Assembly (NCBI GenBank): GCA_013824615.1 | Contig: PNOC01000033.1 | Coordinates: 1-38,704 of the forward strand | Direction of reading: 5' to 3' | DNA length: 38,704 bases | From: Thermodesulfovibrio sp. | GTDB lineage: Bacteria; Nitrospirota; Thermodesulfovibrionia; Thermodesulfovibrionales; UBA6898 | Part shown: positions 1 through 38,704 of the stretch, piece after piece | Layout: each line of letters opens with the position of its first letter | How positions within the stretch are numbered: the first letter of the stretch is position 1 | Program-made: the position numbers and the translations under genes | The notes under the pieces: generated by a model | The model's input: only the letters and a program-made list of their open reading frames with translations | The model's database searches: none | What the model was told of the DNA's origin: nothing

Positions 1-1
1 G

Positions 2-361
2 GTGGTGCTGATAAATTTCTGGGCGAGCTGGTGTCCGGAGTGTCTTGAAGAGATGCCGTCGCTCGATACACTTTATATGAAATTCAGAAAACAGGACCTT
101 GTCGTCCTCGGTATTACGTCCGACAGAATGAAAGAGCCGGTGCTGGAAGTCCTGAAAAAGGTACCGGTCACCTATCCCCTGCTTCCTGAGACAGGCGGAG
201 GCGTGTTTATCAGAAAATATACGGTGGTCGGCCTGCCTACAACGGTGCTTGTTGACCGCAGGGGGCTTATCGCCGAGAGGATTGTGGGGAGGACAGATTT
301 TGGTTCTGCTTCCTTTTTCAGAAAAATAGAGGACCTGCTTAATACCGGGAGGAGACCATGA
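2..361 (+). CDS. TlpA/ResA-like thiol-disulfide oxidoreductase, 5'-truncated by the window edge
   Basis: The visible 119 residues form most of a thioredoxin fold. The redox motif WCPEC lies about 10 residues in, after the typical FWASW lead, and the cis-proline segment GLPTTVLVD lies near residue 77. This places it with the TlpA/ResA/peroxiredoxin-like proteins, which reduce or exchange disulfides outside the cytoplasm, often on apocytochrome c. The first visible codon is GTG within the conserved strand, so the true start and any signal peptide or membrane anchor lie upstream of the window. The stop overlaps the ATG of the following lipoprotein by 4 bases (ATGA), so the two are translationally coupled. 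The family call is firm; the substrate is not known. Confidence 0.85.
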   Translation: MVLINFWASWCPECLEEMPSLDTLYMKFRKQDLVVLGITSDRMKEPVLEVLKKVPVTYPLLPETGGGVFIRKYTVVGLPTTVLVDRRGLIAERIVGRTDFGSASFFRKIEDLLNTGRRP

Positions 362-714
362 AGTTTTCGACGAGACTATTGTTCGTGTTGGTCAGTGCAG
401 CAATTTCTTTGGTCCTGTCTGCCTGCGGCCCGACCACCTTTATCATCAGCAAGGACAACCGGGCGTATTATCTCGGCAGAAAGAGCGAGAGCCTTCATAC
501 GATGCTCTGCAAAAGCGGGGACCTTGAACATATACTCTCTGAGACCATAATGCCGGACGACCTTAAAAAAGAGCTCTATCGCTTTAACTGCACAGAGGAA
601 CGGTCGAAGGAGAAGGTGATCTCCCTGTACCTCTTCCTGTCGCCGGAAGAGAAGGAGAACTTCAAGAGCATCTTTCGGGGGTATGGCTATACGATCAACT
701 ACGTGCCCTGCTGA
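358..714 (+). CDS. Small lipoprotein of unknown function
   Basis: A 118-aa protein with a clear lipoprotein signal: basic N-terminus (MKFSTR), a hydrophobic stretch and the lipobox LSAC with the acylated Cys at residue 23. The mature part is about 95 residues, charged, and contains three more cysteines (near residues 51, 78 and the C-terminal residue 118). I recognise no domain. Its start overlaps the stop of the upstream TlpA-like gene (ATGA), so the two are probably co-translated. The coupling and the cysteines make it a plausible partner of the thiol-disulfide protein, but that is inference from context only. Confidence 0.75.
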   Translation: MKFSTRLLFVLVSAAISLVLSACGPTTFIISKDNRAYYLGRKSESLHTMLCKSGDLEHILSETIMPDDLKKELYRFNCTEERSKEKVISLYLFLSPEEKENFKSIFRGYGYTINYVPC

Positions 715-724
715 GGGTAGAGAC

Positions 725-744
725 TTCTCCCCGGTCGGGGAGAA
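725..744 (+). terminator. Hairpin just after the lipoprotein gene
   Basis: A perfect 8-bp inverted repeat (TTCTCCCC / GGGGAGAA) with a 4-base loop starts 10 bases after the stop codon. It is placed like a transcription terminator but has no T-run on either strand, so it may be a weak terminator or only an mRNA 3'-end stabiliser. Confidence 0.4.
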
Positions 745-773
745 TAAAAAGAGTTTTCATATTAAAAAGGTTT

Positions 774-848
774 GTCATCCTCCGGCTTGACCGGGGGATC
801 CAGAATATGGACCGAAAAATGGATTCCCCGATCAAGTCGGGGAATGAC
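774..848. repeat. Palindromic interspersed repeat (imperfect inverted repeat, about 30-bp arms)
   Basis: The arms at 774-803 and 820-848 are near-perfect reverse complements (GTCATCCTCCGGCTTGACCG against CGATCAAGTCGGGGAATGAC), separated by 16 bases. The motif GTCATTCC..CTTG..GGAATCC resembles a short palindromic element scattered between genes in many Nitrospirota and Desulfobacterota genomes. A shorter copy of the same motif is at 4851-4873. It is non-coding and would fold into a long hairpin in RNA. Confidence 0.75.
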
Positions 849-981
849 CGTTTAACTTGTTGTATAAAAGTACGCCTCAGCTCGCGAAAAACGCGTGACG
901 CATCGATTTTATTGTACAATATCAGTATGTCAAAAACGTACGAGCAGAGAGATTACATTACTGTTTTTTCCGGGAGGTAAC

Positions 982-2241
982 ATGATGAAAAGTCGGAATA
1001 TGAGCCATTTTCTTGCGGCGGTTATTGGCACGGGTGTCTTACTCTTGAGTCCTGCTCTCGTGACAGCGGCCGAGAAAAAGCCTGCGGCTGCTGTTTACTG
1101 GATGAACGTGGCGACTGAGAATTTCAGCATGCCCGGGATGGAGGAGGGTGCGTCCGACGGCGGAGGTATGTTCGGAAGGATGGCAGGCATGCCCCAGTTC
1201 GGACCGAAGAAGAGCCTTCGCCTTGAACTGCTTTCTCCGCGTTCCCTTCCGGCTACACCTGAGGCCGGCCACGATATTCCCCCGGGACAGAAGATGGGCA
1301 GGCAGCTCCCCCTCGAAATTCCTGCCAGGGAGAAGGCTGCGCATGAGTATGATGAAAAAGCGGGAAAAATAGAAAAGCCGAAGATGCGGATGCTCATCTA
1401 CTGGGGCTGCGGCGAGACGATCGGCAAGGGGCAGCCGAAGATACTCGATACGGCGAATATGAGCATGACCGATTTCGGAAAGGCCATGTCAGGCCTGTCA
1501 GGCCGTGTCTCCTCTGCGCAGAATCCTCCAAGACCAAGGGCCGGCTGGAACTATGCCGAATGGCCGAATCGCACGAATTCAGCGCAGGTCCCTAAAGATA
1601 GTTCCTTGCTGGGGGATCATCTGGTCCATGGCAATTATACGCCGGACATAAAGTTCCAGGTGGGGGAGCATAACGATTTCATGGCACCGGTTGTTTTCAC
1701 TTCGGTGACCGGAAATCCGACAGAGAGCATACCGTTTGCCTGGAAGAAGATACCTGCTGCCAACGGGTACTTTGCGCAGGCCATCGGACACAATGAAAAA
1801 ACCGGAGAGACGATCTTCTGGACATCAAGTGCTGTAGCGGATACGGGCTTCGGACTGCTGGATTATCTACCGCCGGCAGATGTCAGGCGCTTAATCAAGG
1901 ACAAGGTGGTCATGACTCCCGAGACGACAAACTGTGCTGTCCCGAAAGGGATCTTCAGTGAGGCAAAGGGCGCTATGCTGCAGTTTATCGGTTACGGCGA
2001 CGAGCTGAACCTGGCCTATCCGCCCAGGCCGAAGGACCCGAAGGCGGAGTGGAACCCTGTCTGGACCCTGAAGCTCAGAAACAAATCAACCGGTTTCACC
2101 ACTCTCGGGTCCGACGATGGCAATGCGTCCCGCCGTTCTGAAAGACAGAGAAAGACCCAGCAGGAAGACCCGGGGGAGGAGCGGCAGCAGAAGGAAGAGG
2201 GCGGCGGACGTAAGGTGCTGAGGGGAATTTTCGGCTTCTGA
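982..2241 (+). CDS. Secreted protein of unknown function, 419 aa
   Basis: The start at 982 is chosen because GGGAGGTAA lies just upstream and the protein then opens with a normal signal peptide (MMKSRNMSHF, a hydrophobic core, then ALVTAAEKK). The mature protein begins with a conserved-looking block (AAAVYWMNVATENFSMPGM), followed by a Gly/Met-rich stretch, a central region with repeated W and P residues, and a short highly charged tail of about 35 residues rich in R, E, Q and K. It contains few cysteines and no catalytic motif that I recognise. Homologues of this type are annotated only as hypothetical. It stands alone: a repeat and a probable untranslated leader lie upstream, and a terminator-like hairpin follows. 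Likely periplasmic or outer-membrane associated; function unknown. Confidence 0.8.
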   Translation: MMKSRNMSHFLAAVIGTGVLLLSPALVTAAEKKPAAAVYWMNVATENFSMPGMEEGASDGGGMFGRMAGMPQFGPKKSLRLELLSPRSLPATPEAGHDIPPGQKMGRQLPLEIPAREKAAHEYDEKAGKIEKPKMRMLIYWGCGETIGKGQPKILDTANMSMTDFGKAMSGLSGRVSSAQNPPRPRAGWNYAEWPNRTNSAQVPKDSSLLGDHLVHGNYTPDIKFQVGEHNDFMAPVVFTSVTGNPTESIPFAWKKIPAANGYFAQAIGHNEKTGETIFWTSSAVADTGFGLLDYLPPADVRRLIKDKVVMTPETTNCAVPKGIFSEAKGAMLQFIGYGDELNLAYPPRPKDPKAEWNPVWTLKLRNKSTGFTTLGSDDGNASRRSERQRKTQQEDPGEERQQKEEGGGRKVLRGIFGF

Positions 2242-2295
2242 GCAGTTCGGGAAAGTTCTGGTTTGCCCTGACGTGGCCTGATTAATGTGAAGTTG

Positions 2296-2340
2296 CGGCG
2301 GATGCTGAGCTTATGCGCAGCATCCGCCGGTTTATTTATT
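2296..2340 (+). terminator. Rho-independent terminator between convergent genes
   Basis: A 12-bp perfect stem (2296-2307 with 2318-2329) and a 10-base loop are followed by TTTATTTATT. It lies 54 bases after the stop of the secreted-protein gene and abuts the end of the convergent nfnB gene, so it should end rightward transcripts and may also serve leftward ones. Confidence 0.75.
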
Positions 2341-3787
2341 CCCAGTCTGCTTCACCCTTAAGAAAGGCATTGATATCTGCCGCAGCGCGTTTGCCTGCTC
2401 CCATAGCGCTGATGACCGTGGCTGCCCCCGTGACCACGTCTCCTCCGGCCCAGACCCGCTTTTTCTTTGTGCGGCCTCTCTCCGTATCGGCAACTGCCGT
2501 ACCATACTTTGTCCTCTCAAGACCATCGGCGTCCACAAATACGATAGGGTTCGGGTTGGTACCCAGGGCCATAATCACCGTGTCCATCTCCATGACGAAC
2601 TCCGAGCCCTTGATTTCCACCGGTTTTCTTCTTCCGGAGGCATCCGGCTCTCCCAGTTCCATTTTGACGCACTTCAGCCCGGTTACTCTTCTCGTTTCAT
2701 CTCCGATGATTTCTACCGGGTTCGTCAGAAAGTTGAATATGACGCCTTCTTCTTCGGCATGATGCACTTCTTCCTGCCGGGCAGGCACCTCGTCTTTCGA
2801 CCGGCGGTAGACAATGTGGGCCTCACCCGGTGCTTCACCGGTCTGGGCCGCCTGCAGCGCAAGAAGGCGCTGGCTGCATCTGACTGCGTCCATCGCCACG
2901 TTGCCGGCGCCGACCACCGCCACCTTTCTGCCGATCCTGACCGGGGTATCATAGTCCGGGAACTGGTAGGCCTTCATCAGGTTGACGCGGGTAAGGAATT
3001 CGTTTGCAGACATAACGCCGTTGAGATTGATTCCGGGTATCCGCATGAAGGAAGGCAGTCCGGCACCGGTACCGAGAAATACCGCATCATATTCTTCGAG
3101 CAGCTCATTGAGGGTAAAAGAACGGCCGATGACATGGTCGGTCTTGAGGTCAATGCCCAGGCAGTCGACTGCATAGCTTATTTCGCCGTGGACCACTGCC
3201 TTGGGAAGCCTGAATTCGGGTATGCCGTAGATCAGCACGCCGCCCGGTCCGTGCAGAGACTCGAACATCGTGACCTGATGGCCTTCCCGGGCTGTATCAA
3301 CCGCACAGGTGATGCCGGCGGGGCCTGACCCCACCACCGCTATCTTCTTGCCGGTTGCGGGGGCCTTGACCAGCGGACAGCTCCGGTGTGACAGTTCATA
3401 GTCACCCACAAAACGCTCCAGCCTGCCGATGGCCACTGCCTCTCCTTTTTTGCCGAGGATGCAGCTTCCCTCGCACTGTACTTCCTGCGGACAGACCCGG
3501 CCGCAGATCGCCGGAAGATTGTTCTTCACCTTCATCCACTCGACCGCCTTGACCATATCTCCTTCCCGCAGCGCCTTGATGAACTGCGGGATCATAACAC
3601 CGACAGGACAGCCCTGCACGCATTTGGGGTCTTTGCACTGCAGGCAGCGTTCTGCCTCGGTGCGGGCGGTTTCCTCGGAATAGCCCAGGGCAACTTCCTC
3701 ATAATTGCCCCGCCGGACCAGCTGGTCCTGGTTCGGCATATCATGCCGCTTTATCTTCATCCGTTCGTGCGGTTTCAGCTCGGCCAT
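2336..3787 (-). CDS. nfnB: NADH-dependent reduced ferredoxin:NADP oxidoreductase, subunit B (NfnB; GltD/SudA-like)
   Basis: A 483-aa flavoprotein of the glutamate synthase small-subunit family. An N-terminal cysteine-rich Fe-S domain has CLQCKDPKCVQGCP and a later CGRVCPQEVQCEGSC. Two Rossmann folds follow: FAD (GSGPAGI, about residue 155) and NADPH (GAGNVAMDAVR, about 290). The C-terminus carries GGDVVTGAATVISAMGAGKRAA. The start at 3787 is chosen because its ATG overlaps the TAA of nfnA by one base and follows a purine-rich ribosome site; an upstream in-frame start would overlap nfnA by 40 bases. In NfnAB this subunit carries the bifurcating FAD and [4Fe-4S] clusters, coupling NADPH to NADH plus reduced ferredoxin. 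A glutamate synthase role is unlikely because no large subunit is nearby and the partner is NfnA-like. Confidence 0.9.
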   Translation of the reverse strand: MAELKPHERMKIKRHDMPNQDQLVRRGNYEEVALGYSEETARTEAERCLQCKDPKCVQGCPVGVMIPQFIKALREGDMVKAVEWMKVKNNLPAICGRVCPQEVQCEGSCILGKKGEAVAIGRLERFVGDYELSHRSCPLVKAPATGKKIAVVGSGPAGITCAVDTAREGHQVTMFESLHGPGGVLIYGIPEFRLPKAVVHGEISYAVDCLGIDLKTDHVIGRSFTLNELLEEYDAVFLGTGAGLPSFMRIPGINLNGVMSANEFLTRVNLMKAYQFPDYDTPVRIGRKVAVVGAGNVAMDAVRCSQRLLALQAAQTGEAPGEAHIVYRRSKDEVPARQEEVHHAEEEGVIFNFLTNPVEIIGDETRRVTGLKCVKMELGEPDASGRRKPVEIKGSEFVMEMDTVIMALGTNPNPIVFVDADGLERTKYGTAVADTERGRTKKKRVWAGGDVVTGAATVISAMGAGKRAAADINAFLKGEADWE

Positions 3788-4650
3788 TATTTTTCCCCCT
3801 TTGCCACGGCGTTTTCGAGTCTGCATTTGTGGTCGTAATGCTCGACCGCTTTTTTCTCTTCATCCTTATAAAACGACAGACGCGACAGGAGGTTGTCCCA
3901 ATCGACCTTGTGTCCGTTAAATTCAGGTCCGTCTACACAGACGAACTGTGCGCCGTCCTCCAGCAGCACCCTGCAGCCGCCGCACATCCCGGTCCCGTCG
4001 ATCATGATGGTGTTGAGGCTTACTATGGTGGGGACTTCGTAGGGTTTCGTGGCGAGGGTCACAAATTTCATCATGATCGCCGGTCCGATGGCCCAGACCT
4101 TTGCAATCTTCTGATCCTTGTTGTCAAGTATCTCTTTCAGTGGTTCAGTCACGAGAGCCTTGCGGCCGTGTGAGCCGTCGTCCGTGCAGATGATCAGCTC
4201 GTCCGAGACCGCCCGCATCTTCTCTTCCCAGAAGAGAAGGCTCTTGTTGCGCGCCCCGATGATGGAAATGACTTTATTGCCGGCCTGTTTCAGCGCCCGG
4301 GCTATGGGATAAATCGGGGCAATGCCGACTCCGCCGCCCATGCAGATGACGGTGCCGAAGTTTTCTATCTCGGTGGGGTGGCCCAAAGGCCCGGCAAACG
4401 AGGCAACGCTGTCGCCTGCGTTCATCTTTCCGAGCTGTATAGTCGATTTGCCCAGCTCCTGGAAGATGATGGTTATGGTCCCCCGGTCGCGGTCGAAGTC
4501 CGCGATAGTCAGAGGGATCCTTTCCCCGAACTCGTCAATGCGCACAATGATGAACTGGCCTGCCGCCGCTCTGCGGGCTACGTGCGGGGCCTCGATATCC
4601 ATGAGTTTTACTACATCACTGAGGACTTCCTTGCTGAGTATCCTGTACAT
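3787..4650 (-). CDS. nfnA: NADH-dependent reduced ferredoxin:NADP oxidoreductase, subunit A (NfnA; SudB-like)
   Basis: A 287-aa member of the ferredoxin-NADP reductase family. An N-terminal FAD-binding barrel (residues about 1-100, with the flavin motif IPLTIAD) is followed by an NAD-binding domain beginning CMGGGVGIAPIYPIARAL. A C-terminal [2Fe-2S] segment carries CGGCRV and FVCVDGPEFNGHKVDW. These are the hallmarks of NfnA and of the SudB subunit of sulfide dehydrogenase. It lies directly before nfnB with a one-base overlap, as expected for an obligate heterodimer. A GGAGGTAAC ribosome site precedes the start. The complex is cytoplasmic and interconverts NADH, NADPH and reduced ferredoxin. 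The divergent NuoEFG-like operon beside it would draw on the same pools. Confidence 0.9.
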   Translation of the reverse strand: MYRILSKEVLSDVVKLMDIEAPHVARRAAAGQFIIVRIDEFGERIPLTIADFDRDRGTITIIFQELGKSTIQLGKMNAGDSVASFAGPLGHPTEIENFGTVICMGGGVGIAPIYPIARALKQAGNKVISIIGARNKSLLFWEEKMRAVSDELIICTDDGSHGRKALVTEPLKEILDNKDQKIAKVWAIGPAIMMKFVTLATKPYEVPTIVSLNTIMIDGTGMCGGCRVLLEDGAQFVCVDGPEFNGHKVDWDNLLSRLSFYKDEEKKAVEHYDHKCRLENAVAKGEK

Positions 4651-5099
4651 CGTGTTACCTCCGGTATTTATGGTTAACTATAATATACTGATATGAACGC
4701 ATTAAATAAATTAATATTATCATACCCGTATTTATTTATCTATAATTATAACCGGAATCCGGCCCCGGATTTCTCCTGAGCAGTGCTACAACAGCCTGCA
4801 ATCTCATTCCCTGCCTTGTTCATGTTCACGGCGCCGGGCTTCCCTTTTCAGTCATTCCGGCTTGTCCGGAATCTTCGCAGCGCACTTCATGAAGACTAAC
4901 GGCGTTTATAAGCTAATAAGCGCGGCCTTTATAAAGTAATAAGATAATAAAATAACAAAACCGGAAAAAAGTGTGTTACGGTATATTTCCTTAAAACTGG
5001 GTATCGGTTTCATCCGGTTGGAAGGCGGTGAGCGTGCCGCAGGGACCTTAAATGTGGATATCTGCAACGCCCGGAATAAAGATTCCTTGAGGTGAACCA
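4651..5099. other. Divergent intergenic region, 449 bp
   Basis: No gene is visible. The first 100 bases are very AT-rich and must hold the leftward nfnA promoter. Bases 4910-4970 are also AT-rich, with repeated TAATAAG-like words, and probably hold the rightward operon's promoter; I cannot assign -35/-10 boxes with confidence. The 4980-5099 leader is GC-richer and could be structured, but I do not recognise a riboswitch. A short palindromic repeat is at 4851-4873. Confidence 0.6.
4851..4873. repeat. Short copy of the GTCATTCCGG...CCGGAATC palindromic repeat
   Basis: A perfect 7-bp stem (ATTCCGG / CCGGAAT) around a CTTGT loop, preceded by GTC. It matches the core of the longer repeat at 774-848, which points to a dispersed element family. 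Confidence 0.55.
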
Positions 5100-5585
5100 A
5101 TGAAGGTTGAAGAACTGAACGTTGATCAGGTGATCGGGAAAGTCGGGAAAATCCTGAGTGAACAGGACCGGAAGAAGGGTGTGCTCATGCATACCTTTCA
5201 GAAGATACAGGAAGACTATGGGTATCTGCCCGAAGATGTCCTGGGCCAGCTTGCAAAAAAACTTTCACTTCCCCTTGCCGAAGTATACAGTGTTGCCAGT
5301 TTCTACAAGCAGTTTCATTTCACCCCCCGGGGCAAGAAGGTTGTCCGGGTCTGCATGGGGACTGCCTGCCACGTCAGAGGTGCCAAGAAAGTCCTTGATG
5401 CCCTGCAGAATGAATTCGGCGTCCGCGACGGGGAGACAACCCCTGACCTCGCCATGACCCTTGAGACGGTCGGGTGCGTCGGATGCTGCGGACTTGCACC
5501 GGTAGCGACGGTGAATGATGACGTGATCGGCGACATCAACAAGAAGAAGCTGAACGACCTGATCCAGTCGGTGAAAGAGGAATAA
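5100..5585 (+). CDS. nuoE: NuoE/HydC-like [2Fe-2S] thioredoxin-fold subunit
   Basis: A 161-aa protein of the NADH dehydrogenase 24-kDa subunit family. An N-terminal helical bundle (GVLMHTFQKIQEDYGYLPEDV) is followed by a thioredoxin-like fold. The four cluster ligands have the family spacing: C-x4-C in CMGTAC (about residue 85) and C-x3-C in CVGCC (about residue 125). It carries a [2Fe-2S] cluster and partners the NuoF-like flavoprotein encoded 4 bases downstream. The start has GAGGTGA in front. The same pair feeds electrons from NADH in complex I, bifurcating hydrogenases (HydC/HndA) and NAD-linked formate dehydrogenases, so the subunit alone does not tell the final acceptor. Confidence 0.92.
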   Translation: MKVEELNVDQVIGKVGKILSEQDRKKGVLMHTFQKIQEDYGYLPEDVLGQLAKKLSLPLAEVYSVASFYKQFHFTPRGKKVVRVCMGTACHVRGAKKVLDALQNEFGVRDGETTPDLAMTLETVGCVGCCGLAPVATVNDDVIGDINKKKLNDLIQSVKEE

Positions 5586-5589
5586 TCAT

Positions 5590-7929
5590 ATGACGAGACT
5601 GAACAACATAATCGATCTGAAAAGTCTGAGAGGGCAGTTGAAGGAGGATACCTTCAACGCCGAAAAAAACAGGGTGCGGGTCTGCTGCGGGACTGCCTGC
5701 CTCGCCTCCGGTTCAAAAAAACTGGTTGCTGACCTTGAGGAAGAGTCCACGAGAAGAGGGATCGACCTTGAAATAGTCAAGACCGGCTGCCAGGGGCTCT
5801 GCCAAAAGGGACCCGTGATGAAAGTCGAGCCGCACGGCTTCTTCTATCAGAAGGTCAAGGGCTCGGATGCAAAAGATCTGATAGCCCATACCTTTTCGGT
5901 CGGAAAGTCCCTCAGGTCGCTGCTCTACCGTGATTCGTACATGAGCGATCCGGTTGAAGAGGTCGAAAACGTTCCCTTTTACAAAAAGCAGCTCAGGATT
6001 GCCCTGCGAAATAATGGCCTGGTCGATCCGAATAACATTCTGCACTATATTGCCGTCGGCGGGTACAGTGCGGCCGAAAAGATGTTCGGCACGATGACGT
6101 CTGATGACGTAATGCATGAGATTGACCATGCCAACCTCAGGGGTCGCGGGGGTGCCGGTTTCCCTGCAGGCAAAAAATGGGCACATACCAACAAATCACC
6201 TGAGAAGACCCGGTTCGTGATAGCCAACGGAGATGAAGGTGATCCCGGCGCATTCATGGACCGGGCGATCATGGAAGGAGATCCTCACAGCCTCCTGGAG
6301 GGTATGCTTATCTGCGCGTATGCACTGAAGGCCCGCTACGGGTTTATCTACGTGCGCCACGAGTACCCGCTGGCGGTGCAGAATCTCAAGACTGCCATCA
6401 AACAGGCTGAAGATATGGGCCTGCTTGGAGAAAATATCCTCGGCACCGGCTTTGACTTTATCGTTGATGTCCGCGAGGGCGCCGGCGCTTTTGTCTGCGG
6501 TGAGTCGACGGCCCTGGTGGCCTCGATCGAAGGAGACCGGGGCTTTCCGAGACCCCGGCCGCCAAGGCTTTCGGAGGTGGGGGGCGGTCTCTGGGGTTAT
6601 CCGAGCAACCTCAATAATATCGAGACGTATGCCTGCATGCCTCCGATCATCGAGAAGGGCGCTGACTGGTTTCTGGGTATCGGCACCCAGACCTCTCCGG
6701 GGACCAAGGTCTTTGCCGTGACCGGCAAGGTGAAGAATACCGGCCTCGTCGAGGTCCCGATGGGCACTACCCTGCGGGAGATCATCTATGACATCGGCGG
6801 CGGTATCCTCGGGGACAAGACCTTCAAGGCAGTCCAGACCGGAGGGCCTTCGGGCGGCTGTCTTCCCGCCAGCCAACTCGACCTGCCGGTCGATTTTGAC
6901 TCGCTCTACCGTGTTGGTTCGATGATGGGCTCAGGCGGTATGGTTGTGCTTGATGAGGAGACCTGCATGGTCGATGTGGCAAAGTACTTCCTGTCGTTTA
7001 CCGAGTCTGAATCCTGCGGCAAGTGTCCGCCCTGCAGGATAGGTACGCCGCAGATGCTCAGGATCCTCGAGCGGATCACGGAGGGACAGGGGCAGCCGGG
7101 AGACATCGACCGCCTGATTGACCTGGGGAAGATGATCCAGAAGGGCTCCCTCTGCGGTCTGGGACAGAGTGCGCCTAATCCCGTGTTGAGTACGATAAAA
7201 TATTTCAGGCATGAATACGAAGAACATATATATGACAACTACTGCCGGTCGAATGTATGCAGCGGCACCGGGGTCTTTCTCATCAACCAGCCGGAGTGTA
7301 TCCGTTGCGGACTCTGTAAAGCTGCGTGTGCCTTCGGTGCGGTGACCGAGACCCGGGATATTTATGCCATCGACCGTCAGTACTGCACAAAGTGCAAGGC
7401 CTGCTATAGCGCATGCCCGGTCGGTGCGGTAAAGATCAGGAAGCAGAGCGTGGTGAAGCTCGAGGAACAGTTCGGGATTCCTTCTGATAAATTAGAGGTT
7501 CTTGAAAGGAGGGCTAAGATGACACTCAAGGATGTGATAGCATCAAAACCGATGAAGGTGCTTACCTGCAAGAAGGACTGCAAGCTTGCAGATGCGGTGA
7601 CGATCATGGACGGCAACAACGTAGGATCGCTGCTGATTGTCGATGACGAGGAGAAGCTGATAGGCATATTCACGGAAAGAGACATTATGCACTGCTTCGC
7701 AAAAAAGGTGGCGATGAATGAAGAGCTGATGGGCAAGGTCATGACCCCAAAGCCGACGACGCTGGATTCAGCCGTTGATATTGCCATAGCGGTTCAGCTG
7801 ATGTCCGAGAAGAAGATCAGGCATCTGCCGGTGACTGAGGATGAAAAGGTCATTGGCATGATCTCATACCGGGACCTTGTCTCGTATCTTCTCCCTGAAG
7901 TCATCTATATGGCAGAGGACATGTATTAG
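5590..7929 (+). CDS. nuoF: NuoF/HydB-like NADH-binding flavoprotein with C-terminal 2[4Fe-4S] and a fused CBS pair
   Basis: A 779-aa multidomain redox protein. In order: an N-terminal thioredoxin-like [2Fe-2S] domain (CCGTAC at about 32, CQGLC at about 67); the FMN/NADH domain (RGRGGAGFPAG near 184, GEST region near 300); an SLBB domain; the NuoF [4Fe-4S] motif SCGKCPPCRIGT near 475 with its fourth Cys near 523; two ferredoxin clusters (CIRCGLCKAAC at 570 and CTKCKACYSACP at 599); and a tandem CBS module from about 644 to the end. Up to residue 640 this is the layout of HydB/HndC of bifurcating enzymes. The CBS pair, which in other proteins binds adenine nucleotides, is an uncommon addition and suggests control by energy charge. 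A strong Shine-Dalgarno and ATG sit exactly at the CBS boundary. It lies in one operon with its NuoE-like, ferredoxin and NuoG-like partners. Confidence 0.92.
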   Translation: MTRLNNIIDLKSLRGQLKEDTFNAEKNRVRVCCGTACLASGSKKLVADLEEESTRRGIDLEIVKTGCQGLCQKGPVMKVEPHGFFYQKVKGSDAKDLIAHTFSVGKSLRSLLYRDSYMSDPVEEVENVPFYKKQLRIALRNNGLVDPNNILHYIAVGGYSAAEKMFGTMTSDDVMHEIDHANLRGRGGAGFPAGKKWAHTNKSPEKTRFVIANGDEGDPGAFMDRAIMEGDPHSLLEGMLICAYALKARYGFIYVRHEYPLAVQNLKTAIKQAEDMGLLGENILGTGFDFIVDVREGAGAFVCGESTALVASIEGDRGFPRPRPPRLSEVGGGLWGYPSNLNNIETYACMPPIIEKGADWFLGIGTQTSPGTKVFAVTGKVKNTGLVEVPMGTTLREIIYDIGGGILGDKTFKAVQTGGPSGGCLPASQLDLPVDFDSLYRVGSMMGSGGMVVLDEETCMVDVAKYFLSFTESESCGKCPPCRIGTPQMLRILERITEGQGQPGDIDRLIDLGKMIQKGSLCGLGQSAPNPVLSTIKYFRHEYEEHIYDNYCRSNVCSGTGVFLINQPECIRCGLCKAACAFGAVTETRDIYAIDRQYCTKCKACYSACPVGAVKIRKQSVVKLEEQFGIPSDKLEVLERRAKMTLKDVIASKPMKVLTCKKDCKLADAVTIMDGNNVGSLLIVDDEEKLIGIFTERDIMHCFAKKVAMNEELMGKVMTPKPTTLDSAVDIAIAVQLMSEKKIRHLPVTEDEKVIGMISYRDLVSYLLPEVIYMAEDMY
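7507..7521 (+). promoter_or_regulatory. Internal Shine-Dalgarno and in-frame ATG at the CBS-domain boundary
   Basis: Inside the nuoF-like gene, AGGAGG (7507-7512) stands 6 bases before an in-frame ATG (7519). Starting there would give a 136-aa stand-alone CBS-pair protein (MTLKDVIASKPM...) ending at 7929. The site sits exactly where the domain begins, so internal initiation, or a recent gene fusion that left the old ribosome site, is plausible. Not proven. Confidence 0.45.
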
Positions 7930-7938
7930 AGGTAAGCC

Positions 7939-8529
7939 ATGACAGAACAGATAAAAGAACTGAAAGTAGACGACATAAAAACTGCAGCAGAGGAAAAAAG
8001 CTGTCCGGTACAGAAGGCCCTGTACTTTGTGACTGAATTTCTTGCAGGCCCCATGTGCGGACGGTGTTTCCCCTGCGCGATGGGAAGCTATGAGGCCCGG
8101 ATAAGACTGCAGAACCTGGTTGAGGGAAGGGGGAGCGAGGCTGATGTCCTGGCCCTTACCCGCATTGCGGCGGATATGGTCGATGCCTCCTTCTGCAAGA
8201 AGGGCAAGGACACCGGGAAATTCATACTCGACTGGATCGGGACCGGGGTCTACAAGGAACACGTGGAGGGCAACTGCCCTGCCATGCAATGCGCAAAGCT
8301 GATCGAATACAGGATTTTGCCGAAAAAATGCACCATCTGCGGTGAATGCAAGGCGGTTTGTAAGTCTTTTGCTATCCATGGAGAAATACGGAAGACGTAT
8401 AAAAGCGGTTATATGCCCTTTGAAATACGGCAGAAGCGGTGTATCCGGTGCGGCGAATGCATTAAGGTCTGCCCGGCCGGGGCGATAGTCCTGGTGGGCG
8501 CGAGGGTGCAGGACCCGGTAGGCGTTTAG
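7939..8529 (+). CDS. Ferredoxin-like protein: NuoF C-terminal [4Fe-4S] domain plus two [4Fe-4S] clusters
   Basis: A 196-aa protein without a flavin domain. Residues about 35-95 resemble the NuoF C-terminal cluster domain: CGRCFPCAMGSYEARIRL matches the C-x2-C-x2-C pattern of the true NuoF, and a later Cys (DASFCKKGKDTGKF) may be the fourth ligand. A middle segment (GNCPAMQCAKLIEYRI) holds two further cysteines. Then come two classical ferredoxin motifs, CTICGECKAVCKSFAI and CIRCGECIKVCPAGAI. It starts 9 bases after the NuoF-like gene with GAGGTAA in front. It looks like a cut-down paralogue of the NuoF C-terminus acting as an electron wire inside or out of the complex. The exact role is unknown. 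Confidence 0.8.
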   Translation: MTEQIKELKVDDIKTAAEEKSCPVQKALYFVTEFLAGPMCGRCFPCAMGSYEARIRLQNLVEGRGSEADVLALTRIAADMVDASFCKKGKDTGKFILDWIGTGVYKEHVEGNCPAMQCAKLIEYRILPKKCTICGECKAVCKSFAIHGEIRKTYKSGYMPFEIRQKRCIRCGECIKVCPAGAIVLVGARVQDPVGV

Positions 8530-8599
8530 TGCCAAAGCCGAGTGGCGATTAATATAACATTGAGCGAAATTGAAGTTTATTCACATAACGGAGGACGTA

Positions 8600-10654
8600 A
8601 TGGCTAATACGGTATCTAAGGCAAGTGCTAAAATGATCAATCTGAAGATAGATAACAGGGAGGTGCAGGTTTCTGAGGGAACAAACCTCATTGATGCTGC
8701 CAAGGCGGTGGGCGTGCATATTCCGAATCTCTGCTACCTTAAGGGTATGAAGGGTATCGGGGCCTGCCGGCTCTGCCTGGTTGAGATCGAGGGCATGAAG
8801 GCCCCGCTGATCGCCTGTACGACAAAGGCGCGGGAAGGCATGTCGGTGATAACAAAGACCGAGCAGATCCAGGAAATACGGAAGTTCGTCATAGATCTTA
8901 TCCTGTCGATGCATCCCCTGGACTGTATGACCTGCACCAAGGCCGGTGTCTGCAACCTGCAGCAGTATGCCTATGACTTTGAGCTTAAGGAGTCGACCTT
9001 TACCCGGAAGAAGTTCGGATATGCGACTGACGAGGCGAACCCGTTCATCAAAAGAGATCCGGATTACTGTGTCCTCTGCGGCCGCTGCGTGAGGGTCTGC
9101 AAGGCACAGGGCACCAATGTGCTCGACTTCAGCGGCAGGGGCGTCGGTTCCCGGGTCATTACGGCCAACGACAAACCATTACAGGAATCTGCCTGTACCT
9201 TCTGCGGCAGCTGTGTCGATGTCTGTCCGGTCAATGCGCTCCTGGAGTCAAACCGCTGGAGAAGGGGCAGGGAGTGGGAATATGCGCATGCTGATTCCGT
9301 CTGTCTCTCGTGCGGGAATGCGTGCAGCATTTCCGCAAGCACCAAAGAGGGAGAAGTGGTCAAAGTGAATGCAGGTGCTCCGGAAGGAAGCCTTGAGCGC
9401 TATATCTGTGCTGTCGGCCGTTTCGGTTTTGACAGCATCTACTCGGATATGAGGGTGAGGACTCCTATGAAGCGCGTCGACGGCGTGCTGCAGGAGACGA
9501 CCTGGGAGGACGCCATCAGGACGGCAGCTGAAAAACTGAAGGCAGCAGGGGACGGCGCTGCGGTGCTCAGCAGCGGAAGTATCCTCAACGAAGACGCAGT
9601 GCTTCTTAAGAAACTTGCGGCTGAGGTTATAAAGACAAAGGACTATGACTCGTCTGTCAGTCTGTATGCCGATGCCGAGGTATTGAAGGCCACGTCGGTT
9701 GAAGCAGCTGATCTGGAGCAGGCTGACCTTTTCGTGCTGGCGGGCGTTGCCACTGACCAGTGGGACAGGGTACTGCCGGCTCTGCATGCCATGCTAAGAA
9801 GAAAGATGAACAATGATGGCTCAAAGCTTATTGTTATAAGCCCGGCAGATTCAGCGATCGCTTCATCCGCTACCGTGACACTTTGCGGAGATGAGGTTAA
9901 GATGCTCGGAGAACTTGCCCAGGCGCTGATCTCGAAAGGTGTCAAGGCTCCTAAGGAAATGGTTTCTGCCCTCTCCCCTGTGGATCCGTCCGACAAGGCG
10001 ATGGAGGCGGCTGATCTCTTTATGGCTGCGAAAGCTCCGGTCATCCTGTCGTCTGCGGTTCTTTTCAGGGCGGCGGCCAATCTTTCACTATTAAAAGGCG
10101 AGGCCCTTGCGGTGCCTTTCGAGGCGAACGCAAAAGGGGTTGTTCTCATGGGGCTTACATCTGAGGGAAAGAAGTTCAGAGAAATCATCGCTTCCGGAAC
10201 AAAGGCCCTTTATGTCATCGGCGACCTGCCGGTTTCAACGAGGCCCGAGACGGACTTCCTGATCGTCCAGTCACCACTTATGACGGATCTGGCTCTTCAG
10301 GCTGACCTTGTGCTGCCTTCGGCTCATGCGCTGGAATCTGAAGGCACGATCATCGATTATCTCGGCAGGATTAAAGAGCTGCATAAGATTGCTGAGTCTT
10401 GCGGCGATATCCGGACCGATGCGGCTATCATCATCAGCCTTGCCGAGGCCATGGGTACGTCGCTCAAAATGCCGAAAGAGGCGGATATCAAGAAAGCACT
10501 CAAGGTAAAGGCAAAAGTGACCTTCAGTCCTTTTAAGCGCGACGCCGGGCTCGATGAGACCGCAGCGGCGCTGCTTGAGGCGACGCAGAAGGCCACGGTG
10601 CATGGCTCAAGGCTTCTCTGGCTGAAGGAAAGTTGCTGCGCTGTTACTGCCTGA
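8600..10654 (+). CDS. nuoG: NuoG-like Fe-S subunit with a molybdenum-free MopB-type domain
   Basis: A 684-aa protein. The start at 8600 is supported by GGAGGACGTA just before ATG. N-terminal clusters are in NuoG order: [2Fe-2S] (CYLKGMKGIGACRLC and a later Cys), the His-ligated [4Fe-4S] (HPLDCMTCTKAGVC), then two ferredoxin motifs (CVLCGRCVRVC, CTFCGSCVDVCP). Next is the four-Cys domain of molybdopterin oxidoreductases (CLSCGNAC...YICAVGRFG). The remaining 400 residues resemble the MopB fold, but I see no Cys/Sec ligand loop or pterin-binding signature as in formate dehydrogenase, nor the H-cluster motifs of HydA. It is therefore probably an electron-transfer subunit and not the catalytic end. 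It is the last gene of the operon and is followed by a strong terminator. Confidence 0.85.
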   Translation: MANTVSKASAKMINLKIDNREVQVSEGTNLIDAAKAVGVHIPNLCYLKGMKGIGACRLCLVEIEGMKAPLIACTTKAREGMSVITKTEQIQEIRKFVIDLILSMHPLDCMTCTKAGVCNLQQYAYDFELKESTFTRKKFGYATDEANPFIKRDPDYCVLCGRCVRVCKAQGTNVLDFSGRGVGSRVITANDKPLQESACTFCGSCVDVCPVNALLESNRWRRGREWEYAHADSVCLSCGNACSISASTKEGEVVKVNAGAPEGSLERYICAVGRFGFDSIYSDMRVRTPMKRVDGVLQETTWEDAIRTAAEKLKAAGDGAAVLSSGSILNEDAVLLKKLAAEVIKTKDYDSSVSLYADAEVLKATSVEAADLEQADLFVLAGVATDQWDRVLPALHAMLRRKMNNDGSKLIVISPADSAIASSATVTLCGDEVKMLGELAQALISKGVKAPKEMVSALSPVDPSDKAMEAADLFMAAKAPVILSSAVLFRAAANLSLLKGEALAVPFEANAKGVVLMGLTSEGKKFREIIASGTKALYVIGDLPVSTRPETDFLIVQSPLMTDLALQADLVLPSAHALESEGTIIDYLGRIKELHKIAESCGDIRTDAAIIISLAEAMGTSLKMPKEADIKKALKVKAKVTFSPFKRDAGLDETAAALLEATQKATVHGSRLLWLKESCCAVTA

Positions 10655-10674
10655 TATCGGTTCTGATTATCTTG

Positions 10675-10705
10675 AAAAAGCCCGGCCAAAAGCCGGGTTT
10701 TTTTT
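10675..10705 (+). terminator. Rho-independent terminator of the NuoEFG-like operon
   Basis: AAAAAG, then a CCCGGC/GCCGGG stem (10681-10686 with 10692-10697), a 5-base loop and eight consecutive T residues. It begins about 20 bases after the NuoG-like stop. A textbook intrinsic terminator that separates the operon from the sensor kinase. Confidence 0.93.
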
Positions 10706-10730
10706 GTGCCATCCTTCCCGCAAATATACA

Positions 10731-10758
10731 TTGAAATTAATCTCCAATCGGATAAAAT
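10731..10758 (+). promoter_or_regulatory. Sigma70-type promoter of the hybrid kinase gene
   Basis: TTGAAA (10731-10736), a 16-base spacer and TAAAAT (10753-10758) match the consensus at 5 of 6 positions each. The transcript would begin only about 7-10 bases before the ATG at 10774, giving an almost leaderless mRNA. This agrees with the absence of a clear Shine-Dalgarno. Confidence 0.6.
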
Positions 10759-10773
10759 TGGATAGAGTGTTCT

Positions 10774-13700
10774 ATGACCGCTAAAGATAGTATATTGCAG
10801 GACTGGAAACAGACCCTGCCGCTTTTTGTCGCGCTGATTGTGGCGGGAATTGCCGGCAATTATTACAGCTATGAGCTCTTCTTTAGTATTCAGTTCATCT
10901 TTGGCAGCATATTCGCAATGCTTGCTCTGCAGTTGCTGGGGCTCCGCTATGGAGTCCTTGCTGCCGCGCTGATCAGCAGCATAACCTGGCAGCTCTGGAA
11001 CCATCCCTATGCGATTATTATTATGACCGGCGAAGTCCTGTTTGCCGGCCTTCTGACGCAGCGCCGGAAGAATATCGGTATCGTTGAGGCTGACGCAATC
11101 TACTGGGTCTGTATCGGCATGCCTCTCGTTTACTTTTTTTACTATGTCGTCATGCATGTTTCCACAAGCAATGCCACAATCACGATGCTGAAACAGGCGG
11201 TAAACGGCATAGCGAATGTCCTGACAGCGCGGCTTATCTTTATTGCAGTGCCTTCCCGTTTCAAACAAAGCACGTATTCCCTTCAAGAACTCATGTTCAA
11301 TATCATGGTTTTTTTCGTGCTGATAGCCTCACTCCTGCTGCTGACCGTCCAAAGCAGGAAAGAACTGGCCGAGGCCGACCGCTCGATTCGCGGGTCGCTG
11401 GGTTTTGCACTAGAACGCGTCTCAGGCAATGTTGAGAAGTGGCTCCGCTCGAACCTGCATATGATCGAGTATCTTGCCAGGGAGTCAGAAAAGCAGCCTA
11501 TGGCACGGATGCAGCAGATCATTGCGCTGACCGTTGACACGCACCGCGACTTGTCCAGGATCGGCATTATGGACAGGAATGCTGTCAGTCGTGCCTATGC
11601 CCCGCCGGTTGACGAACTGGGGCGTTCGAATATAGGAAAGAGCTTTGCAGACCGTGATTACCTTCCCGCCTTGAAGCAGACGCTCAGGCCGATGCTCTCC
11701 GAGATCATGACAGGAAGAGTCGGGGTCCCCGGTCCTGTGGCGGCCCTCCTCGTCCCGATTGTTTTGCAGGGGGAATATGCCGGCTATGTCGGAGGCATTC
11801 TCAACCTGCAGGGGTTGCAGACGCTCATTGCACTGAATGCAAAGGGCCAGATGATTCAGGGGCTCCTCTTTACGCTTGTCGACCGCCATGGCAGGATTAT
11901 TGTTACCAATCGTGAGGATATGAAGGTGATGGATGCCTTTATCCGCGAGCCGGGAGAGCTTAAACAGTTGGAGAACGGCATCGTTCAGTGGCTTCCGTCG
12001 GGAAATAATAATATATCGGTTTCGGACCGGTGGAAGAACTCTTATTACGTCGCCGAAAACAGGATCGGCAATCTCTCCGAGTGGAGGCTGATCCTCGATA
12101 TGCCGATTGCTCCCCTGCAGAAGAAGCTCTTCGAAAAATATGCGGCCTATTTCGGAGAAGTCTTTGTCCTTATTCTAGTGGCCCTTCTGCTTGCCCGGCT
12201 TCTGAGCCACAAACTGGTCTCATCTTTGCAGGAACTCGGGACTGTGTCCGCGGATATCCCTTCAAAACTTTTGACCAGTGAGGAGATTACCTGGCCCAAA
12301 AGTAATATTGTCGAAACGCAGCACCTTATTGATAATTTCATGGAGATGTCCCTGGCCCTGATGCACCAGTTCAAGGAAATCAGAAATTTGAACCAGGAAC
12401 TGGAGGCGCGGGTCAATGAAAGGACCAGGAAACTTCAGGAGAGTGAGACGCGCTTCCGGGCGCAATATCGCTGGCTTCCCGTGCCCACCTATACCTGGAA
12501 AAAAGAGGGTGACGACTTCATCCTCATCGACTGCAACGCGGCGGCCGAGACGATATCGGAAGGTAAGATCAGTGAGTATTTCGGCAGCAGGGCTGGCTTG
12601 TTTTACCAGGACCGTCCGGATATTGTGGATGATATTCGGGCGTGTCATCATCAGCAGGAACACATTGGGCGGAAGATGACGTATACGCTCAGGTCCACAG
12701 GAGAGGTAAAGGACTTTTCGGTGGATTATGTCTTCGTGCCGCCTGACATGGTGATGGTGCATACAGAGGATATCACGGAGAGGAACAAGGCAGAGGAGCA
12801 GCTGCGGCGGAGCGAGCAGCTGCTGAAGGATGTGACCTCGAATCTGGGTGTCGGCGTGTATGTCTTCGATGATCGGGGGAAGATCACCTTCATGAATCCG
12901 ATGGCTGAATATCTCTGGGGATGGACAAAAGAAGAATTGAACGAGAAGGGTGCGCATGCCGTAGTCCATTACCTGAGGCCGGATGGCACTCCTCTGCCTC
13001 TTGAGGAATGCAGGATGCATGGCGTCATTACCGGCAAAACCGCGTATATTTCCTCGGATGAGGTTTTTGTGCGGAGGGACGGGACCATTTTTCCCGTGTC
13101 GGTGATCAGCACTCCTTTGATAAAGGAAGAAGCCGTTATCGGTTCTATTACTGCCTTCAGGGATATTACCGAGGACAAAAGGATGGAGGAGGAGGTCCGC
13201 AAGGCACAGAAGCTGGAATCTGTCGGAGTTCTTGCCGGGGGCATTGCCCATGATTTCAACAACCTTCTGACCGGGATCATGGGGAATATCTCTCTCGGGA
13301 AGATATTTCTCTCCGAAGGAAAACCGGAAAGGGTAGCCGCACTGCTGAACAGTGCAGAGGAGGCGTCGGAGGCGGCCAAAGAACTGAGCTTCAGACTGCT
13401 GACCTTCTCAAAAGGCGGTGATCCCATACGAACGTTATCGTCAATCGAAGGCCTGCTGAAAAGGTCTGCGGCCCTTGCTCTGAGCGGCTCCAATGTGGCC
13501 GCCACCTTTGTCCTTGAGCCCTGCATCCGCCCTGTCGAGATGGACGAAGGACAGATGCTCCAGGTCTTCAACAATATTATCCTCAATGCGAAAGAGGCCA
13601 TGCCTCAGGGCGGCACGATAACGATCACTGCAGAGAATGCCACGGTGCCGGGTGGAGATGCTGCATCACTCAAGAAGGGACTGTATACAAAGATATCGAT

Positions 13701-14331
13701 AAGGGACACCGGCTGCGGTATACCCAGGCTGAACCTCGACAGGATCTTTGACCCTTACTTCTCGACAAAGGGCCTGGGAAGCCGGAAGGGTACCGGACTC
13801 GGCCTTTCTATATGCATGTCGGTGATCAAAAAGCATGAAGGTCATATCACTGTTGAGTCACGGGAGGGGGAAGGAACGACCTTCAATATCTGGCTTCCGC
13901 TGCCCGCAGAAGATCATCAAATGAGCGAAACCGGATTCGCGAAAATACAGCCTGCAGCAAGAAAGATCCTGTTCATGGATGACGATGAAAGAATCAGGAG
14001 TCTTGTTTGCACCATGATGGAATTTCTCGCCTATGACATCTCGTTTGCAGTCAGCGGAGAGGAGGCGATCGAAATTTACACAAACACAAAAGTTTCAGGA
14101 ATCTGCTTTGACCTTGTGATTCTGGACCTGACCGTACCGGGCGGCATGGGAGGAGAGCAGACTGTACAGAGGCTGCTTGAAATAGACCCGGGGGTTAAGG
14201 CAGTCATCTCGAGCGGCTATGCGGACAGTCCTGTACTCCAGCACTACAGGGAGTATGGTTTCGTTGACGCGATTGCAAAGCCGTACCGGATAGAGCATCT
14301 GAAGGCTCTGTTCGATAAACTGTTTCCCTGA
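10774..14331 (+). CDS. Membrane-bound hybrid sensor histidine kinase with C-terminal receiver
   Basis: 1185 aa. The N-terminus holds several transmembrane helices (about 15-160), another at about 172-193, an extracytoplasmic sensor region of Cache type (about 195-455) and a further helix near 456-475. A coiled linker (NLNQELEARVNERTRKLQES) leads to two PAS domains (about 555-665 and 680-800). The kinase core has the H-box AGGIAHDFNNLLTGI with the phosphorylated His at about residue 826, an ATPase domain with N-box (NNIILNAKEAMPQGG), G1 (DTGCGIP) and G2 (GTGLGLSI), and a receiver domain (acidic patch MDDDER near 1068, phospho-Asp near 1118 in ILDLTVPG, conserved K in IAKPY). No DNA-binding output domain is attached, so it needs a partner regulator or works through phosphorelay. 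The signal is unknown. The octaheme cytochrome gene follows and could be a target. Confidence 0.93.
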   Translation: MTAKDSILQDWKQTLPLFVALIVAGIAGNYYSYELFFSIQFIFGSIFAMLALQLLGLRYGVLAAALISSITWQLWNHPYAIIIMTGEVLFAGLLTQRRKNIGIVEADAIYWVCIGMPLVYFFYYVVMHVSTSNATITMLKQAVNGIANVLTARLIFIAVPSRFKQSTYSLQELMFNIMVFFVLIASLLLLTVQSRKELAEADRSIRGSLGFALERVSGNVEKWLRSNLHMIEYLARESEKQPMARMQQIIALTVDTHRDLSRIGIMDRNAVSRAYAPPVDELGRSNIGKSFADRDYLPALKQTLRPMLSEIMTGRVGVPGPVAALLVPIVLQGEYAGYVGGILNLQGLQTLIALNAKGQMIQGLLFTLVDRHGRIIVTNREDMKVMDAFIREPGELKQLENGIVQWLPSGNNNISVSDRWKNSYYVAENRIGNLSEWRLILDMPIAPLQKKLFEKYAAYFGEVFVLILVALLLARLLSHKLVSSLQELGTVSADIPSKLLTSEEITWPKSNIVETQHLIDNFMEMSLALMHQFKEIRNLNQELEARVNERTRKLQESETRFRAQYRWLPVPTYTWKKEGDDFILIDCNAAAETISEGKISEYFGSRAGLFYQDRPDIVDDIRACHHQQEHIGRKMTYTLRSTGEVKDFSVDYVFVPPDMVMVHTEDITERNKAEEQLRRSEQLLKDVTSNLGVGVYVFDDRGKITFMNPMAEYLWGWTKEELNEKGAHAVVHYLRPDGTPLPLEECRMHGVITGKTAYISSDEVFVRRDGTIFPVSVISTPLIKEEAVIGSITAFRDITEDKRMEEEVRKAQKLESVGVLAGGIAHDFNNLLTGIMGNISLGKIFLSEGKPERVAALLNSAEEASEAAKELSFRLLTFSKGGDPIRTLSSIEGLLKRSAALALSGSNVAATFVLEPCIRPVEMDEGQMLQVFNNIILNAKEAMPQGGTITITAENATVPGGDAASLKKGLYTKISIRDTGCGIPRLNLDRIFDPYFSTKGLGSRKGTGLGLSICMSVIKKHEGHITVESREGEGTTFNIWLPLPAEDHQMSETGFAKIQPAARKILFMDDDERIRSLVCTMMEFLAYDISFAVSGEEAIEIYTNTKVSGICFDLVILDLTVPGGMGGEQTVQRLLEIDPGVKAVISSGYADSPVLQHYREYGFVDAIAKPYRIEHLKALFDKLFP

Positions 14332-14449
14332 TGACAGGGCAGCACGCTGATACAGACGCATACAGGCCGGCAGGCTGATACCAGCCAGAGAGCTAAAACC
14401 CGTATGGAAGCCGGCTCCGGTTTCGGGATTAACGCAAAAAAGCAGCATT

Positions 14450-14513
14450 AAACTTAACTCATACTCTGAAGCAAACTTAACTAGACCTTTCCCCGCTCCT
14501 GTGAGATTATAAG
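14450..14513 (+). promoter_or_regulatory. Direct repeat and probable promoter region of the octaheme cytochrome gene
   Basis: The ten-base word AAACTTAACT occurs at 14450-14459 and again at 14473-14482, 23 bases apart (about two helical turns). It ends just before where a -35 box would lie relative to TATAAG at 14508-14513. No good -35 is present, which fits an activator-dependent promoter with the repeats as the binding site. This is inferred from spacing only. Confidence 0.4.
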
Positions 14514-14546
14514 TGCACATAAAATAATATGCGCGGGAGGTAGTAC

Positions 14547-15413
14547 ATGAAGGGGAAAGTAACTGTTCTATTCCTATTGTTGGTAGCCAGCATCATCGTG
14601 GCGGGTCTCTTGGTGTGTGACACCCCGGCAGATGCTTCAGCAAAGAACAGGAACCGGAAAAAGGCCCACAGGGAATGTGTGGTCTGCCATATATCGAATA
14701 CCCCCGGGGCCGACGTGTCGCTCTTTCCTGAGGGGGCTGAGCCCTCGCTCGTCTGCCTTGATTGCCATAACTATACCAACAGTCATCACCCGATCGGGTT
14801 TGTTCCGGACCGGCCACTTTTCAGCGAGGATGACGAAAACCCCCTGCCTTTGTATAACAATGAGATCCGCTGTTTGACCTGCCACCAGATACACCCGGAA
14901 AATAGAACGCGCAAACTCCTGCGCGGCGGTCCCTATGCCGACAGAAGAGAGATATGCATGAAGTGCCACTATGATGAACAGTACGCGGCCATTGACCCGC
15001 ATGTGATGCTCGACAGCAACTATCAGATCAAAGAGGTGAACGGGGCGCCTGTCTGTGTTATCTGCCATACTGCCGTACCTGAGCAGGAGGGTGTTGCCAG
15101 CAAAGTGAATTTCAAGGCAGAGATAGCCTTCCTCTGCTGGAGATGCCACCCGCCCATGCCGGATACATTTTTTAAACAGCATTTTCTGGTACGGCCTTCT
15201 CTGTCGACGCTTGAGGTGATGAGGCGCACTGAGAGCGAAAAAGGTATCAGTTTTCCCCTGTTGAACCGGGGCAGGGTAACCTGCTCAACCTGTCATAACC
15301 CGCATCAGAAGGGTGTGATAGAGTTCGGTCCGGCAAGGGCCGGTGAAGACGAGCATGATAAGCTCCGCATGCCGCCGAACGAAATCTGCAGCGGCTGCCA
15401 TGATAGAAAATAG
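14547..15413 (+). CDS. Periplasmic octaheme c-type cytochrome
   Basis: 288 aa with an N-terminal hydrophobic segment (residues 5-23) that is a signal peptide or anchor. Eight CXXCH haem-binding motifs start at residues 44, 70, 109, 137, 170, 197, 246 and 281. Extra histidines (e.g. NSHHP, CHQIHP, NPHQ) can act as distal ligands. Motif forms such as CSTCHNPH and CLTCHQIHP are typical of NrfA-unrelated multihaem electron carriers of the doubled-CXXCH type. There is no catalytic lysine motif such as CXXCK, so a transfer role is more likely than nitrite or hydroxylamine catalysis. GGGAGGTAG precedes the start. The gene appears to be monocistronic and follows the hybrid kinase by 215 bases. Confidence 0.9.
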   Translation: MKGKVTVLFLLLVASIIVAGLLVCDTPADASAKNRNRKKAHRECVVCHISNTPGADVSLFPEGAEPSLVCLDCHNYTNSHHPIGFVPDRPLFSEDDENPLPLYNNEIRCLTCHQIHPENRTRKLLRGGPYADRREICMKCHYDEQYAAIDPHVMLDSNYQIKEVNGAPVCVICHTAVPEQEGVASKVNFKAEIAFLCWRCHPPMPDTFFKQHFLVRPSLSTLEVMRRTESEKGISFPLLNRGRVTCSTCHNPHQKGVIEFGPARAGEDEHDKLRMPPNEICSGCHDRK

Positions 15414-15432
15414 CCGGAGGCAAGATAATTGG

Positions 15433-15463
15433 CCAGTATCCGGGTAAATTGTCCGGACGCTGG
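15433..15463 (+). terminator. Hairpin after the cytochrome gene
   Basis: An 11-bp imperfect stem (CCAGTATCCGG with CCGGACGCTGG; one G-T wobble and one mismatch) around a 7-9-base loop, starting 20 bases after the cytochrome stop and followed by a mildly T-rich stretch. A plausible terminator. Confidence 0.5.
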
Positions 15464-15483
15464 ATTTGTCAGTGTTTGGGTAA

Positions 15484-17937
15484 TTATACCGGACTCCTTG
15501 TCTTCACGTATGTAAAGACAAGGAGTCCGGTTGTAACTAGCAGCCCTGCATAAAAAAGTATCAAGGCGATTTTGTAATGTCGGGGATCGAACACAAGCCG
15601 CACCTCATGTTTTCCCTGCGGGAGGAGAATGGATTTTGAATTGTAGTTCGAGATCATTATTGGAAGCTCCTTTTCCCCATCGTACGCTCTCCAGTATCGG
15701 CTCCAGCCGTCGGTATACTGCAGATAGCCCTCAACTCTGTTTTCGATTGAGATCTCAATATCATTTATCGAAACGCTTCTGATCCTGAGCGTTGAGTTAT
15801 CATTCGAAAGCAGTTGTGCTGTATCTTTACGGACTGCTGCCATAAGGGGGAGGAGACCGTTGTATGCTTCTGTAATGCGGTCATTGTTAAACCAAGGCAC
15901 GTCCTGAAAATCGCCGAGATTGAACTCTGCACGAGGCGTATAGATAACTTTGCCGGGTTCCTCGAGATAGATAAATTCGTCAAAGGATCGCACATCGCCA
16001 TGGACGAAATAATCGAACAGCTCCCGTCTGTGGTTGAGCTTTACGCCGTACTGCAGAGGGAAAAAACGGATGACCGGATAGATGAGCCCATTGATCCGGG
16101 CCTGCTGCTCTGGTGGCAGGAGACTGAACAAATCATAATACCTCTTTGTGGTGAATATGCTGCTAAGGACATTGCTGATAAAGGCTCCCTTTGTCTCGGC
16201 AATAATTTCATTGAATCCTGCAGAGGGTATCAGATCCATCGGTACGTAAGGGAGTCGGTAAAGTTCTGTGCCGTCAAAGAACCGCGCAGGACGGTAAAGA
16301 ACCTCATCCCGCTCATCTGTTGCCAGGGTCAGGAAGCGATGCATAGGCTCAGCAGACGGCAGTTGTCTGGTTTTTCTAACGCCAAATGCGGACTGATCCA
16401 GAATCGAAATCAGGACCAGCACCCCCAGCACGATTTCGAACCGGACTAGGCGATACCTGAGGAGGCAGAGGCCTCCAATAACAGCAAAAGGCAGCAGCAG
16501 GGCAACTGCGTCGTGGCGGGATACGAAGAGGGCATTGTCCGAGTAGCAGCTGGTGATGATCATTTTTACAGCCGAAGGCAGCAGACAAAGCAGCAGCAGA
16601 AGTACAAAAGCGGCCCGGCTGAGCGATGTCAGGGCATGACGATGCTTCATGAGAGCGGACACTCCCAGGCAGTAGAACAGGCAGAGGTAAAAGGAGATGA
16701 GCGAAGCGAAGTTCAACCGGGTATCCAGCATGCGGAGCGGCGGGAACATGAGGTTCATGAATTTCTGGAGGGGGTTGTAGTTGCTGTAGACGTCTGAGAA
16801 GCTGAAGCAGCCGACCAGGACAAGGCCCGCCAGGAGCAGAAAGGGAAAGGCCAGGGACGATCTGCCGCGGAAAAATGCCGCGCCTAGAAGAATCAGCGGG
16901 ATTATCCCCATATAGAGGGGGACTACCGGTGGATTGTCAGTCCCGCTCCTGTAGCGGACCCCGGTGAGGTCGGGATAGAGAAGACTGAGTGCGCTGCCAT
17001 AGGAGAGGAAGGTGCCGCTGTCCTTCCTGAGCCTGTCGAAAAAAAGATCTCCTCCGAACTCTGTCGCCATCATCTGTTTGAGCCTGAAGTGATTGCTGTC
17101 CAGAAGTTTTGCAACAGCAAACAGCTCCCCATCCGCTGCCGTGTCGAGCAGATAGACGGAGAGCGGCGGCGCTGTCATCATGACTGTCAGGAGAATGCAA
17201 AGGAGTGTAAGCAAGAGAAACTTTCTGCTCCGGATTGCCGGGAGAAGCTGCTTCAGGCTGTAACGGCGGGAGATAAACAGGATGAGCAGAAAAAAGAATA
17301 TGTTGAAAAGATAGAGGGACGGGATAAAGACATTCATCGTAATCCCGGTGATAAGTGTCAGGCTCAGAAGGTAAAGATACCGGCGCTGCGTATCAATCGT
17401 ATCGAGCAGCAGGAGGATACAATAGAGGGCCAATGGGACGGTGAAGCAGTAGTCCATCATCGGCTGGGACGTATTCTGCTGGGTGACTGTAAACAAGAGC
17501 ACCCCGGCAGCAATCAGCGCAGCCAGGCTGTTTTTAGCTATATAGCGGTACAGGAGAAAGGCTCCGGCGATGAAGACGGCTATGCGATAAAGCCTGAAAA
17601 CGATAAACAGCGGATACGGCAGAACATGAAACAGTTTTGCAATACCGGTCAGGAGGAGACAGACAGGGTCAAGCAGACCGTACCCGGAGATGTTGGGATA
17701 AAAATATGTTCCCATCAGTGAATAGGGGTCCCAGTAAGGGAATATTCCCTGCTTCATATGTTCGATATAATAATGAAACGTTCCGTACCAGACGGAAGCA
17801 TCGCCGCTGAATGCTTTTTTCCCGGCAATCAGTTCGAAGTACGTGATGCCATAGAGGATGCTTAAGGCCAGGACAAGGAGAACTGCTGCCTTTGAGCCGT
17901 GGTTTGCTGATGCTTGGTCGGGGGGCGACGAATGCAT
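15484..17937 (-). CDS. YfhO-like multi-spanning membrane glycosyltransferase (GT-C type)
   Basis: An 817-aa integral membrane protein. The start at 17937 is chosen because it follows the methyltransferase stop by 13 bases with AGG in front; the longer form would overlap that gene. The N-terminus has one helix, then an extracytoplasmic loop with acidic and aromatic residues (FSGDASVWYGTFHYYIEHMK, then PYWDPYSLMGTYF) as in YfhO and other GT-C enzymes, where an Asp in this loop is catalytic. About 11-13 more helices follow, then a roughly 270-residue soluble C-terminal region and a last helix (IALILFYAGLLVTTGLLVF). Known YfhO proteins transfer a sugar from a polyprenyl-phosphate carrier made by a CsbB-type GT2 to an outer acceptor. 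A matching GT2 begins this operon. The acceptor is unknown. The last codons form half of a long palindrome. Confidence 0.8.
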   Translation of the reverse strand: MHSSPPDQASANHGSKAAVLLVLALSILYGITYFELIAGKKAFSGDASVWYGTFHYYIEHMKQGIFPYWDPYSLMGTYFYPNISGYGLLDPVCLLLTGIAKLFHVLPYPLFIVFRLYRIAVFIAGAFLLYRYIAKNSLAALIAAGVLLFTVTQQNTSQPMMDYCFTVPLALYCILLLLDTIDTQRRYLYLLSLTLITGITMNVFIPSLYLFNIFFFLLILFISRRYSLKQLLPAIRSRKFLLLTLLCILLTVMMTAPPLSVYLLDTAADGELFAVAKLLDSNHFRLKQMMATEFGGDLFFDRLRKDSGTFLSYGSALSLLYPDLTGVRYRSGTDNPPVVPLYMGIIPLILLGAAFFRGRSSLAFPFLLLAGLVLVGCFSFSDVYSNYNPLQKFMNLMFPPLRMLDTRLNFASLISFYLCLFYCLGVSALMKHRHALTSLSRAAFVLLLLLCLLPSAVKMIITSCYSDNALFVSRHDAVALLLPFAVIGGLCLLRYRLVRFEIVLGVLVLISILDQSAFGVRKTRQLPSAEPMHRFLTLATDERDEVLYRPARFFDGTELYRLPYVPMDLIPSAGFNEIIAETKGAFISNVLSSIFTTKRYYDLFSLLPPEQQARINGLIYPVIRFFPLQYGVKLNHRRELFDYFVHGDVRSFDEFIYLEEPGKVIYTPRAEFNLGDFQDVPWFNNDRITEAYNGLLPLMAAVRKDTAQLLSNDNSTLRIRSVSINDIEISIENRVEGYLQYTDGWSRYWRAYDGEKELPIMISNYNSKSILLPQGKHEVRLVFDPRHYKIALILFYAGLLVTTGLLVFTYVKTRSPV
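15488..15531. repeat. 17-bp perfect inverted repeat at the 3' end of the YfhO-like gene
   Basis: Arms at 15488-15504 (ACCGGACTCCTTGTCTT) and 15515-15531 are exact reverse complements with a 10-base loop. One arm encodes the last residues of the membrane protein (KTRSPV, stop). No T-run follows on either strand, so it may act as a Rho-type or bidirectional terminator between convergent genes, or as an mRNA-protecting hairpin. Confidence 0.8.
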
Positions 17938-17950
17938 GATTGTCCTGCGG

Positions 17951-18700
17951 TTACCTCTTCCTGGCCGTGGCAAACAGAGAGAGGCCGAACGGCAGTGCGT
18001 ATCCCTGAGCCAGCCTGTTTTCGAGCAGATGGAAGCGCCGGAGGAGATTGTTTAGCAGGGCCGGAGGCATAACCACATCTGATTTCTGCATCTCCTTTGC
18101 GTCGCGGCTGGCATGCAGTTTGTTCAGCAGACGGTACAGAGCGATCGGGAGGAACAAGGCTGTTATCCGGTGCGTCATATGCTCTACCCGGAACCCCGCT
18201 GTCTGCAGCAGCGAAGAAAGCTGTTTCCCCGTGTAGCGTCGCGCCGTGTGGACAGCCAGATCATGGCTGCTTTTCAGCCAGTTATACGCAGGGACCTGCA
18301 TCACCAGCAGTCCGTCACTGCGCAGGGCGCGATGAAACTTGCCAAGTACCGCGGAATCATCCCCGATCTGTTTATGATAAATAACATCCATTGAGGTAAT
18401 GACATCAAAGCATTCAACGCCAAGGTCAATACTGTTGAGGTCAGCCTGGAAGATATCCTGCAGCCCCCTGCGGTGGCATAGTGCTACAGCAAGGTCCGAG
18501 ATATCGCAGCCGCTGACAAACCCCAGCGCTCCCATAAGTTCACAGGCGCGCCCGGTGCCGCAACCGGCGTCGAAGATCTTCAGTTCCGGTTTTATTTTCT
18601 TCTCCTGTATGATCTGCTGCAGCAGGAAATCGTGCAGAGCAGCGTACCACCAGTGTTTATCTTCCATGCTGAAAAGCCGGAAATATTCTTCCTTGTTCAT
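17951..18700 (-). CDS. Class I SAM-dependent methyltransferase of the glycan cassette
   Basis: 249 aa. The N-terminus (EDKHWWYAALHDFL) is typical of glycan-cluster methyltransferases. The SAM-binding motif I is IFDAGCGTGRACELM near residue 42. Later motifs include the acidic residue after beta-2 (GCDISDLAV), FDVITSMDVIYH (motif II/post-I) and LRSDGLLVMQVPAYNWL. A hydrophobic segment near residues 185-195 and a positively charged C-terminus suggest loose membrane association. It starts 10 bases after the aminotransferase stop with GGAG in front. In context it could methylate the amino group or a hydroxyl of the deoxy sugar, as N-methyltransferases do in antibiotic sugar pathways, or act on the lipid-linked product. 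The substrate is not determined by sequence. Confidence 0.8.
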   Translation of the reverse strand: MNKEEYFRLFSMEDKHWWYAALHDFLLQQIIQEKKIKPELKIFDAGCGTGRACELMGALGFVSGCDISDLAVALCHRRGLQDIFQADLNSIDLGVECFDVITSMDVIYHKQIGDDSAVLGKFHRALRSDGLLVMQVPAYNWLKSSHDLAVHTARRYTGKQLSSLLQTAGFRVEHMTHRITALFLPIALYRLLNKLHASRDAKEMQKSDVVMPPALLNNLLRRFHLLENRLAQGYALPFGLSLFATARKR

Positions 18701-18710
18701 GCCTGCTCCG

Positions 18711-19823
18711 TCAGGATTTCCGTGCAGCGAAAAAGTTCTTAATAGTCATGACAACGCACGCAATGCTGTCCTCCGAAAGTCCCGGGTAAAGCGGGAGAGA
18801 AAGTATGCGTTCTGCCAGCATTTCAGTTACCGGCAAGGCCCCGGGTTTATAGCCGAGGAAGTTATACCCCCGCATGAGATGTACCGGTACCGGGTAATTG
18901 ATGCGGGTTTCAATGCCGTGATCCTGCAGGTACTGCCTCAGGCCATCCCGTTGTGCCGTCTTGATCGTGTAGGCATAAAACTGGTGTGTACGGTCAGGTC
19001 TGACCAGTGGCAGTTCCAGATCTCCGACCCCGGCCAAGGCAGCTGAGTAATCTGCTGCGACAGCCTGGCGAAGCAGCCCATACTCTTTGACGCGCGGAAG
19101 CAGGAAGTTGAGTATTGCTGCCTGGACCTCATCAAGCCTTGAATTGTAACCCTCTTCTTCTGCATAGTAAGCCCCCTCCATGCCATAGAACCTCAGACGC
19201 CGCAGGTGCGCATGGAGCTCCGGCCGGCTTGTCACGGCCATACCTGCGTCTCCGTAGGCACCCAGAACCTTTGTGGGATAAAATGAAAAAGCCCCTATAT
19301 CTCCGATGCTGCCGGCAGCTTTGCCTCTGTAGCGTGCCCCTGTCGCCTGCGCACAGTCTTCGAGCACCGGCAGGCTGTTTCTGTTTGCGATTTCACATAA
19401 GGGGTCCATATCGACCGGCTGACCGAAGAGATGCACCGGGATTATACATCGTGTTTTTTCAGTAACAGCCGCGTCAACCTGTGAGACATTCATAAGAAAG
19501 GTGTCGGGCTCGACATCGACGAATACCGGCAGTGCCCCCGTTGCGCGGATTGCAGCGATGGTCGGCACAGCGGTGTTCGCGACGGTAATAACCTCATCGC
19601 CGGATGATACGCCAAGGGCCCTGAGAGACAGAAAAAGCGCATCAGTTCCGGAATTGACGCCGACGCCGCAAGCCACGCCGCAGAGGCCGGCAAAGTTTTT
19701 TTCAAAGGCTGCAACCTCACTTCCCAGAATGAGGTTGCCTGACGAGAAGACGCGGTCGACAACGGCCAGGATCTCTTTCCGCAGGGGCTCGTACTCGTGA
19801 AGGTACTGCCAGTACCGGATCAT
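18711..19823 (-). CDS. DegT/DnrJ/EryC1-family PLP-dependent sugar aminotransferase
   Basis: 370 aa from an ATG at 19823; a TTG 24 bases upstream is in frame but would overlap the preceding gene. Family signatures are clear: EYEPLRKEILAVVDRVFSSG at the N-terminus, GVNSGTDALFLSLRALG, VFVDVEPDTFLMN, VLEDCAQATGARYRGK with the Asp and Gln that hold PLP, and SFYPTKVLGAYGDAGM with the Schiff-base lysine. Sequence style is that of NDP-sugar 3-aminotransferases (FdtB/DesV/EvaB group), which aminate a 3-keto-6-deoxy sugar. This fits the upstream 2,3-dehydratase genes, whose product bears a C-3 ketone. Expected product: an NDP-3-amino-2,3,6-trideoxy-4-keto-hexose. The position specificity is inferred from context. 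Confidence 0.9.
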   Translation of the reverse strand: MIRYWQYLHEYEPLRKEILAVVDRVFSSGNLILGSEVAAFEKNFAGLCGVACGVGVNSGTDALFLSLRALGVSSGDEVITVANTAVPTIAAIRATGALPVFVDVEPDTFLMNVSQVDAAVTEKTRCIIPVHLFGQPVDMDPLCEIANRNSLPVLEDCAQATGARYRGKAAGSIGDIGAFSFYPTKVLGAYGDAGMAVTSRPELHAHLRRLRFYGMEGAYYAEEEGYNSRLDEVQAAILNFLLPRVKEYGLLRQAVAADYSAALAGVGDLELPLVRPDRTHQFYAYTIKTAQRDGLRQYLQDHGIETRINYPVPVHLMRGYNFLGYKPGALPVTEMLAERILSLPLYPGLSEDSIACVVMTIKNFFAARKS

Positions 19824-19839
19824 GCCTGCGGCCTTATAC

Positions 19840-20619
19840 TCATACAAGACATGCCAGGATACTCCGGGCAGCGGAATTTACCGAATCTCCGAGATGCAGA
19901 AAAAAGCGGATCTGGCCGAGTGAAAACCAGCGGTACTGTGCCGGGATGCTCAGGGTCTGTCCGTCAGGGAGCAGCAGTATTTTATGCAGATGCTCCTCCT
20001 TGTAGAACCTGCCTCCTTCTTCTGCCTGCATGCTCTCCTGTATGGTCACCAGTCCCTCACTTTTCAGAATCATATCAAAGAGAAACGGTTTTTTCAGCTT
20101 TTCATTGTCGATATAATTGCCGGGATTAAACTGGACCGTCGGGCCGACCTGAACAATATTGCGGTTGCCGGCATCGACCTTGGCCTGCATGAGAAAATAT
20201 AGCCTGCCTTCAACCCGCTTTATCAGCAGCCCGATGATTCCCGTCCCTTCATTATCCAGAATCGGCTGACTCCACGAATTGACTTCCCTGGCCGGGGAGG
20301 TGGTCTTCACGCCGATGATCCTGAAAAATTTATTCTGCCTGTGGGAAAAAAAGCCGTCCTCATTCCGCTTCCATTCTTCCAGAGTGTTGAGACCTTCTCG
20401 CTTTGCAAAGATGTGGTTGTTTGCCCTTTCGTCATCGAGCCACTGAATAAGCTCTTTTATAGAGTGCAGTTCAGGCTTTCCCTCAAAACAGCCGGACAAC
20501 TGCTCTAACTTCAGCTCCATTCTGATTCTGGCATCCATGCCAGCATCCGCAGTCAGTATCCTGTCGAGGAGCAGATCTCTCCGTTGTGCAGCTGAATGGC
20601 CTTTTTTTATAGCAGGCAT
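19840..20619 (-). CDS. NDP-hexose 2,3-dehydratase half, second repeat unit (subunit B)
   Basis: 259 aa, one repeat of the NDP-hexose 2,3-dehydratase family (EvaA/TylX3/Gra-orf27 type). Seen: FFRIIGVKTTS, WSQPILDNEGTGIIGLLIKRVEGRLYFLMQAK, VQVGPTVQFNPGNY and an end SAARSILACLV. Characterised enzymes are single chains of about 450-480 aa with two such repeats. Here the first repeat is a separate gene just upstream, and the two overlap by 13 bases in different frames. No Shine-Dalgarno is visible, which points to translational coupling. The ATG is followed by a run of seven A residues. The pair removes the C-2 hydroxyl of NDP-4-keto-6-deoxyglucose to give a 3,4-diketo-2,6-dideoxy intermediate. 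Probably an obligate heterodimer with the product of 20607-21398. Confidence 0.85.
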   Translation of the reverse strand: MPAIKKGHSAAQRRDLLLDRILTADAGMDARIRMELKLEQLSGCFEGKPELHSIKELIQWLDDERANNHIFAKREGLNTLEEWKRNEDGFFSHRQNKFFRIIGVKTTSPAREVNSWSQPILDNEGTGIIGLLIKRVEGRLYFLMQAKVDAGNRNIVQVGPTVQFNPGNYIDNEKLKKPFLFDMILKSEGLVTIQESMQAEEGGRFYKEEHLHKILLLPDGQTLSIPAQYRWFSLGQIRFFLHLGDSVNSAARSILACLV

Positions 20620-21398
20620 GCCAGGACGCTTCGTGCGCAGGAATTGATGAGATTATCACGGCGGATCAGGCCGGCCACCTGCCGCAGGGTGAGCCATATG
20701 AATTCATCCGGCAGCACCGGCAGTTTGCTCTCCTCAACCGAGATAACCATATTTTTGTTCAATTTGTAGAGAAAGCGGCCCCCGTCTTCGGGCTGGAGCT
20801 TTGAAAAGAGTATCCGGTCTTTCGGAGGGTTGAGAAAATGCTCGATGCAGGGCGGCAGGGCGCCCCCGTGGGCCTGCGTATAGTTGCTGTAGGTCGCCTG
20901 AACCGTGGGTGCAAGCTGGATCAGGTTTATATTACCCGGTTCCTCCTTTGCCTGCAGGCAAAAATGAAGCACGCCGCAGAACTTTGCTGCCAGGATCCCC
21001 AATATCCCCACCTCGGGCTGATCGATAATCGGCTGGTCCCAGGTTATCTCATCGGACGTCGAACGATGCCGCACCCTCAGGCCGGTGATGCTGAAGAACC
21101 TGCCCGAGTCGTGAGCAAGGTTCCCGGTTGACGGGTCCATATGCCACCTGTCTATCCTGTCAAGGGGGATGACCTCTGCCTCCAATTTTGGATGGGCCAG
21201 GTAGTAACTGATTCTGTTGTCTACCTCGGCATCAGTGTGGAGAGCAATGTTAACCGTCCGTGATACAAAAAGGTCAAAGAGTACATCCGTGCTGTAGCTG
21301 AATCCACTACAGCCGGTGCCGTGCCCGTTGAGCAGCCCAAATTCCAGGAGTCTTTTTCTGAGGGACTCGACTTCCCCGGCAGCAGTATTACTGTCCAT
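20607..21398 (-). CDS. NDP-hexose 2,3-dehydratase half, first repeat unit (subunit A)
   Basis: 263 aa, the companion half of the dehydratase. It shows the same order of motifs as its partner: FFSITGLRVRHRS, WDQPIIDQPEVGILGILAAKFCGVLHFCLQAK, IQLAPTVQATYSNY and an end SCARSVLACLL. The two proteins align along almost their whole length, so both repeats are complete and neither looks decayed. The ATG overlaps the stop of the GT2 gene by 11 bases. An N-terminal extension of about 80 residues (with FSYSTDVLFDLFVSRTVNI) corresponds to the N-terminal cap of single-chain enzymes. The stop lies 13 bases inside the next gene. A sequencing frameshift in a single gene is possible but unlikely, because a sensible start and stop both exist. 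Confidence 0.85.
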   Translation of the reverse strand: MDSNTAAGEVESLRKRLLEFGLLNGHGTGCSGFSYSTDVLFDLFVSRTVNIALHTDAEVDNRISYYLAHPKLEAEVIPLDRIDRWHMDPSTGNLAHDSGRFFSITGLRVRHRSTSDEITWDQPIIDQPEVGILGILAAKFCGVLHFCLQAKEEPGNINLIQLAPTVQATYSNYTQAHGGALPPCIEHFLNPPKDRILFSKLQPEDGGRFLYKLNKNMVISVEESKLPVLPDEFIWLTLRQVAGLIRRDNLINSCARSVLACLL

Positions 21399-22368
21399 AG
21401 CCCTGTCTCTGAGTTCTGATGAGCGTCAGGACCCCGGTCTTCTGGGGGGAGGTGAGGACTTCCCGTATAACAAACTGCGGGTCCTTGTGCAGCAACTGGT
21501 ATATTCTTCCGACATATTCCCCGAGAATGCTGATGGCAAGCAGGACGAGTCCTCTAAAAAAAAGGTTGGCTGACATGAGCGTTTCGAAATCCGTCAGTTC
21601 AGAGGAAACATTATACGTGTCATAGGTTTTGTACAGTCCATACACCAGCGCAAAAATAATCAGAAGCGTTCCTGCTATGCCCGCCAGCCTCAGAGGGAAA
21701 AGCGAAAAACTGACAACCATATTCCCCCAGAGAGAGACCAGCTTTGCCATGGTGTACCCGGAGCTGCTGTATGAGCGCTCCCGGTGTAGCACCGAGACAG
21801 TGCCAATACTGGAGGTTGTCCTCACAATTATACCGTCTATATAGGGATTGGGGTTGTCATGTTTGATGATTTCGCTGACAAGAAAACGATTGATTACCTT
21901 GAAGCTCGAGAGGTACAGGTTTTTAGGCTTTCTGAGGAGAAGTGTGGCAATGGAATCATTGAACCTGCTTCCGGCCCTTCTGAAGAGGCTGTCTTTTTTT
22001 GACGGATAATAGGTATAGACCACGTCGTACCCCTTCTGTATCTCTTCAATCAGTTTACCTACTTCTTCAGGGGGATTTTGCAGGTCATCGTCCATCATGA
22101 CACAATAGTCGCCGCTGACATAGTTAAGACCTGCCATTAAGGCATTATGCTCACCGAAGTTTCTGGGAAGTACGACATAAGTTATTATGCCCGGATGGTC
22201 GCTATGGAGCTTCCTGCAGATACTGTCGGTATCATCGCTGCTGTAGTCGTTGACAAGAATTATTTCAAGATCATAGTTGCGGGAGTAGAGCGACAGCAAA
22301 GACCCGCAGAGGAGTGCTATCGTGTTCTCCGCATTATAAACAGGGATAAGTATTGATACTTTGTGCAT
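21388..22368 (-). CDS. Polyprenyl-phosphate glycosyltransferase, GT2 family (GtrB/CsbB/ArnC-like)
   Basis: 326 aa. The GT-A domain starts VSILIPVYNAENTIALL, continues IILVNDYSSDDT and LPRNFGEHNALMAGLNYVSGDYCVMMDDDLQNPPEE (the DDD metal/nucleotide site near residue 93), and ends before two C-terminal transmembrane helices (about 229-250 and 264-288) carrying the ILGEYVGRIYQ signature. This is the layout of GtrB, CsbB and ArnC, which transfer a sugar from a nucleotide to undecaprenyl phosphate at the inner face of the membrane. GGAGG stands 6 bases before the ATG. It is the first gene of the cassette and overlaps the dehydratase gene downstream. It probably loads the deoxy-amino sugar made by the next genes. 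Confidence 0.9.
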   Translation of the reverse strand: MHKVSILIPVYNAENTIALLCGSLLSLYSRNYDLEIILVNDYSSDDTDSICRKLHSDHPGIITYVVLPRNFGEHNALMAGLNYVSGDYCVMMDDDLQNPPEEVGKLIEEIQKGYDVVYTYYPSKKDSLFRRAGSRFNDSIATLLLRKPKNLYLSSFKVINRFLVSEIIKHDNPNPYIDGIIVRTTSSIGTVSVLHRERSYSSSGYTMAKLVSLWGNMVVSFSLFPLRLAGIAGTLLIIFALVYGLYKTYDTYNVSSELTDFETLMSANLFFRGLVLLAISILGEYVGRIYQLLHKDPQFVIREVLTSPQKTGVLTLIRTQRQGYGQ

Positions 22369-23073
22369 GTAACGCCTCCGCCAAACAGGGTGTTTCCGGG
22401 CTTGTCCTGGCTGGAACGATGCCTGCGTATTCGGGCACCAGTTGCAGATGCATAAGCCTCAGGAGATTATCCCGGATCAGTTCTCAGATTAAAGAAAGAA
22501 CTCAGAGAGAAGAAGCGACTGTCGGAGGTGAAAGTCCGGAAGACGGAGAGTTTGCAAAACGGCCTGTTAATAAATCAGGCTCAGAGAGGAACGCAGTGCG
22601 TTTCAGCGGCAAGAACAGGTATGTCAGTTCGAACAATGAACTTCCGGCCTGAATGCTGGGATCAATCAGTCTTTTTGCCGAAATCACAGCACGTTTCTTG
22701 CGAAGCAGAATCTTATTGGTTCCCGGGCCTGATTCTTTTTGGTCCAGGTCCGTGTCCTGCAATAATTGCTCCAGCAGACCTACGCTCAACCGGGCAACAG
22801 CATATTTTCCGGGATGCTCTGCCAGATCTGCACCAGCTTTGTCAGGACAATAGACAGCTACCTGCGAGACCGCAAAAAAAGAAAAATACACAAGGATGCA
22901 GAGTCTCAGAACAAAATGTCGTCTAATGTTCCAATCCATGTCTAACTTTAACATATCACTGAGTGCTTTTTGCAATTTCTGACTGCAAAGTCAGCCGGTT
23001 AGTGAGAGAGACGGTCAGGATATCCTGGCAAGTCAGCGTTCCTTTGTATGTTACGCCGGGCAATTGCCTGTCA
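22369..23073. other. Sparse 705-bp stretch between the glycan and liv operons
   Basis: No well-supported gene. It should hold the leftward promoter of the glycan operon. One leftward reading frame (22502-22939) may be a small secreted protein and is listed separately. Palindromes such as CAGGATATCCTG (near 23020) and CTGAC-N6-GTCAG (22980-22995) are visible; their function is unknown. Confidence 0.5.
22502..22939 (-). CDS. Possible small secreted protein, 145 aa
   Basis: The frame begins MDWNIRRHFVLRLCILVYFSFFAVSQVAVY, which looks like a signal peptide. A mature segment follows with a fairly natural composition (KYAVARLSVGLLEQLLQDTDLDQ, KKRAVISAKRLIDPSIQAGSSLFELTYLFLPL). The ribosome site is weak and no family is recognised. 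Alternative starts (ATG at 22954, TTG at 22975) exist. It is the only frame in the gap with a plausible protein pattern. It could encode an anchor or accessory factor of the glycan cassette, or be a decayed gene. Confidence 0.4.
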   Translation of the reverse strand: MDWNIRRHFVLRLCILVYFSFFAVSQVAVYCPDKAGADLAEHPGKYAVARLSVGLLEQLLQDTDLDQKESGPGTNKILLRKKRAVISAKRLIDPSIQAGSSLFELTYLFLPLKRTAFLSEPDLLTGRFANSPSSGLSPPTVASSL

Positions 23074-23718
23074 TCAACCCTTCCGGATGCTGACTCCCTG
23101 GTAGCTTCCGGTCAGTTCGGCTTTAAGAGGGGCAAAGCCTCCGGCGCCGTTGGCGCGGATAACCACACGCCTGCGGCCGGAATGGACTTTCTCATAAGAG
23201 GTCATAATGCCCTGGAGGTTGAAGCCGTGTTTTCTGATGATATCTGCAACCTCTCTGATGGAGCCGGGGCGGTCATCGACTGTCAGGCAGATCCGGTGGC
23301 CTCCGTGCCGCACACCCGTGATGTCAATCAGCGCACGGAAAATGTCCCGGTCGGAGATGATGCCGACGATGCGGCCTTCCTCCATGACCGGGAGACAGCC
23401 GATATTCCTGTCAAAGAGGAGCATCGCGGCTTCCTCAACAGGTGTATCTGAGGCAACGGTGACGACGCCGCCCTTCATGATATCTTTTATTTTGGCTTTT
23501 GCCAGAATATAATGAAGCTCATAAACGTCGAGCGCGGTAGCGCAGGAGGGTGAATAGTCCCTGATATCGCGGTCGGAGACAATTCCCTTCAGCTTGTCAT
23601 CTTTGACGACCGGAATATGCCTGATTTTTTTTGAGCGCATCAGGGTCATGGCTTCGGTTACACTGCTGTCGGGTGCAACGGTAAAAACCTTTCTTGTCAT
23701 CCAGTCTGAAACGAACAT
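23074..23718 (-). CDS. acuB: CBS-CBS-ACT regulatory protein (AcuB-like)
   Basis: 214 aa. The start at 23718 is fixed by GGAGGTAACATA directly before ATG. Two CBS motifs are clear: MFVSDWMTRKVFTVAPDSSV...IRHIPVVKDDKLKGIVSDRDI and IKDIMKGGVVTVASDTPV...IGCLPVMEEGRIVGIISDRDI. A C-terminal ACT domain follows (ICLTVDDRPGSIREVADIIRKHGFNLQGIMTS). AcuB-type proteins have this layout; CBS pairs bind adenine nucleotides and ACT domains usually bind amino acids. It follows livF by 16 bases and is the last gene of the liv operon, so a regulatory role tied to branched-chain amino acid uptake or use is reasonable. A link to acetoin use is not supported here. Confidence 0.88.
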   Translation of the reverse strand: MFVSDWMTRKVFTVAPDSSVTEAMTLMRSKKIRHIPVVKDDKLKGIVSDRDIRDYSPSCATALDVYELHYILAKAKIKDIMKGGVVTVASDTPVEEAAMLLFDRNIGCLPVMEEGRIVGIISDRDIFRALIDITGVRHGGHRICLTVDDRPGSIREVADIIRKHGFNLQGIMTSYEKVHSGRRRVVIRANGAGGFAPLKAELTGSYQGVSIRKG

Positions 23719-23734
23719 TATGTTACCTCCATCG

Positions 23735-24463
23735 TTATACTCCCAGATATGCCTTTCTGACATGCTCGTCATCCAGCAGTGCTTCGCCGGTGCCTTCGAG
23801 CACAATTTTCCCTGTTTCCAGCACATAGGCCCGGTCGGCCACGGCAAGGGTCTGCTTGACGTTCTGCTCTACAATCATGACCGTAACGCCTTCACCGCGT
23901 ATTTTTTTTATGACGTTGAAAATTTCCCTGACCAGGATAGGTGCAAGGCCAAGAGAAGGTTCGTCAAACATGATCAGCGAGGGCAGGGACATCAGGCCTC
24001 TGCCGATCGCCACCATCTGCTGCTCGCCGCCGCTAAGTGTTCCGGCTATCTGTTTCCGTCGCTCCTTCAGCCTTGGGAACAGGTCAAAGACCATCTCTTT
24101 GGTGTTGCTTCTGCCTGCCCTGGCCGCTCCCTTTAACGAGCCCATATCCAGATTTTCTTCAACCGTCATTTCGACGAAGAGCCGCCGTGCCTCCGGTACA
24201 TGGGCCAGGCCAGCCTCCACCATGCTGTAGGCCTTCCGCGTATGGATTGGCTGGCTGTCAAAAAAAATCTCGCCGCCGGCCGGCCTGATAATCCCTGAGA
24301 TCGTTTTGAGTATGGTCGATTTCCCGGCCCCGTTGGCGCCGATCAGGGCCACGACCTCTCCTTTGGCAACGGAAAACGAGACGTCCCAGATTACCTGGAC
24401 ATCACCATAAAAAACATTCAGATGCTGTATATCAAGCATTATATTAGGCATTACATCAGGCAT
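23735..24463 (-). CDS. livF: Branched-chain amino acid ABC transporter, ATPase LivF
   Basis: About 242 aa. Walker A GANGAGKST (after VVALI), Q-loop, signature LSGGEQQM, Walker B LIMFDEPSLGLAP and the switch His in VMIVEQNV are all present, and the length and IKTISGIIRP-like spacing are typical of LivF. Several ATGs are possible; 24463 is chosen because GCGAGG lies 6 bases upstream, giving an 8-base overlap with livG. One of the two cytoplasmic ATPases of the high-affinity Leu/Ile/Val importer. Confidence 0.93.
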   Translation of the reverse strand: MPDVMPNIMLDIQHLNVFYGDVQVIWDVSFSVAKGEVVALIGANGAGKSTILKTISGIIRPAGGEIFFDSQPIHTRKAYSMVEAGLAHVPEARRLFVEMTVEENLDMGSLKGAARAGRSNTKEMVFDLFPRLKERRKQIAGTLSGGEQQMVAIGRGLMSLPSLIMFDEPSLGLAPILVREIFNVIKKIRGEGVTVMIVEQNVKQTLAVADRAYVLETGKIVLEGTGEALLDDEHVRKAYLGV

Positions 24464-25178
24464 TTTGGGCCTCGCCAAGATATGCCTCGACCACGAGGGG
24501 ATTGCCCCTGATTTCCTCAGGAGTGCCTTCAGCGATCTTCTGGCCGTAGTTCAGCACCACAATCTTGTCGGATATCGACATAATGACCTTCATATGGTGT
24601 TCGATAATCATGATGGTTATGCCTGCCTCCTTGATGTTCCGGATGATCTCAATGGATTCGTTCAGTTCAGTCGGGTTGAGTCCGGCGAAGGACTCGTCGA
24701 GGAGGATCATTTCAGGTCCGGTTGCTAGTGCGCGTGCAATTTCGAGTTTCTTTCTTTTTCCGAGCGGAAGCCCTTTCGAGATGATGTCGCGGTCATCATA
24801 GAGGCCGGTGAACTTCAGTGTCTCGATAGCCTTTGCCTCAGCCACAGCTCGCGAGTGCGTCCTCAAATAGGCCGAGGCGATTACGTTGTCCAGCACGGAC
24901 ATGCGCTGAAGCGGTTTGACGACCTGGAAGGTCCTTGCTATTCCCCGTATGCAGATCTTGTGCGGCTTGAGGCCGGAGATCTTCTGCTGATTAAACAGGA
25001 CCTCTCCTTGTGAAGGGCTGTAGAATCCGTTGACGACATTAAAAAGCGTGGTCTTGCCTGCACCGTTCGGGCCTATCAGCCCGAGGATCTCCCCCTTATT
25101 GACGGAGAAGGAGATATCGGTCAGGGCTGCAAGACCGCCGAAGAACCGTGAGACATTCTTTATCTCAAGCATGGCCAT
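24456..25178 (-). CDS. livG: Branched-chain amino acid ABC transporter, ATPase LivG
   Basis: 240 aa. Walker A GPNGAGKTT, an extended insert with IARTFQVVKPLQRMSVLDNV typical of LivG, then a degenerate signature (PLGKRKKLEIARAL), Walker B MILLDESFAGLNP and the switch His in MIIEHHM. The Walker B glutamate is followed by Ser (DESF), as is common in LivG. Its ATG overlaps the stop of livM by one base. It pairs with LivF to energise the LivHM channel. Confidence 0.94.
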   Translation of the reverse strand: MAMLEIKNVSRFFGGLAALTDISFSVNKGEILGLIGPNGAGKTTLFNVVNGFYSPSQGEVLFNQQKISGLKPHKICIRGIARTFQVVKPLQRMSVLDNVIASAYLRTHSRAVAEAKAIETLKFTGLYDDRDIISKGLPLGKRKKLEIARALATGPEMILLDESFAGLNPTELNESIEIIRNIKEAGITIMIIEHHMKVIMSISDKIVVLNYGQKIAEGTPEEIRGNPLVVEAYLGEAQNA

Positions 25179-26116
25179 TATGCAGCCTTGCCTTTTCCGA
25201 AGAGCCTTTTGAGTTTCGGCAGGTCGCCGGTAATACCGTTTGGAAGATAAATAATGATCACAATGAGCAGTACTCCGAAAAAGGTATGGTGGGCCGCGCC
25301 GAGTTTCGGTATGGACCGGATGATTTCAGCAAGGAAGACCATGATGATGGCGCCGACAAGGGGTCCCCAGTAGGTTGCTACCCCGCCGACCATCACCACC
25401 ATGATCGTGACGATAGAGATGTCGTGCAGGGCAAAGACGATCTTGGGATCAATATATCCCATGTAGTTGGTGTAAAAAACTCCGGCCAGACCGGTAAGCA
25501 CGGCGCTCAGGGTGAGCGCAATGGTCTTATAAAAGGTTGTATTGATGCCCAGGGACTCTGCCGCATCCTGGTCTTCCCTGATCGCCACAAAATAATATCC
25601 AAGTTTTGATTCGATCACTTTTTTGACAATAAAGAAAGAGACGATGGCAATAAGCAGGATGATATAGAAGTACCAGGTTTTATCGATCCAGGTCCGCTCC
25701 CTGATCATGATGCCGAGGTCGCCTTCAGTAATGGTGGTGAGGTTCTCGGCCGTAACCCTGAGGATAACCCCCATGGCAAGAGTTCCCAGGGCAAAGAAGG
25801 GCCCTTTCAGCCGCAGGCAGATGTAGCCGATCAGCAGGGCAAAGAGGGCGACCACGATAACGCTGAGCGGCATACCCCACCAGGCAGAGACCCCGGTCTT
25901 ATTATAGAGTATGCCGGCAGTATAGGCGCCGACACCAAAGAAGGCTGCATGACCAAAGGAGACCTGGCCGCAGTAACCGCCCAGAAGGTTCCAGGCCATG
26001 CCGATGACGGACCACATGAGCACCAGGATCAGAATATGCATCCAGTAAGAGCTCAGGCCGATCAGGGGCAGCAGGGCGAGGATGCCGGCAATGAATAGCG
26101 GAAGCGTTTTTTTCAC
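25178..26116 (-). CDS. livM: Branched-chain amino acid ABC transporter permease LivM
   Basis: 312 aa with about nine hydrophobic helices and the family motif GQVSFGHAAFFGVGAYTAG, followed by the EAA-type loop REDQDAAESLGINTTFYKTIALTLSA. The start is GTG at 26116, overlapping the livH stop by four bases (GTGA). The C-terminal tail (LPKLKRLFGKGKAA) is basic and cytoplasmic. It forms the transmembrane pore with LivH. Confidence 0.95.
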   Translation of the reverse strand: MKKTLPLFIAGILALLPLIGLSSYWMHILILVLMWSVIGMAWNLLGGYCGQVSFGHAAFFGVGAYTAGILYNKTGVSAWWGMPLSVIVVALFALLIGYICLRLKGPFFALGTLAMGVILRVTAENLTTITEGDLGIMIRERTWIDKTWYFYIILLIAIVSFFIVKKVIESKLGYYFVAIREDQDAAESLGINTTFYKTIALTLSAVLTGLAGVFYTNYMGYIDPKIVFALHDISIVTIMVVMVGGVATYWGPLVGAIIMVFLAEIIRSIPKLGAAHHTFFGVLLIVIIIYLPNGITGDLPKLKRLFGKGKAA

Positions 26117-27042
26117 TTGCCGAACCTCTTGCGTGTGAACAGAGACATAATGCCCTGGGGAACAAAGATGAGTGCCGCGAGAAAAATGACGAACCTGCCG
26201 ACCGGTGCCCAGCCCATGCCTGCATAGGTCGAGGTGAGGGACTCAAAAACGCCGAGAATCAGGCCGCCGACAATAGCGCCCACGGTCGAGCCCAGACCGC
26301 CGAGGATGGTTATGACAAAGGCCGTGAGCGTGAACTGACCGCCCAGGTCAGGGTACAGATAGTAGATAGGGATGAAGAGGCAGCCGGCAGAGCCGACGAG
26401 GGCAGAGCCGAGGCCAAACGTAACCACCCGCATCCTCTCTACATTGACTCCCATGAGCAACGCGGCGTCCTTATCCTGCGCCGTGGCCCTGATCGACTTG
26501 CCCATATCGGTTTTGGTGAGGAAGAACCAGAGGGCCCCGGTAATCATCAGGGCAAAACTGAAAGAGACCGACCACGGCAGAGAGAGCGACAGTTCAATAG
26601 GTGAGGCCTTCCATATATCGGAGAGATACCATGCCTTGGTCGCGTAATCCACCGGGGTGGTCTTGTAGTCTGAAGAGAAGATGATCGTGGCGATATTCGA
26701 CAGCACCATGCCGATGCCGACGGTCAGGATGACCTGGTTCTCCGGAATAATTGCGTCGACCTTCAGCACGGGATTGATCAGGTATTTCTGCAGCAGAATC
26801 CCGAGCAGAAACAGCGCCGGAGCTGCTATAAAAATCGAGAGATACGGGTCGATATGAAAGACTGAAAAGAGGACATAGGCAATATACATACCGACCATCA
26901 TCAACTCCCCGTGAGCAAGATTGATGATCTTCATGACGCCCATGATAAGGGTCATGCCGATGCCGATCAGGGCATACAGGCCTCCCAGAAGGAGGCCTGA
27001 CAGGATCGTCTGGAGAAGGACTTCAACCTGGGGGGCCGTCAT
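26113..27042 (-). CDS. livH: Branched-chain amino acid ABC transporter permease LivH
   Basis: 309 aa, with the typical N-terminus LLQTILSGLLLGGLYALIGIGMTLIMGVMKIINLAHGELMM, about eight membrane helices and the coupling loop GKSIRATAQDKDAALLMGVNVERMR. GGGAGG precedes the ATG by a few bases. It starts 11 bases after the substrate-binding protein gene and overlaps livM, so transcription and translation are coupled. Confidence 0.95.
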   Translation of the reverse strand: MTAPQVEVLLQTILSGLLLGGLYALIGIGMTLIMGVMKIINLAHGELMMVGMYIAYVLFSVFHIDPYLSIFIAAPALFLLGILLQKYLINPVLKVDAIIPENQVILTVGIGMVLSNIATIIFSSDYKTTPVDYATKAWYLSDIWKASPIELSLSLPWSVSFSFALMITGALWFFLTKTDMGKSIRATAQDKDAALLMGVNVERMRVVTFGLGSALVGSAGCLFIPIYYLYPDLGGQFTLTAFVITILGGLGSTVGAIVGGLILGVFESLTSTYAGMGWAPVGRFVIFLAALIFVPQGIMSLFTRKRFGK

Positions 27043-27053
27043 GGGAGGCCTCC

Positions 27054-28244
27054 CTACCTTCTTTCTCTCCAGGTCGGGACCGGGTAGACATATTTCTTGC
27101 TGGCGTATTTCTCGGGCCAGATTGTTTCGTGCTCTCCCTTGATCACCTGCAGGACAAAGGTGTCTGTAAAATTCTGATTCTGATACCCTTCCTTGTCCTC
27201 AAACTTGACAGGGCCGAAGGCGGTCATGGTATTCGAGGCCTTGAGTGCCGCGCGTATGCCCTCCTGGGTCCAGTCCTTTGCCCTCTCAAGCGCATCTTTC
27301 ACCACATAGAGCGCAGAGTACGCAGAGGCCCCGTGGTAGGACGGGTAGTCTTTGTACTTGGCCTTGTATTTTTCGGAATATTCTTTTGCGCCGGGATACT
27401 TGAGCTGGGACGTCCAGAGAGTTGCCGTGATCACATTTTCGGCCGCATCTTTTGCATTGTCAATGAACTCCGGGATTGCAAAGCCTGCTGCGCCGCCTGC
27501 AAAGAGCTTCGCCTCGAGCCTGAGTTCCTTGATCTGTTTCATAAGGAGCGAGGCATCCATGACATAGGAGACCATATAGACGACATCAGCCTGTGTGGCC
27601 TTGACCTTGGAGAGCAGGGGCTTGAAGTCTACGGAGCCTGCCTCATATTTTTCCTTCAGCAATACCTTAATGCCGGCCTTTGCCGCGTCTTTGGCCATGG
27701 CCTCTGCGCCCGAGGTGCCGAAGGCTGAACTTTCATAGAGTATCACCATGGTCTTCGGCTTTACGACCTTCGCGAGAAAGTCAATAACTGCATCGCTGTA
27801 ATGCGCATTCACCGGGTTCTGGCGGAAGACATATTTATAGTTCTTCTGGGTTATATCATCGTCGGCGCTTGCAACGATCAGGTAGGGGGTTTTCCGCTCT
27901 TCAGCAACCGCGGCCACTGCCTTGGCACAGGCAGAGGTATATTCTCCGACAATAATCGGCTGTTTCTTTGTATCGATCAGTTTTTCAACAATGGCCCGGG
28001 CTGTCTCGGGTTTTGCCCCTGAGTCTTCGAAGGAAAGATGCAGCTTCTTTTTCTTGATGCCGCCCTTTGCGTTGATCTCCTCTGCTGCTATTTCGTAGGA
28101 CCTCTTCATCATCTCCCCGAACTTGGCCTGCTTGCCGGTCAGCGGCAGGGGGATGGCCAGGTCAAAGGTGTCTGCAGCAAAAAGGGGTGAACCTGAAAAA
28201 GCGGTGAGACAGATGGCAAGGACAATAATCGATAAACGTTTCAT
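27054..28244 (-). CDS. livK: Branched-chain amino acid ABC transporter, periplasmic binding protein (LivK-like)
   Basis: 396 aa with a signal peptide (MKRLSIIVLAICLTAFSGSPLFAA). The mature protein has the type I periplasmic binding fold: FDLAIPLPLTGKQAKFGEMMKRSYEIAAEEINAKGG at the start, VGEYTSACAKAVAAVAEE, then a second lobe (VVKPKTMVILYESSAFGTSGAEAM). It captures the ligand for LivHMGF. First gene of the operon, with GGAGG before the ATG and a good promoter. The ligand may be Leu/Ile/Val or another amide or amino acid; this family has been recruited for many substrates, so specificity is not certain. Confidence 0.92.
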   Translation of the reverse strand: MKRLSIIVLAICLTAFSGSPLFAADTFDLAIPLPLTGKQAKFGEMMKRSYEIAAEEINAKGGIKKKKLHLSFEDSGAKPETARAIVEKLIDTKKQPIIVGEYTSACAKAVAAVAEERKTPYLIVASADDDITQKNYKYVFRQNPVNAHYSDAVIDFLAKVVKPKTMVILYESSAFGTSGAEAMAKDAAKAGIKVLLKEKYEAGSVDFKPLLSKVKATQADVVYMVSYVMDASLLMKQIKELRLEAKLFAGGAAGFAIPEFIDNAKDAAENVITATLWTSQLKYPGAKEYSEKYKAKYKDYPSYHGASAYSALYVVKDALERAKDWTQEGIRAALKASNTMTAFGPVKFEDKEGYQNQNFTDTFVLQVIKGEHETIWPEKYASKKYVYPVPTWRERR

Positions 28245-28273
28245 TGTTGCCTCCTATAAGGTATGTTAATGCT

Positions 28274-28302
28274 ATTGTAAGATTTCCTGATAATCTTTGC
28301 AA
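28274..28302 (-). promoter_or_regulatory. Sigma70-type promoter of the liv operon
   Basis: Read leftward: TTGCAA (28302-28297), a 17-base spacer, then TACAAT (28279-28274). The -10 matches 5 of 6 consensus bases and the spacing is optimal. It lies about 30 bases before the livK start and is the only good promoter seen in the gap. Confidence 0.7.
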
Positions 28303-28347
28303 TGGATAAATATAGCGTATCGCCTTATAGCGGGCGGTCCGTGTTGT

Positions 28348-30255
28348 TCAGGCGGGATCCACATCGACCCTGACCTGTGTCTCCTGGTCCGTACCATAGC
28401 TGTCCATGACTGATCTGGCAGCACGGTTGAGTGCCTTTCGGTCAGCGGACTTCAGAAATACCGACATCTGACGGCGGCCGTGTCTGGATTGGGATACCAC
28501 CGGCCCGAGCACCTCGATTGCATGGGCAGTTTTCTGCAGACCTTTGACAATCTTCTCCGCCAGATCCGTCCTGCCGGATATCGTAATCTCGATCATGCGC
28601 GTAAACGGAGGGAACGAGAGTGCCTTGCGCATTTCAAGTTCCTCATGCACAAAGCCCCGGTAATTATCGTCCCTGAAATAGCGGACCAGTTGATTTCCCG
28701 GGGCCCTCGTCTGTATCAGCAGGTCTCCGTCAGGGTCAATATGCCCGAGGATAGATGCCAGTTCCGCAAAGGCTTTCTCCGATGCCCTGAAATCAGGGAA
28801 GTTTGTCGAGGCGTCGCTGTTCATGATTACCGCCAGTGAAAACCGGTGCAGCAACGTCAGATGGGTGGTGAGGAGTTTCGTCCCGATGAGCAGATTCGGC
28901 GGAGAGTCGGTTATATCCCTGAGTATCTTCAAAAGATCAGAACGTTTGGTGATGACATCCTTGTCAAAACGGATGGCCGGGATCTTGAGGACCTTGCCGA
29001 TGTCCTCCTGCACTCTTTCGGTTCCTGAGCCGACCGGGTCCAGAGCAACACTTCTGCAGCGGCTGCACTGCAGCGGTATTTCCATGCCCCTGCCGCAGTA
29101 GTGACATTTAAGCAGCTTGCTCTCTTTATGCATGACCATGGCTATGGCACAGTCCGGACAGAGGACGGTCTGCTCGCACTCCCGGCAGAGCAGTGTTGCA
29201 TAGCCCTTTCTGTTGACGAGGAGCATGACGTTCTTTCCGATCCCGAGCCTGCTTCCGGCGAGGTTGGCCGCTGTTTTAGATATTGCCGGTGTGGCCTTTT
29301 TGCAGTATCTCATGTCAACGACCGAGATTTTCGGACGGGGATGGAGGCCCTCAGGACGGATAAATCCGTATTTGTCTGTCAGGGCGTTATAGTAAGAATC
29401 TACAGAAGGTGTTACCGATGAAAGGAGGACAACTGCCTTCTCCAGAAAGCCCCTCTTTACCGCAACATCTCTCATGTGATATCTGATGCCGTCTTCCATC
29501 TTATAGAAACTGCTGTGTTCCTGGAGCACCATGATGCACGAGACTTTTTTCAGCGGGGCAAACAGGGCATGCCGCGTCCCGATCACAATATCGTGCTTTC
29601 CGCTGATGATCCCGTCGATTGTTGCGGAGCGTCTGCCCTTTGACAGGCCGCTATGCAGCAGGCAGACCCTTTCAGGAAGTATTTCGTAAAGCGATTGATA
29701 GATCAGGTCTGCCTGAGAAATCTCAGGCAGCAGGATAATCACATTCTCTGTTTTTTCAGCAACAGCCCGCGCGACGGAATATTCCTGTGCCGTGGAGAGG
29801 GCATGGAAGAGAAAAGGGCTGAACTTCTTCTCCTGCAGCGCCTCCAGCAGGGGCAGCAGGAGAGAATCAGTCAGACCCGGCAGGTCAGGTGTGACGTGTC
29901 CGGCTGCTTTCCTCTGGCGGTGCATAGCGGTCTTTTCGAAAAGCTCAGGGGGAAGGGTCTGCTTCAGGACCATGCCCTCAGAGGCAATATAATAGTCTGC
30001 CATCCAGGGGATTAGACGCAGCAGCGGCCGGCTGATAATGGTTCCGGAGGGTTCGATGAATTCCTTCAGCGGACTGTCCGGAGGATTGTCGTTTCTTCTC
30101 AGGATAATACCCTGAGTAATTCTCTTCCTGAGCGGGGCCGTTACGATCATCCCGGGTTCTATGCTGCCGGTCAGATGCTCCGGGCAGCGATAGGTGAGGG
30201 GGCCGAGGGCCAGCGGGAAGATGACGTCGTAACAGGTCATAGGGGATTCTATCAT
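28348..30255 (-). CDS. priA: PriA-like primosomal protein with degenerate helicase motifs
   Basis: 635 aa, about 100 shorter than typical PriA. An N-terminal 3'-DNA-end binding domain is followed by two helicase-like lobes. The lobes align well with PriA (LLPEISQ, LHSGLSKGRR, IVIGTRHALFAPL, GSGTERVQEDI, FPDFRASEKAF), and the zinc-binding cysteines are intact (LCRECEQTVLCPDC, CHYC, CSRC; about 354-400). All ATPase motifs are lost: Walker A, normally GVTGSGKT, reads ALSTAQEY near 150; Walker B DEEH reads LQEH near 242; the GHDF region of motif V reads THLTLL; and motif VI AGRAGR reads LGHIDP near 505. The frame is intact, so it is probably a functional non-helicase loader, as is known for actinobacterial PriA. 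It lies just downstream of the DAHP synthase gene. Confidence 0.88.
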   Translation of the reverse strand: MIESPMTCYDVIFPLALGPLTYRCPEHLTGSIEPGMIVTAPLRKRITQGIILRRNDNPPDSPLKEFIEPSGTIISRPLLRLIPWMADYYIASEGMVLKQTLPPELFEKTAMHRQRKAAGHVTPDLPGLTDSLLLPLLEALQEKKFSPFLFHALSTAQEYSVARAVAEKTENVIILLPEISQADLIYQSLYEILPERVCLLHSGLSKGRRSATIDGIISGKHDIVIGTRHALFAPLKKVSCIMVLQEHSSFYKMEDGIRYHMRDVAVKRGFLEKAVVLLSSVTPSVDSYYNALTDKYGFIRPEGLHPRPKISVVDMRYCKKATPAISKTAANLAGSRLGIGKNVMLLVNRKGYATLLCRECEQTVLCPDCAIAMVMHKESKLLKCHYCGRGMEIPLQCSRCRSVALDPVGSGTERVQEDIGKVLKIPAIRFDKDVITKRSDLLKILRDITDSPPNLLIGTKLLTTHLTLLHRFSLAVIMNSDASTNFPDFRASEKAFAELASILGHIDPDGDLLIQTRAPGNQLVRYFRDDNYRGFVHEELEMRKALSFPPFTRMIEITISGRTDLAEKIVKGLQKTAHAIEVLGPVVSQSRHGRRQMSVFLKSADRKALNRAARSVMDSYGTDQETQVRVDVDPA

Positions 30256-30263
30256 AACGAGAG

Positions 30264-30308
30264 GGTCAGCCTGTTCCCCTCCTGTTGCAGTCCGGGGGCA
30301 GGCTGACC
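30264..30308 (-). terminator. Hairpin between the DAHP synthase and priA-like genes
   Basis: A 10-bp perfect stem (GGTCAGCCTG with CAGGCTGACC) is extended by two G-T and three G-C pairs, with a loop of about 15 bases. It starts 12 bases after the DAHP synthase stop and ends 8 bases before the priA start. There is no T-run. It may attenuate readthrough or hinder priA initiation; the priA start has no clear Shine-Dalgarno. Confidence 0.55.
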
Positions 30309-30320
30309 TACTGAATGGTT

Positions 30321-31349
30321 TTACATCTGCTCAGCAAGTTCCCTGATCAGTTTTTCGGAGTCTTTCCAGCCCAGGCACGGGTCAGTGATGGATTTTCCAT
30401 AGACATTCTCCGTCACCTTCTGGGCCCCTTCCTCGATAAAGCTTTCGATCATGAACCCCTTGATCATGCCTTTCAGCACGGAAGAGTTCTTCCGGCTCCA
30501 CATCACTTCCTTCGCGATTCGGGGCTGCTCTGCGTATTTTTTGTTGGAGTTTGAGTGGTTGGTGTCAACGATGATCGAAGGGTTGGCAAGACCGCGTTTT
30601 TTGTAAGCCTCGGCGAATTTCAGAAGGTCCTCATAGTGATAGTTCGGGACCGCAATCCCGTGGTGGTCAACCGCTCCCCGCAGGACCGCATGCGCAAGCG
30701 GATTGCCCGCCGTCTTTACTTCCCACCGGTTATAGCTGAAGATGTGCGGGGCCTGCGCCGCCTGGATGGAGTTGAGGGTTACCTCACTGTCGCCAGAGGT
30801 CGGGTTCTTCATGCCGGCCGGTATATCGAGGCCGCTGCAGGTGAGACGGTGCCCCTGGTTTTCGACCGAACGCGCTCCGACCGCAACATAGCTCAGGACG
30901 TCCTCCAGGTAGGGATAGTTCCCGGGATAGAGCATTTCGTCTGCCGCAGGGAGGTTCGATTCCTGCAAGGCCCTGATATGCATCTTCCTGATCGCCTTGA
31001 TGCCCTCGACGATATTCGGTTCTTCCTGAAGGTTCGGCTGATGCGCCATGCCCTTGTACCCGATACCGGTGGTGCGGGGCTTGTTGGTATAGATGCGCGG
31101 GATGATGAGGATCTTGTCGCTGACAGCCTTCTGGACCTTTGCCAGCCGGGAGATATAATCGCAGACCTGGTCTTCGTCATGGGCGGAGCAGGGGCCGATG
31201 ATAAGGATGAGTTTTCCGGACTCACCGGTAAAAACCGCCCTGATCTCCTCGTCCCTTTTCTTCTTCATCTGGGCGATATCCTTCGGGACCGGCATGGATG
31301 CAATGATCTCTTTCGGCTTGGGTATCTTACGGACATATGTGAAACTCAT
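30321..31349 (-). CDS. aroG: 3-deoxy-7-phosphoheptulonate (DAHP) synthase, class I
   Basis: 342 aa, AroFGH type. The first step of the shikimate pathway: phosphoenolpyruvate plus erythrose 4-phosphate gives DAHP. Seen: IIGPCSAHDE, PRIYTNKPRTTGIGYKG (substrate-binding KPRT), YLEDVLSYVAVGARSVENQ, SGLDIPAGMKNPTSGD, IIVDTNHSNSNKK with the metal-binding His, and KGFMIESFIEEG with the metal Glu. All catalytic and metal ligands I can place are present. The N-terminal extension (RKIPKPKEIIASMPVPKDIA) is the segment that binds the feedback amino acid in this class; which one cannot be told from here. AAGGAGG precedes the ATG. Confidence 0.96.
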   Translation of the reverse strand: MSFTYVRKIPKPKEIIASMPVPKDIAQMKKKRDEEIRAVFTGESGKLILIIGPCSAHDEDQVCDYISRLAKVQKAVSDKILIIPRIYTNKPRTTGIGYKGMAHQPNLQEEPNIVEGIKAIRKMHIRALQESNLPAADEMLYPGNYPYLEDVLSYVAVGARSVENQGHRLTCSGLDIPAGMKNPTSGDSEVTLNSIQAAQAPHIFSYNRWEVKTAGNPLAHAVLRGAVDHHGIAVPNYHYEDLLKFAEAYKKRGLANPSIIVDTNHSNSNKKYAEQPRIAKEVMWSRKNSSVLKGMIKGFMIESFIEEGAQKVTENVYGKSITDPCLGWKDSEKLIRELAEQM

Positions 31350-31410
31350 AGGGTTAACCTCCTTGGGGTTTAGGCAGTAAAATCACCGTTACGTGTATGA
31401 CAACTATAAT

Positions 31411-31485
31411 AAATTAGCCCTCCCTATAAGCGCAAGACCGCTTCGTAAAGCAAGTCGTCGTGAGGCCGAGGCCTACTGGAGGTGA
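31411..31485 (+). pseudogene. 3' remnant of a BrnT-like toxin gene
   Basis: A frame ending at the TGA at 31483-31485 encodes PISARPLRKASRREAEAYWR. This is the typical C-terminus of BrnT-family toxins (ISAR...R.E...Y). No start or upstream portion is present; the preceding bases are leader of the divergent DAHP synthase gene. It lies 5 bases before an antitoxin-like N-terminus with the usual TA order. Read as the end of a toxin gene truncated by deletion. Confidence 0.55.
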
Positions 31486-31490
31486 CAACA

Positions 31491-31653
31491 TGAGATCTAA
31501 TTACGATTTTTCAAAGATGAAGGGAGAGAAAAATTCCTATGTCAGGCCGGCAACGTCAGCTCTTTCAGGCCTTTCACTTGCGGCATGCTTTTCCGGGATT
31601 GCGCCCGAGGTATAAGAAAAAACCTACAGAGAAACAAGTTGTTCCTTGATTGA
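31491..31653 (+). pseudogene. Broken CopG/BrnA-like antitoxin gene
   Basis: GGAGGTGACAAC precedes an ATG that encodes MRSNYDFSKMKGEKNSYVR, the well-known N-terminus of BrnA/CopG-type antitoxins. The frame then loses similarity and stops at 31614-31616. In another frame, the bases to 31653 encode LFRDCARGIRKNL, resembling the end of the same family (LRDCA). The DNA-binding ribbon-helix-helix middle is missing. Together with the toxin end just before it, this is a decayed toxin-antitoxin pair. The second-frame match is tentative. Confidence 0.5.
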
Positions 31654-31678
31654 CTATTGCCTGGTATTGTGACTAAAT
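31650..31678 (+). promoter_or_regulatory. Possible promoter of the secreted His/Tyr-rich protein gene
   Basis: TTGACT (31650-31655), a 17-base spacer and CTAAAT (31673-31678), about 30 bases before the ATG at 31711. The -35 is strong (5 of 6) and the -10 is weak. Confidence 0.4.
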
Positions 31679-31710
31679 ATATTTAACTTCGTTAAAAGGG
31701 AGATATAACC

Positions 31711-32811
31711 ATGAAAACGCCCCCGTCAAAATTCATAATCGTCAGCGCTGTACTAGCCGTCCTGACATTGCTGGCATTACCGGGCATGGGAGTCCAAAAC
31801 AGTTATGGTGCATCCCCTCCGGTTGAGGCCGCGTTGGTAAGAGAGGGCGACTTTGCCTTAAAACTGGTCGAGGCCCTTGGGATGGGGCAGGCGGGGTCCG
31901 AGACCGAGGCAGAAAGCATGCTCGGGGCAGTGGGGATAGCCCCGCGGAACGGCTGGATAGCAGACTATCCTGTCACGCCTGATATTATCGGAGAACTGAG
32001 GGACTCTATCAGTTATGCCGCACAGACCAAAACCATATCCATGGACAGCGTATCGGCGTTAAAGGCCCTTGAAGATGTCCAGGCCGCTGAAAATCTATCC
32101 GTGGTCCCGGCAGAGGAAGATACCGCGGCATCTGGAACTCAAACGCCTGCGGGCGGTTATCCTGATCAGACGGTGATTGACAATTACTATTACGACCAGG
32201 GGCCGCCGGTCGTGACCTACTACGCACCTCCGGCTGATTACTATTATCTCTACTCCTGGGTCCCCTATCCCTTCTGGTGGGGCAGCGTCTCGTTCGGTGG
32301 TTATTTTATACTCAACGATTTCCACAAACACGTCAGAAGGCACGGCCATTCACGCCATTTCAGTAACCACTTCAACGATACCCGGGACCACAGAGTATTC
32401 AGGATAGATCCGGTAAAGAGAAACAGCGGAAGGACGTACTCCGGGATCGGGGCCCCAAAATCCCGTAAATTCCTCAACACAGGGAGAAGGGGTGCCGGCA
32501 GCAACATCTTTAACTCAGGGCGTGACAGATCATCTGACAACCCTCCACCCCCTGGAAGGATAGCTCCCCGGGGAGAGCGAAGATCCGGTCCGGCAGCAAA
32601 CAATTATAGGGGCGCTAACCCGTTTCAGGAACAGAAGGTCTACCGTCAGACCCCGCATGCCGGAGGCAGGATGTCGCCTCCTCCTGCGCAGGGTGAACGC
32701 CGGGGATACAGCGCGCCCAGCGTCCCTCCCTCGAGAGGGGACGGTACGCAGAGAGGAGGGGATAGGCAGAGTGGCGGAGGAAGAGGCGCCGGAAGGGACA
32801 TGAGGAGGTAA
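31711..32811 (+). CDS. Secreted His/Tyr-rich protein with a disordered Arg/Gly/Pro tail
   Basis: 366 aa with a signal peptide (residues 1-33, ending near NSYGAS). Residues about 40-120 form an ordered N-terminal domain (DFALKLVEALGMG, EAESMLGAVGIAPRNGWIADYPVTPDIIGELR). Then comes an aromatic stretch (DNYYYDQGPP, YYAPPADYYYLYSWVPYPFWW), a His-rich segment (HKHVRRHGHSRHFSNHF), and 150 low-complexity residues rich in R, G, P, S and N. I recognise no enzyme motif. The His cluster could bind metal and the basic tail could bind anionic polymer; both are inference. Similar proteins are seen as hypotheticals in Nitrospirota and Geobacter-like bacteria. GGGAGA precedes the start; it is followed 2 bases later by an 87-aa gene. 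Confidence 0.85.
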   Translation: MKTPPSKFIIVSAVLAVLTLLALPGMGVQNSYGASPPVEAALVREGDFALKLVEALGMGQAGSETEAESMLGAVGIAPRNGWIADYPVTPDIIGELRDSISYAAQTKTISMDSVSALKALEDVQAAENLSVVPAEEDTAASGTQTPAGGYPDQTVIDNYYYDQGPPVVTYYAPPADYYYLYSWVPYPFWWGSVSFGGYFILNDFHKHVRRHGHSRHFSNHFNDTRDHRVFRIDPVKRNSGRTYSGIGAPKSRKFLNTGRRGAGSNIFNSGRDRSSDNPPPPGRIAPRGERRSGPAANNYRGANPFQEQKVYRQTPHAGGRMSPPPAQGERRGYSAPSVPPSRGDGTQRGGDRQSGGGRGAGRDMRR

Positions 32812-32813
32812 TC

Positions 32814-33077
32814 ATGGGTTATACACAGGTAGCATTGAAGGACAAAATCACGGAGATGTACCCGGAAATTGAGATAAACGGAATATCCGTAAGCCTTGAT
32901 TTCAGCACGGAGAAGAATGCGTATATAATCGATTTCAAGAAGAGCGGGGCAGAGCTGAAAACCCATCTTGACAAAAAAGACGCCGACGAATGCATGGATG
33001 GGATCAAGTGTGTCTATCTCGGCATGCAGGTTGCGGAATTTATCAAGAACTTTGAAGAGCTCAGGAAAGGGCACTGA
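32814..33077 (+). CDS. Conserved small protein, 87 aa, unknown function
   Basis: A compact, cytoplasmic-looking alpha/beta protein (GYTQVALKDKITEMYPEIEING, SLDFSTEKNAYIIDFKKSGAELKTHLDKKDADECMDGIKCVYLGMQVAEFIKNF). It has two Cys (ECMDGIKC) spaced C-x5-C, but no other metal site. AGGAGGTAATC gives a very strong ribosome site. It starts 2 bases after the secreted protein gene, so the two are co-transcribed. A ferredoxin remnant follows 10 bases later, hinting that it once belonged to a redox operon. Function unknown. Confidence 0.8.
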   Translation: MGYTQVALKDKITEMYPEIEINGISVSLDFSTEKNAYIIDFKKSGAELKTHLDKKDADECMDGIKCVYLGMQVAEFIKNFEELRKGH

Positions 33078-33087
33078 GGAGAATACC

Positions 33088-33192
33088 ATAAAAAAACCTG
33101 TTGTTGACTGGGACCTTTGCATAGGCTGCGGATCCTGCGTGGAGCTCTGCCCGAAACGTCAATGGGCCGTCGCTTTGGGGAGTTACACCTGA
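33088..33192 (+). pseudogene. Truncated [4Fe-4S] ferredoxin gene, start codon changed to ATA
   Basis: GAGGAGAATACC is followed by ATA, where ATG is expected, then KKPVVDWDLCIGCGSCVELCP, the N-terminus of a bacterial ferredoxin with the first cluster motif. Similarity ends after CP; 12 unrelated residues and a stop follow. The second cluster half and C-terminus are missing, and the end overlaps the convergent acyl ligase gene by 10 bases. This is a remnant left at a rearrangement breakpoint. ATA could in principle initiate weakly, but the product would not fold as a ferredoxin. Confidence 0.7.
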
Positions 33193-34700
33193 AGCCTCTG
33201 TTTGACCAGTTCGGTGACTCCGCGGAAATCGATTTTGCCGCTGCCCATTTTCGGGAGGTCCTCTATCACAACGAACTGGCGCGGCAGGGCAATATTCGGC
33301 AGGTCAAGGGCCATCTGCCGGTGAAGCTGTTTCTCATCGACCTGCTGGGTTACCACGGCGATGATCTTTGCCCCCTTTAACGGGTCGGGTACTTCTACAA
33401 CGCAACAACTTATACCCTCCGGCAGAAACTTTTCAAGCACGTTTTCGACCATGACGAGCGAGACCATCTCTCCGCCAATCTTCACAAAGCGCTTCAGTCG
33501 TCCCGCATGCCAGAGATATCCGTCCCTGTCCAGGAAGCCCATATCCCCGGTGTCATACCATCCGTGGCGTATACGCATGGAGGTCTCTTCCAGGTCCCCG
33601 TAATAACCCTTCATCACAAGAGCTCCCTTGACCAGGATCCTTCCGGTTTCGCCTGGTGCGCAGTCTTCCCCGGTATCGTAATTTTCTATCCGGACCTCAA
33701 CGCCTGGCAGGACGGGGCCGACACTCCCCGGCCTGTTACGGTCAGGATTGTTGACCGCGATGACCGGTGAGGTCTCTGTGGTTCCATAGCCTTCGTAAAG
33801 CACCAGGTTGTGTTTTTCCAGGAATTCCTTCCGCAGAAGCTCCGGGCACTTGTCCGCACCGCAGAGGACCAGGCGGAGACTCCTGAAATCACCGGGTTCC
33901 GATTTTCTGAGGTATCCCCAAAGGAAGCTGGGGGTGCCGACCATCAGCGTCGGTTCGTACTCCCGGATGATCTGGCAGATGGTCTTATAGTCGAGAGGGT
34001 TTGCGTGTGAGATGATCGTCATGCCGTGAAAGAGCGGCGTCCAGAGGTTGACCGTGAGGCCGAACACATGAAAGTACGGCAGGTTGGCCAGGAGACGGTC
34101 TCGGTCTGCAATATCCACAACGCTGCTGAAGCTGGTGATATTCGCGGAGATATTCCGGTGCGTCAACTGGACCGCCTTCGGGTCTTTTTCACTGCCGCTG
34201 GTGAAGAGTATCACGGCATTATCATCCTCTTCCACAGAGCTGATACTCATCATGATAAAGGGCAGCGGGAGTTTCGAGATCAGTGCAGCCATGAGCTTCT
34301 CGGTCAGGGTAATGCCACTCATGATATCTTCCATGAAGACCATGCCATCCACAAAGTCGCAGCCTATTTTCTCAATGAAAACCCGTGAGGTAATAATTGT
34401 TCTGAAGCTGCATCTTCTCTGCGCGTATTCGGCATTGCGGGCGGCGCCGGTTGAATAGTTTATCATTACCGGAGTCCGCCCGCTCATCAGAGCCGCGATA
34501 AACGCAAGGCCGCAGCCTGCTGAGGTCGGCAGCATGATGCCGATAAACCCCGTATCATACTTTTCAAACTTTCTTGCAAGAATCAGCGATGCAATCAGCG
34601 CCTTCGAATAGCTGACCTTCTTGTCTGATGAAGTGTCGATAAAGGCATATTTGTCCCCCTGCTGTTTTGCGACCTGAATAAATTTCTGATGAAGGAGCAT
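33183..34700 (-). CDS. AMP-forming acyl-CoA/acyl-ACP ligase (Aas/AlkK-like)
   Basis: 505 aa of the ANL adenylating superfamily. The P-loop reads LFTSGSEKDPKAVQLTHRN near residue 165, typical of the acyl-ACP synthetase part of Aas. Further motifs: YFHVFGLTVNLWTPLFHGM, GYGTTETSPV near 290, YDTGDMGFLDRDGYLWHAGRLKRFVKIGGEMVS with the adenylate-binding Asp, and the C-terminal catalytic lysine in MGSGKIDFR. No acyltransferase domain is fused. It activates a fatty acid to acyl-AMP and then to CoA or ACP. It lies 21 bases downstream of the FadL gene, so import and activation are encoded together. The exact acyl chain and acceptor are not resolved. Confidence 0.9.
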   Translation of the reverse strand: MLLHQKFIQVAKQQGDKYAFIDTSSDKKVSYSKALIASLILARKFEKYDTGFIGIMLPTSAGCGLAFIAALMSGRTPVMINYSTGAARNAEYAQRRCSFRTIITSRVFIEKIGCDFVDGMVFMEDIMSGITLTEKLMAALISKLPLPFIMMSISSVEEDDNAVILFTSGSEKDPKAVQLTHRNISANITSFSSVVDIADRDRLLANLPYFHVFGLTVNLWTPLFHGMTIISHANPLDYKTICQIIREYEPTLMVGTPSFLWGYLRKSEPGDFRSLRLVLCGADKCPELLRKEFLEKHNLVLYEGYGTTETSPVIAVNNPDRNRPGSVGPVLPGVEVRIENYDTGEDCAPGETGRILVKGALVMKGYYGDLEETSMRIRHGWYDTGDMGFLDRDGYLWHAGRLKRFVKIGGEMVSLVMVENVLEKFLPEGISCCVVEVPDPLKGAKIIAVVTQQVDEKQLHRQMALDLPNIALPRQFVVIEDLPKMGSGKIDFRGVTELVKQRLQV

Positions 34701-34721
34701 GCCCCTGTTACCTGCTTATCC

Positions 34722-36086
34722 CTAGAACCGGTAGGTGAGCTGTCCGCTGACAATATTGACGTTCGCATCATACCTGCCGGTTAGCCCTCCCCGGGTTGCA
34801 TCTTCAGGATTCGTTACTGATTTTGCGATCTGGGGATCATTGACGAACAGGTGAGCATAGCCGAAGTCGAGATTCACCTTGTCGGAAACTTTATACCCGA
34901 GGCCGAGGGCTGTCCATAACCTGCTGTCGTCAGGAATTCTCGGGGTCCGGTACTGGGCGCTTCTGATCGGGGTCTGGTCATAGGCCAGGCCAAGGCGATA
35001 GGTCCAGCTGGATTTCGGTGCATAGGTAACGCCGACTGAATAGCGGAAGTTATCCTTCCAGTTTGTTGTGGTCACTGATGGACGAGGTGCCAGTGCGGGG
35101 CTGTCAAAATTCACCCTCAGCTCATCGAAGAGACTCCAGTTCGTCCAGGTCACATCCGCCATCACGGTCCATTCCGGGGTAACCTGGTGCGCAAGACTGG
35201 CTGATAAGGTGTCCGGAAGGGTTATATCGGCTGTAATCGAATCGTGCTTGAAGACACCGGCAAGTGCGGCCGGTACATTTGAGAAGTCAACAGAGCCGGA
35301 AAGGGTATGCTTTACGCGTGACCGATAGGCAAGCCCCAGGCGGGTGTTCGGGTTCAGTTCGCAGAGCAGACCGAGGTTGAAGCCGATCCCCCAGTTGTCA
35401 CCTTCCATCTCTGCAAACCCGTCGGCCATCTGGGGGACCAGGTGCAGCGCCCCTTTGGGCACTCCGGTGAGCAGTCCTGCTGCATCGAGCGTGCCGAAGT
35501 CGATCGCATTGGAGAGGTTGGCTTTGATATACTGGGCGCTCACGCCGGCGCCGAGGCTCAGCCTGTCATTTACCCGGTAAGACACTGAAGGGTTGATATT
35601 GATTGTCAGCACCTCCGAGTTTATGGCATGGTAACGTCCGACCCAGGTGCTGTCGTAATCAGTGGCAAGGCCGAAGGGTGCATTGATGCCGAGGCCCATG
35701 GTAAAGCGGTCATTAATCTGTTTGGTCACATACATATTAGGAGCAAAGCCTATAACGCCGCCTTCGCCGCCGTTGCCGCCGGAGAGGGGGGCCTGGGTTA
35801 TCGGCTGCAGAACGTGAGTCGAGCCTTCATTTTGGAACTTCGCCGACGGCATGATAATATGGCCGCCTGCTATGAACTGGCTGCCTTTCAGTCTGCTCAT
35901 CCCGGCAGGGTTGAAAAAGATGGTCGAGGCGTCTTCAGCAATGGCAGAGCCACCTGCATAGGCATTCCCGAGTCCACCTACACTCTGCTCAATCAGTGCG
36001 AACCCAGCGGCTGATGCAAGTCCTGCCGAGATCAGGATTACGGCTGCTGTAAAGATAAACATTCTGATGCTGAAACTGCTTTTCAT
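34722..36086 (-). CDS. fadL: Outer-membrane fatty acid/hydrocarbon porin, FadL/OmpP1/TodX family
   Basis: 454 aa. The start at 36086 has GGGAGG in front and gives a clean signal peptide (MKSSFSIRMFIFTAAVILISAGLASA). The mature N-terminus AGFALIEQSVGGLGNAYAG is the hallmark of the family's hatch region, followed by DASTIFFNPAGMSRLKG. The rest shows alternating beta strands and ends in F (SGQLTYRF), as barrel proteins do. It moves long-chain fatty acids or aromatic hydrocarbons across the outer membrane. First gene of a two-gene operon with the acyl ligase. Confidence 0.95.
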   Translation of the reverse strand: MKSSFSIRMFIFTAAVILISAGLASAAGFALIEQSVGGLGNAYAGGSAIAEDASTIFFNPAGMSRLKGSQFIAGGHIIMPSAKFQNEGSTHVLQPITQAPLSGGNGGEGGVIGFAPNMYVTKQINDRFTMGLGINAPFGLATDYDSTWVGRYHAINSEVLTININPSVSYRVNDRLSLGAGVSAQYIKANLSNAIDFGTLDAAGLLTGVPKGALHLVPQMADGFAEMEGDNWGIGFNLGLLCELNPNTRLGLAYRSRVKHTLSGSVDFSNVPAALAGVFKHDSITADITLPDTLSASLAHQVTPEWTVMADVTWTNWSLFDELRVNFDSPALAPRPSVTTTNWKDNFRYSVGVTYAPKSSWTYRLGLAYDQTPIRSAQYRTPRIPDDSRLWTALGLGYKVSDKVNLDFGYAHLFVNDPQIAKSVTNPEDATRGGLTGRYDANVNIVSGQLTYRF

Positions 36087-36137
36087 AGAATCCTCCCTGT
36101 TAGTTTGCAGGATTGTCTGCATAATTTAATTGTGAAT

Positions 36138-36167
36138 AAGATACCCGTCTTTTTTTAATCCTGTCAA
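36138..36167 (-). promoter_or_regulatory. Sigma70-type promoter of the fadL-ligase operon
   Basis: Leftward TTGACA (36167-36162, perfect -35), an 18-base spacer and TATCTT (36143-36138, 4 of 6). About 50 bases before the fadL start. Confidence 0.65.
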
Positions 36168-36251
36168 TCTAAAACTGCAGCTTGAGGGGAGGACGCAGCA
36201 TGCCGGGGACTACCGCGGAAAGAAACACCTCTGACTGGGATATAATGAAAG

Positions 36252-37667
36252 ATGATGAATTGTCGGGACCTCAAGCAACGTCTGCATGCATGGCTCACAG
36301 GACTGGACGAGCTTCCCGGGTTATACGTTGTCGGCGGGACGGTGCGTGACCTGCTGTCTGATAAAGCTCCTGCTGATATAGATATTGTCTGCCACGGGGC
36401 AAAGGTAGTAGCGGGGCGACTGGCTGCGCTGCATCATGCCGCTCTTGTTGTTATGCAGAAGAAACCGCATCAACCCTGTTACCGGGTTGTGGACAGGCAG
36501 GACAGCGCTGATTATCTCGATATCGCTGAACTGCGAGGTCCTACGATTGAGGAAGATCTCAGACAGCGGGACTTTACGATTAACGCCATGGCTATGAAAA
36601 TTGACAGAAATTTTTCTTTCAGTATGGTCATAGATCCGTTCGGGGGAGAGCGTGATCTGAAGCAGAAGAGCATCAGGATGACAAATTCCGGGGTCTTTAC
36701 AGATGATCCGCTGAGGGTCCTGCGGGCGTTTCGCTTTGCTGCGGAGGGTTTTGAGATCGAGGCCGCGACTATGCAAGCGCTTGCTTCTTCGTCTGCCCTT
36801 CTGGCGCAGGTATCAGTCGAGCGAATTATGGCCGAATTGTTTCTGATATTCAGGACAGCGCAGAGCTGCCGAATTATTACTGCCCTGGATGGTCATGGAA
36901 TCCTCGGGCAGCTCTTCCCCGAGATTCTGCCGATGAAAGGCTGTCTCCAGAACGGTTATCATCATAAAGATGTATGGGGGCATTCACTGCTCGTCCTGGA
37001 GCAGGTTGAGCATATTTTGAATCATCTTGAGGACTATTTCTGCGAAACTTCTGCAGCAGTCTGTCAGAACCTTGGGACCGGGGAACGGAGTTCCCTTTTG
37101 AAATGCGCTGCACTTTTCCACGATATAGGAAAACCCTCCACAAAGGGATTGAAGCAGGGCACCGGCCGGATATCTTTTACAAACCATGACCAGGCCGGGG
37201 CAGAGCTCATGACTTTGATCGCTGAGAGAATGAAGCTTTCGAACCAGGCGCAGACCTTCCTGGTCCGTCTGGTAAAGGAGCACCTGCAGCCACTGTTTCT
37301 CTCCGTTGAAGGGGTGACAGTTGCTGCCCGCATGCGCTGGTTCCGAAAAATGGGCGATGAGGTAATTCCGGCACTTATTCTCAGCATGGCGGATGTCATG
37401 AGCAGCCGGGGGCCGGAGTCAGGTGAAGAGTACCGGCAGAACTTTGTCAGCTGGTGCGCGCAGATGGCCCGCGACTATTTTGCATCGATCAGAAAAATAC
37501 TTGAGCGGCCGAGGCTGATTACCGGCCATGACCTGATCGAACTCGGTATGGAGCCGGGACCCGGGATGGGGGAGGTACTGGATCAGGTCAGCGAGGCACA
37601 GGACAACGGTGCTGTGACGAGTCGGGATGAGGCGCTGGCGTATGCCCGGGAACTGCTCATGCCGTGA
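36252..37667 (+). CDS. cca: tRNA nucleotidyltransferase / poly(A) polymerase family protein with HD domain
   Basis: 471 aa. The nucleotidyltransferase domain is clear: VVGGTVRDLL near residue 26, DIDIV with the two metal-binding Asp near 42-44, EDLRQRDFTINAMA near 103, and DDPLRVLRAFRFAAE. An HD phosphohydrolase domain follows (HHKDVWGHSLLVLEQ, ALFHDIGKP, FTNHDQAGAELM). This layout is shared by CCA-adding enzymes, A-adding enzymes and poly(A) polymerases, so the exact activity cannot be told from sequence alone. Some bacteria split CCA addition between two such proteins. It stands alone between the fadL operon and a convergent gene. Confidence 0.88.
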   Translation: MMNCRDLKQRLHAWLTGLDELPGLYVVGGTVRDLLSDKAPADIDIVCHGAKVVAGRLAALHHAALVVMQKKPHQPCYRVVDRQDSADYLDIAELRGPTIEEDLRQRDFTINAMAMKIDRNFSFSMVIDPFGGERDLKQKSIRMTNSGVFTDDPLRVLRAFRFAAEGFEIEAATMQALASSSALLAQVSVERIMAELFLIFRTAQSCRIITALDGHGILGQLFPEILPMKGCLQNGYHHKDVWGHSLLVLEQVEHILNHLEDYFCETSAAVCQNLGTGERSSLLKCAALFHDIGKPSTKGLKQGTGRISFTNHDQAGAELMTLIAERMKLSNQAQTFLVRLVKEHLQPLFLSVEGVTVAARMRWFRKMGDEVIPALILSMADVMSSRGPESGEEYRQNFVSWCAQMARDYFASIRKILERPRLITGHDLIELGMEPGPGMGEVLDQVSEAQDNGAVTSRDEALAYARELLMP

Positions 37668-37806
37668 CCATGGGCCAAACTGAGAATGCAGCCAGTGTCA
37701 GTGTCTTCCTTCTACCGAAACCTGTATCGGTTTGTAATAATTGATGATAAAGATTTATTGAGCGATCAAAACTCGATTTATTCTCTTAACCATTTGTATA
37801 AAGTCT

Positions 37807-37834
37807 GGGTGCCCTGACACACGACAGGGCACCC
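37807..37834. terminator. Bidirectional hairpin terminator
   Basis: A perfect 10-bp stem (GGGTGCCCTG / CAGGGCACCC) with an 8-base loop lies between the two convergent genes, 14 bases from the end of the leftward one. Short T-containing tracts flank it on the leftward side (AGACTTTAT). Confidence 0.65.
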
Positions 37835-37847
37835 TAAGACATTGTGC

Positions 37848-38573
37848 CTACTGGAGGGTTATCTTATTGATGAGTTTGCCTGAAAAATCAACGATATACA
37901 TATATGAGTGCGCATTAGAGTTGCTGAAGTTGTAATTGCCGTACATCATATTAAACACGTTGCTTCCGTCCATCATGCCGCTGCCGAAATCCGATGTGAC
38001 TACGTAGATGTTGTTGCCCACAATTACCGGCACTGATGCAAACTCTCCATCGAGGGATAGAGCCACCGGGAGCGAAGAGGATGTCAGCGGCAAAGTTACT
38101 GCATATAAAATCGACTTGCTTGTAGAATTAGTCCCTAGATTGCCAACCACATTGAAGTTTGTAGTGTCGGGAAGTGAAGCGGTAGCAACGAGATATCCAT
38201 TGGCAAGAACCGGCCTCGATACTATCCCTTTAAGGGTGAGCGTCTGAATTGCGCCTGCAGTTGTAACGGCAGATATGGTTGATTGAAAGACATTACTGCT
38301 GGGGGTCGTGCCGGCCGCAGCAGTCGAATTGAAGCCTACGATATATGCTGTTCCGTCACTTCCAACCAGAGGGGCACTTGACAGTCCGTTCATCATACCG
38401 AATCCTCCGGCATTTGCCATCCCTATGCCGTTACTCATCATTGTGCCTGGGCCGATTCCGCCGCCCATCATTGCGCCAGGTGTGAAATTTCCGCCGCCCG
38501 TCATGGATGCCTGAGCACTTCCCATAAATGCAAGCATACCTACCAAGACTGTAATCATGAGTATTTTCTTCAT
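37848..38573 (-). CDS. Secreted Met/Gly-rich protein of unknown function
   Basis: 241 aa from an ATG at 38573 with GGAG 6 bases upstream; a TTG 12 bases further up is in frame but overlaps the ribosome site. Signal peptide MKKILMITVLVGMLAFMGSAQAS. The mature N-terminus is a low-complexity Met/Gly stretch (GAMMGGGIGPGTMMSNGIGM, then GFGMMNG). The remainder looks like beta-strand repeats of a propeller or outer-surface protein (PLVGSDGTAYIVGFNST, RPVLANGYLVATASLP, VPVIVGNNIYVVTSDFG) with a second Met patch (SGMMDGSNVFNMMYG). There are no cysteines. Met-rich segments of this sort can bind Cu(I), which is a suggestion only. Confidence 0.8.
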   Translation of the reverse strand: MKKILMITVLVGMLAFMGSAQASMTGGGNFTPGAMMGGGIGPGTMMSNGIGMANAGGFGMMNGLSSAPLVGSDGTAYIVGFNSTAAAGTTPSSNVFQSTISAVTTAGAIQTLTLKGIVSRPVLANGYLVATASLPDTTNFNVVGNLGTNSTSKSILYAVTLPLTSSSLPVALSLDGEFASVPVIVGNNIYVVTSDFGSGMMDGSNVFNMMYGNYNFSNSNAHSYMYIVDFSGKLINKITLQ

Positions 38574-38704
38574 TTTAATCTCCAAAAAAGTTTTATTTAT
38601 TTTTACTGCTTATATATTTAAAAAACGATATAGCGTTCGTGCGATGTCATTAATTGCCCAATATCCAGTTATGAGCGTTCGGTCCTCCCTTCATATTAGA
38701 GTAC

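Follow-up and report, generated by a model that had tools for sequence, protein, structure and literature searches.

Can an NDP-hexose 2,3-dehydratase of the EvaA type be divided between two genes? EvaA, a single chain, has been treated as the sole well-characterised 2,3-dehydratase of its type; its pocket A is the active site, where E139 and E190 are needed, mutants of pocket B remain active, and the second pocket has been interpreted as a remnant of gene duplication (PMC8987622). In the window, by which we mean the entire 38,704-nucleotide stretch of Thermodesulfovibrio sp. DNA that was analysed, the initial annotation had described a 2,3-dehydratase as two genes, here A and B, each full length, similar to each other and overlapping by 13 bases in different frames (Table 1). 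No published description of a split 2,3-dehydratase was found in the literature searched, in which subscription journals were thinly covered.

Table 1. Genes and other features of the window, in order of position.
Feature	Position	Strand	Remarks
Three consecutive genes resembling NADH-binding, iron-sulfur and molybdopterin/2Fe-2S subunits (NuoF/NuoG-like or hydrogenase-type electron-transfer complex)	5590-10654	plus	
PAS hybrid histidine kinase	10774-14331	plus	after the electron-transfer genes
Multihaem cytochrome	14547-15413	plus	after the electron-transfer genes
829-aa membrane protein	15484..17973	minus	about 14-15 hydrophobic segments; no clear Pfam family
Class I SAM methyltransferase	17951..18700	minus	PF13489/PF08241; same operon; syntenic
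DegT/DnrJ/EryC1 sugar aminotransferase	18711..19847	minus	PF01041, 348.8 bits; directly 3' of B; start TTG 19847 or ATG 19823
Gene B, second-half (C-type) 2,3-dehydratase subunit, predicted structural or accessory	19840..20619	minus	259 aa; PF03559
Overlap of A and B, 13 bases	20607..20619	minus	B's ATG within A's final codons; A's stop TAA includes the start of the A7 run
Gene A, first-half (N-type) NDP-hexose 2,3-dehydratase subunit, predicted catalytic	20607..21398	minus	263 aa; PF03559
GT2 glycosyltransferase, ArnC-like (undecaprenyl-phosphate sugar transferase)	21388..22368	minus	PF00535; PRK10714-like, 169 bits, below cut-off; syntenic in relatives
Liv-type ABC transporter operon (ATPases, permeases, binding protein)	23074-28244	minus	last gene encodes a CBS-ACT protein

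The open reading frames and their family matches bear this description out. Both proteins exceed the curated PF03559 cut-off of 25 bits over the full profile, A at 232.8 bits (positions 3-203 of 203) and B at 204.6 bits (positions 2-203 of 203), and they align with each other at 29% identity across 212 aa (E 2e-31). The overlap (ATGCCTGCTATAA) places B in the -1 frame relative to A: the 3' end of A reads ...GCA TGC CTG CTA TAA AAA AAG, and the 5' end of B reads ATG CCT GCT ATA AAA AAA. Both repeat types of PF03559 EvaA-type enzymes, the first and the second, are present, one per gene, on separate reading frames with a conserved internal start and not on a single polypeptide. Because the one-chain arrangement is a trait of the characterised members that the family model does not need, we rank A and B as a variant and not as an ordinary member. 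They are the only 2,3-dehydratase matches in their own genome, where no further copies were found. The two-gene 2,3-dehydratase is a genuine, conserved variant of a known enzyme family, and its split is old.

We examined how the gene is distributed among relatives. The family is present in 14/396 Nitrospirota genomes, nine with split and five with fused genes; the class was searched whole (230 genomes). Within the genus and family, all genomes with the dehydratase encode it in two genes (G002, G003, G004, G012, G013), and G121, from another family, has the same split. A scan of 84,980 species genomes, using patterns biased to this subfamily, yielded 52 loci. Those outside Nitrospirota were all fused, their hosts being mostly Geobacterales, along with actinobacteria, Cloacimonadota, Chloroflexota, Azonexaceae, one Aenigmatarchaeota and one Parcubacteria record. 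The fused gene has a length of 475-532 aa in Geobacterales and in the other Nitrospirota. No single-domain form was found outside Nitrospirota, where the wider scan was biased to this subfamily; the two plasmid records with one match that were checked, from Serratia and Hoeflea, were rejected as such forms, their genes being of fused length (440 and 426 aa). Nor was any locus with just one half found. Both arrangements occur in one operon slot within genus g105, where G104 (L017/L036) has a fused 524-aa frame and G122 (L019/L035) has split frames of 308 and 264 aa. The fused clade I dehydratase of one Nitrospirota genome, L015 (G341), groups with the Aenigmatarchaeota and Parcubacteria records (L058, L059) at 99-100% support, which suggests lateral transfer or a binning error.

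The junction itself was compared across the split loci. In 7/7 split loci of the lineage, the window included, B's ATG sits at precisely the same place, 13 bases back from where A's stop codon ends. For an ATG at -13, a codon for Ser or Ala with A as its third base is required, and in these genes only a minority of such codons (4-9 of 23-33 Ser/Ala codons) are of that kind. Since synonymous sites are near saturation between most pairs of split loci, the retention of the ATG-forming base suggests selection for the start. The other split junctions have an ATG at +7 (G122) or, in G171, halves in one frame separated by TGA and followed by an SD-like AAGGAG and an ATG at +18. With only that TGA between its halves, the G171 locus (L016, 727-2298, minus strand) looks one stop codon short of fused.

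These comparisons bear on whether the split is real at all. A run of seven As sits at the junction, and the initial annotation had raised a one-base error near it, restoring a single frame, as a way in which a normally fused gene could appear split by faulty sequencing or assembly. The run itself cannot hide such an error, because it starts inside A's TAA and any change in the number of As (two or more) keeps this stop in frame and gives no fusion. The companion possibility, that the relatives are all fused, does not apply, as genus and family relatives are split too. That seven genomes, each assembled separately and with synonymous sites near saturation, have an identical junction, and that the junctions of two further split loci differ, also stands against an artefact. 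We therefore rejected this reading on the frame logic at the A7 run and the conservation in relatives, and give it next to no weight. Could one polypeptide instead be made by programmed -1 frameshifting within the overlap? B does lie in the -1 frame of A, and in the window its frame extends open some 46 bases 5' of A's stop. However, no X XXY YYZ heptamer was seen by eye in A's frame ahead of the stop, and B has its own conserved ATG. No shared signal fits the junctions of G171, with a plain stop between halves in the same frame, and G122, in the other frame. With no slippery site seen and junctions that differ among lineages, programmed frameshifting was rejected as extremely unlikely.

How A and B relate to the known enzyme was judged from EvaA of Amycolatopsis orientalis (PDB 4j7g/4j7h), the only solved family member found. 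EvaA carries both repeats, of Nudix fold, in one 471-aa chain as opposed to the two genes here, and A and B each match both repeats. A scores 188 bits against repeat 1 and 103 bits against repeat 2, whereas B scores 95.5 bits against repeat 2 and 89.6 bits against repeat 1. The alignment to EvaA, which the initial annotation had proposed, thus places A nearer repeat 1 and B slightly nearer repeat 2. TylX3, Gra27, OleV, UrdS and SpnO (named in PMC8987622) share the enzyme class, judged by family, but belong to antibiotic deoxysugar pathways of actinomycetes. Further likenesses are the fused enzymes of Geobacterales and Nitrospirota (e.g. L036, L034 and Geotalea L037), which share clade II, the operon neighbours, and the halves and their order with the window locus. 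They differ from it in having the halves joined by a 19-54-residue linker.

Equivalents of EvaA's repeat-1 catalytic pair, E139 and E190, are present in A and in 57/57 N-halves. B retains the E190 equivalent and has D or E at the E139 position, so that B might itself bind ligand or act. Several other residues invariant in N-halves (Q127, E129, H177, K212 and N216 of window A) are absent from clade II second halves, window B included. Among these B-type halves, 56 columns are conserved at the level of at least 95%, and 15 of these are nearly absent from N-halves; the second half of the actinobacterial enzymes is, in contrast, more variable. Because second halves have a different and equally conserved signature of their own, B is neither decaying nor interchangeable with A. 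Where dN/dS was estimable, it was 0.08-0.17 for A and about 0.09-0.10 for B, values which indicate that B is under purifying selection.

The EvaA-like fold was judged from a model of B and a model of the fused relative L036. Modelled alone, B gave a pLDDT of 87.7 and superposed on EvaA 4j7h with a Z of 19.0 (3.5 Å over 223 residues). The L036 model (pLDDT 88.0, pTM 0.88) superposed on EvaA across both domains, with 430 residues at 2.2 Å and a Z of 47.8, and its low-confidence linker at 279-308 is where the split falls. Several Nudix hydrolases align to the same model (L036:3914-5470) across a range from residue about 71 to 518, yet with only about 155 residues aligned, a hint that first-half strands may pack against the core formed by the second half.

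To place the split in time, we examined two trees. In a paralogue-rooted tree built from 94 halves, first and second halves separate completely into two clades (97/96); A belongs to the N-half clade and B to the C-half clade. As A and B fall on their respective sides, the internal duplication is older than any split found. In a tree of joined halves rooted on clade I, clade I contains fused forms only, and in clade II the split forms branch off first. G171 does so with weak support (87/50), followed by seven split species (94/82), and the fused forms are nested above together with split G122 (96/93).

Two further explanations have to be set against these data. A and B might be separate enzymes, acting as homodimers on different sugars or steps and adjacent only because they share a pathway. 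B's own conserved pocket, including the E190 equivalent, and the confidence with which B folds alone as a model are in keeping with this. Yet in all relatives without the split a single chain contains both halves, and in clade II that chain is encoded in the same operon slot; the fused relative keeps the EvaA domain arrangement, and a lone half was found at no locus. We regard two separate enzymes as quite improbable. The other explanation concerns origin and was raised in the initial annotation, namely that the halves stayed separate after the old duplication and that later, independent fusions produced the fused forms of clade I (actinobacteria and others) and those of clade II. The tree permits this: with split forms basal and fused forms nested in clade II, two fusions plus one fission equal three fissions in number of steps. 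However, the placing of G171 is weak, and the eight basal split forms may make up a single clade (not rejected, p 0.21), in which case two fissions are enough and the count favours fission (2 vs 3 steps). All nine split forms as one clade are disfavoured (p 0.03). The uniformly fused clade I and the absence of single-domain forms among the loci found outside Nitrospirota, where the two single-match plasmid genes proved to be of fused length, also count against an unfused ancestor, which we consider unlikely though still credible. We take two or more fissions of a fused gene as the most likely origin of the split. A broader version of the ancestral idea, to which we assign a low probability, would make the Nitrospirota two-gene form the surviving unfused state after the founding duplication and an obligate heteromer. 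B would be a specialised regulatory or substrate-holding subunit and not a dead remnant, and the EvaA-type fused enzymes of antibiotic pathways would be later, independent fusions.

We consider it probable that A and B are two subunits of one EvaA-type 2,3-dehydratase, with A catalytic and B a required partner. From what is directly observed, namely two genes, their homology, conservation, synteny and selection, we infer the complex, the subunit roles, the substrate and the product. The heterodimer is supported indirectly, because fused homologues occupy the same slot, the signatures of the halves are not interchangeable and a fused relative models onto EvaA. A and then B would be translated in turn from one mRNA, probably by translational coupling, with B's start inside the end of A. 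The two proteins would assemble into a two-domain Nudix-fold unit like the single chain of the fused enzymes, and this unit probably dimerises as (A.B)2. A, with the catalytic pocket, would take the C2 hydroxyl off dTDP-4-keto-6-deoxyglucose to give the 3,4-diketo-2,6-dideoxy sugar, and the complex would need B, with its diverged second pocket, in order to fold or take its shape. The B and DegT reading frames do not have a strong Shine-Dalgarno sequence, and this we count against the explanation.

The neighbouring genes suggest a pathway for the pair. On the minus strand the order is GT2, A, B, DegT aminotransferase, methyltransferase and the 829-aa membrane protein, and the GT2 gene and the start of A overlap by 11 bases. 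In Geobacterales and in G104/G113 the gene that follows GT2 and precedes the DegT and methyltransferase genes is the fused dehydratase; in the window this operon slot is taken by A and B, so the pair replaces the fused enzyme. RmlB, the maker of the substrate, is encoded at another locus of the genome (472 bits, over cut-off). Solved relatives of the DegT aminotransferase include 2oga Transaminase and 3frk QdtB. A homologue of the 829-aa membrane protein follows the methyltransferase in L039, and this protein is possibly a candidate GT-C-like transferase of the operon.

Pathways to 2,6-dideoxysugars are expected to include a 3-ketoreductase partner. In EvaA-EvaB pathways the diketo product is aminated directly. 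Many relatives encode a Gfo/Idh oxidoreductase between the dehydratase and the aminotransferase (Pfam-checked at L036:5471-6484 and L038:5350-6357), which is probably that partner. No such gene lies between B and DegT in the window, in the window's lineage or in some Geomonas-type loci, and a search of the window's own genome for a Gfo/Idh ketoreductase elsewhere gave only weak matches (50 and 37 bits). This absence suggests a different sugar product. By analogy with EvaA-EvaB pathways, the next step is likely to be direct DegT amination of the diketo product, probably at C3, to a 3-amino-2,3,6-trideoxyhexose, which would then be methylated. The GT2 enzyme has two predicted C-terminal TM segments (218-247 and 263-283). 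Its resemblance to ArnC-type polyprenyl-phosphate sugar transferases speaks for a surface glycan, and not for an antibiotic; GT2 would pass the modified sugar to polyprenyl phosphate.

A separate and strictly conserved gene for the second half of an EvaA-type enzyme means that this half is kept by selection. The natural two-gene form would let the role of the second half be tested by including or omitting one subunit. With both the split and the fused version at the same operon position in a single genus, the system also offers a small model of gene fission and fusion.
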